Assembly: GCF_026130045.1 (NCBI RefSeq) | Contig: NZ_JAIBNX010000004.1 | Coordinates: forward strand, 64,273 to 120,124 | Length of the DNA stretch: 55,852 bases | From: Micromonospora sp. CPCC 205371 | GTDB lineage: Bacteria > Actinomycetota > Actinomycetes > Mycobacteriales > Micromonosporaceae | Direction: 5' to 3' | Part shown: positions 1 through 55,852 of the stretch, piece by piece | How the letters are laid out: each line of letters begins with the position of its first letter | Position numbering within the stretch: the stretch's first letter is position 1 | Translations under genes and position numbers: made by a program | The notes under the pieces: model-generated | What the model saw: only the letters and a program-made list of their open reading frames with translations | The model's database searches: none | Told to the model about the DNA's origin: nothing

Positions 1-125
1 GGACCCCCCGGGCCCCCCCCCGCCGCCGCGCGAGGGGCCCCCCCCCCCCGCCGGCCCGCCGGCCCCTCCGCGGTCACCGCCGTAGGACCCGGCACCTTCG
101 AATTCAGCTCAGCGCCCTGAGCAGA
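1..125. other. Extremely GC-rich, C-homopolymeric window end
   Basis: The first 60 or so bases consist almost entirely of runs of C and G, unlike any other intergenic stretch here, and hold no convincing coding frame. The segment lies downstream of the stop of the fibronectin/phospholipase gene, so a transcription terminator would be expected. The homopolymers make a low-quality contig end at least as likely. No function is assigned. Confidence 0.5.
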
Positions 126-3100
126 TCAGGCCTCGTCCCAGGCGTCGCGGCCCCATTCCCGCACCGCGTTGTAGTAGGTCAAGGCGAGCCCGTAACACTG
201 GCCTTGCCGATGGGATGGGGCCGCCGCGCAGACGTTCTTCAGATCCCACAGCATCGTCCAGTCGATGCGTACCCGGTAGTTCTCAGCACTGAGGCCGACT
301 CCCCTGTGGTTTCCGTAGCCGAAGTCATGCCGGTCGCACCCGGGCTTGAAGTTGAAACCGAACGGAGCGTCCGGTGAGTTGCTGCACCCGTTGCTGGACC
401 AGTCGAATCCGTACCCGGACCACCCGCCAGGTCCGGCCTGGAAACGTGCGCGTCCCTGGTGGGTGGGCTCGGTTATCTGCCAGTACGCCTGGCCCCGCGG
501 GAGCATCACGGTGGCGGCGGCCACATTGGACACCGATTGGGTGATGCGCTCGGCGATGAGGCGGAACTCGATGCGCTGGCCCGTCGCGTATGCGCTGGTG
601 TCGAAGGTGAAGGTCTGGTCACACAACCCCACTCCGTGCACCACCGGATGCTGCAGGCGCCGCCACCCGCCGCTGGTCCGGTACTCGATCCAGAGGTAGA
701 CGTAGCCGCCCGGGAAGAGCGTGCACTGCCATTTGAGCTGTACGTGTCCCGGTCGGGCGGACGCGCTCAGCGTCGGCACGTAGGGCGGCGGTGGTACCGG
801 GCGGGCGCTGGCCGTGTTCGAGGAGCCGCTCTGGCCGGCCTGGTTCGCCGCCGTGACCCTGAACTCGTACGTGAAGCCGTTCGCCAGCCCGGTGGCCACG
901 AACCGGGTGTGCAGCGTCGGGTACTGGAAGTAGTACCAGTTGGCGTGGCCCTGCGGGCGGAAGTACACCCAGTAGTACACGTTCGGCGTCGGGCTCGCGT
1001 TCCAGGTCAGCGTGACCTGCCCATCTCCGGCCACCGCGCTCAGCCCGGACGGCGCCGCCGGCAGGGGCAGGAACGGTGTGGCCGCCACCGTATTGGAGAA
1101 TCCGCTCTGCCCGCCGCCGTTGGCCGCGGTCACCTTGAACTCGTACCGGAACCCGTTCCACAACCCGGTCGCCACGAACCGCGTGTCGAGCGTCGGATAC
1201 TTGAAGTAGTACCAGTCGGCGTGGCCCTGCGGCCGGAAGTACACCCAGTAGTACACGTTCGGGGTAGCGCTGGCGTTCCAGTTCAGCGTCACCGTGCCGT
1301 TGCCGGCCGCCGCGCGCAGGCCGGTCGGTGCCGCGGGCGGCGGCTGGAACGGGGTGGCGGCCACCGTATTGGAGAACCCGCTCTGCCCGCCGAGGTTCGC
1401 CGCGGTCACCTTGAACTCGTACCGGAACCCGTTCCACAACCCGGTCGCCACGAACCGCGTGTCAAGCGTCGGATACTTGAAGTGATACCAGTCCGTGTGA
1501 CCCTGCGGCCGGAAGTACACCCAGTAGTACACGTCAGGCGTCGGACTCGGGTTCCAGGCCAGTGTGACCTGGCCGTTGCCGGCCACCGCTGTCAGGCCGG
1601 ACGGGGCCTGTGGCGCGGGCGGCACCGGCGTGGAGCTGACCACATTGGACGGCGCACTCTCCCCCGCGGCGTTGACAGAGGTGACGCGGAACTCGTACCT
1701 GTGCCCGTTGGTCAGGTTCTCGACGGTGTGCCACCACTCGGGCACCGAGTAGGGCAGCTTCTTCCACGTGGTCTGCCCGGCGGTGACGTCGCGCAGGTAG
1801 ATGTTGTAGGTCGTGGCGGTCGCGTTCTGGTTCCACCCGAGGCCGACCTTGCCGTCGGCCGCGATCGCGGACAGGCCGGTCGGCGCGGTGGGCGCGGGCG
1901 GCAGCGGCCGCGCCTTGGCCACATTGGATGGTTCGCTGTCGCCGGACGCGTTGGTCGCGGTCACCTTGAACTCGTACTCGGTGCCGTTCTTCAGGCCGCC
2001 TACGGTCGTACTGGTGGCGGTGGCCGGCCACTCCAGGCGGGTGAAGCCGCCGGTGCCGGTCGCCTCCCGGTAGTAGACCCAGTAGTAGACGTTGGGCGTG
2101 GGGCTGGCCGTCCAGGACAGCCGCACCTCGCCGTTGCCGGCCACGGCGACCAGTCCGGTCGGTGGCCGCGGCAATCCGCCCTGCGCGGTGACCCGGATGG
2201 TGTCCGAGGCCGGCCCCTCACCGCCGGCGTTGATCGCCGACACCTTGAACTCGTACACGTGGCCGTGAACGAGCGCGCCGGTGGTCGCCGACGTGGTGGT
2301 CGCCGGGTAGACGCCCTTGGTGAAGGTGGCCTGTCCGGCGGTCACGTCGCGCTGGTACACCCAGAACCACAGGTCTTCGCCGGGTGAGTCCCAGGTCAGG
2401 TCGACGGTGCCGTCACCGGCGGTCTGCCCACGCAGGTTCGTCGGCGCGCCGGGCAGCGCATAGTGGACGGTCGCCCGGACCGGTGCGGCGGTGGGCCCGT
2501 CGCCGGCCAGGTTGGTGCCGGCGACCGTGAACTCGTACACGTGGCCGTGCGCGAGCCCCTTGACCGTGATGGCCGTGCCGTCCGTGACCGGGTACGCCAG
2601 CTTGGTGTAGTCGGACTCCCCGGCCGTCACGTCGCGCCGGTACACCCAGTAGTAGAGGTTCGGGCCGGGGGCGGTCCACTCCAGACGGACACCGCCGGTG
2701 TCGCTGGCGGCAGCGGTCAGCCCGGTCACGACCTTCGGCAGCGGCGGCATCGGCTTCGCCTTCGCCACGGCGCTGGCGCCACCCTCGCCGGCGGCGTTGA
2801 CCGCCGAAACCTTGAACTCGTACTCGTGCCCGTTGGCCAGCCAACCGATCGTCGCCGTCGGGCCCTCCGTCACCGGATACTCGGCCTTCGTGAACACGGT
2901 GTCGCCCGCGGTGACGTCGCGGTAGTAGACCCAGTACCAGGAGTTCGGCACCGCCGTCCACTCCAGAACGACCTCGCCGTCGCCCGGCGTGGCCCGCAGC
3001 CCCGCCGGCACACCAGGCAGGTCGTAGCGGGCGGTCGCGCGTACCGGCGCGCTGCGTGGCCCGTCCCCGGCGGCGTTGATGCCGGCGACGGCGAACTCGT

Positions 3101-5561
3101 ACTCGTGCCCGGCCAGCAACCCTCCCGGGCGAGCGGTCGTGCCCTCGGTGACCGGATACTCCAGCCTCCGGAACTCCGTCTCGCCGCCGGTCACGTCCCG
3201 CAGGTACACCCAGAAGTAGAGGTTCGGACCGGGCGCCGTCCACTCCAGACTGACCGTGCCGTCGCCGTTGGCGGTCGCCTCCAGCCCGGTGGGAGCGCCG
3301 GGCTTGTCGTGCCGGGCCGTCGCGCGGATCGTGCCGCTGCGCTGGCTCTCCCCACCCTGGTTGATGGCCGACACGGCGAACTCGTACTCATGCCCGTCGA
3401 GCAAGGCGCCAGGACGAGCCGTCGTGCCCTCGGTGACCGGATACTCCAGCTTCCGGAACTCGGTCTCGCCACCGGTCACGTCCCGCAGATACACCCAATA
3501 CCAGACGCCGGCACCGGAACCGGTCCAGTTCAGCGTCACGCTCGCGTCGGCGTTCACCGTCGCCGCCAGCTCCGTCGGCACGCCGGGCAGGTCGTAGCGG
3601 GCCGTCGCCCGCACCGCCACGGTCGCCGGACCCTCGCCGCCACCGTTGATCGCGGAGACCTTGAACTCGTACTCGTGCTCGTGTAGCAGCCCGGTGGCGT
3701 GGAACGCCGGCCCCTGCGTCACGGGGTACTGAAGCTTCGTGAACGTGGCCTCCCCGGCGGTCACGTCCCGCTGGTACACCCAATACCAGACGTCGGGGCC
3801 GGGCGCCTCCCAGCTCAACCGCACCCCGCCAGCGCCGTCCGCCGACGCGGCCAGCCGCCCCGGGGCACCCGGAAGGGTGTAGAAGGCCCGCGCGGTGACC
3901 GGGGCACTGCGCGGGCTGTCCCCCGCGCCGTTGCGAGCGACGACGACGAACTCGTAGTCGTGCTCGTGGACAAGCTTGCGTGCCGTCGCCGTCCTCCCGA
4001 AGGGCGAGTCCGGTTCGAGGGTGGCGAACTCGTTCTGCTGCTCGGTGAGGTCCCGCAGGTACACCTGGTACTGCGCCGGCCCCGCCACCGCCGACCAACT
4101 CAACGCGATCTCGCCCGTCCCCCTGGGTGCGGCCGTCAGACCGGTCGGCGCGGCCGGTGGTACGACGTCGATGGTGACGGACCGCACGTCGCTCGGCTGG
4201 CTCTCCCCGGCGGCGTTGACCGCCGCGACGCGAAACTCGTACGTGTGCCCGTCCCTCAGCAGCGCCACCTCGGCGCTCGGCTCCGGCTCGACGCGCGCGG
4301 AGCGGGTGAAGTGGGTCTGGCCCGCCGTCACGTCCCTGCGATACACCCGATACCCGGTGGCACCCGCCACCGGCGTCCAAGCCAGCCGGATCGGGTCGCT
4401 GGCGCCCTCGATCGTGAACCCGGCGGGACGGGCGGGCAGCGCAGCGGGGTCCGGCGCCGGCAGCGGCCACGCGACCTCGAAGAAGCGTGGCCGGTAGATG
4501 CGGGCGTCGGCCGTGTTGTCGCCGTCCCCCAGGCTGTTGACGTTGTACGAGATCAGCAGCTTCCCGTCGGCCGCCAGCGCCGGATGGGTACGCGCGTCGT
4601 AGATGATGTGCGACGGGTTCGCCGCCGGCTCCGGCGCGTCGAGCAGGTACCGCGGCGCGCCGAACGGCCCGGTCGGGCTGGCCGCGACGTGCGCGACCAC
4701 CGACGGGCCGAACAGGGTGTTGGTGTCCTGGGTGACCAGCACGTAGTCGTCACCGATCCGGTCGACCGAGTAGCCGCCGACGCCGCTCATCACCCGGGCC
4801 GACTGCGCCTCGTTCGCCGACCAGGCCGAGCCGGTCCAGAACTCCCAGCTCCCGGCGAGGCCGCCGCTGGCCCGGGCCACGTGCGCGAACTTCAGGCCCT
4901 CGACGTCTTCCAGACCGTACACATAGGTCTGCCCGCCATCCTGGAGAATCGTCGTGCCCCAGGCGATCCGGTCGCTCACCGGCACGGCGGTCACGCTTGT
5001 CAGCGTCAGGCCGGGCAGCGCGAACGTGGCCAGGGCGGTGCCGGCGAGCTCGACGTCGAGCGGGCCGGTGCCGGTCTTGCGGTAGCGATTGTAGAGCACC
5101 TTCAACGCGCCCTCGTCGACGACGCCGTCCGTGACCCAGAACAGTTCGTCGGCGACGCCGGTGTCCACCAGCGCCTTCGGCGCGGCAGCCGTGCCGCCGT
5201 GCAGCGTCTGCCCAAGCACCGTCCCCTGCTGGACGACGATGGTGTTGTTCACCATCGGCGTGTCAGCTGGCCGGCTATGGTCGGGGTTGACCGTTCCGAG
5301 GTAGGTGTCGGAGTACAGCCAGGCGACCCGGCCGTCCGGAAGCGCCACGGAGACCGTGGAGTCCCCGCCGGTCCAGTGGCCGCCGGCGTCGCCGTAGCTG
5401 CCCCACAACGAGTTCAGGGCGGCGGCGGACATTTTGGAGGGCTGGAAGGCGGCGGAACTCGGCACCGCCCACAGGAAGCTCACGACGATGAGGGCGACGA
5501 GCGCCCGCACCCCGAACCTACGCCCCTTGGCTGTGCTCAGCGACGACATGGCCAGCATCAT
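126..5561 (-). CDS. Giant secreted fibronectin-III repeat protein with C-terminal phospholipase A2 domain
   Basis: About 1811 residues. The chosen ATG has an AAAGGG ribosome site nine bases upstream; an upstream TTG (5579) and a GTG (5564) are alternatives. An N-terminal signal peptide is followed by a roughly 330-residue domain resembling DUF4185/DUF5005-type propeller proteins (WGSYGDAGGHWTGGDS). Then come about 14 fibronectin III repeats of about 92 residues with a shared core (YWVYxRDVTAGxT, YEFKVSAINxxGE). The last 100 residues match secreted streptomycete phospholipase A2: FDWSSNGC holds the calcium-binding Asp, CDRHDFGYGN the catalytic His-Asp pair, RIDWTMLWDLK the second catalytic Asp, and four Cys are conserved. 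The product is probably extracellular and cleaves acyl esters of phospholipids or similar lipids, with the repeats as spacer or adhesin. It is the last gene of a run with a sugar importer and GH42. The domain architecture is seen in the sequence; substrate and role are inferred. Confidence 0.88.
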   Translation of the reverse strand: MMLAMSSLSTAKGRRFGVRALVALIVVSFLWAVPSSAAFQPSKMSAAALNSLWGSYGDAGGHWTGGDSTVSVALPDGRVAWLYSDTYLGTVNPDHSRPADTPMVNNTIVVQQGTVLGQTLHGGTAAAPKALVDTGVADELFWVTDGVVDEGALKVLYNRYRKTGTGPLDVELAGTALATFALPGLTLTSVTAVPVSDRIAWGTTILQDGGQTYVYGLEDVEGLKFAHVARASGGLAGSWEFWTGSAWSANEAQSARVMSGVGGYSVDRIGDDYVLVTQDTNTLFGPSVVAHVAASPTGPFGAPRYLLDAPEPAANPSHIIYDARTHPALAADGKLLISYNVNSLGDGDNTADARIYRPRFFEVAWPLPAPDPAALPARPAGFTIEGASDPIRLAWTPVAGATGYRVYRRDVTAGQTHFTRSARVEPEPSAEVALLRDGHTYEFRVAAVNAAGESQPSDVRSVTIDVVPPAAPTGLTAAPRGTGEIALSWSAVAGPAQYQVYLRDLTEQQNEFATLEPDSPFGRTATARKLVHEHDYEFVVVARNGAGDSPRSAPVTARAFYTLPGAPGRLAASADGAGGVRLSWEAPGPDVWYWVYQRDVTAGEATFTKLQYPVTQGPAFHATGLLHEHEYEFKVSAINGGGEGPATVAVRATARYDLPGVPTELAATVNADASVTLNWTGSGAGVWYWVYLRDVTGGETEFRKLEYPVTEGTTARPGALLDGHEYEFAVSAINQGGESQRSGTIRATARHDKPGAPTGLEATANGDGTVSLEWTAPGPNLYFWVYLRDVTGGETEFRRLEYPVTEGTTARPGGLLAGHEYEFAVAGINAAGDGPRSAPVRATARYDLPGVPAGLRATPGDGEVVLEWTAVPNSWYWVYYRDVTAGDTVFTKAEYPVTEGPTATIGWLANGHEYEFKVSAVNAAGEGGASAVAKAKPMPPLPKVVTGLTAAASDTGGVRLEWTAPGPNLYYWVYRRDVTAGESDYTKLAYPVTDGTAITVKGLAHGHVYEFTVAGTNLAGDGPTAAPVRATVHYALPGAPTNLRGQTAGDGTVDLTWDSPGEDLWFWVYQRDVTAGQATFTKGVYPATTTSATTGALVHGHVYEFKVSAINAGGEGPASDTIRVTAQGGLPRPPTGLVAVAGNGEVRLSWTASPTPNVYYWVYYREATGTGGFTRLEWPATATSTTVGGLKNGTEYEFKVTATNASGDSEPSNVAKARPLPPAPTAPTGLSAIAADGKVGLGWNQNATATTYNIYLRDVTAGQTTWKKLPYSVPEWWHTVENLTNGHRYEFRVTSVNAAGESAPSNVVSSTPVPPAPQAPSGLTAVAGNGQVTLAWNPSPTPDVYYWVYFRPQGHTDWYHFKYPTLDTRFVATGLWNGFRYEFKVTAANLGGQSGFSNTVAATPFQPPPAAPTGLRAAAGNGTVTLNWNASATPNVYYWVYFRPQGHADWYYFKYPTLDTRFVATGLWNGFRYEFKVTAANGGGQSGFSNTVAATPFLPLPAAPSGLSAVAGDGQVTLTWNASPTPNVYYWVYFRPQGHANWYYFQYPTLHTRFVATGLANGFTYEFRVTAANQAGQSGSSNTASARPVPPPPYVPTLSASARPGHVQLKWQCTLFPGGYVYLWIEYRTSGGWRRLQHPVVHGVGLCDQTFTFDTSAYATGQRIEFRLIAERITQSVSNVAAATVMLPRGQAYWQITEPTHQGRARFQAGPGGWSGYGFDWSSNGCSNSPDAPFGFNFKPGCDRHDFGYGNHRGVGLSAENYRVRIDWTMLWDLKNVCAAAPSHRQGQCYGLALTYYNAVREWGRDAWDEA
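500..4440 (-). repeat. Tandem array of ~14 fibronectin III coding units (~276 bp each)
   Basis: The units can be read directly as repeated DNA. The three nearest the phospholipase domain (about 800-1630) are the most alike: the block around 1128-1190 recurs 276 bases on, around 1404-1466, almost unchanged. The N-terminal units (about 2200-4000) form a second subfamily carrying RDVTAGxTxFTK and YPVTEG. This pattern suggests recent unequal duplication or gene conversion in the C-terminal units. Confidence 0.85.
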
Positions 5562-5618
5562 CACCGGCCGCCCTTTCAAAACCCCTTCACTTCTGCGTCA
5601 CGCTGAAGCCAGCTCCGT

Positions 5619-7727
5619 TTACGAGGGCTCGACGAGCACCCGCACGTCCCAAGGGCCGAGGTTCAGCGCCGTGCCGCGAGGCGTGCTGATGCCGTCGAGG
5701 ACGTCGGTCAGGTGCACCGGGGCCTGCGCCTGGGTGGGCTCCCAACTCCAGTTGTGCACGACGTGGACGCGCCGCCCGTCCGGGGCCGTGCCGCTCGTCG
5801 CGGTGACGGAGCCCGGAAGGTCGCGCCACCCGCTGGCCGGCACCGGGACAAGCCACGCGGCCAACGCCTGGGCGAGGTCGCGGTTGGGAACGGTGCCGAC
5901 GTAGGTGACGCGGCCTTCGCCGTGGCGGCGGGTGGTGACGGCGGGCCAGCGCCCGAAGTGTGGATGCTCGTACCCGGCGAGCACCTCGGCGTCGACGACG
6001 GTGAGGCAGTCGACCCACTGAGTCGCCGCCGCGCCCTCAGGCAGGCGGAGCGATCCGCTGACCGGGACCTCGTTCACGTTGCTGAATTCGTCGTACCAGA
6101 CACCGGCCGCCTCGACGAGGCGGGCGGGTGCGGGCTCATGCCGCGCCCGCGCCTCGTGGTCGGCGTAGGCGGTGCGCGGACCGAGCACGAGGTGCCCGCC
6201 CGCGTGGGCGTACGCCGCGAGCCAGTCGATCGTCGCGTCGTCGACCACGTAGAGCGCGGGCACGACGAGGACGGGGTGCCGCCGCGCGGCCTCATCCGGC
6301 CTCGTCCCACGCAACTGTCGCGCGTGGACGATCCGCACCTGGCGGCCGGCGTCGAACGCGCCGCGGTAGAAGGGGTCGAAGATCCGGTGGTACGCGGCCG
6401 CGTCCGGCCCACCGTCGGGGGTGGACAGCGGCGGGTACTTCTGCATCAGCCACTTGCTGGGCGTCGAGTACACCATCGCGATGTCGGCGTCCGGATCGAG
6501 GCCGGCGACCAGCGGCCCGGCCTTGTCGAATTCGGCGCCCAGGCGCGCCAGCTCCGCGTAGGTGCGACCCGGCTGCCCGCTGTGCGGCAGGACCCCACCC
6601 CAGTAGGTCTCCGCGCCGAAGCGCAGCGTCTGCCACTGCCAGTACTCGATCATCCGGGCGCCGCGGGCGACGTGAGCCCACGCCGCCTGGCGCCATTGGC
6701 CGTCGTAGCCGGGCCGGTTGTCCCACGGGAAGCCGATGGACTGTGCGTTGGTCTCGGTGACCAGAAACGGTGCCTGGCGCGAGGAGTACATCCAGTCGGC
6801 GGTCTGGTACATCGACCAGACGCCGGTGGTCTTCCAGACCTGTTCGTGCCCGTCCGGCGTCGGGTCGGGCAGCAGCAGGCCGTCCTGCATGTCGTAGTAC
6901 GGGTTGCCGGAGGCGATGTCGAGGCGGGCGGACAGCTCATCGTCCGCCACGCCCTGGCGCGTGTACGAGATGCAGGTGGTGACGAACTGGTGGGCCGCGG
7001 CGAACTCGCGGACGATGTCGGCCTGCCAGCCGATGAACTCGGTGACCTGACGGGCCTGGAACTCCCGCCACGCCACGTCGTACTGCGGCTGCGCGTTGCC
7101 GTCCGGCGTCCACAAGTCGGCCCATGTGGACAGTCGATGCGACCAGTAGACGAGGCCCCACTCGCGGTTGACGGTCTCGACGTCGCCGTACCTGTCGCGC
7201 AGATGGTCCACGAACCGTTGGAAGACGCCGTGGTTGTGAAACAGGTGCAGGCCGGGTTCGTTGTCGACCTGCCAGCCGATGACCGCGGGGTGTTCGACGT
7301 ACCGAGCGACGATCTTGCGGATCACCCGTTCGGCGTGGTGCCGGAAGGCGGGATGGGTGAAGTCGACCTCCTGGCGAGCACCCCAGCCGATGCGCTGTCC
7401 GGTGGCGTGCTCGCCGGTGATCTCCGGGTACTGGCGGGCCAGCCACGGCGGTACGGCGTAGGTCGGTGTGCCGATGATGACGGAGATCCCGCGTTCGTGT
7501 GCGCCGTCGAGGACCGGCTGTAGCCAGTCGAGGTCGAACGTCCCGTTCTCCGGCTCCCATGTGGACCAGACCGACTCCCCGACCCGGATGACCGTGAAGT
7601 TGGCCTCCACCATCAGGTCCAGGTCGGTCTTGAGCCGCTCGTCAGGCCTGAGGTCAGGATCGTAGGCGGGCGTGTACTCGTGGTAGTACGCGGCGCCGAA
7701 CAGGACACGGGCGGGCAGTACCGCCAT
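5619..7727 (-). CDS. GH42 beta-galactosidase, cytoplasmic
   Basis: 702 residues, the usual GH42 size, with no signal peptide, so it should act inside the cell on imported galactosides. The (beta/alpha)8 N-terminal half carries GAAYYHEY near the start, the acid/base glutamate in DNEPG (Glu157) and the nucleophile in VTETNAQS (Glu325). A trimerisation domain and a small beta domain follow. The ATG has GGAGG nine bases upstream. The gene lies 15 bases downstream of the sialidase-like gene and 57 bases upstream of the fibronectin/phospholipase gene, so it belongs to the same transcript as the ABC importer. GH42 enzymes release terminal beta-D-galactose, and some family members use alpha-L-arabinopyranosides. 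The exact substrate is not determined. Confidence 0.93.
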   Translation of the reverse strand: MAVLPARVLFGAAYYHEYTPAYDPDLRPDERLKTDLDLMVEANFTVIRVGESVWSTWEPENGTFDLDWLQPVLDGAHERGISVIIGTPTYAVPPWLARQYPEITGEHATGQRIGWGARQEVDFTHPAFRHHAERVIRKIVARYVEHPAVIGWQVDNEPGLHLFHNHGVFQRFVDHLRDRYGDVETVNREWGLVYWSHRLSTWADLWTPDGNAQPQYDVAWREFQARQVTEFIGWQADIVREFAAAHQFVTTCISYTRQGVADDELSARLDIASGNPYYDMQDGLLLPDPTPDGHEQVWKTTGVWSMYQTADWMYSSRQAPFLVTETNAQSIGFPWDNRPGYDGQWRQAAWAHVARGARMIEYWQWQTLRFGAETYWGGVLPHSGQPGRTYAELARLGAEFDKAGPLVAGLDPDADIAMVYSTPSKWLMQKYPPLSTPDGGPDAAAYHRIFDPFYRGAFDAGRQVRIVHARQLRGTRPDEAARRHPVLVVPALYVVDDATIDWLAAYAHAGGHLVLGPRTAYADHEARARHEPAPARLVEAAGVWYDEFSNVNEVPVSGSLRLPEGAAATQWVDCLTVVDAEVLAGYEHPHFGRWPAVTTRRHGEGRVTYVGTVPNRDLAQALAAWLVPVPASGWRDLPGSVTATSGTAPDGRRVHVVHNWSWEPTQAQAPVHLTDVLDGISTPRGTALNLGPWDVRVLVEPS

Positions 7728-7742
7728 GAAGGAACCTCCGAG

Positions 7743-10151
7743 TTAGGGCTTGGTGACCTTGATTGCGGCGGACTGGGCCGACGGTCGGGAGTTGCCCACC
7801 GCGTTGATGGCGACGACCTTCGCCGTGTACCGGCCCAGCGCCACGTTCGAGAAGGTCGCTTGTGTGGCGCCGGCCGCGACGGCCTGGGTCAGCACCTCGC
7901 CGGACGCGTGCCTGAGGAACACCTCGTAGCCGGTGATCGGTGAACCACCGTCGGCCGGCGCCTGCCAGGTCACGATGACGTCGGTGCCGGACACGGCGAT
8001 CGCCGGCGCGTCCGGAGCGGACGGCACCGTGGCCGGCCGGACGGTGACCGTGTCCCACACTAGTGGCGTGTGGTCGAAGACCACCGCGAGCTTCAGCCTG
8101 GTGCCGACCGCGATGGTCTCCGGAAGCGTCACGCTGCCCTTCTGCGCGCCGTCGAAGAAGACCGCGCCGAGGTCCGTCACCACTCCGGTGGTCGCGTACG
8201 CGTAGGCGTGGCCGGTCGTGTTCGCGTGCAGGGCGTTGCCCGCCGGGTCCGTCGCCGTGGCGTCCAGCGGCAGGGTCGCCTTCTGCCCCACCGGGTTCGC
8301 CGCGACCAGGCCCGCCGACTCCGTGGCCGGCGTCAGCGACTTCCTCACCGGCGGCTGCTGGACGAGCCGCCACTCCTGTGAGCCGTCGTCGGTCGCGTTC
8401 TGCAAGGTGAGCGGCGCGCCCGCTGACCCACCGGTCAGGTACACGTTGGTGTTTCGGGCCGCCTGGAGCCGGTAGTGCCCGTCGCCGACCGCGACGAGGT
8501 TCCACAGGCCCGCCGGTGTGTCGTCGACCCACTGCCCGATCCGCTGGCCGACCGTGGCGTTGCCGGTCCAGATGGCCGCCGCGCGCCCGCCGGCCTTGTT
8601 CAGCAGCGTTCGCGCGCCATCGGACTTGGTAACCAGGTGCCAGTACTGAGTGTCCTTGTTGGACACCGAGCCGGCGTCCTCCAGGCGGACGTCGGGGTCG
8701 TCGCCGTTGCCGATGTTCGCGTCGTTGCTCTTGCCTCCGGTGCCGACCACCTGGCCGGTCTTGCGGTTCACGAGTTGGTAGTAGGCGCCATCCGAGCGGC
8801 CCAGGTCGACCTCGGCGTACGCGATGGTGGAGATGCCCTGGTTGCGCAGGATCACGACGCGCCCGGTGCCCTCGACGTACTGCAGGTTGCGGCTGTAGCC
8901 GGGGCCCAGCGTCGTCTGGTACTCCTTCCAGACGCCGTCGCTGCGCCCGCTCTCGTTGACCCACACGTTGCCGCTGCCGGCGGCGTTGTAGACCAGCCGC
9001 CCGTCGGGAAGCCGGATGAGCACCGGGCTACCGCCCGTGGCGAGGGTGCGGGAGCCGGCGTCGACGGGCAGCGAGGTGATGGCCTTGCCGGCGGCGTCGC
9101 CGTCCGCGTAGAACGCAAGCGGGTCGTCGGCGAGCTTGTACCGTACGTTGGCGCCGCCGCCCCAGTACTCGTAGGTGATGAGCCACTTGCCGTCCGTCGT
9201 CGGGACGACATTGGTCATGCCCGGCCGTCCACCCCCGATCTCCGACTTGCCGCCGCCCATGTCCTGGGTCAGCCCTGCGACGTCGATGACCGCTTCGCTC
9301 CATGTTGGACCGACGCCGTCCCACGTCTTGTGCGCGAGGACCTGGCCGTGCGAGTCGGTGGCGGTGTCGTTGGCCGGGTCCAGGGTGGCGACGCCGGTAA
9401 CCGGATCGAAGCCCAGATGGCCGTTCTCGTCCGAGTAGTAGCAGACGAGCTTGCCCTCGTGGACCATCAGGTACGGCTCCCAGAGGGGATCGACCTGGCG
9501 GTGGGTGTTGGCGCCCGCGACGTTGCGGCCGATCGCGCCGGCGCTGCCGCCCTGCCATCCACCGGTGGCGATGACGTTGACGACGTTCCAGGTCACGCCC
9601 TCGTCGGTGCTGGAGAACAGGGCGATGGCCAGGTCCTTGCGGTCTCCGTCGTTCGACGGTGTCCAGTTCGGATCGGCGGCCTTCTGTTCCCGGTAGTAGT
9701 GGTCTTCACCCGACACGACGCTCGCCAGCAGCAGGGTGCCGGCCTTCAGACCGCCGACGTCCTGCGGAAGGGCGTACAGGTACGGGTTCGTCCAGTTGCT
9801 GACGTACTTCGCGAAGAGCGGGTCGCCGGACAGGTACGCCGGTGCCTTGACCTCCGACAGCGGCTGCCACGTCGTGCCGTAGTCGTCGCTGGCGTAGATA
9901 GGCAGGGTCTCGCCGTCGGCGCCGCCGGTGGCGGGTACCACGGTGGCTTTCTCGAACGAGGCGACCAGGCGCCCGCTCGGCAGCTGCGCCGACTTCGGGT
10001 ACACCGCGCAGTTGCCACGCCCCTTCAGGCAAGGCTCGTCACCGAGTTGGTACATGATGCCGCCGGTCGGGTTGTACGCCTGCGCGGTCGGTCCGGGAAT
10101 CATGAACGCCGCGGATGCCACGACGATGACTCCAAGCAGGTGTCTTTTCAT
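7743..10151 (-). CDS. Secreted sialidase-fold (BNR) protein with ricin-type lectin, Ig-like and fibronectin III domains
   Basis: 802 residues from the ATG that has GGAGG nine bases upstream (longer frames to 10298 are rejected). The signal peptide ends about ...PTAQA. Residues about 30-430 resemble a sialidase-type beta-propeller with two Asp-box motifs, SDDYGTTW and SSTDEGVTW. Residues about 430-600 are a ricin-B beta-trefoil (QYWHLV, GLWNLV, QEWRLV repeats). An Ig-like segment follows, and the last 85 residues are a fibronectin III domain. It lies 16 bases after the second permease gene. It probably binds and trims an extracellular glycan. True sialidase activity is unproven, since proteins of this fold include arabinanases, other exo-glycosidases and non-catalytic lectins. 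Confidence 0.85.
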   Translation of the reverse strand: MKRHLLGVIVVASAAFMIPGPTAQAYNPTGGIMYQLGDEPCLKGRGNCAVYPKSAQLPSGRLVASFEKATVVPATGGADGETLPIYASDDYGTTWQPLSEVKAPAYLSGDPLFAKYVSNWTNPYLYALPQDVGGLKAGTLLLASVVSGEDHYYREQKAADPNWTPSNDGDRKDLAIALFSSTDEGVTWNVVNVIATGGWQGGSAGAIGRNVAGANTHRQVDPLWEPYLMVHEGKLVCYYSDENGHLGFDPVTGVATLDPANDTATDSHGQVLAHKTWDGVGPTWSEAVIDVAGLTQDMGGGKSEIGGGRPGMTNVVPTTDGKWLITYEYWGGGANVRYKLADDPLAFYADGDAAGKAITSLPVDAGSRTLATGGSPVLIRLPDGRLVYNAAGSGNVWVNESGRSDGVWKEYQTTLGPGYSRNLQYVEGTGRVVILRNQGISTIAYAEVDLGRSDGAYYQLVNRKTGQVVGTGGKSNDANIGNGDDPDVRLEDAGSVSNKDTQYWHLVTKSDGARTLLNKAGGRAAAIWTGNATVGQRIGQWVDDTPAGLWNLVAVGDGHYRLQAARNTNVYLTGGSAGAPLTLQNATDDGSQEWRLVQQPPVRKSLTPATESAGLVAANPVGQKATLPLDATATDPAGNALHANTTGHAYAYATTGVVTDLGAVFFDGAQKGSVTLPETIAVGTRLKLAVVFDHTPLVWDTVTVRPATVPSAPDAPAIAVSGTDVIVTWQAPADGGSPITGYEVFLRHASGEVLTQAVAAGATQATFSNVALGRYTAKVVAINAVGNSRPSAQSAAIKVTKP

Positions 10152-10167
10152 GAGAAAACCTCCGTTG

Positions 10168-11022
10168 TCACTGCTTGACGCCGCCGGTGGTGAGGCCGCT
10201 TTGCCAGTAGCGCTGGAGTAGCAGGAATGCCACGACGAGGGGGATGATCGAGAGTAGGGAGCCGGTGACGACGTAGGCGAGCATGTCGCTGTTGGCACCG
10301 GAGCCGCCGCCGACGGCTTGGGCGGACCAGGAAGCGAGTCCGACGGTGATGGGGTAAAGGTTGGGGTCGTTGAGCATGATCAGGGGTAGGAAGTAGTTGT
10401 TCCAGGTGGAGACGAGGGTGAACAGCACGACCGTCACGAACCCCGGTGCCAGCAACCGCATGGCGATCCGGGCGAAGATCTGGAACTCGCCGGCGCCGTC
10501 GATGCGGGCGGCCTCGATGAGGCTGTCGGGTATGGCGTCTTGGGCGTAGACGCGCATCAGGTACAGGCCGAACGGGCTGACCAGCGACGGCAGGATGATC
10601 GCCCACGGCGTGTTGACCAGGCCTACCTTCGCGAACAGCAGGTACGTCGGGATGGCGAGCGCCGTGGTCGGCACCATGATGGCGCCCAGCACCACGTTGA
10701 ACGCGACCCGGTCGCCCCGGAAGCGAAACTTGGCGAACCCGTACCCGCCGGCGGCGGCCAGCAGCGCCGCACCTACCGAGCTGGCCACGGCGTAGATGCC
10801 GGTGTTCACCAGCCAGCGCACGAAGACACCGTGGTCGTGGGTCAGGGTCGCCCGGATGTTGGCCCATAGTTGTGGGCTGTCCGAGAACCACAGCCCGAAG
10901 GTGGTGAACAGGTCCTGGGTGCTTTTGGTTGAGGCGACCAGTAGCCAGAACAGCGGCAGCAGGAAATACCCGAGTGCGGCGAGCATGGCGATGGTCAACG
11001 GTGTGCTGCGCCGGCGGGTCAT
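10168..11022 (-). CDS. Sugar ABC transporter permease (MalG/CUT1 type)
   Basis: 284 residues with six predicted membrane spans. The EAA loop EAARIDGAGEFQIFARIAM, where the ATPase docks, is characteristic of MalG-like inner-membrane subunits of CUT1 carbohydrate importers. The ATG overlaps the stop of the preceding permease (ATGA), so translation is coupled. No ATP-binding gene is present in this run; actinobacteria often share one MsiK-type ATPase among several such importers. The substrate is inferred to be an oligosaccharide or glycoside from the neighbouring GH42 and sialidase-fold protein. Confidence 0.94.
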   Translation of the reverse strand: MTRRRSTPLTIAMLAALGYFLLPLFWLLVASTKSTQDLFTTFGLWFSDSPQLWANIRATLTHDHGVFVRWLVNTGIYAVASSVGAALLAAAGGYGFAKFRFRGDRVAFNVVLGAIMVPTTALAIPTYLLFAKVGLVNTPWAIILPSLVSPFGLYLMRVYAQDAIPDSLIEAARIDGAGEFQIFARIAMRLLAPGFVTVVLFTLVSTWNNYFLPLIMLNDPNLYPITVGLASWSAQAVGGGSGANSDMLAYVVTGSLLSIIPLVVAFLLLQRYWQSGLTTGGVKQ

Positions 11023-11915
11023 GTGCTTCTGCCCCGGTTGGCGGTGAGCAGGACGGCGTAGGAGAAGATCACGATGATCAGGCCGAGCAGGAACGACACC
11101 GCGGCCGCGTAGTTGATTTGCTGGCTGGTGAAGGCCAGCGTGTAGGCGTACAGGTTGGCGGTGTAGGCGCTGTCGACGACGTTGGGTGCGATGTCGCGTA
11201 GCAGTCTGGGCTCGTTGAATAGTTGGAAGCTGCCGATGACCGAGAACACCAGGGTCAACATGAGTGCCGGCCGTAGCGCGGGTAGTTTGACGGACCAGGC
11301 TGTCCGCCAGGCGCCGGCGCCGTCGACGGCGGCGGCCTCGTACAGGTCTTGCGGGATGGCGCGCAGCGCCGCGTACAGGATGATCATGTTGTAGCCGACG
11401 AATTCCCAGGTGACGATGTTGGCCAGGCTGCCCAGCATCCACCCGTCGGTCAGGAAGGCCGGGGCCGGTAGGGACAGCGTCCGGGCCAGTTGGGCGAACG
11501 GGCCGTAGTCCGGTCCGTAAAGGTAGCCCCACATGAGGGCGGCGACCACGCTGGGCACCGCGTAGGGCACGAAGATGCCCAGCCGGACCACACGCGATAG
11601 CCGCAGCAGTCCACTGTCCAGCGCGAGGGCGAACACCAGCGCCAGCAGCAGCATGACGGGTACCTGGACGGCGAAGAACGTGGCCACCCGCACGATCCCG
11701 CGGATCAGTTGCGGGTCCTGCACCGCGGTGACGTAGTTGGAAAGCCCCACGAACGAGGTCCCGCCCACCAGCCGGTCCTGAAACAGGCTCAGATAGGCGG
11801 CGTACGCCAGCGGCCCGATGAAAAGCAGCAGGAACAGCAGCAGAAACGGGGCGACGAACAACGGCCCCGCCGCACGGCGGTGTGCCGTGCGGCGCTGCGC
11901 GGAAACAACGGTCAT
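11019..11915 (-). CDS. Sugar ABC transporter permease (MalF/CUT1 type)
   Basis: 298 residues. A basic N-terminus (RRTAHRRAAGP) precedes six hydrophobic spans, and the EAA loop reads EAAAVDGAGAWRTAWSVKL. The ATG shares one base with the stop of the upstream binding-protein gene (TGATG), and its own stop overlaps the next permease. The binding protein and both permeases are therefore one translationally coupled unit. It forms the membrane channel heterodimer with the downstream MalG-type subunit. Confidence 0.94.
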   Translation of the reverse strand: MTVVSAQRRTAHRRAAGPLFVAPFLLLFLLLFIGPLAYAAYLSLFQDRLVGGTSFVGLSNYVTAVQDPQLIRGIVRVATFFAVQVPVMLLLALVFALALDSGLLRLSRVVRLGIFVPYAVPSVVAALMWGYLYGPDYGPFAQLARTLSLPAPAFLTDGWMLGSLANIVTWEFVGYNMIILYAALRAIPQDLYEAAAVDGAGAWRTAWSVKLPALRPALMLTLVFSVIGSFQLFNEPRLLRDIAPNVVDSAYTANLYAYTLAFTSQQINYAAAVSFLLGLIIVIFSYAVLLTANRGRST

Positions 11916-13291
11916 CACGAGTCCCGGACGGTGAAGCCCTGGCTCTTGGCGAACGTGGTCAGCCGGGTCTGCCACTGATCCAGCGCGACCACGGCGTCGG
12001 TCTTGTCGGCCAGGGACTTGCCGACCGTCTCGGTCCAGTCCGTCACCGCCCGGTCCAGGAACGGCGGCCACTGGAACGACAGGTTGATCGTCGAGCTGAT
12101 GTCGGCGAAGACCTGGTTGACCCGCTGGCCACCGTAGAAGGCCGGCGCGTCGCCCACGTAGCTGGGGTCGGCCAGCAGCGCCTTGGTCGCCGGGAACAGG
12201 AACTGCTTGGTGGTGAACAGCTTCACGGTTTCGGGGTCGCTGTTGAGGAACTGGGCGAACTGCGCCGCCACGATCGCGTTCTTGCTCGTCTTGATGACCG
12301 CGCTGGTCGAGCCGCCCCAGTTGCCGGAGGTCGGCTTCGAGGCGTCCCACTGCGGCAGCGGCGCCGCCCGCCACTTGCCCGAAGTGGACTTCGCCGAACC
12401 GGCCAGGAACACCGGCCCCCACGCAGCGGTCAGCCAGGTCGCGTACTTGCCCCGGTTCAGCGCGTTGAACCAGGCGTCGGTGAAGTTCGCCTCGGTGCCG
12501 ATGACGCCTTCCTTAGCGAGCCCACCCCAATACCGCGCCAGCTTCTTGGCCGCCTCGTCGTTCACCTTCAGCGTGATGTCGCTCGCGCCAGACACCGCGT
12601 ACGGCGCGGCGCCCGCCTGCCAGAGCAGGCCGTGCCAGGCGGCGGCTTCGTTCGCCGACAGGCAGGTCAGGTACACGTTGGGGTCGGCCGCGTGCAGCTT
12701 GCGCGCCGCGGCGGCGAACTCATCCCAGGTCTTCGGCACCGCGATGCCATGCTTGTCGAAGATGTCCTGCCGATACAACATCCCCATCGGCCCGGTGTCC
12801 TGCGGGATCGCCCATACCTCACCGTTCTCGCCACTGACCTGACCCCACGTCCAGTCCACGAACCGATCCCTGAGCGCCTCCGCACCATACGGCCGCAAAT
12901 CCAACAGGTCGCCGGTGATAGTGAACGTCGGAATGTACTGGAACTCCATCTGCACCACATCCGGCGCGCCGGTGCCGGCCTTCAACGCAGTCCGCAGCTT
13001 CGTGTAATGCTCCGTGCCCCGGCCGGCGTTGACCACCTTCACCTTGATAGCCGGGTACTTCTTCAGGAACAGATCCACCTCCTGCTGGATGTCCGGCACC
13101 CACGTCCAGAACGTCAACTCCGTCGGCGTCGACATCGCCTTGTCGATGTCCGCCTGGCTGACCGGCCCCGCGGGAGCCGTGTCGTTGTTGTCGTCGCCGC
13201 CCCCGCAGGCGGCCAAAGCCGCGCCGAGCGGCACCGCTCCCGCCGTGGCGAGCAAGGCGCGGCGGCTAACCGGAGGAGAGAATCTAGGCAT
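11915..13291 (-). CDS. Sugar-binding lipoprotein of ABC transporter (SBP family 1)
   Basis: 458 residues. The N-terminus has a twin-arginine-like stretch (VSRRALLATAGA) and lipobox LAAC, so the product is probably exported by Tat or Sec and anchored by lipid to the outer face of the membrane. The body has the two-lobed family 1 solute-binding layout (TELTFWTWVPD, DVVQMEFQYIPTF, WAIPQDTGPMGMLY, WNASKPTSG-like aromatic patches typical of sugar contact). GGGAG lies eight bases before the ATG. It is the first gene of the importer, 90 bases after the LacI gene, and delivers sugar to the two permeases that follow. Confidence 0.93.
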   Translation of the reverse strand: MPRFSPPVSRRALLATAGAVPLGAALAACGGGDDNNDTAPAGPVSQADIDKAMSTPTELTFWTWVPDIQQEVDLFLKKYPAIKVKVVNAGRGTEHYTKLRTALKAGTGAPDVVQMEFQYIPTFTITGDLLDLRPYGAEALRDRFVDWTWGQVSGENGEVWAIPQDTGPMGMLYRQDIFDKHGIAVPKTWDEFAAAARKLHAADPNVYLTCLSANEAAAWHGLLWQAGAAPYAVSGASDITLKVNDEAAKKLARYWGGLAKEGVIGTEANFTDAWFNALNRGKYATWLTAAWGPVFLAGSAKSTSGKWRAAPLPQWDASKPTSGNWGGSTSAVIKTSKNAIVAAQFAQFLNSDPETVKLFTTKQFLFPATKALLADPSYVGDAPAFYGGQRVNQVFADISSTINLSFQWPPFLDRAVTDWTETVGKSLADKTDAVVALDQWQTRLTTFAKSQGFTVRDS

Positions 13292-13323
13292 GGTGAAACT
13301 CCCGTCATGTGGGCAGGGGTTAT

Positions 13324-13345
13324 CAACGCGCTGCGTACAACGCGC
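13324..13345. promoter_or_regulatory. Direct repeat CAACGCGC x2 upstream of the sugar importer
   Basis: The octamer CAACGCGC occurs at 13324-13331 and again at 13338-13345, a spacing of 14 bases, in the 90-base gap between the LacI gene and the binding-protein gene. It lies where an operator for the importer run would be expected. It does not resemble the long inverted repeat at 14471-14498, so assignment to the neighbouring LacI protein is uncertain. Confidence 0.3.
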
Positions 13346-13381
13346 ACAAGAGACAGTGCTATGTGGACAGAAGACGGCGGG

Positions 13382-14428
13382 TCAGCGTCGACTAGCCGCC
13401 GGCGGTGGTGCGGTGGATGTGCGAACGATCAGTTCCACCGGTGGGTCGACCGCGGGTGGCGGGTCGGCGTCCGGTTTCTCGATGGCCTGCACCAGAAGCT
13501 TGAGTCCTTCTTGGGCGACGGCATCGAACGGCTGGCGCACGGTGGTCAGAGGAGGTGTCACGAACGCGGCGAGCGGGATGTCGTCGAAACCGACGACGCT
13601 GACGTCTTCGGGCACCCGGCGACCGGATTCCAGCAGCCCGCGGAGCAGACCGATGGCCATGTCGTCGTTCGCGGCGAACACCGCGGTCACGTCGCGGTCC
13701 GCCGCCAGTCTCCGGCCGGCCTCGTACCCGGACGCGGCGGACCAGTCGCCTTCGACGACCGGCGGTTCGGCCCGGCCGTGCGCCCGCAGCGCGGATCGCC
13801 AACCCTCCACCCGGTCCCGCGCGGCGTACCACCGCTGCGGTCCGGCCAGGTGGTGGACGGTCGGGTGGCCCAGGCCGAGCAGGTGTTCGGTGGCGGCCCT
13901 GGCCAGGGCGTCGGCGGCGACTCCGACTGTGATCACCTTGGGCGCGGCGAAGGCCGGTGGCGCGCCGAGCACGAGTACCGGCACGTCGACCCGGACCGCG
14001 CCCGCGCCCTCGTCTATCGGCTCGGAGATCACGATGCCGTCGACGCCTTGCTCGATCAGAGATTGGACCGCGCCGGTTGCCCCGCCCGGGTCGCCTTCGA
14101 CCGTGTTGACGACGCGCAGCGCGTATCCGGCGTCGCGCACCGCCCGCTCGACGCCCATCAGGAGCGAGGCGGGACCGTAGAGGGCGGTGCCGAGGGTGAC
14201 CACCCCGATGGAGCGGGAGCGGCCGGACGCGAGGGCCCGCGCCGCGTGGTTGAGCCGGTAGCCGAGCTCCTCGGCCGCGGCCATGACCCGCTGGCGCACG
14301 TCGGCGGAGACGTACGGCTCGTTGTTGAAGACCCTGGACACGGTCTTCTGCGAGACGCCGGCCACGCGTGCGACATCGGCGCTGCGCGGCGCGGCGGCGT
14401 TTCTGCCCCGTCCCACCATCCGCGTCAT
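13382..14428 (-). CDS. LacI-family transcriptional repressor
   Basis: 348 residues. The N-terminal helix-turn-helix (ADVARVAGVSQKTVSRVFNNEPYVSADVRQRV) and hinge are followed by a periplasmic-binding-like effector domain (IGVVTLGTALYGPASLLMGVERAVR ... VVGFDDIPLAAFVTPPLTTVRQP). The last block is the family's dimerisation signature. It stands immediately upstream of, and collinear with, the sugar importer/GH42 run and should repress that run until the sugar ligand appears. A 28-base inverted repeat 43 bases upstream of its start suggests autoregulation. The identity of the inducer is unknown. Confidence 0.93.
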   Translation of the reverse strand: MTRMVGRGRNAAAPRSADVARVAGVSQKTVSRVFNNEPYVSADVRQRVMAAAEELGYRLNHAARALASGRSRSIGVVTLGTALYGPASLLMGVERAVRDAGYALRVVNTVEGDPGGATGAVQSLIEQGVDGIVISEPIDEGAGAVRVDVPVLVLGAPPAFAAPKVITVGVAADALARAATEHLLGLGHPTVHHLAGPQRWYAARDRVEGWRSALRAHGRAEPPVVEGDWSAASGYEAGRRLAADRDVTAVFAANDDMAIGLLRGLLESGRRVPEDVSVVGFDDIPLAAFVTPPLTTVRQPFDAVAQEGLKLLVQAIEKPDADPPPAVDPPVELIVRTSTAPPPAASRR

Positions 14429-14470
14429 GCTATCTCCCGATGCCCTGGCCAGTGCCGCCTACCCGCTTTC

Positions 14471-14498
14471 TGACTGCGCTGTCATGTTTGCGCAGTCA
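14471..14498. promoter_or_regulatory. Inverted repeat TGACTGCGC-N10-GCGCAGTCA, candidate operator
   Basis: Two perfect 9-base arms are separated by ten bases (TGTCATGTTT) in the gap between the TetR stop and the LacI start. The position, just upstream of the LacI gene, fits an autoregulatory operator or promoter overlap. LacI sites are usually more compact, so a different regulator, or a transcript hairpin serving as terminator for the alkB-tetR unit, is also possible. No U-tract follows. Confidence 0.5.
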
Positions 14499-14548
14499 TA
14501 CGCGCTCGTCAAGAGCCCGAAACAATTCCGCAATGTCTCAGGGCACCG

Positions 14549-15157
14549 TCAGCGGGTGAGGGCCTGCAGGGCGAACGGGGTCAGCAGCCGCACGATGTCT
14601 TTGACGGTCGCCTCTGGGGTGCCCGTCGGCGCGGTGACGTGGCTGATCGCCAGCCGCACGATGGACCCGGCGAACAGCCGCGCGTCGTCGGCCTTGATCT
14701 GCGGCCACAGCTCGGCGATGACGCCGGTGAGCGCTTGCTCGGCGGCCAGGATGACCGGCAGGCCCTGCGTGGTCACCAGCGGAAGGAGCTCGTCGCCGCC
14801 GTGACCCTGCAGGATGGCCTTGACCATCACGCTGTCGGCCGCGCCGGTCAGGAAAGCGTCCAGCCCAGCCTCGATCGCGGCGAACGGGTCGTCGGCGCGG
14901 CCGCGAACGGCGTCGACGACCGAACCGAGGAACCGCTCGGTCTCGCTCAGCACGTACGCCTGCGCGAGCGCGTCGCGGGAGCCGTACAGCTGGTAGAGGG
15001 TCTGCCGGCTGACGCCGGCCCGGCCGGCCACGTCGGCCATGCGGGTGGCTTCCCAGCCCCGGTCCCGTATCAGCTCCTCAACCGCCCGCAGGATGGACTG
15101 CCGCATCGCGACGCGGGCCCGGTCCACGTACCGCTGCCGGCCGGGGGCGGGGGTCAC
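14549..15157 (-). CDS. TetR-family regulator of the alkB unit
   Basis: 202 residues from a GTG that overlaps the stop of alkB (GTGA), hence coupled translation. The N-terminal helix-turn-helix reads MADVAGRAGVSRQTLYQLYGSRDALAQAYV, a standard TetR DNA-binding domain. The C-terminal part is helical and probably binds ligand. Actinobacterial alkane hydroxylase clusters commonly end with such a regulator, so control of alkB is the natural inference. The long frame reaching 16075 is an artefact across alkB. Confidence 0.88.
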   Translation of the reverse strand: MTPAPGRQRYVDRARVAMRQSILRAVEELIRDRGWEATRMADVAGRAGVSRQTLYQLYGSRDALAQAYVLSETERFLGSVVDAVRGRADDPFAAIEAGLDAFLTGAADSVMVKAILQGHGGDELLPLVTTQGLPVILAAEQALTGVIAELWPQIKADDARLFAGSIVRLAISHVTAPTGTPEATVKDIVRLLTPFALQALTR

Positions 15158-16311
15158 CGTGTGCTTTCGGCGAGGCGGGTGCGGTAGCGAGCGCCCAGCC
15201 GGGCGCGCGCGGGCGGATGGACGTTGGCCAGGCTCAGATCGCCGCCGTAGTGCGCGAGGACGCGGTGATCCATGATCCGTCGCCACAGTGGAGGTACCAG
15301 CGCCACGACGATCATCGTCGCATAGCCGGCCGGAAGTTGCGGGGATGTGTCGAACGAGCGCAGCACCTGGTAGCGGCGCGTGGGGTTGGCGTGGTGGTCG
15401 CTGTGCCGCTGCAGCTGGTACAGGAAGATGTTCGTGGTCAAGCGGTTGCTGTTCCAGCTGTGCCGCTCGTCGACCTTCTCGTACCTGCCGGCCGCGTTCC
15501 GCTGCCGGGCGAGGCCGTAGTGCTCCAGGTAGTTGACCACCTCCAGCAGCGAGAACCCCCACACGGCCTGCGCCATGACGAAGGGCAGCACACCCGGACC
15601 GAACGCGATGACGAGCGTTGCGAACAGCACGACGGTCATCAGCCAGGCGTTGAGAACGTCGTTGCGCGGCGTCCACGGCGAGCGCCGCCGGACGGTGAAG
15701 CGGCTGGTCTCCAGGTGCCAGGCCGATCGCAGGCTGCCCAGCACGGTACGCGGCCAGAACCGCCAGAAACTTTCGCCGATCCGCGCGCTGGCCGGATCCT
15801 CGAAGGTGGCGACCCTCGTGTGGTGGCCGCGGTTGTGCTCCACATAGAAGTGGCCGTACGCCGTGGGCGCCAACGCGATCTTCGACAGCCAGCGCTCGAC
15901 GCTTTCCCGCTTGTGCCCCAGCTCGTGCGCGGTGTTGATGGCGATGCCGTTCACCGTGCCGATCGTGGCCAGCAGCCCGAGCCGGCCGACCCAGTCCAGG
16001 CCACCGGACCGCCACTGCCAGGCGCCAAGGACCAGGGCACCGAACTGCAACGGCAGGTACAGGTAGGTCAACCACCGGTAGTAGCGGTCGTCCTGCAGCT
16101 GCTTGACGACATCGTCGGGAGGGTTGCCGACATCATCGCCGCCGGCCACATCCATGATCGGGATCAGGACGAAGACCAGCACCACGGTCAGCCACCACCA
16201 CCCGCTGGAGCCGGTCTGCCGCGCGAGGCCGAAGCTCAAGAACGGCAGGATCGGTACGACGATCGCCGACGGCCACAGGTATCGACGGCCGTCCCGCCAG
16301 GACGTTGTCAT
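15154..16311 (-). CDS. alkB: Alkane 1-monooxygenase
   Basis: 385 residues. This is an integral-membrane non-heme di-iron hydroxylase that oxidises terminal methyl groups of alkanes or fatty chains, fed by rubredoxin. Three His clusters are present: HELGHK (His129, His133), EHNRGHHT (His159, 163, 164) and RHSDHHA, plus the AlkB-typical LEHYGL and PAGYATM. Six membrane spans are predicted. The gene precedes a TetR gene with overlap. Unlike most actinobacterial alkB loci there is no rubredoxin gene or fused rubredoxin domain (the C-terminus stops after ARYRTRLAESTR). Electrons must come from a rubredoxin encoded elsewhere. A fatty-acid desaturase is less likely given the HELGHK and NRGHH spacing. 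Confidence 0.93.
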   Translation of the reverse strand: MTTSWRDGRRYLWPSAIVVPILPFLSFGLARQTGSSGWWWLTVVLVFVLIPIMDVAGGDDVGNPPDDVVKQLQDDRYYRWLTYLYLPLQFGALVLGAWQWRSGGLDWVGRLGLLATIGTVNGIAINTAHELGHKRESVERWLSKIALAPTAYGHFYVEHNRGHHTRVATFEDPASARIGESFWRFWPRTVLGSLRSAWHLETSRFTVRRRSPWTPRNDVLNAWLMTVVLFATLVIAFGPGVLPFVMAQAVWGFSLLEVVNYLEHYGLARQRNAAGRYEKVDERHSWNSNRLTTNIFLYQLQRHSDHHANPTRRYQVLRSFDTSPQLPAGYATMIVVALVPPLWRRIMDHRVLAHYGGDLSLANVHPPARARLGARYRTRLAESTR

Positions 16312-16387
16312 GCCACGACGGTGGCATACATCGATTTAGTTTACAAGAGCCTTGCTCGTGTCAGCCGTAGCTACATATCATCCCGTC

Positions 16388-16591
16388 ATGTCCACCCGCC
16401 CACCGTCGCCGCCCTGGCACGGCGCGGTGTTCACCGGGGCACTGTTCGGCGCCGCCGCATGGCTGCTGGCCTACACGCTGTTGTCGATCGGCCCCGTGGA
16501 AGCGCTCGGCGCCTGGAACTACGTGGGCGTTCTCGCCCTCACGCTGGCGGCTTCGATCGCCGCAGCGTTCTGGCGCGGCGAGCACCGGTAG
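16388..16591 (+). CDS. Small two-span membrane protein
   Basis: 67 residues. A short proline-rich N-terminus (MSTRPPSPPWHG) precedes two hydrophobic segments (about residues 11-31 and 40-60) and a charged tail, WRGEHR. It is divergent from alkB with 76 bases between the starts. A frame starting at 16352 is possible, but the ATG at 16388 fits the hydrophobic pattern better. I do not recognise a family. It might be a small accessory membrane protein or an unimportant small ORF. Confidence 0.5.
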   Translation: MSTRPPSPPWHGAVFTGALFGAAAWLLAYTLLSIGPVEALGAWNYVGVLALTLAASIAAAFWRGEHR

Positions 16592-16596
16592 ATCCC

Positions 16597-16605
16597 GAAA
16601 GTTTC
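16597..16605. promoter_or_regulatory. GAAAGTTTC box (distal) of the LPMO/GH5 operon
   Basis: Palindromic 9-mer, with a C before it, directly after the stop of the small membrane protein. It is about 90 bases upstream of the predicted start site of the LPMO gene. It is one of five intergenic copies of GAAASTTTC in the window, all next to polysaccharide-degradation operons. Confidence 0.6.
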
Positions 16606-16620
16606 CCGGCCAATGCCGTA

Positions 16621-16634
16621 GATAGGTATCTATC
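16621..16634. promoter_or_regulatory. Near-palindrome GATAGGTATCTATC
   Basis: A 14-base sequence symmetrical except for one base pair, lying between the two GAAASTTTC boxes and just upstream of the likely -35 element of the LPMO gene. It could be a second regulator's site. It has no counterpart elsewhere that I noticed. Confidence 0.35.
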
Positions 16635-16654
16635 GCACCCTTGATGCACATCCA

Positions 16655-16683
16655 TTGACGTGAATCTAGGAAAGGCGTACGGT
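16655..16683 (+). promoter_or_regulatory. Candidate promoter TTGACG-N17-TACGGT for the LPMO/GH5 operon
   Basis: A -35-like TTGACG (16655-16660) and a -10-like TACGGT (16678-16683) are separated by 17 bases. The GAAACTTTC box at 16693-16701 falls around the expected transcription start, a classic repressor position. This is visual assignment only. Confidence 0.45.
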
Positions 16684-16692
16684 GCCGGCACA

Positions 16693-16701
16693 GAAACTTT
16701 C
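16693..16701. promoter_or_regulatory. GAAACTTTC box (proximal) of the LPMO/GH5 operon
   Basis: Palindromic box followed by G, giving GAAACTTTCG. It lies about 80 bases before the LPMO start codon and roughly ten bases downstream of the candidate -10. Similar CGAAA/TTTCG boxes are known upstream of streptomycete xylanase genes. Binding by a LacI-type repressor is inferred. Confidence 0.6.
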
Positions 16702-16780
16702 GCTGCGGGAGCCATGCAGCGTTCGCGGAGGCAGGGCAAAGCGTCCGCGGGCACCCCCCATCAGGACTACTGGAGGGTCC

Positions 16781-17821
16781 ATGTCTTCTGTCGCACTCTC
16801 GCGCCGGCTGCTGGCCGTCGCCGCTCTGGCCCTGGTCTCGCTGACCGTCCTACTGATCGACGCCCGACCCGCCGACGCGCACGGTTCCGCGATCGACCCG
16901 CCATCACGCCACTACGGCTGCGCCACCCGTTGGGTGGACTGGCTGAACCCGGCCATGAAGGTCCAGGACCCCATGTGCTGGCAGGCCTACCAGGCGAACC
17001 CGGCCGCGATGTGGACCTGGAACGGCCTCATCCAAGACAACGTAAACAACGACCACCAGGCCCGAGTGCCGGACGGCCAGCTGTGCGGCGGCGGTGACGA
17101 CACGTACGCCGCCCTGGACAACCCCGGACTCTGGCGTGCCCAGAACGTCAACAACACCTTCACCTGGACCATGCACGACCAGGCCCGCCACGGCGCGGCG
17201 TACATCCGCATCTACGTCACCAAGCAGGGCTTCGACCCGGTCACCCAGCGGCTGCGCTGGAGCGACCTGGAGCTCGTGAAGGACACCGGCGCGTTCCCGG
17301 ACTCCGGGTGGCCCACCAGGCCGAACGACCCGCTGCTCAACGGCGTCGACTACGGGCCCTTCCAGATCAGCGCACCCGGACGCACCGGCCGGCACATCGT
17401 GTACGCCGTGTGGCGCGCCGGGCACGCCGACCAGAACTACTACATGTGCTCGGACGTGCGGTTCCCCGGCGGCCCGCCGGACCCGACGACCCCGCCGCCG
17501 TCATCGCCCCCGCCGAACGCCGGCTGCTCGGCCACGTACGCCCTCACCAGCCAGTGGAACGGCGGCTACCAGGCCGAGGTGAAGGTGACCGCCGGTTCGA
17601 GCCCGGTCACCGGCTGGGCGGTCACCCTGCGGTTCCCCGACGGGCAGACGATCGGCCAGATCTGGAGCGCCTCGGTCACCGCGGACGGCGGCACCTGGAC
17701 CGCTCGAAACGTCGACTACAACGGCAATCTCGCCGCTGGCGCGAGCACGACCTTCGGCTTCGTCGGTCAATGGCTCGGCACGAACGGCGCCCCCACCCTG
17801 AGCTGTGCGGCAACGAGCTGA
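16781..17821 (+). CDS. AA10 lytic polysaccharide monooxygenase with C-terminal CBM2
   Basis: 346 residues, ATG preceded by GGAGGG. The signal peptide is cut at ADA|HGSAID, leaving His34 as the mature N-terminal residue. With His137 in QARHGAAYIRIYVT it forms the copper histidine brace that oxidatively cleaves crystalline cellulose or chitin. The catalytic domain runs to about residue 225. A proline/threonine linker follows, and then a CBM2 (GCSATYALTSQWNGGYQAEVKV ... TFGFVGQWLGTNGAP) with the exposed tryptophans typical of cellulose binding. The adjacent GH5 and the CBM2 favour cellulose over chitin. The gene is ten bases upstream of the GH5 gene, so they are co-transcribed. Confidence 0.93.
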   Translation: MSSVALSRRLLAVAALALVSLTVLLIDARPADAHGSAIDPPSRHYGCATRWVDWLNPAMKVQDPMCWQAYQANPAAMWTWNGLIQDNVNNDHQARVPDGQLCGGGDDTYAALDNPGLWRAQNVNNTFTWTMHDQARHGAAYIRIYVTKQGFDPVTQRLRWSDLELVKDTGAFPDSGWPTRPNDPLLNGVDYGPFQISAPGRTGRHIVYAVWRAGHADQNYYMCSDVRFPGGPPDPTTPPPSSPPPNAGCSATYALTSQWNGGYQAEVKVTAGSSPVTGWAVTLRFPDGQTIGQIWSASVTADGGTWTARNVDYNGNLAAGASTTFGFVGQWLGTNGAPTLSCAATS

Positions 17822-17831
17822 GGAGCACTTA

Positions 17832-19943
17832 GTGAGCTTGGAAGGCATACGAAAAACCCGGTGGCGGCTCGGCGCGCTCGCCGGTGGCGTGGCCGCACTG
17901 CTGGTGGCCGGGATGGCCATGGCGGTGAACGCCCAGGCCGCGGCCGGCTGCCGGGTGGCATACGCGACGGGCTCCCAGTGGCCGGGCGGCTTCACTGCCA
18001 ACGTCAGCGTGACCAACCTCGGCGATCCGGTGAACGGCTGGAGTCTGGTGTGGACGTTCCCGTCCGGCCAGCGCGTCACCCAGGCGTGGAACGCCATGGT
18101 CACCGCCTCGGGAGACCAGCACACCGCGACGAACGCCAGCTACAACGCGGCGATCGCCACGAACGCCACGGTCTCGTTCGGCTTCAACGGGTCGTGGTCG
18201 GGCACCAACACGGCACCGACGTCGTTCGCGCTCAACGGCGTGGCCTGCACCGGCGATGTGGGCGGCACGACGTCGCCGTCCGTGTCGCCCTCGGTGTCGC
18301 CGTCTGTGTCGCCGTCTTCGTCCCCCTCGGCGTCGCCCTCGACATCTCCGCAGCCGGGCAACCCGATGGCGACGGTGGCCGCGATGGAGCCGGGCTGGAA
18401 CCTGGGCAACACGCTCGACGCGATCCCCGACGAGACGGCCTGGGGCAACCCGCTGACCACTCAGGCACTGCTGCGCCACGTGCGGTCGCAGGGGTACAAG
18501 AGCATCCGGCTCCCGGTCACCTGGAGCAACCACCACGGCCCGGCACCCGCCTACACCATCGACGCGACCTGGCTCAACCGCGTACGCCAGATCGTCGACT
18601 GGTCCCTGCAAGAAGACCTCTACGTGCTGATCAACCTCCACCACGACTCCTGGCAGTGGATCAACACGTATCCCAGTGACCGCGCGAACGTGATGAACCG
18701 GTACCGGGCACTGTGGACCCAGCTCTCCACGACGTTCCGCGGCTACTCCGGCCGGGTCCTGTTCGAGAGCATCAACGAACCGCAGTTCGCCAACGTCACC
18801 GACGACCAGGCATACACGCTCCTGAACGAGCTCAACGTCGAGTTCGTTCGCATCGTGCGGCAGTCGGGTGGCAACAACGCGACCCGCGTGCTCGTGCTGC
18901 CCACCCTGTACACCAACGCCGAGCAGGGCCGGCTGGACGCCTTGAACGCCACGTTCAACCAGCTGGGCGACCCCAACCTCGCCGCCACCGTCCACTTCTA
19001 CGGGTGGTGGCCGTTCAGCGTCAACATCGCCGGCGGCACCCGCTACGACTCCAATGTGGAGCAGGACCTGACCGGTACCTTCGACCGGGTCCAGAACGCG
19101 TTCGTCAATCGCGGGATACCGGTCATCATCGGCGAGTGGGCCCTGCTCAACTGGGACCACAACCGGCCAGGCGTCATCGAGCGCGGCGAGTTCCTCAAGT
19201 TCCTGGAGGCGGTCGGCTACCACGCCCGGATCAGAAACCTCACCACGATGGTGTGGGACGCCGGTCAGTTCCTCAACCGCAACACGTTGCAGTGGCGCGA
19301 CCAGGGCGTGTACGAGATGTTCAAAGCGAGCTGGACGACCCGCTCCGGCACCGCGTCGTCGGACCAGGTCTACGTGCCTCGCGGCACCGCCATCACCAGC
19401 AAGACGCTCACGCTCAACCTCAACGGCACGACCTTCCGCGGACTGTGGCAGGGCAACACCCAGCTCGCCAACGGCGCCGACTACACGGTGTCGGGCACCA
19501 CGCTCACGCTCACCGCGCCGGCCCTGACACGACTGGCGGGCAACCGCGCCTACGGCGTGAACGCCACCATCGAAGCGCGCTTCTCCACCGGCGTGCCGTG
19601 GCAGATCAGCATCATCAGCAACGACCCGCCGACCCAGGCCGCCGCCTCGGGAACGACGAGCTCGTTCAGCATCCCCACCCAGTTCCGCGGTGACCAACTG
19701 GCCACCATGGAGGCCAAGTACGCCGACGGCACCGCCGCCGGACCCGCCAACTGGACCACCTACAAGGAGTTCTGGCAGCACTTCCAGCCCGACTACAACG
19801 CCAACGCCATCATCCTGAAGCCGGAGTTCTTCGCCGAGGTCAACGACGGCCGCGTCACCCTCACGTTCCACTTCTGGAGCGGCGCGATGATCACGTACTT
19901 CATCACGAAGTCCGGCACCTCGGTGACCGGCAGTACCACCTAA
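17832..19943 (+). CDS. Secreted CBM2-GH5-X2-CBM46 endo-beta-glucanase/xyloglucanase
   Basis: 703 residues from a GTG with GGAG six bases upstream. Order: signal peptide; CBM2 (about 40-140); Ser-Pro linker; GH5 catalytic domain (about 180-510) with acid/base Glu316 in INEPQF and nucleophile Glu435 in IIGEWALL; X2/Ig-like domain (about 515-605, SKTLTLNLNGTTF ... GADYTVSG); and a CBM46-like tail (VTLTFHFWSGAMITYFITKSG). The order GH5, Ig-like, CBM46 is that of known GH5_4 enzymes, which hydrolyse beta-1,4-glucan, mixed-linkage glucan or xyloglucan. It follows the LPMO in the same operon. A paralogue without CBM2 lies at 40487-42223. Confidence 0.93.
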   Translation: MSLEGIRKTRWRLGALAGGVAALLVAGMAMAVNAQAAAGCRVAYATGSQWPGGFTANVSVTNLGDPVNGWSLVWTFPSGQRVTQAWNAMVTASGDQHTATNASYNAAIATNATVSFGFNGSWSGTNTAPTSFALNGVACTGDVGGTTSPSVSPSVSPSVSPSSSPSASPSTSPQPGNPMATVAAMEPGWNLGNTLDAIPDETAWGNPLTTQALLRHVRSQGYKSIRLPVTWSNHHGPAPAYTIDATWLNRVRQIVDWSLQEDLYVLINLHHDSWQWINTYPSDRANVMNRYRALWTQLSTTFRGYSGRVLFESINEPQFANVTDDQAYTLLNELNVEFVRIVRQSGGNNATRVLVLPTLYTNAEQGRLDALNATFNQLGDPNLAATVHFYGWWPFSVNIAGGTRYDSNVEQDLTGTFDRVQNAFVNRGIPVIIGEWALLNWDHNRPGVIERGEFLKFLEAVGYHARIRNLTTMVWDAGQFLNRNTLQWRDQGVYEMFKASWTTRSGTASSDQVYVPRGTAITSKTLTLNLNGTTFRGLWQGNTQLANGADYTVSGTTLTLTAPALTRLAGNRAYGVNATIEARFSTGVPWQISIISNDPPTQAAASGTTSSFSIPTQFRGDQLATMEAKYADGTAAGPANWTTYKEFWQHFQPDYNANAIILKPEFFAEVNDGRVTLTFHFWSGAMITYFITKSGTSVTGSTT
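18268..18357 (+). repeat. Ser-Pro-Val linker repeat between CBM2 and GH5
   Basis: Near-tandem codons for SPS, VSPS and similar units (about nine short repeats of tcgccgtc-like DNA) encode the flexible linker. Such linkers are a usual feature of actinobacterial cellulases and are prone to slippage. Confidence 0.8.
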
Positions 19944-19952
19944 CCCCTGACT

Positions 19953-19989
19953 GCCGCCCGGTCCGAGGGTGGGTCCCGGGCCGGGCGGC
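19953..19989 (+). terminator. Hairpin terminator after the LPMO-GH5 operon
   Basis: GCCGCCCGG (19953-19961) pairs perfectly with CCGGGCGGC (19981-19989) across a 19-base loop, starting ten bases after the GH5 stop. It lacks a U-run, as is common for terminators in high-GC actinobacteria. Confidence 0.6.
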
Positions 19990-20066
19990 TCCTCGTTGTG
20001 GGTACCGTTCTCCGCGATCTTCGCCGAGCAAAGAACGCTTGTCCCTGGCATCGATGTCCACCTATA

Positions 20067-20084
20067 GTGGGCAACGTTTCCCAC
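20067..20084. promoter_or_regulatory. Near-perfect palindrome GTGGGCAACGTTTCCCAC upstream of the polyesterase gene
   Basis: An 18-base dyad with one mismatched pair and central AACGTT, ending 13 bases before the start codon. This position would block transcription or translation initiation if bound. A central CG within a compact dyad is typical of LacI-family operators. It differs from the GAAASTTTC boxes, so this gene may have its own regulator. Confidence 0.55.
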
Positions 20085-20097
20085 ACAGGGAGGATCG

Positions 20098-21306
20098 ATG
20101 AGACGGTTATGGACGATCGCATCCGTCGCCGCACTTCTGTGCGGCGCCGGTGTCGCGGTGGCACTGGAGGCCTCCGCCGCTGACAACCCGTACCAGCGGG
20201 GTCCGGACCCCACCCCGCAGAGCATCTCCGCGCCGACCGGGCCGTTCGCCACCGCGTCGGTCACCGTGCCGCGCCAGGGCAACTTCGGCGGTGGGGTCAT
20301 CTACTACCCGACCGACACCAGCCAGGGCACCTTCGGCGCGGTCGCCATCTCCCCCGGCTTGAACGGCACCTGGCCAGGCATCGCATGGCTGGGCCCGAGG
20401 CTCTCCTCGCAGGGCTTCGTCGTGTTCGGGATCGACACCCTCGGGCTCAGCGACAGCACCGCGAGCCGCGGCTCCCAGCTGCTGGCCGCGCTGGACTACC
20501 TGACGCAGACCAGCTCGGTGCGTACCCGGGTCGACAGCAGCCGGCTGGCGGTCGCCGGCCACTCCATGGGAGGTGGCGGCGCCTTCGAAGCGGCCCTCCG
20601 GCGGCCCGCGCTCAAGGCCGCGATCCCCAACGCGCCATTCTTCCCGGGCAGCGCGTCCAACGTCCGCGTGCCGACGCTGATCACCGCGATGCAGAACGAC
20701 AGCCTGGTGGGTCAGAACCGCAACGCGTACAACGGCATCCCGGCCGGGGTCGAGAAGGCGTACGTCGAGCTCGCCGGCGCGGGCCACAACCAGATCGGAC
20801 AGCCGACCACCGCGATCGCCCGCAACTGGATTCCGTGGCTGAAGATCTTCGTGGACAGCGACGCCCGCTACCACCAGTTCCTCTGCCCGACGACAGACAT
20901 GTCCGGCCTGTCGCAGTACCTCAACACCTGCCCGCTGATCAGCACGACACCACCGACCTCCAGCCCGTCGGCGCAGCCGACCACACCCGGCCCGACGGGG
21001 CCGCCACCGGGCGGCGCGTGCGCGGCCACCTATCGCACCGTCAACTCCTGGTCCGACGGCTACCAGGGTGAGATGACGGTCCAGGCCGGCTCATCGGCGA
21101 TCAACGGCTGGACGGTCCGCTGGACCATGAGTGGCGGCCAGACGATCAGCCAGGTCTGGAACGGCACGCTGGTCGCCGGCAGCGGCGCGGCGGCGGTGCG
21201 AAACGTCGCTTACAACGGCTCCCTGGCGGCCGGCGCGTCCACCACGTTCGGCTTCATCAGCAGCGGCACCCCGTCCGCCACGTCCATCACCTGCGGCAGC
21301 CCGTAG
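20098..21306 (+). CDS. Secreted cutinase / PET-hydrolase-like polyesterase with C-terminal CBM2
   Basis: 402 residues, GAGG before the ATG. The signal peptide ends about EASAA. The mature N-terminus NPYQRGPDPTPQSI and the alpha/beta-hydrolase body match the Thermobifida-type cutinases: FGGGVIYYP, VAISPGLNGT, GFVVFGIDT, GHSMGGGG (Ser156), Asp201 in MQNDS, His230 in AGAGHN, and Cys263/Cys278 in FLCP and NTCPL. These enzymes hydrolyse cutin and synthetic aliphatic or aromatic polyesters. The aromatic clamp residues differ: the usual Tyr after SPG is Leu88 here, and the usual Trp of the T-P-W loop is Phe181. A Ser/Thr/Pro linker and a CBM2 (about 308-402) follow, which should hold it on plant cell wall. 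It has its own promoter region. Confidence 0.9.
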   Translation: MRRLWTIASVAALLCGAGVAVALEASAADNPYQRGPDPTPQSISAPTGPFATASVTVPRQGNFGGGVIYYPTDTSQGTFGAVAISPGLNGTWPGIAWLGPRLSSQGFVVFGIDTLGLSDSTASRGSQLLAALDYLTQTSSVRTRVDSSRLAVAGHSMGGGGAFEAALRRPALKAAIPNAPFFPGSASNVRVPTLITAMQNDSLVGQNRNAYNGIPAGVEKAYVELAGAGHNQIGQPTTAIARNWIPWLKIFVDSDARYHQFLCPTTDMSGLSQYLNTCPLISTTPPTSSPSAQPTTPGPTGPPPGGACAATYRTVNSWSDGYQGEMTVQAGSSAINGWTVRWTMSGGQTISQVWNGTLVAGSGAAAVRNVAYNGSLAAGASTTFGFISSGTPSATSITCGSP

Positions 21307-21383
21307 CTACCCCTTGTCGGGGCAGACGTAGCCAGGGGTTTCGGTATCGATCACGATGCGAACATAGGTATCTCCGCTGGGCT

Positions 21384-21415
21384 CATCGGCGTGGGCGGCA
21401 CCGCCCACGCCGATG
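21384..21415. terminator. Strong bidirectional hairpin terminator between convergent genes
   Basis: CATCGGCGTGGGCGG (21384-21398) and its exact complement (21401-21415) form a 15-base-pair stem with a two-base turn. It lies between the end of the polyesterase gene and the end of the alcohol dehydrogenase gene, in a 236-base gap with no other feature. It can serve both transcripts. Confidence 0.75.
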
Positions 21416-21542
21416 GCCCTCGTGACGGGGGCTCCGGCGAAAACGCGCCCTGGGAAGATCCGGGGGCGGGGACGCCTCGCTGTGTGCACCCATTCGAGGC
21501 TATGAGCCGGACGTCGCACGAGGGAGGCCCTGTCAGTACACC

Positions 21543-22586
21543 TCAGCGCAGCGAGTCGATGTCGATCACGAACCGGTACCGGACATCGGAGGACAGCACC
21601 CGCTCGTACGCGTCGTTCACGGCCTCCGCGCCGATGACCTCGACCTCGGGTGCGATGCCGTGCTCGGCACAGAAGTCCAGCATCTGCTGGGTCTCGGCGA
21701 TGCCGCCGATGCTCGAGCCGGCGAACGAGCGCCGGTTGTTGAACAGCGCGAACACCCGTACCGGCAGCGGCTCCGGCGGGGCCCCGACGTTGACCAGGGT
21801 GCCGTCCAGGCGCAGCAGGCCCAGGTAGGCGTCGACGTCGATCGGCGCGCTGACCGTGTTGATGATCAGGTCGAAGGTGTTGGCGAGGGCCTCGAACGTC
21901 ACCGGATCGCTGGTCGCGTGGTAGTGCTCGGCGCCGAAGCGCAAGCCATCGTCCTTCTTGCCCAGCGTCTGCGACAGCACGGTCACCTCCGCGCCCATCG
22001 CCACGGCGATCTTTACCGCCATGTGGCCCAGACCACCCATGCCGACCACGGCGACCTTCGTGCCCGGGCCGGCGTTCCAGTGCGCCAGCGGCGAATAGGT
22101 GGTGATCCCGGCGCACAGCAGCGGGGCGACCGCCTCGTGCGGGATGGCGTCGGGGACCCGCAGCACGAAGTCCTGGTCGACCACGATGTGCGTCGAATAC
22201 CCGCCCTGGGTGACGGTGCCGTCGCGGTCGACGCTCGCGTAGGTCCCTACGTTGCCCGGCAGGCAGTACTGCTCCTGCCCGGCGCGGCAGTTCTCGCACT
22301 CGCGGCACGAGTTGACCATGCAGCCCACGCCGACACGATCACCGACCGCGTGCCGGGTCACCTCGGCGCCGACCTCCGTGACATGCCCGACGATCTCATG
22401 GCCGACCGTGAGCGGGTATGGCACGGCGCCCCAGTCGCCTCGCACGGTGTGGATGTCGGAATGGCAGATCCCGGCATAGGTGATCTCGATCAGCACATCG
22501 CGTGCCCCGAGGTCACGCCGCTCGATCGTGGTGCGCACGAGCGGCTCGGTGGCGGACGGCGCGGCGATGGCATTGACGGTGAAAAT
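21543..22586 (-). CDS. Zinc-dependent alcohol dehydrogenase (AdhC/CAD-like), probable ATT start
   Basis: 347 residues, medium-chain dehydrogenase/reductase. Catalytic zinc ligands are seen in [12 protein letters not shown] and GHEIVGHV, the structural zinc site in [20 protein letters not shown], and the nucleotide loop in [12 protein letters not shown]. The family (mycobacterial AdhC, cinnamyl-alcohol dehydrogenases) interconverts aromatic or aliphatic alcohols and aldehydes, usually with NADP(H). No ATG, GTG or TTG lies at the conserved N-terminus. The reading is GGAGG, six bases, then ATT TTC ACC GTC AAT, so ATT appears to be the start. The alternative is an in-frame GTG inside livF that adds about 33 unconserved residues. 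It is 31 bases downstream of the LIV ATPase gene and is probably the last gene of that operon. Confidence 0.85.
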
Positions 22587-22617
22587 AATGGTCCTCCGAT
22601 GTGTCGCTGACCTACCG

Positions 22618-23358
22618 TCAGTATGCCCGGGCGCTACCGCCCAGGTAGAGGTCGGCCAGGTCAGGGTTCGCGAGGAGGTCACCCGCCGGGCCCTCGATGT
22701 GGACCTTGCCGAGGTCGAGCACGCAGCCGATATCGGCGATCTCCAGCGCGCGGCGGGCGTTCTGCTCGACCAGCAGTACGGCCGTGCCGGCGTCCCGCAT
22801 TCGCACCACCTGGTCGAACACCGTGCCGGCCGTCTTCGGGTCCAGGCCCATCGAGGGCTCATCGAGCAGCACGACACTCGGGTCCACCATGAGCGAGCGG
22901 GCGAACTCCACCTGCTTCTGCTGACCGCCGGAGAGCAGACCGGCGAGCGACTTCCAGCGTTCGGCCACCACCGGGAAGAGTTCCTTCACGAAGTCGGTCC
23001 GGCGAGCCACGAAGGCCTTGTCGCGGACGGTGTACGCACCAGCGGCCACGTTCTCCGCGACCGTCATCTCGGGAAACACGCTGTGGCCCTGCAGCACGTG
23101 GGCGACCCCGTGGGTGGCGAGCATCCGCCGCGGGCCTTCGCCCGTGACGTCGCGGCCGTTCACCCGTATCCGGCCCGACCGCGGCTTAAGCAGCCCGCTG
23201 GCTACCTTGAGTGCGGTGGACTTGCCGGCCCCGTTTGGGCCGACCAGGCAGACGATCGTGGCGGGCGGCACCCGCACGGTGAGGCCGCGCAGCACTAGGG
23301 CAGCGCGCCCGTAACCGGCCTCGACGCTGTCCAACTCCAGCAGCGGCTCAGACGCCAA
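22618..23358 (-). CDS. livF: LIV-type ABC transporter ATPase (LivF)
   Basis: 246 residues from a TTG with GGAGG six bases upstream. Walker A is GPNGAGKST, the signature LSGGQQ and Walker B VVLLDEP, followed by the LIV-family [14 protein letters not shown]. It is the second cytoplasmic ATPase of a hydrophobic-amino-acid/amide-type importer. It overlaps the preceding livG by 11 bases, so the two are translated together. All five subunits of the importer are encoded consecutively in this run. Confidence 0.94.
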
Positions 23359-24085
23359 GGTACGCCTCCAGGACGCGTGGGTCCGCCCGGATGACCGGCG
23401 GCGGCCCCGCTGCGATGGGGCGGCCCCGGTCGAACACGACGACGTGGTCGCTCAGGCTCATGACCAGGTCCATGTTGTGCTCCACGATGAGAAAGGTCCT
23501 GCCCTCCTTGTTGAGCTGGCGCACGAGGGCGGCGATCCGTTCGATCAGTGCCGGGTTCACCCCGCCGGCCGGTTCGTCCAGCATGATGGTCTCTGGGTCT
23601 CCCATGAGCACACCGGCGAGTTCGAGCAGCTTCTGCTGGCCGTAGGAGAGGTTGCGGGCCTCCACGCCTTCGAGGTGGTCGATGCCGACCCGCCGCAACC
23701 AGCCGCGCGCCCGGTCCAGGTCGCTTCGGTTGTGGGAGTTGGCCAACTGCGCTCGCAGGCTGGTGGTGCGTACCGCGACGAGCATGTTGTCCAGGACGGT
23801 CATGCGCGGGAAGATCCGGCAGAGCTGGAAGCTGCGCCCGATGCCGGCGCGGGCGATCCGGTGCGGGGATCTGCCGGTGATGTCCTGGCCGCGGTACATC
23901 GCCCGGCCGGCATCCGGCTTGATCATGCCGGTGACACAGTTGAAGAAGGTGGTTTTGCCGGAGCCGTTCGGCCCGATCAACGCGTTGATCTTGCCATCCT
24001 GGAACGTCACCGTGGCGTCGTCGACGGCCACCACTCCGCCGAACGCCTTCGTCAGCCCCACCGTCTCCACGCTTCGCCGCGTCAT
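23348..24085 (-). CDS. livG: LIV-type ABC transporter ATPase (LivG)
   Basis: 245 residues. Walker A is GPNGSGKTT, the signature LSYGQQ and Walker B TIMLDEP, and the LivG-typical AGGVNPALIERI follows. The ATG overlaps the livM stop (ATGA) and has AGGAGG upstream. It pairs with LivF to power import through LivH/LivM. The family carries branched-chain amino acids, urea, short amides and, in some bacteria, aromatic acids. Confidence 0.94.
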   Translation of the reverse strand: MTRRSVETVGLTKAFGGVVAVDDATVTFQDGKINALIGPNGSGKTTFFNCVTGMIKPDAGRAMYRGQDITGRSPHRIARAGIGRSFQLCRIFPRMTVLDNMLVAVRTTSLRAQLANSHNRSDLDRARGWLRRVGIDHLEGVEARNLSYGQQKLLELAGVLMGDPETIMLDEPAGGVNPALIERIAALVRQLNKEGRTFLIVEHNMDLVMSLSDHVVVFDRGRPIAAGPPPVIRADPRVLEAYLGV

Positions 24086-25107
24086 CCCCGCACCTCCTCC
24101 TGCGAGCGCAGCTCGGCCGCCGTCGCCTCGCGGATCGAGGTGGCACGCGGCCGGAAAAGCCGGTTGTACACATCGGACAGTGCTGGGATGACGCCGTCCG
24201 GCATGAACAGGACCACGGCGGCCAGCAGCAGCCCGGTAGCGACCAGATGCAACTGCGTGCTGCCGTACTCGACCTTGAAGTACTCCAGGGCGGACCCGAC
24301 GACGAGGGCGCCAAGCAACGGGCCGAACAGGTGCCGTACGCCGCCCAGCAGCGCCATCAGCACCATGTACGCACCGGTCAGGATGGAGAACTGGAAGACC
24401 GGGTCGAGGTCGCCGAACCACAGGGCGTACAGGCCACCGCCGAGGGCGGTGAACGTCGCCGAGGCGACGAACGCCAGCAGCTTGAACGCGAACGTGGGGG
24501 TGCCGAGCGACTGGGCCTTGTCCTCGTCTTCGCGGATCGCTTTCAGCCCCATGCCGAACCGGGACCGGTCGATGACCCACCAGCTCAGCAGCGCGACCGC
24601 GAGCAGCGCGCAGAACAGGTAGAAGAAGACCAGGTGATGATCGGGGCGGCGGAGCCCGGGGAAGGGACGCGGCACGACGAGCCCGTTCGACCCGCCGGTG
24701 AATGAAGCCCAGCTCTGGAAGATCAACAGCAGGATCAGCACCAGCGAGATAGAGACGATGACGAAGGACGCGCCGCGCACCCGCAACGAGGCGATACCGA
24801 TCGGTACCGCCAGCGCGGCGACCAGCGCCGCGGACAGCAACAGCGCCGCGAAGCTCGGCAAGCCGGCCTTGATGATCAGCAGCCCGGTGCCGTACGCGCC
24901 GAGACCGACGTAGGCGCCATGGCCTAGCGAGATGTAGCCGGTGAAGCCGCCGACGAAGTTCCACGAGGTGGACAGCACCGCGTAGCTGGCGACCACCACG
25001 CCAGCGGACAGGATGTACGGGTTCGGTGCCAGCATCGGGAACGACAGGGCAAGCGCCGCTCCCGCCACCACGACGCTAAGCCGCAGGAGGCTAGAAACGC
25101 TGGGCAA
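24082..25107 (-). CDS. livM: LIV-type ABC transporter permease (LivM)
   Basis: 341 residues from a TTG with GGAGG five bases upstream. About eight to ten hydrophobic spans are visible, with the family motif WNFVGGFTGYISLGHGAYVGLGAY and the cytoplasmic ATPase-contact loop SRFGMGLKAIREDEDKAQSLG. It overlaps livH by 17 bases at its start and livG at its end. Confidence 0.93.
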   Translation of the reverse strand: MPSVSSLLRLSVVVAGAALALSFPMLAPNPYILSAGVVVASYAVLSTSWNFVGGFTGYISLGHGAYVGLGAYGTGLLIIKAGLPSFAALLLSAALVAALAVPIGIASLRVRGASFVIVSISLVLILLLIFQSWASFTGGSNGLVVPRPFPGLRRPDHHLVFFYLFCALLAVALLSWWVIDRSRFGMGLKAIREDEDKAQSLGTPTFAFKLLAFVASATFTALGGGLYALWFGDLDPVFQFSILTGAYMVLMALLGGVRHLFGPLLGALVVGSALEYFKVEYGSTQLHLVATGLLLAAVVLFMPDGVIPALSDVYNRLFRPRATSIREATAAELRSQEEVRG

Positions 25108-25966
25108 GGCGGCCTCCGAAGAATCCTTGCGGCCGGAACGCCAGCGTCGCGAACAGCGCGACGTAGAAGACGGTCTGTGCCCACGTGGTGCCGAGCGGAA
25201 GCTGCAGCAGGCTCTGCGTCAGGCCCAGCAGCATGGCGGCGATCGCGGCGCCCGGCACGCTGCCGAGCCCGCCGACCACGATGATCGCCATCAGCGGGCC
25301 GATCCAGTGCCAATGCAGGGACGGATAGATGGTGGTGTCGAGCGCCAGCGCGGTGCCGCCGATCGCCGCCGTGGCGAGGCCCAGGCCAAAGCCGTACCCG
25401 GCGACCCTGTTCGTGTCGATGCCCGCCAGCTGCGCGGCCTCCCGGTGCTGGATGGTGGCCCGCAGGGCGAGGCCGAAGCGACTGGCCTTGAGCAGCACGT
25501 AGAGCCCGAGCAGCGCGGCGGCGGCCAGGCCGAACGCGATCAGCTTGACCACCGCCACCCGGGCGCCGAAGAAGTCCAGGCTGGTGCCGCTGTAACTGAG
25601 CTGGGTGCGCCGCTGCGTACCGCTGAACACGTATCCCAGCAGGCCCTCGATGAGCAGCGCGATCGCGAACGTGAGCAGGACCGACATCATGGTCAGCGTG
25701 GCCGCGCGAAGCCGGGAGATCAGCAGCCGCTGCATCGCGACGCCGAGGACGAAGAAGAGGGGCACGGTCCCGACCAGCGACACCAGCGGGTCGATCCCGG
25801 TTTCGCGGTGGAAGTACCAGGCGAGGTAGGCGGCCAGGATGAGGAACGCGGAATGCGCGATCATCACCACCCGCATGACTCCGAAGTAGAGCGTCAGGCC
25901 GGCCGCCAGGAGGGCGTAGAGCCCACCCAGCAGAACGCCGAGGATGACGCTCTGGAAGGTGAGCAC
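25091..25966 (-). CDS. livH: LIV-type ABC transporter permease (LivH)
   Basis: 291 residues from a GTG located three bases after the stop of the binding-protein gene; no strong ribosome site is visible, so re-initiation is likely. It has the LivH hallmarks GGLYALLAAGLTLYFGVMRVVMIAHSAF and the loop SRFGLALRATIQHREAAQLAGI. It forms the channel with LivM. Confidence 0.93.
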   Translation of the reverse strand: MLTFQSVILGVLLGGLYALLAAGLTLYFGVMRVVMIAHSAFLILAAYLAWYFHRETGIDPLVSLVGTVPLFFVLGVAMQRLLISRLRAATLTMMSVLLTFAIALLIEGLLGYVFSGTQRRTQLSYSGTSLDFFGARVAVVKLIAFGLAAAALLGLYVLLKASRFGLALRATIQHREAAQLAGIDTNRVAGYGFGLGLATAAIGGTALALDTTIYPSLHWHWIGPLMAIIVVGGLGSVPGAAIAAMLLGLTQSLLQLPLGTTWAQTVFYVALFATLAFRPQGFFGGRLAQRF

Positions 25967-25969
25967 CGG

Positions 25970-27190
25970 TCACCAGTTCGGTTTGGGAAAGACGAACTCG
26001 GCTTCCTTCTGACTCTCCGGCAGGACGATCTGGATCTCGCCGTCGACGTACTGCTGGATCATGTGGGCACTCTGCGGGCGCCCGGCCTCGTCCCAGTTCA
26101 GCGGGCCGACCACGGTCTCGACCGTGTTCGCCCGCAACCAGTCGACGAGCTTGCGCTGGCAGTCGCCCTGCTCGGCGCAGCCGGCCGCCGCGACCGCCGC
26201 GGCTACGACCTGGCCGGTCGTGTACGCGTTCGCCTCGTCCTCGCCGGGCGGGGTCCCGAACTGCGCGGTGTACTTCTCCACGAACTCCACGTTGCTGGGA
26301 AACTTCGCCTTCTCGGTGTAGCCGGTGGGCGCCAGGATGCCCTCGGTCTTGGCCCCGATCGCCTTGGAGAACTCCGGGTTGGTCGGCGCGGTCGAGAAGG
26401 CGGCCAGCTTCGGCTGGTAGTTCAGCTGCTGGAGGGCGACGATCAGGTTGACCGCGTCCTGGTACTGGGTGCCGCCGACCACCATGTCGGCCTTGGATGC
26501 CGCGATCTTGGCCGCGATGCTGCCGAAGTCGGTCGTGTTCGGCGGGTAGACCTCGTTGACCACGGTGCGGATGCCGGCCTGCTCCAGCTTCTCCTTGAGG
26601 CCGTACGCCGTACCCTGCGCGAACGGGTCGTCCATGGCCGCGTACGCGACCGTCTTAGGGCGCTGGCTCGCCGGCATCTTCGTGATGTAGTCGGCCAGGT
26701 GGTTGTAGTGGTCGTCGGCGACCGCCGGGGCGGCGTAGAACAGATTCTTGAAGCCCTGCTCAAAGACCTGCGGCGCGGCGCCGGCCGGCTCGACGAAGAG
26801 CATGCCGTACTCCTCGGCCACCCGCGCGGCGGGAATGACAAGGCGGGTGGAGAACGGCCCGAAGACCAGGTCGACAGCGTCCTTGCCAAGCAGTTGCTCG
26901 TAGTCGGACACGACCCGGTCGGCATTGGACTGGTCGTCGAGGATCTTCAGCTCTACCCGCCGGCCGAGCAGACCGCCCTTGTCGTTGACGATCTTCGCCC
27001 AGGCCTCGTAGCCGCGCTGCACGCCCTTGCCGGGCTCAGAGAAGTCTCCCGTCAGCGGCAGCGAAACGCCGATGGTAATAGGGTCGGCGGCCGAGCCGTC
27101 AGAATCGTCGGCGCCACCACACCCCGCCAGCGCGAGCGCCGCGATCGCGGTACCCGCCACGATGCGCAGCCGGGCTTGAGTTGCGTCCAT
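25970..27190 (-). CDS. LIV-type ABC transporter substrate-binding lipoprotein
   Basis: 406 residues. The signal ends in lipobox LALAGC, giving a surface lipoprotein. The body is a type I periplasmic-binding fold (ITIGVSLPLTGDFSEPGKGVQRGYEAW, LVFGPFSTRLVIPAARVAEEYG). LIV binding proteins accept leucine-type amino acids, amides, urea or aromatic acids, and the sequence alone does not decide. Genes for an alcohol dehydrogenase downstream and a LacI-like operator upstream suggest a carbon source rather than amino-acid uptake (inference). Confidence 0.9.
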   Translation of the reverse strand: MDATQARLRIVAGTAIAALALAGCGGADDSDGSAADPITIGVSLPLTGDFSEPGKGVQRGYEAWAKIVNDKGGLLGRRVELKILDDQSNADRVVSDYEQLLGKDAVDLVFGPFSTRLVIPAARVAEEYGMLFVEPAGAAPQVFEQGFKNLFYAAPAVADDHYNHLADYITKMPASQRPKTVAYAAMDDPFAQGTAYGLKEKLEQAGIRTVVNEVYPPNTTDFGSIAAKIAASKADMVVGGTQYQDAVNLIVALQQLNYQPKLAAFSTAPTNPEFSKAIGAKTEGILAPTGYTEKAKFPSNVEFVEKYTAQFGTPPGEDEANAYTTGQVVAAAVAAAGCAEQGDCQRKLVDWLRANTVETVVGPLNWDEAGRPQSAHMIQQYVDGEIQIVLPESQKEAEFVFPKPNW

Positions 27191-27231
27191 CTTTGTCGCT
27201 CCTCGCGTCGACGATACGAGAGCTCCGTACG

Positions 27232-27243
27232 GAAAGCGCTTTC
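27232..27243. promoter_or_regulatory. Perfect palindrome GAAAGCGCTTTC, LacI-type operator upstream of the LIV operon
   Basis: A 12-base exact dyad 42 bases before the start codon of the binding-protein gene, with the central CG and flanks seen in many LacI-family and catabolite-response operators. It lies in the 116-base gap after ramB. It resembles the GAAASTTTC boxes with a longer centre, so a related but distinct regulator is plausible. Confidence 0.6.
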
Positions 27244-27306
27244 AAACCATAGATTTTCTTCCGTGCATGAGCAACACCGTTGCCAAGGAGCAGCCCAAAA
27301 TCTCCG

Positions 27307-28695
27307 CTAGTCGCGCAAGGGGTAGGGGATGAAGGTGCTGCGGTTTTCGTCGAGGTCCAGGCTGCGGCCGATCGGTGGTGCTGCCCGCTGCGGGCAGGAC
27401 ATCCGGGTGCAGGTCTTGCAACCGGGCCCGATAGGCGTGCCACCGTCGGCGGCCTGCAGGTCGCGTCCGGTGGAGTAGACGAGCCGCCCGGCGTGCCGGG
27501 TCTCGCAGCCCAGCCCGATCGCGAACACCTTGCCCGGCTGCCGGTAGCCGCCGTGGTGGCGGATCACCGTGCGGGCGATCCAGAGGTACCGCTGGCCGTC
27601 CGGCATGTCGGCGACCTGTACCGTCACCCGGCCGGGCGCGCTGAACGCCTCGTACACGTTCCACAGCGGGCACGTGCCACCGGAGCGGGAGAACGGGAAG
27701 CCGGTGGCCGACTGGCGCTTGGACATGTTGCCGGCGCGGTCCACGCGGACGAAGGAGAACGGCACGCCGCGCGCTTTCGGGCGTTGCAGAGTGCTCAGCC
27801 GGTGGCAGATGCTTTCCCAGCCCATCGCGAAATGATCGGTCAGTAACTCGATGTCGTATCGCGTATTCTCGGCGGCTTCGAGGAATCTTTCGTACGGCAG
27901 AATCAGTGCGGCTGCGAAATAGTTCGCAAGACCCACTCGCGTCAGGATCTTCGTCTGTACGTCTTCGAACTTCTCCTCCTCGATGATCTCGTCGATGATG
28001 TCGGCGCACTCCAGCAGCGCGATCTGCGCACCCATCCGGATCGCCTGCTGGCCGGGGCGCAACGACGTGGACAAGTGCAGCGTGCGGGTGCCCGGCCGGT
28101 ACCGGTGCAGCTCACCGGCGAGCGCGTCGGTGTCCTCCCGGACGATCCGGATGTCGTGGCGGTCCGCCAGCCGGTCACGCAGCGCGCTCCAGGTCTCGCC
28201 GCGGCGCACCCCGATGGCTGCGGCCAGCGCCTCGGCCGCCTCGTCCAGATCCGGTATGTAGTTCTGCCTGCGATAGAAGAAGTCGGTGACCTGGTCGTGC
28301 GGGCTGTGGCCGGCGACCAGTTCACGGTCGCCGACCACCTCGGCGAGCTGGTCGTCCGCCTGCCGGTACCGCCGGTACAGGTCGATCACCGCCGCGGCGA
28401 CCTCGGGCAGCTTGGTGGCCAGCTCCGTGAGGTCGGGCAGGCTGGTCCGGGCCGGCAGCGCCTCCCGCAGGTCGGCGACGAGCTGGGGCGTGTCGTGCGG
28501 AGCGAAGTACGCCGTGTCGACGCCGAACACCTCGGTGATCCGGATCAGCACGGCCACCGTCAGCGGGCGCGTGTCATGCTCGATCTGGTTGAGGTAGCTC
28601 GGCGAGATGCCCAGTTGCCGGGCCAGCTCGATCTGGCTGATCCCGCGCTCCTCGCGCAGCCGGCGCAGCCGGGCGCCGGCGAAGGTCTTGGCCAT
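27307..28695 (-). CDS. ramB: RamB-type regulator of acetate metabolism / short-chain fatty acyl regulator
   Basis: 462 residues. The N-terminal XRE helix-turn-helix ([36 protein letters not shown]) is followed by the IrrE-like/DUF2083 region and a Cys-rich C-terminus ([14 protein letters not shown]). This layout is that of RamB, which represses aceA and aceB for isocitrate lyase and malate synthase and responds to acetyl-CoA or acetate status. It is divergent from aceA with two dyad or box elements between, matching the known arrangement. Assignment as RamB is strong from architecture and context; effector binding is not shown. Confidence 0.92.
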
Positions 28696-28703
28696 CCCTC
28701 ACA

Positions 28704-28719
28704 TTAACACGCCTGTTAA
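28704..28719. promoter_or_regulatory. Inverted repeat TTAACA-N4-TGTTAA next to ramB start
   Basis: Perfect 6-base arms separated by CGCC, starting nine bases upstream of the ramB ATG. The position suits repression of ramB itself or a second regulator of the glyoxylate genes. The sequence differs from the RamB box beside it. Confidence 0.5.
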
Positions 28720-28730
28720 CGCGCGGTTTT

Positions 28731-28743
28731 GCAACTTTGCAAA
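28731..28743. promoter_or_regulatory. Probable RamB box (GCAACTTTGCAAA)
   Basis: The sequence matches the corynebacterial RamB motif, recalled as AA/GAACTTTGCAAA, at 11 contiguous bases (AACTTTGCAAA, 28733-28743). A second TTTTGCAA half at 28727-28734 makes a direct repeat. It lies about 100 bases upstream of the aceA start and 36 upstream of ramB, so it could control both. Confidence 0.7.
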
Positions 28744-28841
28744 AACGCCGCTTCAGGTTTTCAATAATTGGCTGTTTCCGTCCCTCGACGGCGCGATATC
28801 GACGTGTCACGGTGGCCACATTCCATTCTGAGGAGGCCGTT

Positions 28842-30109
28842 ATGACCGCAATGGCGGAACAGTTGCAAAGCGAGTGGTCCACCGATCCGCGATGGCGCGG
28901 CGTGGAGCGCACCTACACCGCCGCCGACGTCGTGCGCCTGCGCGGCGCGATACAGGAGGAGCACACCCTCGCCAGGCGCGGCGCCGAGCGGCTGTGGCGC
29001 CTCATGCACGAGGAGGACTACGTCCACGCGCTCGGCGCGCTCACCGGCAACCAGGCGGTGCAGATGGTCCGCGCCGGCCTCAAGGCGATCTACCTGTCCG
29101 GCTGGCAGGTGGCCGCCGACGCGAACCTGGCCGGGCAGACGTACCCGGACCAGAGCCTCTACCCGGCCAACTCGGTGCCGGCGGTGGTGCGCCGGATCAA
29201 CAACGCGCTGCTGCGGGCCGCCCAGATCACCACCGCGGAGGGCACCACCTCGGGTCACGACTGGATCGCCCCGATCGTCGCCGACGCCGAGGCCGGCTTC
29301 GGTGGCGTGCTCAACGCGTACGAGCTGATGACCGCGATGATCACGGCGGGCGCCGCCGGCGTGCACTGGGAGGATCAGCTCGCGTCCGAGAAGAAGTGCG
29401 GCCACCTCGGCGGCAAGGTGCTGATCCCCACCGGGCAGCACATCCGCACGCTCAACGCCGCCCGGCTCGCGGCCGACGTGGCGGGAGTACCGACCGTGGT
29501 CGTCGCGCGCACCGACGCGCAGGCCGCCACGCTCATCACCACCGACGTGGACGAGCGGGACCAGCCGTTCATCACCGGCGAACGCACCGGCGAGGGCTTC
29601 TACCGGATTCGCAACGGCGTGGAGCCGTGCATCGCCCGCGGTCTGGCGTACGCCCCGCACTCCGACCTGCTGTGGATGGAGACCAGCACGCCGGACCTGG
29701 AGGTGGCCCGCCGGTTCGCCGAGGCGATCAAGGCGCGGTACCCCGACCAGTTGCTGGCGTACAACTGCTCGCCCTCGTTCAACTGGCGCAAGCACCTCGA
29801 CGACGCCACCATCGCCAAGTTCCAGCGGGAGCTGGGACACATGGGGTACAAGTTCCAGTTCATCACCCTCGCCGGCTTCCACGCGCTGAACTACTCGATG
29901 TTCGAGCTGGCCCGCGGCTACGCCACCGACGGCATGAGCGCGTACGTGGCGCTGCAGGAACGGGAGTTCGCGGCCGAGGCCGACGGCTACACCGCCGTCA
30001 AGCACCAGCGCGAGGTGGGCACCGGGTACTTCGACCTGATCAGCACAGTGCTCAACCCGCAGGCCGAAACCACCGCGCTGCGGGGATCGACCGAGGAGGA
30101 GCAGTTCGC

Positions 30110-30113
<4 letters not shown>
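28842..30113 (+). CDS. aceA: Isocitrate lyase
   Basis: 423 residues, AGGAGG eight bases before the ATG. It cleaves isocitrate to glyoxylate and succinate in the glyoxylate shunt, required for growth on acetate, fatty acids or alkanes. The catalytic KKCGH loop ([13 protein letters not shown]), the metal/substrate region [14 protein letters not shown] and the YNCSPSFNW block are all intact. It overlaps aceB (GTGA) and is divergent from ramB. The size is that of the short actinobacterial AceA form. Confidence 0.97.
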
Positions 30114-31708
<1,595 letters not shown>

Positions 31709-31760
31709 GCCGTAGGCTCGGGAACTAGTCATAAAAAATGCATTAATCTAGGCTGAGCGC

Positions 31761-32522
31761 GTGACAGGGAGGTTTGACGGTCGGGTCGCGGTCGTTACCG
31801 GTGCCGCCTCGGGGATAGGCGCCGCTACCGGCCGCCGCCTCGCCGCCGAGGGCGCGACGGTCGTCCTGACCGACGTCGACGCGAGTGTCGAGCAGGTCGC
31901 GGCCGAGATCCGGGCAGCCGGCGGCCAGGCCGACGCCCTGCTCGCCGACGCCGCGGACGAGCGCCGCTGGGCCGACGTCGTGGCACGCGCCGAGCGTTCC
32001 GGCTCTGTCGACGTCCTGGTGAGCAACGCTTTCACGGTCGACGTCGCGCCGGCCGGCGAGCTCAGCCCCGCCTCGTGGGACCGGCAGCTCGCGGTCAACC
32101 TCAGCGCGGCATTCCTGGGCTTCCGCGCCTGCCTGCCCGGCCTGCGGCGGTCGGCCGTGACCGGCGGCGGCGCCGTCGTGCTGGTCTCCTCCGTGCACGC
32201 CACCGTCGGCGTGCCCGGCCACCCCGCCTACGCGGCCGCCAAGGGTGGACTGACCGCCCTCGCCCGCCAGCTCGCGGTCGAGTACGGCCCGGCCGTGCGG
32301 GTGAACAGCGTGCTGCCGGGGCCGGTGATGAGCCGGGCGTGGGATCGGGTGGAGGAGGCCGACCGCCGCAAGAGCGTCGCTGCCACAGTGGTCAAGCGCT
32401 TCGGCGAACCGGCCGAGGTCGCGGCGGGCATCGCGTTCCTCGCCTCCGGTGAGGCATCCTTCGTCACCGGCGCGAGCCTGGTGGTGGATGGCGGCTGGAG
32501 CGTCGTGAAGGACTCGGCATGA
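31761..32522 (+). CDS. SDR-family oxidoreductase, probable sugar dehydrogenase
   Basis: 253 residues from a GTG with little ribosome-site signal, possibly leaderless given the AT-rich stretch just upstream (TAATCT at about 31745). Rossmann motif TGAASGIGAATG, NAG-like site SNAFTVD, catalytic Ser in VSSVHATVG and YAAAK (Tyr, Lys) are present, as is the C-terminal GASLVVDGGW. It overlaps the GntR gene and opens the D-galactonate operon. Oxidation of galactose, or of another aldose, to its lactone would feed that pathway, but this is inferred from position. Confidence 0.85.
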   Translation: MTGRFDGRVAVVTGAASGIGAATGRRLAAEGATVVLTDVDASVEQVAAEIRAAGGQADALLADAADERRWADVVARAERSGSVDVLVSNAFTVDVAPAGELSPASWDRQLAVNLSAAFLGFRACLPGLRRSAVTGGGAVVLVSSVHATVGVPGHPAYAAAKGGLTALARQLAVEYGPAVRVNSVLPGPVMSRAWDRVEEADRRKSVAATVVKRFGEPAEVAAGIAFLASGEASFVTGASLVVDGGWSVVKDSA

Positions 32523-33253
32523 GCGGCGAACGGATGATCGGCCGCAGGACGGCCGGCAGCTACCGCGGGCGCGGCCTGAACGGCGACGTGGTCGAGGTGC
32601 TTGGCCGGCGCATCCTCTCGGGAGAGTTCGCCGGCGGGCAGACGCTCGACGTGCCCGGGTTGGAGCAGGAGCTGGACATCAGCCGGACCGTGCTGCGCGA
32701 GGCGCTGCGGGTGCTCAAGGCCAAGGGCCTGGTCGACGCGCGGCCGAAACGTGGCACCTTCGTGCTGCCCCGCTCCGAGTGGCGGCTGCTCGACCCCGAC
32801 ATCGTGCGGTGGCGGTTCGAGGGGCGCGACGACAGCCAGTTCCTCGACGACCTGGCCGAGGTACGGGGGATCATCGAGCCGGCCAGCGCACGGCTCGCCG
32901 CGCTGCGGCGTACCGATGAGGACGTCACCGCGCTGGAGCTGGCGATCGACCGGATGGCCGCCGCGGCGGGCGGTGGCGGCGGCGCCGTCCGCGCCGATGG
33001 CGCGTTCCCCCGCGCCCTGCTCGCCGCGGCCCACAACGCGCTGCCGGGGCGGGTGGGGGGCGGGGTGGAGACCGGCCTGGCCGCCCGCGACCGCCTCGTC
33101 CACGGCGCGGTACAGGACGACGACCCGACCCCCGCGCACGCGGCCGTGCTGGACGCGGTCCGCGACCGCGACCCGGAGGCGGCGGGCGCCGCCGCCAGCG
33201 CACTGCTCGCGAAGTCCCTGCTCGACGTCGAAAAGGCCCGGGTACGCCTGTGA
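32519..33253 (+). CDS. GntR/FadR-family (FCD) regulator of the galactonate operon
   Basis: 244 residues, ATG overlapping the SDR stop. A winged-helix domain (LGRRILSGEFAGGQTLDVPGLEQELDISRTVLREALRVLKAKGL) is followed by an FCD ligand domain. The usual metal-binding motif of FCD proteins, D-x-x-FH, reads DGAFPRALLAAAHN here, so the His is replaced by Pro. Metal-dependent sugar-acid sensing may be altered. DgoR, a GntR protein, controls galactonate genes in enterobacteria, which supports the role. A glycine-rich insertion (AAAGGGGGAV) lies in the FCD part. Confidence 0.88.
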   Translation: MSGERMIGRRTAGSYRGRGLNGDVVEVLGRRILSGEFAGGQTLDVPGLEQELDISRTVLREALRVLKAKGLVDARPKRGTFVLPRSEWRLLDPDIVRWRFEGRDDSQFLDDLAEVRGIIEPASARLAALRRTDEDVTALELAIDRMAAAAGGGGGAVRADGAFPRALLAAAHNALPGRVGGGVETGLAARDRLVHGAVQDDDPTPAHAAVLDAVRDRDPEAAGAAASALLAKSLLDVEKARVRL

Positions 33254-34398
33254 AGATCACCTCAGTCGAGACGTTCCTCGTCCCGCCCCGCTGGCTGTTC
33301 TGCCGGATCGGCACCGACGAAGGAGTCGTCGGGTGGGGCGAGCCCGTGGTCGAGGGCCGCGCCGCCACCGTCCGCACCGCCGTCGAGGAACTCGCCGAAC
33401 AGCTCATCGGCACCGACCCGCTGCGGATCGAAGACCACTGGCAGGTGCTGACCAAGGGCGGCTTCTATCGGGGCGGTCCGGTGCTGTCCAGCGCCGTCGC
33501 CGGCATCGACCAGGCGCTGTGGGACATCGCCGGCAAGGTACGCGGGGCGCCGGTACACGAACTGCTGGGCGGGCCGGTGCGGGAGCGTACCCGGATCTAC
33601 TCGTGGATCGGCGGCGACGAGCCCGCCGAGCTGGAGCGAGCCGCGCGGGCGCAGATGGAAGCGGGTTTCACCGCGGTGAAGATGAACGCGTCCGGCCGGC
33701 TCGGCCCGATCGCCTCCCCCGCCGAGATCGACGCCGTCGTACAGCGGGTGGCCAGCGTCCGCGCGGTCCTCGGCCCGGACCGTGACGTGGCGGTCGACTT
33801 CCACGGCCGGGTCAGCCTCGCCAACGCCCGGCGGCTGCTGCCGCTGCTGGAGCCGCTGCACCCGCTGTTCGTCGAGGAGCCGCGGCTACCGGAGGAACAC
33901 CACCAGCTGCGCCACGTGGTGGCCGCCTCCTCGGTGCCGATCGCGACCGGCGAGCGGATGTACTCGCGGTGGGACTTCCGGCCGGTGCTCGACAGCGGGA
34001 TCGCGGTGGCACAGCCCGACGTCAGCCACGCCGGTGGCATATCCGAGGTCCGGCGGATCGCGGCGATGGCCGAGGTGCACGGGGTCAGCATGGCACCGCA
34101 CTGTCCACTGGGGCCGATCGCGCTCGCGGCGAGCCTGCAGATCGCGTTCTCCACGCCGAACTTCCTGATCCAGGAGCAGAGCCTCGGCATCCACTACAAC
34201 AACGCCGGCAACGATCTGCTCGACTACCTCGTCGACCCGTCGGTGTTCACGTTCGTCGACGGGCACGTGACCCGCACGACCCGCCCCGGCCTGGGCATCG
34301 AGGTCGACGAGAAGGCGGTCCGCAGGGCCGACGAGCTCGGTCACGCGTGGCGTTCACCGGTGTGGCGGCACGACGACGGCAGCTTCGCGGAGTGGTGA
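33250..34398 (+). CDS. dgoD: D-galactonate dehydratase (enolase superfamily)
   Basis: 382 residues from a GTG overlapping the GntR stop. It dehydrates D-galactonate to 2-keto-3-deoxy-galactonate. The enolase-superfamily layout is intact: capping domain MKITSVETFLVPPRW, metal ligands in DFHGRVS, EEPRLPEEH and ATGERMYSRW, and the general base region QPDVSHAGGISEVRRIAAMAE ... APHCPLGPIALAAS. These blocks match DgoD closely. It stands between its regulator and the sugar kinase gene. Confidence 0.92.
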   Translation: MKITSVETFLVPPRWLFCRIGTDEGVVGWGEPVVEGRAATVRTAVEELAEQLIGTDPLRIEDHWQVLTKGGFYRGGPVLSSAVAGIDQALWDIAGKVRGAPVHELLGGPVRERTRIYSWIGGDEPAELERAARAQMEAGFTAVKMNASGRLGPIASPAEIDAVVQRVASVRAVLGPDRDVAVDFHGRVSLANARRLLPLLEPLHPLFVEEPRLPEEHHQLRHVVAASSVPIATGERMYSRWDFRPVLDSGIAVAQPDVSHAGGISEVRRIAAMAEVHGVSMAPHCPLGPIALAASLQIAFSTPNFLIQEQSLGIHYNNAGNDLLDYLVDPSVFTFVDGHVTRTTRPGLGIEVDEKAVRRADELGHAWRSPVWRHDDGSFAEW

Positions 34399-34402
34399 CC
34401 CC

Positions 34403-35347
34403 GTGACGGCGGATGTGCTCACCCTCGGGGAGACGATGGCGGCGCTGCGCGGCGACCGTCCACTCAGGCTCGGCGGCGACCTCCGGCTCTCCGTGGCTGG
34501 CGCGGAGTCCAATGTGGCCATTGGACTCGCCCGGCTGGGTCACAAGACCCGCTGGATCGGCCGGGTCGGCGACGACGAGCTCGGCGCACTGGTGCTGCGG
34601 ACGCTGCGCGCCGAGGGCGTCGACGTGTCCGCCGCCGTGGTGGCGCCCGGGGAACTGACCGGGATGCTGCTGTTCGACCGGGCGCCGGGCGGCACGACGC
34701 GGGCACACTACCGGCGTGCGGGCTGCGCCGGCGCGCGGCTCGCTCCGGCAGACGTCTCCCCCGCCGTGGCGCAGGGCGCCCGCATCCTGCACATCACCGG
34801 CATCACCCCGGCCCTGGGCGACGATCCGGCCGCCGCTGTCCGGTACGCCGTCGAAGCGGGTCGGGCCGCCGGCACGACCATCTGCCTCGACGTGAACCAC
34901 CGGCCGAAGCTGTGGGGGCGGGAGCGGGCAAGCGCCGCGCTTCGCCCCGTGGCCGCAGGCGCCCACATCCTCGTCGCCTCCGAAGACGAGCTGCCGCTGG
35001 TCTGCGACGGCCCGGACGAGGCCGCCCGAGCGCGGGCGCTGCTCGACCTCGGCGTCCGCGAGGTCGTCGTCAAGCGGGGCGCACGTGGCGCGTCGGCGTA
35101 TACCGGCACTGGCCGGTGCGACGAGCCGGCGCGCGTGGTCACGGTGGTGGACACCGTCGGCGCCGGCGACGCCTTCACCGCCGGCTACCTCTCCGCGCTC
35201 CTCGACGGGCTGACCGTGCCGGAGCGGCTGCGGCGCGGCGTGACGCTGGGCGCGGCGGCGGTAGCCGCGCACGGCGACTGGGAGGGCCTACCGACCAGAG
35301 CCGAACTCGACCAGATCGGAGACTCCCCCGAGGAACCACTCAGGTGA
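34403..35347 (+). CDS. PfkB-family 2-keto-3-deoxy-sugar-acid kinase
   Basis: 314 residues from a GTG four bases after dgoD. Ribokinase fold: N-terminal GAESNVAIGLARLGHKTRWIGRVGDDELG, and the ATP site/catalytic base DTVGAGDAFTAGYLSALLDG. The context predicts phosphorylation of 2-keto-3-deoxy-galactonate (as DgoK) or 2-keto-3-deoxygluconate (KdgK). No aldolase gene follows to finish the pathway. The gene ends the operon, convergent with the TetR gene. Confidence 0.9.
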   Translation: MTADVLTLGETMAALRGDRPLRLGGDLRLSVAGAESNVAIGLARLGHKTRWIGRVGDDELGALVLRTLRAEGVDVSAAVVAPGELTGMLLFDRAPGGTTRAHYRRAGCAGARLAPADVSPAVAQGARILHITGITPALGDDPAAAVRYAVEAGRAAGTTICLDVNHRPKLWGRERASAALRPVAAGAHILVASEDELPLVCDGPDEAARARALLDLGVREVVVKRGARGASAYTGTGRCDEPARVVTVVDTVGAGDAFTAGYLSALLDGLTVPERLRRGVTLGAAAVAAHGDWEGLPTRAELDQIGDSPEEPLR

Positions 35348-35382
35348 CGGCCCGGTCGACGGTGACCTGGCCGTGTCCGCGT

Positions 35383-35988
35383 TCAGACGCGTCGCGCGGA
35401 GCGTTCGGTTGCGAGGCCGTCGAGATGGTGTGCGATCGCGGCGGCCAACCCCTGGGCGGTGTGGATGTCCGGTCGCATGGCCGCGTGGACGGCGAGGCCG
35501 TCGAGCAGGGCGTGCAGGCGTTGGGTCTCGGCCTGTATGTCGGTCGGGGCGAGGCCGGCTGCGGCCAGGTCGGTGATCATCGTTTCACAGCCGGCGCGCA
35601 GGGCTTGGTATCCCTCGTCCCGTAGGGCTCGAAGTGCGGGGTCGACCATGGCCCGGGACGTGAAGGCCAACCAGACTTCGTTCTCTGCCCGCCGTTCGTC
35701 GTCGAGCGGGAGCAGTTCGGCGAGCACGCGCTGCGCCCTGCGCCTGGGGTCGGGTTCGGGTTCCAGCGCGGCGAGGCGGGATTCGATTCGGTCGATGACC
35801 GTCCGGAACGCGAACACCATGAGCTCGGACTGGCTTGCGAAGTAGTGACGCAGCGAACCCATAGACAGTCCCGCCTCGCGCGCGACGTTGCGGACCGAGG
35901 CTTGCTCAAGGCCGTCGCGGCGTATCACCCGCCATACGGCTTCGACCAGTTCAAGTCGACGCTCTGCCGCATCCACCACTTTGGGCAT
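35383..35988 (-). CDS. TetR-family regulator
   Basis: 201 residues. The helix-turn-helix ASVRNVAREAGLSMGSLRHYFASQSELMVFAF is standard, and the C-terminal domain resembles the BetI/TetR_C_6 type. It is divergent from a membrane-protein/RibD-like pair. Two copies of a 17-base element start 11 bases upstream of its start codon, so it very likely represses itself and the divergent unit. The ligand is unknown. Confidence 0.9.
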   Translation of the reverse strand: MPKVVDAAERRLELVEAVWRVIRRDGLEQASVRNVAREAGLSMGSLRHYFASQSELMVFAFRTVIDRIESRLAALEPEPDPRRRAQRVLAELLPLDDERRAENEVWLAFTSRAMVDPALRALRDEGYQALRAGCETMITDLAAAGLAPTDIQAETQRLHALLDGLAVHAAMRPDIHTAQGLAAAIAHHLDGLATERSARRV

Positions 35989-35998
35989 TGGTCTTTTA

Positions 35999-36015
35999 TA
36001 GCACAGTCGTGTTAC
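35999..36015. promoter_or_regulatory. Tandem operator copy 1 (TAGCACAGTCGTGTTAC)
   Basis: A 17-base element with internal dyad TAnCAC-N4-GTGnTA, identical to the copy at 36030-36046. The 31-base repeat distance puts both on the same face of the helix (about three turns). Located between the divergent TetR and membrane-protein genes. Confidence 0.75.
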
Positions 36016-36029
36016 GCTGCCGCCCGTGT

Positions 36030-36046
36030 TAGCACAGTCGTGTTAC
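36030..36046. promoter_or_regulatory. Tandem operator copy 2 (TAGCACAGTCGTGTTAC)
   Basis: Identical second copy of the element at 35999-36015. It overlaps the GTG at 36026-36028 region that could start the membrane protein, which argues for the later start at 36074. Confidence 0.75.
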
Positions 36047-36073
36047 AAAGATTCTGGAGGCAGCCTGCGCGCG

Positions 36074-37054
36074 TTGCTGCACAAGCGCAGCGTGTGGCTG
36101 ACCGCCATCGGCTGGCTCGCCGGCAACGTGGTGGTCCTGGCGGTGGCGGGAGACGCGCTCCCTTTCGACTGGCCGGCTGCGGCGAGCCGCACACCGGTCG
36201 GCCACCTGGTGGACGCCAACCTGGCCCTGGCGGAGGTGCTCCTGCTCACCGTGCTGACCTACCGGCTCACGCGCAGCCGGACGCCCCTCGACCTGGCCCA
36301 CCGCGCGCCGGAACGGTCGGTGGCCGCCGCGGAGACGCTGTTCCTGCTTCTCTACGGTGCTGCCGGGTTGGGGCTGGGCTTCGTCCTCGCCCGGCTCGCC
36401 GGATGGCACCCCTTCGGGCTTCATCTGGCCGGCTCGATCTACGGAACGCACGACCATGTCAGCCCCGCCGAGTCCATCGCCTGGGCGACCTACAACCTCG
36501 TCGTCTACGCGGTGGTGCCGCTTCTGTTCTTCCGGCGGCGCTACTCCGCCGAGGCGCTCAACCTCCGGTCGAGCGACCGCCGGGCCGACACCGTCCTCAT
36601 CGGCGTGGTCCTGGTGATCGAATCACTGGTCCAGATCGCCGTCCTCGCTCCAGGGATCTTCGAACTCAGCCCCGGTCAACTCCTTCTCGGGGCTCCTCTG
36701 ACCTTCACGCTGTACCTGGCCGGCGCGGTGCTACCGGCCATGATCTTCATCTACGCGATCCTGGTGCCGCGCTTCCTGCGACTGACCGGATCGACCGTGG
36801 CCACCGTGATATTCGGCGGTCTCACCTACACGGCGCTGCACATCTGGGACGCCTGGACGGTTTTCACCTCACCGGGCAACGCCGTCCTGTCGGTCGTCTT
36901 CCTGCTGTTGACCTACTTCGCGCCGGGGATGTTCAAGACGGTGCTCACGGTGCGGACCGGCAACGCCTGGGTTCACGTCTGGGCCTACCACGCACTGGCA
37001 CCACACACCCTCATCGACGCACCACACATGGTCCACGTCTTCCATCTCAAGTAG
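36074..37054 (+). CDS. Polytopic membrane protein of unknown function
   Basis: About 326 residues from TTG 36074, which has GGAGG 13 bases upstream. A GTG at 36026 would add 16 residues but starts at the operator repeat. Eight or so hydrophobic spans are visible (WLTAIGWLAGNVVVLAV, LFLLLYGAAGLGLGFVLA, VVYAVVPLLFF, LPAMIFIYAILVPRF and others), ending in a His-rich tail (HALAPHTLIDAPHMVHVFHLK). I do not recognise the family. Control by the adjacent TetR protein suggests a stress or efflux-like role, unproven. The gene is 35 bases upstream of the RibD-like gene. Confidence 0.75.
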   Translation: MLHKRSVWLTAIGWLAGNVVVLAVAGDALPFDWPAAASRTPVGHLVDANLALAEVLLLTVLTYRLTRSRTPLDLAHRAPERSVAAAETLFLLLYGAAGLGLGFVLARLAGWHPFGLHLAGSIYGTHDHVSPAESIAWATYNLVVYAVVPLLFFRRRYSAEALNLRSSDRRADTVLIGVVLVIESLVQIAVLAPGIFELSPGQLLLGAPLTFTLYLAGAVLPAMIFIYAILVPRFLRLTGSTVATVIFGGLTYTALHIWDAWTVFTSPGNAVLSVVFLLLTYFAPGMFKTVLTVRTGNAWVHVWAYHALAPHTLIDAPHMVHVFHLK

Positions 37055-37089
37055 CGGCACACCGCCATCACCAACGGAGGTCACCACCC

Positions 37090-37638
37090 ATGCGCAAGGT
37101 CATCGCTTCCGCCTACACCACCCTCGACGGGTATATCGACAACCCGCACCTGTGGTCGATGCAGCACAACAGCGAGGACGCCATGGAGTACGCGCTCAGG
37201 CTCACCCTCGGGTGCGACGCGCTGCTGCTCGGCCGCGTCACCTACGAGGGCATGGCTCAGGCGTGGCCGAGCATGGGCGGCAACCCCTACGCCGACCACA
37301 TCAACACCATCGCCAAGTACGCGGTCTCCGCCACCGTGGCCAAGCCCGCTGACTGGAGCAACTCGACGATCATCCCCGGTGACGATCTCGTCAGCGAGGT
37401 CACCAAGCTGAAGTCCCAGCCCGGCAACGACATCCTCACCTGGGGCTGCGGCCGGCTCACCGACGACCTCGCCAGGCATGGACTACTCGACGAGTACCGC
37501 ATCTGGATCTACCCCGTCATCAAGGGAGAGGGCCAACCCCTGTTCCGGCGCGACAGCGCGACCCCCGTGCACCTCACCGACACCACGACGTTCAGGTCCG
37601 GAGTCGTCGTGCTCACCTATCGCCCCATCGTCGCCTGA
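37090..37638 (+). CDS. Dihydrofolate reductase / RibD C-terminal-fold protein
   Basis: 182 residues, GGAGG eight bases before ATG. The family N-terminus MRKVIASAYTTLDGYIDNP, the central CDALLLGRVTYEGMAQAWP and the nucleotide-site ILTWGCGRLTDDLARHGLLDEYRIWIYPVIKGEG are characteristic of the actinobacterial DHFR-like proteins. These are small stand-alone NADPH-binding proteins of unsettled activity and are not true folate reductases. It is co-transcribed with the membrane protein. Confidence 0.9.
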   Translation: MRKVIASAYTTLDGYIDNPHLWSMQHNSEDAMEYALRLTLGCDALLLGRVTYEGMAQAWPSMGGNPYADHINTIAKYAVSATVAKPADWSNSTIIPGDDLVSEVTKLKSQPGNDILTWGCGRLTDDLARHGLLDEYRIWIYPVIKGEGQPLFRRDSATPVHLTDTTTFRSGVVVLTYRPIVA

Positions 37639-37678
37639 CGAACAGATGCCAAGGCCGGCACGTGCCTCCTAGGTCCGG

Positions 37679-38698
37679 TCAGCGACCGGCGGGCGGGGCG
37701 GTGCTCTGGCGGAGGGTGAGCGTGGTCGCCAGTTCGAGTCCCGCCTGCGGTGCCTTCTCGCCGCGCCCCAACGCGAGCGCCAGCTCCGTCGCCGCCACCG
37801 CCATCTCGGCCAGTGGTTGGTGGACTGTCGTCAGTGGAGGGTCGACCAACGCGGCGAGCGGCAGGTCGTCGAAGCCGACCACGCTCAGGTCCTCGGGTAT
37901 CCGCAGCCCGAGCGACCGCGCGGCCCGGTAGACACCGAACGCCTGCAAATCGTTGCTGGCGAAGATGGCGGTCGGGCGCCGCGGGCGGCTCAGCAGTGCG
38001 TGCGCCGCCACCCGGCCCTCCTCCTGGGTCAGGCCGGCGCGCACGATCAGGTCGGCGTCCACCGGCAGGCCGGCACCCTCGATCGCGGCCCGGTACCCGT
38101 CCAACCTGGCGCGGCAGCACAGAATCCGGTCGGGACCGGCGATCATCGCGATGTGGCGGTGCCCCAACTGGACCAGGTGCCGGGCGGCCGACCGGCCGCC
38201 GGTCCAGTTCGTCGCTCCCACGAAGGGCACGCCGTCGGGCAGCTCGGCCGTCGGGTCGAAGACCACGTACGGGATGCCGCGGGCGGACAGCTGGGCGCGT
38301 TGGTCGTCGGACAGCTGGGCCACGGTCACCACGCAGTCCGGGCGGCGGGAGATGGCGTCGTCGATCCAGTAGTGGATGGTGTTGCGTTCCGGGCCGAACT
38401 CCGTCAACACCACACCGACCCGCTGTTCGCGGGCCACCTGCTCCACGCCGCGGATAATTTCGACGCCCCACATGTGGGTCAGCTCGTCGAACACCAGCTC
38501 CATCATGTTGCTGCGCTGTACCGGCTTACGGTAGCCGTACCGGCTGATCAGCGCCTCGACACGCGCTCGGGTGGCCGCGGCCACGCCGGAGCGCCCGTTG
38601 ATCACCTTGGAGACCGTCGGGACGGACACCCCGGCCGACTCGGCGATGTAGGAGATCGTCACCGGCGCGGCCGGGTCGACGCCCTCGGCCTCTGACAC
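37679..38698 (-). CDS. LacI-family repressor of the GH43/GH5 locus
   Basis: 339 residues from a GTG with GGAGGAG seven bases upstream. The helix-turn-helix reads ISYIAESAGVSVPTVSKVINGRSGVAAATRARVEALI, followed by a ligand domain (PTAIFASNDLQAFGVYRAARSLGLRIPEDLSVVGFDDLP). It lies 16 bases downstream of the GH43 gene, as a coupled last gene of that operon. Its likely targets are the GAAASTTTC boxes on both sides of the GH43/GH5 promoter region and possibly at the LPMO and GH-A operons. Similar LacI proteins control xylan genes in streptomycetes. Confidence 0.9.
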   Translation of the reverse strand: MSEAEGVDPAAPVTISYIAESAGVSVPTVSKVINGRSGVAAATRARVEALISRYGYRKPVQRSNMMELVFDELTHMWGVEIIRGVEQVAREQRVGVVLTEFGPERNTIHYWIDDAISRRPDCVVTVAQLSDDQRAQLSARGIPYVVFDPTAELPDGVPFVGATNWTGGRSAARHLVQLGHRHIAMIAGPDRILCCRARLDGYRAAIEGAGLPVDADLIVRAGLTQEEGRVAAHALLSRPRRPTAIFASNDLQAFGVYRAARSLGLRIPEDLSVVGFDDLPLAALVDPPLTTVHQPLAEMAVAATELALALGRGEKAPQAGLELATTLTLRQSTAPPAGR

Positions 38699-38714
38699 CT
38701 TGTGTCTCCTCCCC

Positions 38715-40220
38715 TTATACGACAGGCTCGTCGTCGAACCAGTCGAAGTGGACAGTGCCCGCGGCGGCGTACATGCCGAAGACCCGACCGGTGAAGCCGC
38801 CGGCCACCTCCGTCGACAGGTAGCGGCCGTCGAGCTCGGCCAGCACGTCGAACTCACCCCGGCCGTCCTCGATACCGAGGTACAGCCGATCCGGCTCGGC
38901 CCGCGGATGCCAGCCGTCCAACCCCGTGACGTCGATGCGCAGCCGGATCGGCCCGGCCGCCACGGAGCGGGTGCCGACCGTCGGGCGCACCGGCCCCGTG
39001 CGCGCCATCACCCGTACCTCCTCGCCGTCCACCTCGATCTCGTAGTGATGCTGCTCGTCGAGGCGTACCGCCAATCCTCCGGACCCGTGCGTGGGGTCGA
39101 TCAGCACACGGATACGGCAGGACAGGTGCTGCTGGCGGCGGCCGACGAACGTGACGTCGGGGTCGTCGAGCGACCCGCCGCGGGCGTGCAGGGTCAGCCA
39201 GCCCGGCCGGTCCGTCAGCGACCAGCAGTCGTCGGGCCGGGACCGCAGCGAGACCCAGCGCGGGTGCAGCCTCTCCGCGTCGAAGTCGTCCCGCGTGGAT
39301 GGTGACGTCACGGGGTGCGGCGGCCACCCCGGCGCCGCCATCGCCGGCGCGAGGTCGCCGACCACCGGCCAGCCGTCCGCCCACGCGACGGGTGCCAGGA
39401 AGGTCTCCCTGCCCAGGACGTGCCAGCCGGGCGTGCCGCCGCGCGGTCGGACGCCCAGCAGCACCATCCACCACGAACCGTCGGGGGCCTGGACGAGATC
39501 GCCGTGGCCGGTGTTCTGGATCGGCCGGTTGGTGCCGCGATGGGTGAGGATCGGGTTGGCCGGGCACGGCTCGAACGGGCCGTCCGGCGCCGGCGCGCGG
39601 GCGATCGAGACGGCGTGGCCGCGCTCGGTGCCGCCCTCGGCGATCAGCAGGTACCAGTGGTCGCCGATCCGGTACAGGTGCGGGGCTTCCGGCGCTTGGG
39701 CACCGGGCGCGCCGGACCACAACCGGCGCGGCTGTTCGAGCGGCTTCCCGGTGTGGGGGTCGATGCGCACCTGGTGGATGCCGGCGAAGGTGCACCAGCA
39801 GTTGCCGTCGTCGTCCCAGACCAGGTCGGGGTCGATGCCGACGCCGGGCACGTGGATCGGCTCGGACCAGGGTCCGGCGGCGTCGGTGGCGGTAAAGATC
39901 ATCGTGCCGCCGCCGGGTGCGACGTTGGTGGTGATCAGCCAGAAGCGGCCGTCGTGGTGGCGCAGGGTCGGGGCGTAGACGCCGCCGGAGGAAGGGGTGT
40001 CCGCCGGCAGGCACAGCTGGCTGGGCCGGTCGAGAGCGTTGCCGATCTGCTCCCAGTGCACCAGGTCGCGGCTGTGGAAGATGGGCACGCCCGGGAAGTA
40101 CTCGAAGCTGGAGCAGGCCAGGTAGTAGTCCTCGCCGACCCGGCACACGCTCGGGTCGGGGTGCATGCCGGGAATCACGGGATTAGCGAACGCACAGTCG
40201 AGCCAGCCGGCCGCGCTCAC
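38715..40220 (-). CDS. GH43 beta-xylosidase / alpha-L-arabinofuranosidase-type enzyme, cytoplasmic
   Basis: 501 residues from a GTG with AGGAGG eight bases upstream; no signal peptide. The five-bladed propeller has catalytic base Asp22 (HPDPS), pKa-tuning Asp130 (GIDPDLVW) and acid Glu178 (APEAPHLY). The C-terminal 200 residues form the beta-sandwich often fused to GH43 (DUF1349-like). It should process imported oligosaccharide side chains, such as xylose or arabinose on xyloglucan or arabinoxylan fragments. It is divergent from the GH5/importer operon and has a GAAACTTTC box 20 bases upstream of the start codon. Confidence 0.92.
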   Translation of the reverse strand: MSAAGWLDCAFANPVIPGMHPDPSVCRVGEDYYLACSSFEYFPGVPIFHSRDLVHWEQIGNALDRPSQLCLPADTPSSGGVYAPTLRHHDGRFWLITTNVAPGGGTMIFTATDAAGPWSEPIHVPGVGIDPDLVWDDDGNCWCTFAGIHQVRIDPHTGKPLEQPRRLWSGAPGAQAPEAPHLYRIGDHWYLLIAEGGTERGHAVSIARAPAPDGPFEPCPANPILTHRGTNRPIQNTGHGDLVQAPDGSWWMVLLGVRPRGGTPGWHVLGRETFLAPVAWADGWPVVGDLAPAMAAPGWPPHPVTSPSTRDDFDAERLHPRWVSLRSRPDDCWSLTDRPGWLTLHARGGSLDDPDVTFVGRRQQHLSCRIRVLIDPTHGSGGLAVRLDEQHHYEIEVDGEEVRVMARTGPVRPTVGTRSVAAGPIRLRIDVTGLDGWHPRAEPDRLYLGIEDGRGEFDVLAELDGRYLSTEVAGGFTGRVFGMYAAAGTVHFDWFDDEPVV

Positions 40221-40240
40221 AATGACGTCCTCCTGCGCTC

Positions 40241-40249
40241 GAAACTTTC
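40241..40249. promoter_or_regulatory. GAAACTTTC box of the GH43-lacI operon
   Basis: Palindromic box (with 5' C) 20 bases upstream of the GH43 start codon, at a position that would overlap the transcription start. It belongs to the recurring GAAASTTTC set. Confidence 0.65.
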
Positions 40250-40401
40250 TAGACCCTGCCCGTCACGCTTTCTGGGCGGAGCGTAGTGAAGATCAGTGAT
40301 GCCGTCAACGGCGGTTAGCTCTCCTGAGCTGCATCCCTTGCGAGCACCAAGCTCCTCTAGCTGTCGACGTCGCTCTATGCTACGTTTCTCGGCACACCAG
40401 C

Positions 40402-40410
40402 GAAAGTTTC
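40402..40410. promoter_or_regulatory. GAAAGTTTC box of the GH5-importer operon
   Basis: Palindromic box embedded in a longer partly symmetrical context (ACCAGCGAAAGTTTCTGGT), 76 bases before the GH5 start codon in the 266-base divergent region. Confidence 0.65.
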
Positions 40411-40459
40411 TGGTGCTCAGCCCGTCCCATCATGCGTGGTTGAGCCCCGGCCTCTGCTT

Positions 40460-40471
40460 CGAAGCGTTTCG
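40460..40471. promoter_or_regulatory. CGAAGCGTTTCG dyad before the GH5 start
   Basis: A 12-base near-palindrome (one mismatched pair) that ends just ahead of the AGGAG ribosome site of the GH5 gene. It looks like a degenerate second copy of the CGAAA/TTTCG theme, giving this promoter a pair of sites. Confidence 0.45.
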
Positions 40472-40486
40472 ACAGGAGAGTGCATC

Positions 40487-42223
40487 GTGTTGATACGACC
40501 CGTTCGCATACTGGCGGCGCTCGCGCTGGCGATCACACTGACGCCCGCCGTGCCAGCCGCCGCCGCACCGCCGGCACCGCCCAGCGCCCCGGCCGCCCGC
40601 AGCATCGTGGCCGCCATGCAGCCCGGCTGGGGTATGGGCAACACCTACGACGCCATCGGCGCCGACGAGACCGCCTGGGGCAATCCCCCGGTCACCCGGG
40701 CGCTGCTGAAGAAGGTCCGCTCGGAAGGGTTCAAGAGCGTCCGCATCCCGGTGACCTGGGAAGGACAGGGTCGCCAGGGCGGGGCGCCCGGCTACACGAT
40801 CGACCCCGCGTGGCTCGCCAAGGTGCGCCAGAGCGTCGACTGGGCCCTCGCCGAGGGTCTCTACGTAATGATCAACCTGCACCACGACTCGTGGATGTGG
40901 ATCAACCAGTACCCGACCAACCGGGATGCGGTCCTCGCCCGGTACACCGCGACCTGGACCCAGCTCGCGGCGGCGTTCCGCGACTACTCGAACCGGCTCA
41001 CGTTCGAGAGCATCAACGAGCCACAGTTCGCCGGGACGTCCGGCGACGAGCAGAACTACCAGGTGCTGCACGAACTCAACGCCGAGTTCCACCGGATCGT
41101 ACGGGCATCCGGCGGTGCCAACGCCAAGCGACTGCTGGTGCTGCCCACGCTGTACACCAACGCGGACCAGCCCCGGCTGGACGCGCTCGCGGCGAGCCTC
41201 ACCGCGCTGGGCGACCCCATGGTCGCCACGACCGTCCACTTCTACGGGTTCTGGCCGTTCAGCGTGAACATCGCCAACTTCACCCGCTTCGACGAACGCT
41301 CCATAGAGGACCTCACCGGCACGTTCGACCGCGTCTACAACACGTTCGTGGCGGCCGGCATCCCGGTCATCCTGGGCGAGTACGCGCTGTTCGGCATCGA
41401 CCCGAACTTCCCCGGCATCGTCGAGCGCGGCGAGATGCGCAAGTTCTTCGAGTACCTCGGCTACTACGCCCGGCTACGCAAGGTCACCACGGTGATCTGG
41501 GACGCCGGCCAGTTCCTGAACCGCCGGACCCTCGAATGGCGGGACCCCGAACTGTTCGCCCAGATCAAGTCGAGCTGGACCACCCGCTCCGGCACGGCCT
41601 CGACCGACCTGGTGTTCAGCTCCCGGTCGAGCGAGATCACGAGCAAGACGCTCACCATCAACGAGAACGGCACCAACTTCCAGGGACTGCGACACGGCAA
41701 CCGCACCCTGCGCAAAGGCACGGACTACACCGTCTCCGGCGACCAGCTCACGCTGAGCGCCGCCCTCCTGACCGAGCTGTCAGGCAGCCGCGAATACGGG
41801 GTCAACGCCACACTGGAGGCACGCTTCTCCCGCGGCGTCCCGTGGCGGATCGACATCATCACGCAGGACACCCCGGTGCTGTCGGACGCGACCGGGACCA
41901 CCACCACCTGCGACGCCGACCCGTGGCGCAACTGCCTCGCCATCCCCACCGACTTCCGCGGTGATGTGCTGTCCACCATGGAGGCCCGGTACGGCGACGG
42001 AAGCAACGCCGGCCCCGCCAGTTGGACCTCGTACCAGCAGTACGGCGCCGCCTTCTGGGCGGACCTGCCCAACAACGCCATCAACCTGACCCCCGGGTTC
42101 TTCAATTCACTCACCGACGGCTCGCGGGTCACCCTCACCTTCCACTTCTGGAGCGGCGCCACGGTGACCTACCACGTCACCAAGTCGGGAACCTCCATCA
42201 CCGGCACGAAGGGACAACCATGA
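40487..42223 (+). CDS. Secreted GH5-X2-CBM46 endo-beta-glucanase/xyloglucanase
   Basis: 578 residues from a GTG with AGGAG eight bases upstream. The signal peptide ends about AAAA. GH5 catalytic domain (about 35-400) with acid/base Glu178 in INEPQF and nucleophile Glu298 in ILGEYALF, then X2/Ig-like (SKTLTINENGTNF) and CBM46-like (VTLTFHFWSGATVTYHVTKSG) domains. It is a close paralogue of the GH5 at 17832-19943 but has no CBM2 and no linker. Its stop overlaps the start of the binding-protein gene (ATGA), so a secreted depolymerase is translationally coupled to an importer. Xyloglucan or beta-glucan is the likely polymer. Confidence 0.92.
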   Translation: MLIRPVRILAALALAITLTPAVPAAAAPPAPPSAPAARSIVAAMQPGWGMGNTYDAIGADETAWGNPPVTRALLKKVRSEGFKSVRIPVTWEGQGRQGGAPGYTIDPAWLAKVRQSVDWALAEGLYVMINLHHDSWMWINQYPTNRDAVLARYTATWTQLAAAFRDYSNRLTFESINEPQFAGTSGDEQNYQVLHELNAEFHRIVRASGGANAKRLLVLPTLYTNADQPRLDALAASLTALGDPMVATTVHFYGFWPFSVNIANFTRFDERSIEDLTGTFDRVYNTFVAAGIPVILGEYALFGIDPNFPGIVERGEMRKFFEYLGYYARLRKVTTVIWDAGQFLNRRTLEWRDPELFAQIKSSWTTRSGTASTDLVFSSRSSEITSKTLTINENGTNFQGLRHGNRTLRKGTDYTVSGDQLTLSAALLTELSGSREYGVNATLEARFSRGVPWRIDIITQDTPVLSDATGTTTTCDADPWRNCLAIPTDFRGDVLSTMEARYGDGSNAGPASWTSYQQYGAAFWADLPNNAINLTPGFFNSLTDGSRVTLTFHFWSGATVTYHVTKSGTSITGTKGQP

Positions 42224-43878
42224 CGACTTCGAGACGCAAATTCCTTGGACTGCTAGGGCTCAGCGCCGCGGCGACCGCCGGCGGGCCGCTGCTGGCCGGA
42301 TGCAGCGAGAAACCGACCTCCTCGGGCGGCTCCGAAAACCTCGACAAGTTCGCCAACCTCCTGCCGACGCACAAGGACCTGGCGTCGAACATCCCCCCGG
42401 ACATCACCGGCACCCGCCCGGTGCCCGACGGCTACACCAAGTACCCCAGCACCCTCATCGACGCGATCACCGACAAGCCCGGCACCAGCGGCAAGGAAAT
42501 CACGGCGATGACGCCGGTGTGGGGCCCAGCACCGCCGGGGATCGGCCAGAGCGCTTACCTGACGGCGGTCAACGCCGAGCTCGGCGTACCGGTCAACTTC
42601 ACCACCCAGGACGGAGTCACGTACGCGGACAAGCTCAACGCGATGCTGGGCGCGCGGGACGTGCCCGAGCTGCTGTGCGTGCCGGGCTGGGAGGTAGCCA
42701 AGATCCCGCGCTTCTCCGAGGCGGTCAATGCGCTTTTCGAGGACCTCACCGACCACCTCAAGGGCGACACGGTCGGCGCGTACCCGATGCTCGCGTCCTA
42801 TCCGACCGCGGCCTGGCGCCACGCCGTCTGGAACCAGCGGCTGATGGCCGTGCCCAACCCCACTGACGGGCCGTTCCCCTGGGCGCTGTTCACGCGCAAA
42901 GACCTGCTCGACGACCGCGGCCTGACCATCCCGAAGAGCCTGGACGAGTTGCTCACCATGGCCAAGCAGGTGACCGACCCGGCCAAGAAGGTGTGGGCGT
43001 TCGACGACATCTTCCCGATGATCCAGATCTATCACAAGGTGCCCGGCTCCCAGTTCGGCTGGCGGCTAAAGGCCGACAAGACGCCGGAGTTCAAGTACGA
43101 GACGCCGGAGTACCGCCAAGCGCTCGAGGTGATGGCGAACATCTACAAGGACGGGCTGGTCCACCCCGACATCGTGGCCAGCAAGGGCGCCGACGCCGGC
43201 CTGCTGTTCGCGCAGGCTGGCAGCATCATCTTCAAGATGGCCGGCGTCGGCTTCTGGCAGGGGGCGCAGGCCGAGCACCAGAAGGTCAACCCGAAGCTGA
43301 ACATCCAGGCCGTGCCGGTCTTCTCGGCCACCGGCGGAGAACCGCAGATGTGGCGCGCCGACGCGCCGACCTCCTACACGTTCATCAGGAAGGGTGCTGG
43401 CAAGGAGCGGGTGGAGGAGCTGCTGCGCGTCATCAACTGGTGCTCGGCCCCGCTGGGCACCCAGGAGGCGCAGCTACGCGACTACGGGATCGAGGGCAGG
43501 CACCACACCAAGACCCCGAACGGACCGGTCAAGACCGACCTCGCCTTCAAGGAGATCGCCAACCAGTACTACTTCATCAGCGGTCGCAACCCGACGATCG
43601 GGCCGTTCCCGGACACTCCGAACTACGTACGGGACCTGCTGACCTGGTCCAACGAGACGGTCAAGTACCTCGAGCCGGACCCCTGGGAAGGGCTGAAGAT
43701 CGAGATGCCGGACAAGTTCAAGGCTTTCGCCGTGCCGGGCGAGGAAAAGTTCCTCGACGTGGTCCGGGGCCGACGCCCTCTGTCCGATGTGGACTCCATC
43801 GTCCAGGAGTGGAAGGCCAACGGCGGCGAGGAGGCGCGCGAGCTGCTCGCCAAGTCGCTCTCTGAGGCTGGGAAATGA
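42220..43878 (+). CDS. Oligosaccharide-binding Tat lipoprotein of ABC transporter (LplA-like)
   Basis: 552 residues. The N-terminus SRRKFLGLLGL is a Tat motif, and LLAGC the lipobox. The size and blocks (DGVTYADKLNAMLGARDVPELLCVPGW, WALFTRKDLLDDRGLTIPKSLDELL) match the large LplA/family 1 binding proteins used for oligosaccharides from pectin, xyloglucan or other plant polymers in Gram-positive bacteria. Its start overlaps the GH5 stop. It should capture the fragments that the GH5 releases. Confidence 0.92.
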   Translation: MTTSRRKFLGLLGLSAAATAGGPLLAGCSEKPTSSGGSENLDKFANLLPTHKDLASNIPPDITGTRPVPDGYTKYPSTLIDAITDKPGTSGKEITAMTPVWGPAPPGIGQSAYLTAVNAELGVPVNFTTQDGVTYADKLNAMLGARDVPELLCVPGWEVAKIPRFSEAVNALFEDLTDHLKGDTVGAYPMLASYPTAAWRHAVWNQRLMAVPNPTDGPFPWALFTRKDLLDDRGLTIPKSLDELLTMAKQVTDPAKKVWAFDDIFPMIQIYHKVPGSQFGWRLKADKTPEFKYETPEYRQALEVMANIYKDGLVHPDIVASKGADAGLLFAQAGSIIFKMAGVGFWQGAQAEHQKVNPKLNIQAVPVFSATGGEPQMWRADAPTSYTFIRKGAGKERVEELLRVINWCSAPLGTQEAQLRDYGIEGRHHTKTPNGPVKTDLAFKEIANQYYFISGRNPTIGPFPDTPNYVRDLLTWSNETVKYLEPDPWEGLKIEMPDKFKAFAVPGEEKFLDVVRGRRPLSDVDSIVQEWKANGGEEARELLAKSLSEAGK

Positions 43879-44870
43879 AAACCCTCGAAGCCACCGTCGC
43901 GTCCGGGGCCCGGCGGACCCCGGCGCGCGGGCCTGGGCGCCCCCACACCCCCCTTCCGGTTCGCCCGGGGCGCGACTGGCAGCTGCTGGTGATGGTGGCA
44001 CCTGGCTTCCTTATCCTGTTCGTCTTCAGCTATGTGCCGATCCTCGGCAACGTCATCGCCTTCCAGGACTACAACCCCTACGTGGGCGACAACCCACTGG
44101 ATGCCTTCCTGCAAAGCGAATGGATCGGCTTCGGCCAGTTCCAGCTGCTCTTCGAGGACCCCGCGTTCTGGCACGCGTTGCGCAACACCATCGCGATCAC
44201 GGCGTTCCAGCTCGTATTCTTCTTCCCCCTGCCGATCCTGCTGGCGATCATGTTGCACAGCCTGCTGTCCAGCAAGCTGCGCGGCTTCATCCAGACCGTC
44301 GTGTACCTGCCGCACTTCTTCAGCTGGGTGCTGGTGGTCACGTTCTTCGTGCAGATGCTCGGCGGCGCCGGCCTGCTGGCCCAGACCATGCGGGAGGCCG
44401 GGATTCAGCCGTGGAGCATCATGACCAACCCGGACACCTTCATCATCCTGGTCACCGCCGAGGCGGTGTGGAAAGACATCGGCTGGGGCACGATCGTCTT
44501 CCTCGCCGCACTGTCCACTATCGACCAGAATCTCTACGAGGCGGCCGCTGCCGACGGCGCCGGCCGGTGGCGCCGAATGTGGCACATCACCCTGCCCGGC
44601 CTGCGCCCGGTGATCGTCCTGCTGCTCATCCTCCGGCTGGGCGACGCACTCTCGGTGGGCTTCGAACAGTTCATGCTGCAACGCGAGGCCGTCGGCCGCG
44701 AAGCGTCGGAGGTGCTCGACACCTTCGTCTACTACTTCTCCATCGCCACCGGCAACTACGGGTACGGCGCCGCGGCCGGCCTGTTCAAGGCCGCCATCGG
44801 GCTGTGCCTCATCCTTGCCGCGAACAAGGTGGCGCACCGCCTCGGCGAGCAAGGGATCTACGCGAAGTGA
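43875..44870 (+). CDS. Oligosaccharide ABC transporter permease (LplB type)
   Basis: 331 residues, ATG overlapping the binding-protein stop. Six spans, an LplB-like opening FSYVPILGNVIAFQDYNPY, the PHFFSWV segment, and EAA loop EAAAADGAGRWRRMWHITL. It pairs with the next gene. No ATPase gene is in the operon. Confidence 0.94.
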   Translation: MKTLEATVASGARRTPARGPGRPHTPLPVRPGRDWQLLVMVAPGFLILFVFSYVPILGNVIAFQDYNPYVGDNPLDAFLQSEWIGFGQFQLLFEDPAFWHALRNTIAITAFQLVFFFPLPILLAIMLHSLLSSKLRGFIQTVVYLPHFFSWVLVVTFFVQMLGGAGLLAQTMREAGIQPWSIMTNPDTFIILVTAEAVWKDIGWGTIVFLAALSTIDQNLYEAAAADGAGRWRRMWHITLPGLRPVIVLLLILRLGDALSVGFEQFMLQREAVGREASEVLDTFVYYFSIATGNYGYGAAAGLFKAAIGLCLILAANKVAHRLGEQGIYAK

Positions 44871-45763
44871 GTGTCAAGACAAGCCGCCCGGTCTGGGAGG
44901 AGAAGCCGACCCCGATCGGCCAGGCACTCAAGGCCACCGTGCTCACGCTGCTCGTGCTGGGCGTGCTCTTTCCAATGTGGGTAATCCTGGTGACCAGCCT
45001 GTCGTCCCGGGAAACCATCACAGACGCCGGCGGCTTCGTGATAATCCCCAAGGGAATCGACACGTCCGCGTACGAGACGATCTTTGCTGGCGGCGCGGTC
45101 ACCCGAGCGCTGTGGATCAGCACGCTCGTCACGGTCATCGGCACCGCGCTGGCGCTGACCGTCACCGTGCTGGCCGCCTACGGGCTGTCCCGGCCGCGCT
45201 CGCTCGGCAGCCGCTGGCTGCTGGCGTACTTCCTGCTGCCGTTCCTGGTCTATCCGCCGCTGGTGCCCAAGTACCTCGTGGTCACCGGCCTCGGCCTCAA
45301 AGACACGATCTGGGCGCTTATCCTGCCCTCGGCCATCAGCGTGTTCAACCTCGTCGTGGTCCGCGGCTTCTTCCAGGGCATCCCCCAGGAGCTGCTCGAC
45401 AGCGCCCGCATCGACGGCGCCAGCGACTTTCGCGTCCTGGGCCGCATCGTGCTGCCGCTGTCCAAAGCGGTCGTGGCCGTGATCGGCCTGTTCTACGCCG
45501 TCGGCTACTGGAACGTCTGGTTCGACGCGCTGCTGTTCATCGACCGCAACGACATGTACCCGATCCAGCGGGTGCTGCAAAGCTATCTGCTGGCCGGCCA
45601 GGCGCCGCACACCTCCGGCGCCACGGTCGGCGTCACCATGCCGCCGAGCGAGGCGATCAAGATGGCCGTCGTCGTGCTCACCGTGGCGCCCATCGTCGCG
45701 GTCTATCCATTCATCCAGCGCCACTTCATCAAGGGCGTACTCATCGGGGCGGTGAAGGGTTGA
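44867..45763 (+). CDS. Oligosaccharide ABC transporter permease (LplC/YtcP type)
   Basis: 298 residues from a GTG overlapping the previous stop (GTGA). LplC-family features: VLFPMWVILVTSLSSRETITDAGGFVIIPKGID, EAA-equivalent loop DSARIDGASDFRVLGRIVL, and the conserved C-terminal QRHFIKGVLIGAVKG. Its stop overlaps the start of the ROK gene. Confidence 0.94.
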   Translation: MSVKTSRPVWEEKPTPIGQALKATVLTLLVLGVLFPMWVILVTSLSSRETITDAGGFVIIPKGIDTSAYETIFAGGAVTRALWISTLVTVIGTALALTVTVLAAYGLSRPRSLGSRWLLAYFLLPFLVYPPLVPKYLVVTGLGLKDTIWALILPSAISVFNLVVVRGFFQGIPQELLDSARIDGASDFRVLGRIVLPLSKAVVAVIGLFYAVGYWNVWFDALLFIDRNDMYPIQRVLQSYLLAGQAPHTSGATVGVTMPPSEAIKMAVVVLTVAPIVAVYPFIQRHFIKGVLIGAVKG

Positions 45764-47016
45764 TCGTCGCTGCACAGCCCGCTGGGCTCGCGGATGTCCG
45801 GGCCGCCAACCTCGCAGTCGTGCTACGGCACGTGCGCGGCAACGCCCCCTGCTCCCGAGCCGACATCGCCGCCGCCACCGGCCTGAACAAGGCGACCGTC
45901 TCCATCCTCGTCGCCGACCTGATCCGTCGCCGGCTGCTGCGCGAAACAGGGCCGAGCGGCCACCGGGTCGGCCGCCCCTCCACCATGCTGGGCCTCGACG
46001 GAATGCCGTACGCGGTGGTCGGCATCGAGGTCGGCTCCGACCAGCTCACCGCGATCGCGGTCGACCTGCCCGGCACCAGGCTGCTGTCCTGGCACCGTTC
46101 CTTCGCCGACCACGCGACTTCCCCGGGCCGCGCCGTGGCCACGATCGTCGCGCTGGCCCGGCGCGCCGCCGCCCACGTCGGCCGGCAGGGTCGCCAGGTC
46201 CTCGGCCTCACGGTGGCCGTGCCCGGCCTGGTCGACGGCGACGGCGTCGTTCGGCACTCCCCCAACCTCGGCTGGCACAACCTCGACCTGCGCGGCGACC
46301 TCGAAACCGCGCTGCGCAAGCCCGACTACCCGATAGCCGTGGACAACAACGCCAACCTCGCGATCCTCGCCGAGCAGCGCTACGGCCCCTATCCCGGACC
46401 GGCGAACCTCGCCTACCTCGCCGGCGACAGCGGAATCAGCGCCGGCATCGTCGTGGAAGGCCAGCTACTGCGCGGCAGCCGGGGGTTCAGCGGCGCCATC
46501 GGCCATATCCAGGTGATGCCCGACGGCCCGCCCTGCGTGTGCGGGCGGCGCGGCTGCCTGGAAGCGGTCGCCGGCATTCCGGCACTGATCCGGCGCGCCC
46601 TGCCCGACGCGGAGAGCGGCCCGCGCCGGACGGACCACGCCCCGGACGTCGAGGAGGTCCAGCGCCGCGCCAAGGCCAACGATCCATCCACATTGGAGGC
46701 CCTCGCCGAGACCGGGCGGTGGCTCGGGTACGGGGCCTCCCTGCTGGCGAACCTGCTCAATCCAGACGTCGTCATCCTGGGTGGACGCTTCGCGCTCCTG
46801 GCGCCCTGGCTGCTGGCCTCCGCCGAGGCCACGCTCACCGAACGCGCCGTCGCGCCGCGAGCGGGTGGCTGTCGCATCGTGGCGTCCACGCTCGGCGCCG
46901 GTTCGGCGGCGCCCGGCGCCGCCGCCCGCGTGCTCGACCACATCGACGCGGGCCACCTGCCCGAGCCCTCGGCCCGCGCCACGTCCCACGAGGCGTCACA
47001 GGCGTACGCCCGGTGA
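45760..47016 (+). CDS. ROK-family transcriptional regulator
   Basis: 418 residues from a TTG overlapping the permease stop (TTGA). A winged helix-turn-helix (CSRADIAAATGLNKATVSILVADLIRRRLL) precedes a ROK sugar-binding domain. It has the zinc motif CVCGRRGC, the sugar-kinase-like VDNNANLAILAEQRYG and GHIQV. It is probably an XylR/NagC-type repressor sensing imported sugar, encoded last in the GH5/importer operon. The locus therefore carries two regulators, this one and the LacI protein. Confidence 0.92.
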   Translation: MIVAAQPAGLADVRAANLAVVLRHVRGNAPCSRADIAAATGLNKATVSILVADLIRRRLLRETGPSGHRVGRPSTMLGLDGMPYAVVGIEVGSDQLTAIAVDLPGTRLLSWHRSFADHATSPGRAVATIVALARRAAAHVGRQGRQVLGLTVAVPGLVDGDGVVRHSPNLGWHNLDLRGDLETALRKPDYPIAVDNNANLAILAEQRYGPYPGPANLAYLAGDSGISAGIVVEGQLLRGSRGFSGAIGHIQVMPDGPPCVCGRRGCLEAVAGIPALIRRALPDAESGPRRTDHAPDVEEVQRRAKANDPSTLEALAETGRWLGYGASLLANLLNPDVVILGGRFALLAPWLLASAEATLTERAVAPRAGGCRIVASTLGAGSAAPGAAARVLDHIDAGHLPEPSARATSHEASQAYAR

Positions 47017-47017
47017 A

Positions 47018-47044
47018 GGTCCCGGGCGCGAGGCACCCGGGACC
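47018..47044. terminator. Bidirectional hairpin between ROK gene and metalloprotease gene
   Basis: GGTCCCGGG (47018-47026) pairs exactly with CCCGGGACC (47036-47044) across a nine-base loop. It sits two bases after the ROK stop and 13 before the convergent stop, so it can end both transcripts. Confidence 0.7.
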
Positions 47045-47057
47045 CCTCGGCGTTCCG

Positions 47058-48371
47058 CTACCGCCCGTAGCGGCTCTTGAGATGCCGCCAGAAGTCGCGG
47101 AACATCCATTTGTCGAACTCGGTGATCTGGCTGGCGCTGCCGGCCCTCATGATGAAGCCCTCACCCGGCAGCGGGTCCCAGTCGTAGAAGTCGTCCAGCC
47201 CGAACGTGTGGCCGACCTCATGCAGGTAGATGTGGATGTTCTCGCTGTTCAGGTTGCCGACGAAGTATTCGCTGCCGACGCGCTGACCCCAGTCGCCGCC
47301 GGCACCGCCGGACATCCCCGCGGTCAGCCACAGTGACATGTCGTAGTGACGGCTCGCCCCGCCGGGACAGCGGGAGTAGTCGCCGCCCTGGTTGAAGAAC
47401 CGGCCGCACTCGGGCGCGCACTGTGGAGCGTTTTCGTTGATGTTGTTCACGTAGACGTCGACGGAGCTGTCCGACCACTGCAGCTGGGCCCGGTTGCGCA
47501 CCGCCCAACCGACCACGCGGACGGGCACGTTGGTGTACGGCCAGTTGTTCCACGCCTGGCCGTTGTCGAGCATCTGGTCCATCCACTTCTTGAACTGTCG
47601 CTGCAACGCGGCGTGGATCTGGTCGCGCTGAGACGCGCTGACCGAGGCGGCGGAGTCCCAGCGGACGCAGTAGTTGACGTACCCGCCGTTGGCCATGATC
47701 TGGTCCCAGCCGTAGTTGCGGAACCCGTACAGGTTGCCGTACGTCTGCTCGTAGTGCGACCACACCCGGTTCAGCGGGTCCACGAGCCGGGCGGGCGGGT
47801 TCCACGTACCGCCACTGCCGCCGCCATCGGTGGTGAAACCGGCCAGGCGCCACACCCGTGCCGGCGTGCTGTCGCACGGCAGCTGCACCAGATCCGCGCC
47901 GCTGGCGGACGACCCACCAGCGGGCACCACGCACTTGCCCGAGTGCACGACCTGAAGGTTGAAGGTCTTGTCGGTGCCGGAGACGCTGACCGCGACCAGC
48001 CGGACCCGCTGGTTGTTTCCGTTGTGGCAGCTCCACTGGATGATCACGGCATTGTCCGCTGTGGATGCTCCGTTGACGTCGAGGCACTTGCCGGCCGAGG
48101 TGCGCACCGTGTACTGATCCGAGGCGCCGCTGACCGGCGTGAAGGTGAGGTTCTGGTTGGCGCCGCCGTGGCAGCTCCACTGCACCAGCCGGGCGCCGTC
48201 GCTGGTGTCGTTGTTGTACAGGTCGACACAGTTGCCGCCGTTACGGTTGACGGCTGCGGAGCTGAACGTCACCGCGGCCTGAGCCGGGCTGGCCACGACA
48301 GCGAGGGCAAATGGGCCAACCGCCGCGGTGAGCACACCGGCCAACACCGCGCGGAACGGGAATCGTCTCAT
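47058..48371 (-). CDS. Secreted ricin-lectin metalloprotease (HExxHxxGxxD type)
   Basis: 437 residues. A signal peptide (to about SPAQA) is followed by a ricin-B beta-trefoil (about 35-175, three QxW-like QNLTF, QRVRL, RVWRL ends) and a glycine-rich joint. The C-terminal domain has the zinc motif HEVGHTFGLDD: His384, Glu385, His388 and Asp394, plus a Met-turn candidate GFIMRAGS. This is a metzincin-like site with Asp as third ligand, as in snapalysin. It probably clips protein on carbohydrate-rich surfaces. The gene lies nine bases after the GH-A gene and is likely co-transcribed with it. Peptidase activity is inferred from the motif. Confidence 0.82.
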   Translation of the reverse strand: MRRFPFRAVLAGVLTAAVGPFALAVVASPAQAAVTFSSAAVNRNGGNCVDLYNNDTSDGARLVQWSCHGGANQNLTFTPVSGASDQYTVRTSAGKCLDVNGASTADNAVIIQWSCHNGNNQRVRLVAVSVSGTDKTFNLQVVHSGKCVVPAGGSSASGADLVQLPCDSTPARVWRLAGFTTDGGGSGGTWNPPARLVDPLNRVWSHYEQTYGNLYGFRNYGWDQIMANGGYVNYCVRWDSAASVSASQRDQIHAALQRQFKKWMDQMLDNGQAWNNWPYTNVPVRVVGWAVRNRAQLQWSDSSVDVYVNNINENAPQCAPECGRFFNQGGDYSRCPGGASRHYDMSLWLTAGMSGGAGGDWGQRVGSEYFVGNLNSENIHIYLHEVGHTFGLDDFYDWDPLPGEGFIMRAGSASQITEFDKWMFRDFWRHLKSRYGR

Positions 48372-48380
48372 GTCACTGCC

Positions 48381-50549
48381 CTAACCGATCGGGGCGGCTA
48401 TGCGGATCAGGTCGATGTCCGGTGCGTAGCCGCTGGAGGCGTTTCCGAACGTGATGGTGTTGGCTCCGGCCGCCAGGTCGACGTCGACGACGGTGGTGCG
48501 GAAGGTGGTCCAGCTCAACGTGTTGCGGAAGTAGACCCGCCGGCCGGCCCCGCCGTTGACGCTGATGTCGGCGCCCCGGTCGACGATGTTGTTGTTGTAC
48601 TGGTGGTTTCCCACCACCTCGGCGTTGGCGTACGCGACGACCATCCGGTACCGGCCGGCGCTGGGCACGGTGACGTTGTTGAACCGCAGGGTGTTGCCGA
48701 CCCCGGCGCCGATGAACCCGACGTGCTGTCCACCGGACGCGCCGGAGTTGCTGCCCCGGACGGCTGTCCCGGACAGGGTGTTGCCGCTCGCCTCGGCCTC
48801 GTACGAGGTGATCGTCCCGGTGGTGGCGCTGACGTCGAGGTAGTCGAGGTTGACCGCGTCGCGGTCGTCACTGGCGTACGCGTTGGCCTCGATGCGGCTG
48901 ATGCCGGCGGGCAGGAACACCCTGGTGGTGACCGTGTTCCAGGTGTTCCAGTCGGCGGTGTCGGGCAGCGCCAGGTCGGTCACGTCGGATCCGTTGAGCC
49001 GCAACCGGATCGACCGGGCGGCGGGGGCACCCGACAGCGGGCCGGCCGAGTAGCGCAGACCGACGTTGTAGTAGCCGTCGGAGGGCACGGTGACGACGAA
49101 CTTGGTGCTGGCGGTCGCGCTGGCGCCATAGCCTTCGGCGAAGTAGGTGCCCGAGTACCCGGTGTTGCCGCCGTAGGTGACGCGGGCGCCTCCGTCGAGG
49201 CGCGCGTACTCGGCCTGGTACCGGGAGGCTCCGCCCACAGTGGACAGGTCCTTGTTCGGCGTGAGGATCACCTGATAGGCGGCCGAGCCGCGCAGCCCGG
49301 TCAGCGGGATCGTCACCTGGCCGCCGCTGGCGGTGTAGTCGCCTTCGGCCGCCACGAACGGCCCGGACGACGGGTTGAGACCGGAGGAGTCCACGCCCCA
49401 CACCGTGGCGTGCACAGTGCCGCCCAGGAACGGCGCCGAGCCCAGGCCGCGCACCACGACGTTCGTGTCGTACGTGCCGGTCACCGGGTTGTTGCCGCCG
49501 AAGACGACGCGTGCCTGCTGCTTGGTCGAATCCACCGCGGCCAGCCCTTGCAGTGAGCCGCCGACCGAGGGCGGCGTGACAGCCACCGTGTTGCCGGTCA
49601 GCTCGCCGTACCACTTGTACAGCCACCAGCCCCCGGTGGCCTGGTTGTTGCGGGTCACCAGGTCGTTGAGGCCGCCGGCGGTGGTCCAGTAGGCCAGGCA
49701 CGCGTCGACCTTGCTGGCCTCGAACTTGGCCACGTACTGCACCAGGTTGCCCGGCACGCCCAGATCGCCGCTCTGCCGGGCGTACTCGTCGATGGTGATC
49801 GGCCGCGGGCTGATGCCCAGGCTGCTCTCGATGGCCCGGAAGTCGTTGTAGTGGTTGTTCCAGTCGGAGAAGAAGTCGTTGCCCAGTTCGTGCCAGGTCG
49901 CCACGTCGGGCAGCACGTTGTTGTTTCTGGCGAACGTGAAGAACGCGCGCATGTCGCCCGAGCGGTAGTGGGAGAAGCCGGGCCCGGCGATACGCGCGCT
50001 GGGGTCGATGGATTTGATCCGCTGGTACACGGTGTGCCAGTCGTTGAGGAATCGTCCCTGAAGCTGGCCGCTGTACCAGATCCAGTCGGGTTCGTTGAAC
50101 GGCACGTACACGAAGAAGGCGCGGTTGGGATCGGCGACCACCTTGCGGGCGATGGTGTCCACTTTGGCGAGATAGTCGTTCAGGCCCAGGTTGTCGTATG
50201 GCCAGTTCGGATAGATGTCCTGCATGTAGATCTCGATCTGGCGCCCGCCGGCCCGCTTGAACATCGGCGCCACCCTGAGCGCGTCGCCGTTGGGGTGCTG
50301 GAGGCCGTCTGGCGCCTTCTGCGCGGCGACCTGCGGCCGGATCGCGGCCAGCATGGTCTCGTTCGGGATTCCTTCGTCACCGAGGCCGTAGAGAAATCCG
50401 GTCGCGCCGTACCGCAGCGCACCGGTGTTCACAGACAGGTCCACGGTGAGTTGTGAGGGGGCGGCGGTGGCCAGTCCAGCCGGCAGCGCCGCCGCTAGTG
50501 CCAGCGTCAGCACAGCGACGCCGACGATCTTTCGACGTATCGATCTCAT
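48381..50549 (-). CDS. Secreted clan GH-A glycoside hydrolase with two CBM6/35-like modules
   Basis: 722 residues from an ATG with GGGAGG ten bases upstream; signal peptide to about ATAA. Residues about 35-360 look like a (beta/alpha)8 GH-A enzyme with acid/base Glu153 in VPFNEPDW and probable nucleophile Glu255 in ITIDEYARQ. They recall GH39/GH79-like proteins, but I cannot fix the family. A beta-sandwich follows, then two carbohydrate-binding modules (about 455-585, RYQAEYARLDGG; and about 590-722, SYEAEASGNTLSG ... DIDLIRI) of the CBM6/CBM35 kind that often bind xylan or uronic-acid glycans. A GAAAGTTTC box lies upstream. The substrate is unknown, hemicellulose preferred. Confidence 0.85.
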   Translation of the reverse strand: MRSIRRKIVGVAVLTLALAAALPAGLATAAPSQLTVDLSVNTGALRYGATGFLYGLGDEGIPNETMLAAIRPQVAAQKAPDGLQHPNGDALRVAPMFKRAGGRQIEIYMQDIYPNWPYDNLGLNDYLAKVDTIARKVVADPNRAFFVYVPFNEPDWIWYSGQLQGRFLNDWHTVYQRIKSIDPSARIAGPGFSHYRSGDMRAFFTFARNNNVLPDVATWHELGNDFFSDWNNHYNDFRAIESSLGISPRPITIDEYARQSGDLGVPGNLVQYVAKFEASKVDACLAYWTTAGGLNDLVTRNNQATGGWWLYKWYGELTGNTVAVTPPSVGGSLQGLAAVDSTKQQARVVFGGNNPVTGTYDTNVVVRGLGSAPFLGGTVHATVWGVDSSGLNPSSGPFVAAEGDYTASGGQVTIPLTGLRGSAAYQVILTPNKDLSTVGGASRYQAEYARLDGGARVTYGGNTGYSGTYFAEGYGASATASTKFVVTVPSDGYYNVGLRYSAGPLSGAPAARSIRLRLNGSDVTDLALPDTADWNTWNTVTTRVFLPAGISRIEANAYASDDRDAVNLDYLDVSATTGTITSYEAEASGNTLSGTAVRGSNSGASGGQHVGFIGAGVGNTLRFNNVTVPSAGRYRMVVAYANAEVVGNHQYNNNIVDRGADISVNGGAGRRVYFRNTLSWTTFRTTVVDVDLAAGANTITFGNASSGYAPDIDLIRIAAPIG

Positions 50550-50663
50550 GGTGGGGGCAACCTCCCGGGGGTTCCAGCAGCGGTCGAAGACGTGCGGCAG
50601 AGCTACGAGATGGGCTGCCCGGCGCCCAACGGCATCCAATGAGCCCGATGCCGCGAGGGATAG

Positions 50664-50677
50664 TGTGACCGGTCACA
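50664..50677. promoter_or_regulatory. Perfect 14-base palindrome TGTGACCGGTCACA
   Basis: An exact dyad in the divergent region between the GH-A gene and the P450 gene, ten bases from the GAAAGTTTC box. It looks like a shortened CRP site, but the TGTGA/TCACA arms are four rather than six bases apart, so a different dimeric regulator (LacI, GntR or TetR) is more likely. Confidence 0.6.
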
Positions 50678-50686
50678 AACATCGAC

Positions 50687-50695
50687 GAAAGTTTC
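50687..50695. promoter_or_regulatory. GAAAGTTTC box of the GH-A/metalloprotease operon
   Basis: Palindromic box with a 5' C, followed by a second TTTCG (50712-50716) that gives a longer CGAAA...TTTCG arrangement. It lies 138 bases upstream of the GH-A start and 80 bases upstream of the P450 start, and could serve either. Confidence 0.55.
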
Positions 50696-50774
50696 CGTTA
50701 CCGTTTCGTTATAGACCGCCGTCCTAGCGACGCCGCACCTATCCTGGCTTGGATGACCATCGATGGAGGTTGCC

Positions 50775-51950
50775 ATGCCTGACCCGATGACCATGAGCCT
50801 CGCGCGCGAGCACCCCTTCGACCCGCCCGCCGGCCTGCGCGACGCCGAGCCGATCCGTCGACTGTCCTTTCCAGACGGTCACCTCGGCTGGCTGGTCACC
50901 GGATACGCCGAAGCGCGCCAGGTGCTGAGCGACCCGCACTTCAGCGCTCGCCAGGATCTGCGGCACATGCCGGTGCGGCTCCCGATCGGCGATCAGGGCG
51001 GGCCGGCACGGCCAGGCTGGTTCGTCCGCATGGACGCGCCCCACCACACCCGGTACCGGCGCCTGCTGACCCGGCAATTCAGCATGCGCCGCATGGCGGC
51101 GCTGACACCCCGCATCGAGACGATCGTCGAGGAGCACCTCGACGCCATGGCCCGGCAGGGCCCGCCAGCCGACCTGGTCCGGTCGTACGCGTTGCCGATT
51201 CCGTCGCTGGTCATCTGCGAACTGCTCGGCGTGCCGTACGCGGAGCGCGACCACTTCCAGAAGCAAACCGCCACGCTGCTCACCGTCGGCGCCGACATGG
51301 AAAGGTTTCAGGAGGCGGTCACCGGGCTGGGCCAGTTCCTGTACGGCCTCGTGCGCACCAAGCGCGCCGCACCCGACGACGACCTGCTGAGCGGGCTGAC
51401 GGAGCACCCGGAACTGACCGACGAGGAGCTGACCGGGATCGCGATGCTGCTGCTGATCGCCGGCCACGAGACCACCGCGAACATGCTCGCGCTCGGCACC
51501 TACGCCCTGCTGCGCGACCCGGACCAGCTCGCCACCCTGCGCACCGACCCCGCGCTGGTCGAGAACGCCGTCGAGGAGCTCATGCGCTACCTATCAATCA
51601 TCCATATTGGACTGACCCGCACCGCGCTGGAAGAGGTCGAGGTCGCGGGCCAGCGGGTCGCGGCGGGCGAGACCGTCGTGGTGGCGGTCAACGAGGCGAA
51701 CCGCGACGCCGCCCACTTCGACGACCCGGACCGCCTGGCCGTCACCCGATCGACGACCGGGCACCTGGCCTTCGGGCACGGCGTGCACCAATGCCTGGGC
51801 CAGCAACTTGCCCGCATCGAGATGCGCATCGGGTTCACCGCCCTCCTGCGTCGCTTTCCGGGCCTCCGGCTAGCCGTGCCGCCGGAGCAGGTACCGCTCC
51901 GCACCGACATGGCCGTCTACGGCGTACACCGCCTCCCCGTCGCCTGGTGA
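50775..51950 (+). CDS. Cytochrome P450, bacterial class I
   Basis: 391 residues. The ATG at 50775 is chosen because GGAGG lies five bases upstream; the in-frame ATG at 50763 contains that ribosome site. The I-helix oxygen motif LLIAGHETTANM, K-helix EELMR and heme ligand loop FGHGVHQCLGQQLAR are intact. It resembles CYP105/CYP107-like actinobacterial P450s of secondary metabolism or xenobiotic oxidation. No ferredoxin, ferredoxin reductase or biosynthetic core gene adjoins it, so the substrate cannot be guessed. Confidence 0.94.
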   Translation: MPDPMTMSLAREHPFDPPAGLRDAEPIRRLSFPDGHLGWLVTGYAEARQVLSDPHFSARQDLRHMPVRLPIGDQGGPARPGWFVRMDAPHHTRYRRLLTRQFSMRRMAALTPRIETIVEEHLDAMARQGPPADLVRSYALPIPSLVICELLGVPYAERDHFQKQTATLLTVGADMERFQEAVTGLGQFLYGLVRTKRAAPDDDLLSGLTEHPELTDEELTGIAMLLLIAGHETTANMLALGTYALLRDPDQLATLRTDPALVENAVEELMRYLSIIHIGLTRTALEEVEVAGQRVAAGETVVVAVNEANRDAAHFDDPDRLAVTRSTTGHLAFGHGVHQCLGQQLARIEMRIGFTALLRRFPGLRLAVPPEQVPLRTDMAVYGVHRLPVAW

Positions 51951-51989
51951 TCGACCAACCCTCCACCCGCGGGCGACGCGCGTGCGGTT

Positions 51990-52898
51990 TCACCAGCCGA
52001 TGTGTGCCATCCACGCACCGAGCCGGCGGCGCACCCGGCCGCGGCGGTACCCGCCCTGGACCGCCCCGGTCGGCGGTGGATCGAACAGCGATCCAGAGCC
52101 CGGTGCGGCCGGGCGTGGCCCGGTGATCAACGTCGCGCTCCACCGGGCGACGAACCACTCCGCGGCACGCGGCGCCAGTCGATGGGCGGCCAGCGCCAGG
52201 TGTGCGACCACCCCGGCCGTTGCTTGCCTGCGAGGCCGGCGGGCGCACGCCAGGATCGTGGCGGCCAGGCGCTCCGGTGCGTACGCCGGCGGGATCGCTC
52301 GAAGCTGGCGGCCGGTGTGGTTGGCGGCCCGTACGAAAAACGGCGTGTCGACCGGCCCGGGCAACACCAGACACACCCGTATGCCCGGATGACCAGCGAC
52401 CGCCTGCTGAAGGTTCAAGGCGAGCCCTCGCGCCGCGAACTTGGTCATGGAGTAGAGCGGCACCATCGGGTTCGGAAACAGTGACAGCAGCGACCCGACG
52501 ATGATCAGGACGCCTTTTCCCTGCCCCTGAAACGTGGCCAGCGCCGCACGGGCGGACAGGACGGTGCCGAACACGTTGGTGTCCACCAGCCGCCGGATCT
52601 CGTCGACGGATTCCGAGCCCAGCGGTCCGGCGATGCCAACCGCTGCCGCCTCGACCCAGACGTCGATCCTTCCGAACCGCCGTAGCGCCAGGGTGGTCAA
52701 CCGTTCGACCGCCGCCGGATCGGCGATGTCCGTCGGTACGACCAGCACCTGTCCGCCGCGTTCCCGGCAGTCCCGTTCCACCTCCGACAGCGCTTCCGGG
52801 CTGCGCGACGCGAGCACCAGCTCGGCCCCTTCGGCCGCGAACGCCAGCGCGGTCGCGCGGCCGACTCCGCTGGACGCCCCAGTAATCACCACCACCAC
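51990..52898 (-). CDS. SDR-family oxidoreductase with C-terminal extension
   Basis: 302 residues from a GTG (three successive GTG codons make the exact start uncertain, and the ribosome site is weak). Rossmann motif TGASSGVGRATA, active-site Ser in VGSLLSLFPNPM, YSMTK (Tyr, Lys) and LPGPVDTPFF are visible. The last 60 residues form a proline- and arginine-rich tail, seen in a subgroup of SDRs, ending RRRLGAWMAHIGW. The gene is convergent with the P450 gene. Its substrate is unknown. Confidence 0.88.
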   Translation of the reverse strand: MVVVITGASSGVGRATALAFAAEGAELVLASRSPEALSEVERDCRERGGQVLVVPTDIADPAAVERLTTLALRRFGRIDVWVEAAAVGIAGPLGSESVDEIRRLVDTNVFGTVLSARAALATFQGQGKGVLIIVGSLLSLFPNPMVPLYSMTKFAARGLALNLQQAVAGHPGIRVCLVLPGPVDTPFFVRAANHTGRQLRAIPPAYAPERLAATILACARRPRRQATAGVVAHLALAAHRLAPRAAEWFVARWSATLITGPRPAAPGSGSLFDPPPTGAVQGGYRRGRVRRRLGAWMAHIGW

Positions 52899-53003
52899 AA
52901 CCCACTACCTACCCAGTGGCGCGCCATCGACGCGCTGGTCGACTCGGTTGGTCCTCGGCCAGCGCGTCGCTGCCCGCTCGGCGAGCGCGTAGGGTCGGGC
53001 GCC

Positions 53004-53918
53004 ATGACCGACACCGCCCGCGAAAGCGGACACTCGGCGCTGCTGATCACCAACCAGGCCGCCGGCAGCACCGAGGAGGGGGCGATCAGGACCGCGCTCG
53101 CCGTGCTGCGAACCCAGCTCCACGTCGACGTCGAGGAGTGCGCCGACCCAGCGGACATCGACGGCATCCTCGCGCGGTACCAGCACCGCACAGTGATCGT
53201 CGCTGGCGGCGACGGCTCCCTGCACTCACTGGTAGGCGCGCTGTGGCGGCGCGGCGAGACAGCCAGCCGCGTGGTCGGTCTGCTCCCCCTCGGCACCGGC
53301 AACGACTTCGCCCGCGGCCAGGGCATCCCGCTACGGCCAGGCCCGGCCGCCCATGCGCTCATCAACGGCGAACCGGCGACCTTCGACCTGATCGTCGACG
53401 ATCACAACCTGGCCGTGGTGAACGTGGTCCATGCCGGCGTGGGCGCCACTGCCGCCCGCGCCGCCAGGCCCGCGAAGCCTTTGCTGGGCAGGCTCGCGTT
53501 TCCCGCCGGCGCGGTTTGGGCCGGTCTGACGACGCGGGGCTGGCGCTGGCAGGTCGAGGTCGACGGCGTCCTGGTCTCACGGCCCGGCGAACGCGTGCTG
53601 ATGGTGGCGGTGGCCAACGGGCGCTTCATCGCCGGCGGCGGCGCGACCATCGGACCAACGGCCCTCGCCGACGACGGGCTCGCCGACGTCACCGTCAGCC
53701 ACGCCGTCGGCGTCTGGCAGCGCCTCCGATACGCGCTGCGGCTACGCCGCGGCACCCATCCGCAGGACAGTGCCGTCATGTACGTCCAGGGGCGGCACAT
53801 CACCCTGACCGGCGATGACGTCTGGCTCAACGCCGACGGCGAGGTGCACGGCCCCACCAGCCACCGCACGTGGACCGTCAAACCGGCCGCATGGCGCCTG
53901 CTGGTGCCCAAGCCGTAG
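53004..53918 (+). CDS. Diacylglycerol/lipid kinase (DAGK catalytic domain)
   Basis: 304 residues. The nucleotide motif GGDGSLHSLVGAL and PLGTGNDFARG place it in the DAGK/YegS/LCB5 lipid-kinase family, and the C-terminal beta-sandwich ends with NADGEVHGP. It phosphorylates diacylglycerol or a related lipid at the membrane. No clear ribosome site is present; TAGGGT nine bases before the ATG could be a -10 for a leaderless message. It is divergent from the SDR gene. Confidence 0.92.
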   Translation: MTDTARESGHSALLITNQAAGSTEEGAIRTALAVLRTQLHVDVEECADPADIDGILARYQHRTVIVAGGDGSLHSLVGALWRRGETASRVVGLLPLGTGNDFARGQGIPLRPGPAAHALINGEPATFDLIVDDHNLAVVNVVHAGVGATAARAARPAKPLLGRLAFPAGAVWAGLTTRGWRWQVEVDGVLVSRPGERVLMVAVANGRFIAGGGATIGPTALADDGLADVTVSHAVGVWQRLRYALRLRRGTHPQDSAVMYVQGRHITLTGDDVWLNADGEVHGPTSHRTWTVKPAAWRLLVPKP

Positions 53919-53925
53919 CGGCCGC

Positions 53926-53949
53926 CGGTAGGGGTTGCTGGCCCTACCG
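53926..53949 (+). terminator. Hairpin terminator after the lipid kinase gene
   Basis: CGGTAGGG (53926-53933) pairs exactly with CCCTACCG (53942-53949) around an eight-base loop, seven bases after the stop. No U-tract. Confidence 0.6.
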
Positions 53950-53998
53950 CGGCGTCGATCCCGCCATAGTGTGGCGATCGTGTGGAGGTAGCGGGTAG

Positions 53999-55177
53999 AT
54001 GCCGTGCAGGCGGTCGCGCCGCCGAAACATCGCCCCTACCGTCACGAGTGTGCGAAGCGTGGATGTACTGGTCGTCGGGGCTGGATTGGCCGGCCTGCAC
54101 ACGGCGCGCCTGCTGGCCGAGCAGGGTTTCGATGTGGTGGTGGTCGACCGCCGCAGGAGCCTGTCGGCCGGCATCCGCACGACCGGGATCTTCGTGCGCC
54201 GCACCCTCGACGACTTCGACCTGCCAGATCACCTGCTCGGACCGGCCATCCGGGACGTGCTGCTCTATCCTCCGTCACGGCGGGCACCGATCCGGCTCAC
54301 CAGCGACCGCGACGAGTACCGCGTGGCCGACATGGCGGGGATCTACGAGCACGCACACCGCGCGGCGGAGGCGGCCGGCGCCCAGATCGCCTTGGGCGTA
54401 CGGTATGCCGGCGCCGCCATGGGACTGGTGCGGTTCGCGGGCGCGGACCCGGTCACCACCCGGTTCGTCGTCGGCGCTGACGGCGCCCGTTCCACAGTGG
54501 CCCGCGATCTCGGCCTCGACGTCAACCGGCGCCTGCTGGTCGGCGCCGAGATCGTCCATCCGATCGCGCCGACCACCGCCGCCCCGACCTTCCACTGTGT
54601 ACTCGACCCTCGCGTCGCTCCCGGATACCTGGCCTGGGTCATCGACGACGGTCAGCACGCGCACATCGGCGTCGCCGGATACCCGGGCGCTATGCGCGCC
54701 GGCATCCGCCACCTGCTGGAAGAGTTCGCGGCGCACGCGCCCGGCCGCACGGCGGCGGCCGGTCCGGGCGTGCGGCGCGGGCGTCCCATCCCCGGGGGCG
54801 GCGGTCTGCGGCGGGTGGGGGGCCCGGGCCGCCTGCTCGTCGGAGACGCGGCCGGCGCGGTGTCGCCGCTGACGGCCGGCGGCCTCGACCCCTGCCTACG
54901 CATGTCCGAGCTGGCCGCGAAGGTCGCCGGCGGCTATCTGCGTACCGGCGACCAACGCGAGCTGTACCGGTACGACGGCAGCGCGTTACGGGCCAGATTC
55001 CGCGGCCGCCTGTTGCTGCGCCGCGCGCTCGCCGGCATCCGATCCCCCGCCGCGGCCGAGGCGGCCGTAGCCGCGCTACGCACTCGGGCCGGCCGTGCCG
55101 TGGCGGCTCGCATCCTGTTCGGCGACGGCTCCTTCCCCACCGTGGCCCCGGTCACCGCCAACCCACTGGCTGGCTGA
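53999..55177 (+). CDS. FAD-dependent oxidoreductase, geranylgeranyl-reductase-like
   Basis: 392 residues from an ATG with GGAGG ten bases upstream; a GTG at 54050 would start right at the FAD domain and is an alternative. Dinucleotide motif VLVVGAGLAGLHTARLLAEQG, the DG motif VVGADGARSTVARDLG and the GDAAG motif LLVGDAAGAVSPLTAGGL are present, in the order of the group A flavoprotein monooxygenase/GGR family. Members saturate prenyl chains of quinones or lipids, or hydroxylate aromatics. The PLTAGGLDPCLRM segment favours the GGR branch. Confidence 0.88.
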   Translation: MPCRRSRRRNIAPTVTSVRSVDVLVVGAGLAGLHTARLLAEQGFDVVVVDRRRSLSAGIRTTGIFVRRTLDDFDLPDHLLGPAIRDVLLYPPSRRAPIRLTSDRDEYRVADMAGIYEHAHRAAEAAGAQIALGVRYAGAAMGLVRFAGADPVTTRFVVGADGARSTVARDLGLDVNRRLLVGAEIVHPIAPTTAAPTFHCVLDPRVAPGYLAWVIDDGQHAHIGVAGYPGAMRAGIRHLLEEFAAHAPGRTAAAGPGVRRGRPIPGGGGLRRVGGPGRLLVGDAAGAVSPLTAGGLDPCLRMSELAAKVAGGYLRTGDQRELYRYDGSALRARFRGRLLLRRALAGIRSPAAAEAAVAALRTRAGRAVAARILFGDGSFPTVAPVTANPLAG

Positions 55178-55182
55178 GGAGT

Positions 55183-55671
55183 TCAGTCGTCCGCGAGGAT
55201 CGCGTACAGGTCTGAGTCTCGCCAGCCGTCGCGAATGTACGCGGTGCCGCGCATCCGGCCCTCGTAGCGCATGCCGATCTTGCGCAGTACCGCCGCCGAG
55301 GCGAGGTTGCGGGGATCGCACGTGCCGAAGATCCGGTGGCGTCTGTGCTCGCCGAAGCCCATCCGCAACAGCTCCCTGGCGGCCGCCGTGGCTATGCCCT
55401 GACCCCACAGCCGTGGATGGACCCCGTACCCGATTTCAGCGGTGCTCGGACCCTGGAGCTTCAGCTCCGCGCACCCCACCACTTCGCCGCCGACGACCAC
55501 CGCGAACACGTGCCGGTCAGCGGAGGCCGCGGCGGCGGCCCGCACATACTCCTGCGTCTGTTCGTAGGTGTTGGGGCCCCATGCCTGGTAGCGGCACGAC
55601 TCCGGCAACCGCGCCCACTCGTGGACAGCGGCGGTATCGGCGAGCGTCAGCGGTCGCAACGTGACCAGCAT
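55183..55671 (-). CDS. GNAT N-acetyltransferase (RimJ-like)
   Basis: 162 residues. The family pattern LRPLTLADTAAVHEWA ... AEIGYGVHPRLWGQGIATAAARELLRMGF (acetyl-CoA loop) ... NLASAAVLRKIGMRYEGRM is complete. These enzymes acetylate protein N-termini or small amines, and the acceptor is unknown. It is convergent with the FAD reductase gene (five bases between stops). Confidence 0.92.
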   Translation of the reverse strand: MLVTLRPLTLADTAAVHEWARLPESCRYQAWGPNTYEQTQEYVRAAAAASADRHVFAVVVGGEVVGCAELKLQGPSTAEIGYGVHPRLWGQGIATAAARELLRMGFGEHRRHRIFGTCDPRNLASAAVLRKIGMRYEGRMRGTAYIRDGWRDSDLYAILADD

Positions 55672-55742
55672 GGCGGCACTCTAGGCCAGCATGTGGGCCG
55701 GCGCCTCCCCTGAGCGACCTGGGCCATGGCACGATCTTCACC

Positions 55743-55852
55743 GTGTCCTTCTCGCGTCGCAGGTTCATAGGCACCGGACTGGCCGCCGCGGGGGGCGCCG
55801 GCCTCGCCGGCTGTGGTGGGCGGTTGGCGCCGGTCTGGGCGGACGGCCAGGC
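55743..55852 (+). CDS. N-terminus of a Tat-exported lipoprotein (truncated by window end)
   Basis: A GTG at 55743 opens a frame that runs to the window edge: residues FSRRRFIGTGLAAAG give a twin-arginine signal, and LAGC a lipobox. It may be a solute-binding protein or another exported enzyme; only 36 codons are visible. It is divergent from the GNAT gene. The frame is open to the end and the signal features are clear, but the product is unknown. Confidence 0.65.
   Translation, partial: MSFSRRRFIGTGLAAAGGAGLAGCGGRLAPVWADGQ

What the first reader, a model, noticed from the sequence alone, without database searches (positions are those of the whole stretch)
126..5561. Phospholipase A2 domain carried at the tip of a 14-repeat fibronectin III rod
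The C-terminal 100 residues retain all the calcium and catalytic positions of the small secreted streptomycete phospholipase A2 (FDW, HDFGYGN, RID). Those enzymes are normally stand-alone proteins of about 120 residues. Here the domain sits at the end of a roughly 1800-residue secreted protein, after a propeller-like domain and a long repeat stalk, as if displayed on a surface. I know no described protein with this order.
Basis: partly seen in the sequence, partly recalled or inferred. Interest (0 to 1): 0.62.

Follow-up and report, generated by a model that had tools for sequence, protein, structure and literature searches.

The report
Phospholipase on a swappable-tip protein rod
A soil actinobacterium encodes a very long secreted protein with a sugar-cleaving-type head, a rod of 14 repeats and a fat-splitting enzyme at its far end, and its relatives carry the same head and rod with other domains at the tip, which suggests an interchangeable set of tools for attacking the envelopes of other cells.

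Summary
Window 126-5561 (-) is one open frame of about 1811 aa: signal peptide, 5-bladed propeller, 14 fn3 repeats and a C-terminal phospholipase A2 (PLA2) domain of the Streptomyces type with its active-site residues and four Cys kept. No frameshift. 'No described protein with this order' needs two corrections. The architecture recurs: complete in Nocardioides speluncae, split over two contigs in Allorhizocola. And PLA2 at the C-terminus of stalked bacterial toxins is in print (Tox-PLA2, PMC3482391), with RHS/ALF stalks. The tools add more. The head is a DUF5005/GH183-type propeller with the catalytic Asp pair invariant in 28 of 28 sequences. In Micromonosporaceae this head plus an fn3 rod carries at least ten kinds of tip: PLA2, CHAP, an HExxH domain, GDSL lipase and six groups without a name. 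The same tip sits on non-sister heads (AU p 5.6e-6 for PLA2). No immunity gene was found. Best reading: a polymorphic-toxin-like secreted envelope-attacking protein; target and toxicity are inferred. A nutritional role is the main rival.

The parts
126..5561 (-). whole gene: secreted head-rod-PLA2 protein, about 1811 aa from ATG 5561 (frame open from 5579)
5448..5561 (-). Sec-type signal peptide (hydrophobic stretch aa 21-46 of the open frame)
   Evidence: cleavage site read by eye
4440..5447 (-). head: 5-bladed propeller of the DUF5005/GH183 type (aa 45-380)
5307..5363 (-). catalytic Asp pair of the head (Asp73 at 5361-5363, Asp91 at 5307-5309), spacing 18 as in EndoMA1 Asp33/Asp51
   Evidence: invariant in 28 of 28; for EndoMA1
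507..4436 (-). rod: 14 fibronectin type III repeats (aa 382-1691)
129..506 (-). tip: phospholipase A2 domain (aa 1692-1817); Pfam match 150-413; Asp1726 402-404, His1751 327-329, Asp1752 324-326, Asp1773 261-263
5619..7727 (-). context: GH42 beta-galactosidase gene, 57 bases upstream of the ATG
7743..10298 (-). context: frame of a secreted protein with RicinB lectin and one fn3 domain
10168..14428 (-). context: ABC permease (10168-11532), solute-binding protein (11915-13291) and LacI regulator (13382-14428)

Best explanation
The protein is a polymorphic-toxin-like exoprotein that attacks cell envelopes. Shown by sequence and model: Sec-type signal, DUF5005/GH183-type propeller with an intact Asp pair, 14-repeat fn3 rod, PLA2 domain with its active-site residues, and relatives in which the same kind of head and rod ends in other small domains. 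Inferred: after secretion the head binds and perhaps cuts a glycan (wall arabinan or another envelope or matrix glycan); the rod, roughly 50 nm if each fn3 is about 3.5 nm (recalled), spans wall or capsule; the PLA2 at the far end hydrolyses sn-2 acyl chains of exposed phospholipids of a competing or dead cell with calcium. Sister proteins with CHAP, HExxH or GDSL tips would hit peptidoglycan, protein or other lipids by the same delivery body. Tips have been exchanged between bodies during evolution.
For: Head, rod and tip. Variable tips: all-against-all phmmer of 45 C-termini gives 11 groups, one of them tipless. PLA2-bearing heads are not one clade (AU p 5.57e-6), nor are CHAP-bearing heads (p 1.2e-4) (both groups were named after the tree was seen). 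Against Allorhizocola the tip is the least conserved part: 58% against 65-85% for the 14 repeats and 77% for the head. The own genome holds several such bodies: PLA2; CHAP plus subtilase; cutinase plus unnamed tip; subtilase (by eye) plus unnamed tip; one tipless; one with a broken frame. Carriers with different tips (L056 unnamed, L069 HExxH) and tipless ones (L087 and others) lie in one chromosomal region of different genomes, in neighbouring but not identical intervals. PLA2 and HExxH peptidase domains are known C-terminal toxins of polymorphic toxins, and PLA2 is listed there without an immunity partner.
Against: No immunity gene and no downstream family shared by the PLA2 carriers was found. 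No release peptidase or pretoxin domain in the window protein. In the window the gene ends what looks like a LacI/ABC/GH42 sugar operon, which speaks for feeding. fn3 arrays are common in actinobacterial polysaccharidases (recalled). Tips follow head ancestry in part (14 changes on the tree, 10 the least possible, shuffled mean 29.6), so exchange is not frequent. Against Nocardioides three repeats (36%, 27%, 41% over the parts that align) are less alike than the tip (43%), so fast change is not the tip's alone. Two of seven rod-borne PLA2 tips lack the FDW Asp (L071 Asn, L086 Ile). No activity or killing data.
Confidence: 0.5

Rival explanations
1. Nutritional exoenzyme: a multi-domain scavenging enzyme that degrades microbial or plant debris, the head cutting polysaccharide, the PLA2 releasing fatty acids, with products taken up by the adjacent ABC transporter.
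For: The gene follows GH42, a RicinB protein, ABC transporter parts and a LacI gene on the same strand; the wider window holds LPMO-CBM2 and PETase-like-CBM2 genes; the head is of a glycoside hydrolase type.
Against: tblastn finds neither the GH42 nor the RicinB gene in any of the 54 other fetched loci over 5 kb, with the window as positive control; these loci include the known flanks of the nearest relatives in Allorhizocola (L103 upstream, L017 downstream) and Nocardioides (L018). Most loci show only about 4 kb on a side. Feeding does not obviously need a long rod, and CHAP or unnamed tips fit carbohydrate feeding less well (inference).
Confidence: 0.3
2. Own-envelope remodelling: the proteins act on the producer's own wall and membrane during hyphal growth or sporulation; the head binds arabinose-containing wall glycan of Micromonosporaceae (recalled wall sugar).
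For: A clade of tipless heads sits in a conserved chromosomal neighbourhood across genomes, as expected of a housekeeping role, and at least two tip-bearing genes (L056, L069) lie in the same region.
Against: The heads are patchy (117 of 354 family genomes), the seven PLA2 carriers have unrelated neighbours, and tips have been exchanged. A free PLA2 acting on the own membrane would need control, and none was seen.
Confidence: 0.12
3. The PLA2 domain is a binding or inactive remnant at the rod end.
For: Lower conservation of the tip against Allorhizocola; loss of the FDW Asp in two of seven tips.
Against: His, two Asp and four Cys are kept in 7 of 7 tips and in 18 of 18 stand-alone relatives, and the window keeps FDW.
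Confidence: 0.08

Closest known systems
Group XIV / prokaryotic PLA2 (PF09056; Streptomyces violaceoruber 1FAZ, Tuber borchii 4AUP, Saccharothrix 8K1W, Sciscionella 7YGK)
   Same: Fold, His-Asp and later Asp, four Cys, FDW and HDFGY motifs.
   Different: Those are small secreted enzymes; here the domain is the last 126 residues of about 1811. All 7 rod-borne tips end in a short tail with a Trp; the stand-alone rows there were cut at the profile end, so the tail was not compared.
Tox-PLA2 of polymorphic toxin systems (Zhang et al. 2012, PMC3482391; passages and table rows seen)
   Same: PLA2 of the same fold (PDB 1kp4) as C-terminal module of long secreted proteins with filamentous N-terminal regions, actinobacteria among the holders, no immunity protein listed.
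   Different: Repeats listed there are RHS and ALF; the words fn3 and fibronectin do not occur in the held part of the text. Here the body is a DUF5005/GH183-type propeller plus fn3 rod.
Streptomyces umbrella toxin particles (PMC11062931; passages seen)
   Same: Secreted actinobacterial system with lectin parts, long stalk and variable C-terminal toxin.
   Different: UmbC uses ALF repeats and a coiled-coil stalk and forms a particle with other proteins; umbC1 and umbC3 have an immunity gene downstream. Here one chain, no ALF match, no immunity gene found.
GH183 endo-D-arabinanases / DUF4185 (EndoMA1 8HHV, 8IC1; PMC10509167 and PMC10115798, passages seen) and the DUF5005 protein 4HBS
   Same: 5-bladed propeller, Asp pair 18 residues apart.
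   Different: The window head is under the DUF4185 cut-off (29.7 of 39.5 bits) but over that of DUF5005 (40.5 against 29.6), and structurally nearer 4HBS (Z 34.3) than EndoMA1 (Z 28.6-29.2). Substrate unknown.

Membership tests
Prokaryotic phospholipase A2 (PF09056, group XIV) | profile match over curated cut-off | tested here: met
   87.5 bits against 29.4, E 1.1e-24
Prokaryotic phospholipase A2 (PF09056, group XIV) | His/Asp dyad and Asp next to His; four Cys | tested here: met
   invariant in 25 of 25 aligned domains including the window
Prokaryotic phospholipase A2 (PF09056, group XIV) | helical PLA2 fold | tested here: met
   Foldseek 1faz E 4.6e-7, TM 0.86 by target; Z 17.2
Prokaryotic phospholipase A2 (PF09056, group XIV) | calcium-dependent sn-2 acyl hydrolysis | not testable with these tools
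   needs an enzyme assay
Polymorphic toxin systems | conserved N-terminal body with variable C-terminal domains | tested here: met
   45 C-termini fall in 11 groups; heads with PLA2 and heads with CHAP are each not a clade
Polymorphic toxin systems | C-terminal domain of a known toxin family | tested here: met
   PLA2 fold (1kp4 is among the entries sharing the sequence of the best PDB hit); motif CxxHxxxYxN present as CDRHDFGYGN, DxC[ST] present only as NGCS
Polymorphic toxin systems | immunity gene directly downstream | tested here: not met
   window: 10-N gap, then a convergent LacI-type gene; no flanking frame shared between PLA2 carriers except one distant pair, window and L018, 33.8% identical at 12.9 and 7.7 kb. 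The source table also lists none for Tox-PLA2
GH183 / DUF4185 | DUF4185 profile over cut-off | tested here: not met
   window head 29.7 bits against 39.5; five of the seven places matched in this genome pass
GH183 / DUF4185 | catalytic Asp pair | tested here: met
   Asp73/Asp91, spacing 18, invariant in 28 of 28; EndoMA1 Asp33/Asp51
GH183 / DUF4185 | third essential Glu (Glu243 of EndoMA1) | tested here: inconclusive
   an invariant Glu exists (A1 position 273) but equivalence was not shown
GH183 / DUF4185 | 5-bladed propeller fold | tested here: met
   8ic1 Z 29.2, 3.0 A over 292 residues
GH183 / DUF4185 | endo-D-arabinanase activity | not testable with these tools
   needs an assay
DUF5005 (PF16396) | profile over curated cut-off | tested here: met
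   40.5 bits against 29.6
Umbrella toxins (UmbC) | ALF repeats | tested here: not met
   no ALF family among the 16 Pfam matches at E up to 1

The most novel reading that the evidence does not exclude
The head-rod proteins of Micromonosporaceae are a new class of stalked, freely secreted polymorphic effectors, distinct from RHS, ALF/umbrella and CDI types: a catalytic GH183-type head opens an arabinan-bearing envelope of rival actinobacteria, an fn3 rod of fixed reach carries an exchangeable tip to the membrane or wall, and the six unnamed tip groups are new toxins or lytic enzymes.
Probability: 0.28. Interest if true: 0.75.

Novelty: new variant of a known kind. Interest (0 to 1): 0.5.

Why it matters
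If the body is a delivery rod, it is a new stalk type for exchangeable effectors in antibiotic-producing actinobacteria, it couples a cell-wall-arabinan type glycosidase fold to a phospholipase in one chain, and it points to six unnamed tip groups that can be tested one by one as envelope-active proteins.

Tried and rejected
Surface anchoring: no sortase-like motif in the last 80 residues of the 50 frames examined (some cut by contig ends or frame breaks) and no C-terminal membrane segment in the window protein; covalent display was dropped. Immunity gene: looked for in the window's left flank and beside the carriers; none found, and the PLA2 carriers share no near neighbour. The gene calls in 59 and 96 are my own codon-composition heuristic, not a gene finder, and one search printed only the 25 largest clusters; one search listed all shared pairs with a tip-bearing member. 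My first reading that tip-bearing genes in general share no neighbours was wrong: L056 and L069 share 25 flanking frames, L077 and L082 (both CHAP) 26, and L064 shares 8 with L070, whose tip is unknown. Sugar-operon partnership as a family trait: not seen in 54 other loci (with control; one search had no control). HExxH tip against solved structures: nothing at E up to 5. Unnamed tips in Pfam, NCBIfam, PHROGs: nothing convincing; in NCBIfam and PHROGs one representative or two per group was scanned (L054 not in PHROGs). PLA2 tip tree: the 7 rod-borne tips lie on one side of a branch from 18 stand-alone ones, support only 89/80 with very long branches, so one capture followed by swapping is favoured but not shown. 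Plasmids: 10 records match the PLA2 part only (26-40% of a 324-aa query). A note of mine that two HxlR-type genes flanking the L071 carrier are identical was wrong: 35 of 384 bases differ. A ribosome-binding stretch first noted as GGGAGG is AAAGGG. Paper searches that returned no paper: PLA2 + fibronectin type III + actinobacteria (31), polymorphic toxin + PLA2 + fibronectin (61), GH183 + fibronectin type III (63), three of four of fn3/phospholipase/CHAP/Micromonosporaceae (90). DUF5005 alone gave one metagenome paper (89, listing only). The lipocone paper (PMC12419801) had PLA2 only in its references. A novel PLA2 beside a toxin (PMC11525133, passages) is a different family (DUF1353).

Rows dropped before the tree and tip counts: L052 and L079 (frame breaks), L070 (run of N, cut), L085 (contig end). 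L109 and L110 were fetched after the tree; L109 is in the tip clustering, L110 (a short frame) in neither. L103 was labelled PLA2 in the tree by inference, because its contig ends in repeat 3 and L017 begins at repeat 4 of the same alignment.

Full report
What is there. The reverse strand of window 126-5579 is one open frame of 1817 codons, starting most likely at GTG 5564 or ATG 5561 behind AAAGGG. Pfam finds DUF5005, 13 fn3 stretches and Phospholip_A2_3; I count 14 repeat starts 92-95 aa apart. The N-terminus has a hydrophobic signal segment and no C-terminal anchor follows. The genome is an unnamed member of Micromonosporaceae: family genome G019 has a contig of 16446 bases with the same match as the named Allorhizocola contig of that length (family name). 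It is 98.5% complete, and its only PF09056 match at E up to 0.001 is this one, whereas 226 of 300 family genomes sampled have the domain; the frames listed there are mostly short.

The tip. phmmer against the PDB gives 1faz (E 2e-21), 7ygk, 4aup and 8k1w. The AlphaFold model of the last 144 residues (pLDDT 86) matches the same four entries. His1751, Asp1752, Asp1773 and four Cys are identical in 25 of 25 aligned domains; the FDW Asp1726 is kept in 5 of 7 rod-borne tips (not L071, L086) and 14 of 18 stand-alone ones (counted).

The head. A profile of 28 heads reaches 4hbs (E 4e-30) and the endo-D-arabinanase EndoMA1 (E 3.5e-9); the window head alone reaches 4hbs (E 1e-16) and not EndoMA1. The model (pLDDT 94) aligns to 4hbs at Z 34.3 and EndoMA1 at Z 28.6-29.2, with GH43 and relatives following at about 20. 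Asp73 and Asp91, 18 residues apart like EndoMA1 Asp33 and Asp51, are invariant in 28 of 28. The DUF4185 profile is below its cut-off for this head, so I do not file it as GH183; I call it a DUF5005/GH183-type propeller that probably is, or was, a glycosidase.

Relatives with the same tip. Of 42 stretches matching a pattern in genome contigs, 2 were confirmed: Allorhizocola rhizosphaerae and Nocardioides speluncae. The Nocardioides protein is complete: head, rod, PLA2. In Allorhizocola one contig ends in repeat 3 and another begins at repeat 4, which I take as one gene. Identity to the window falls from head (77% and 62%) to tip (58% and 43%). Against Allorhizocola all 14 repeats lie at 65-85%; against Nocardioides, which has fewer repeats, most lie at 49-70% and three align badly (27-41%).

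The same body with other tips. The head alone was searched in 354 Micromonosporaceae genomes; 117 have a match. I fetched 40 regions among its stronger matches, favouring long frames, besides 5 and 2 of the own genome. Clustering the last 130 residues of 45 proteins gives 11 groups: PLA2 7, CHAP 6, HExxH 4, GDSL 1, six unnamed groups (5, 5, 2, 2, 1, 1) and one group of 11 that simply ends in fn3. The names come from Pfam for PLA2 (window and L018), CHAP (L055) and GDSL and by eye for HExxH. Some members have extra subtilase or cutinase domains. The selection favours heads like the window's, so these are not frequencies. Outside the family, in a search of 246 genomes of the class, most listed matches to the head lie in much shorter frames.

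Tip exchange. On a tree of 44 heads the tip labels need 14 changes (10 is the least possible; shuffled mean 29.6): tips follow ancestry in part, but PLA2 heads as one clade are rejected (p 5.57e-6) and CHAP heads too (p 0.00012). The groups were chosen after seeing the tree and some branches are long, so I take this as good, not final, evidence that tips have moved between bodies. The alternative is repeated capture of stand-alone enzymes; the PLA2 tree mildly favours a rod-borne PLA2 lineage of its own (89/80).

Surroundings. The gene is the last of a same-strand series with GH42, a RicinB protein, ABC parts and LacI. On the other side lies a 10-N assembly gap and then a convergent LacI-type gene. 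tblastn finds GH42 and RicinB in none of 54 other fetched loci over 5 kb, with the window as control. The seven PLA2 carriers share no flanking frame with each other except one distant, weak pair. Other carriers do share ground: L056 (unnamed tip) and L069 (HExxH) have 25 flanking frames in common, and six tipless loci share frames with L056 and five with L069. The blocks show that the carriers sit in neighbouring but different intervals of one region, as if that region takes up such genes again and again. No immunity-type gene was seen.

What is known. Zhang et al. 2012 list Tox-PLA2 of the 1kp4 fold in stalked secreted toxins with RHS or ALF repeats, with no immunity protein, and HExxH Tox-MPTases among toxins (passages seen). 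The umbrella toxins show that actinobacteria secrete stalked polymorphic toxins (passages seen). The fn3 rod with GH183-type head as a body for such tips did not appear in my searches, which cover only the open-licence library.

Verdict. It is not filed as a polymorphic toxin because the immunity-gene feature was tested and not met. Which role is real, attack or feeding, cannot be told from sequence.

Noticed in passing
G587:C82:16939-79803 (-), loci L111-L114: A single open frame of 20,955 codons in a genome of the same order holds two heads of this propeller type near its middle (about codon 10,000-11,100); its N-terminus looked to me like a type VII secretion substrate (recalled resemblance, not tested).
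   Followed up: partly
L056, L069, L087 and other tipless loci: Head-rod genes with different tips or none lie in neighbouring intervals of one chromosomal region in different genomes: a possible integration hotspot.
   Followed up: partly
L065, L066, L067, L069 (C-terminal 150 aa): Tip family with HExxH (as in LLWHEQIHSVQW of L066) and an invariant downstream Glu; no convincing Pfam or NCBIfam match in the members scanned (L065, L066) and no PDB match of the profile.
   Followed up: partly
L056, L073, L075, L080, L088; L081, L091, L093, L100, L101; L068, L072; L102, L109; L083; L054 (C-terminal 100-150 aa): Six tip groups without a convincing Pfam or NCBIfam match in the representatives scanned (L109 was not scanned on its own).
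   Followed up: partly
L055, L056, L091, L101, L109 and L054: Some head-rod proteins also carry a subtilase (Pfam for the first four, by eye for L109) or, in L054, a cutinase domain beside the head.
   Followed up: no
L052 (own genome C35) and L079: Head-rod genes whose frame breaks within the rod; assembly error or pseudogene.
   Followed up: no
window 16682-21306: LPMO with CBM2 (16682-17821) and a PETase-like hydrolase with CBM2 (20098-21306); between them a likely + strand gene at 17805-19943 by codon composition, not scanned.
   Followed up: no
L071 2134-2517 and 10576-10959: Two similar HxlR-type genes (name by eye; 35 of 384 bases differ) lie on either side of a PLA2 carrier, as after a duplication or insertion.
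   Followed up: partly
L018 3472-10709: In Nocardioides the carrier lies between genes that read as tilS and hpt, with a VapBC-like pair next (names by eye).
   Followed up: no
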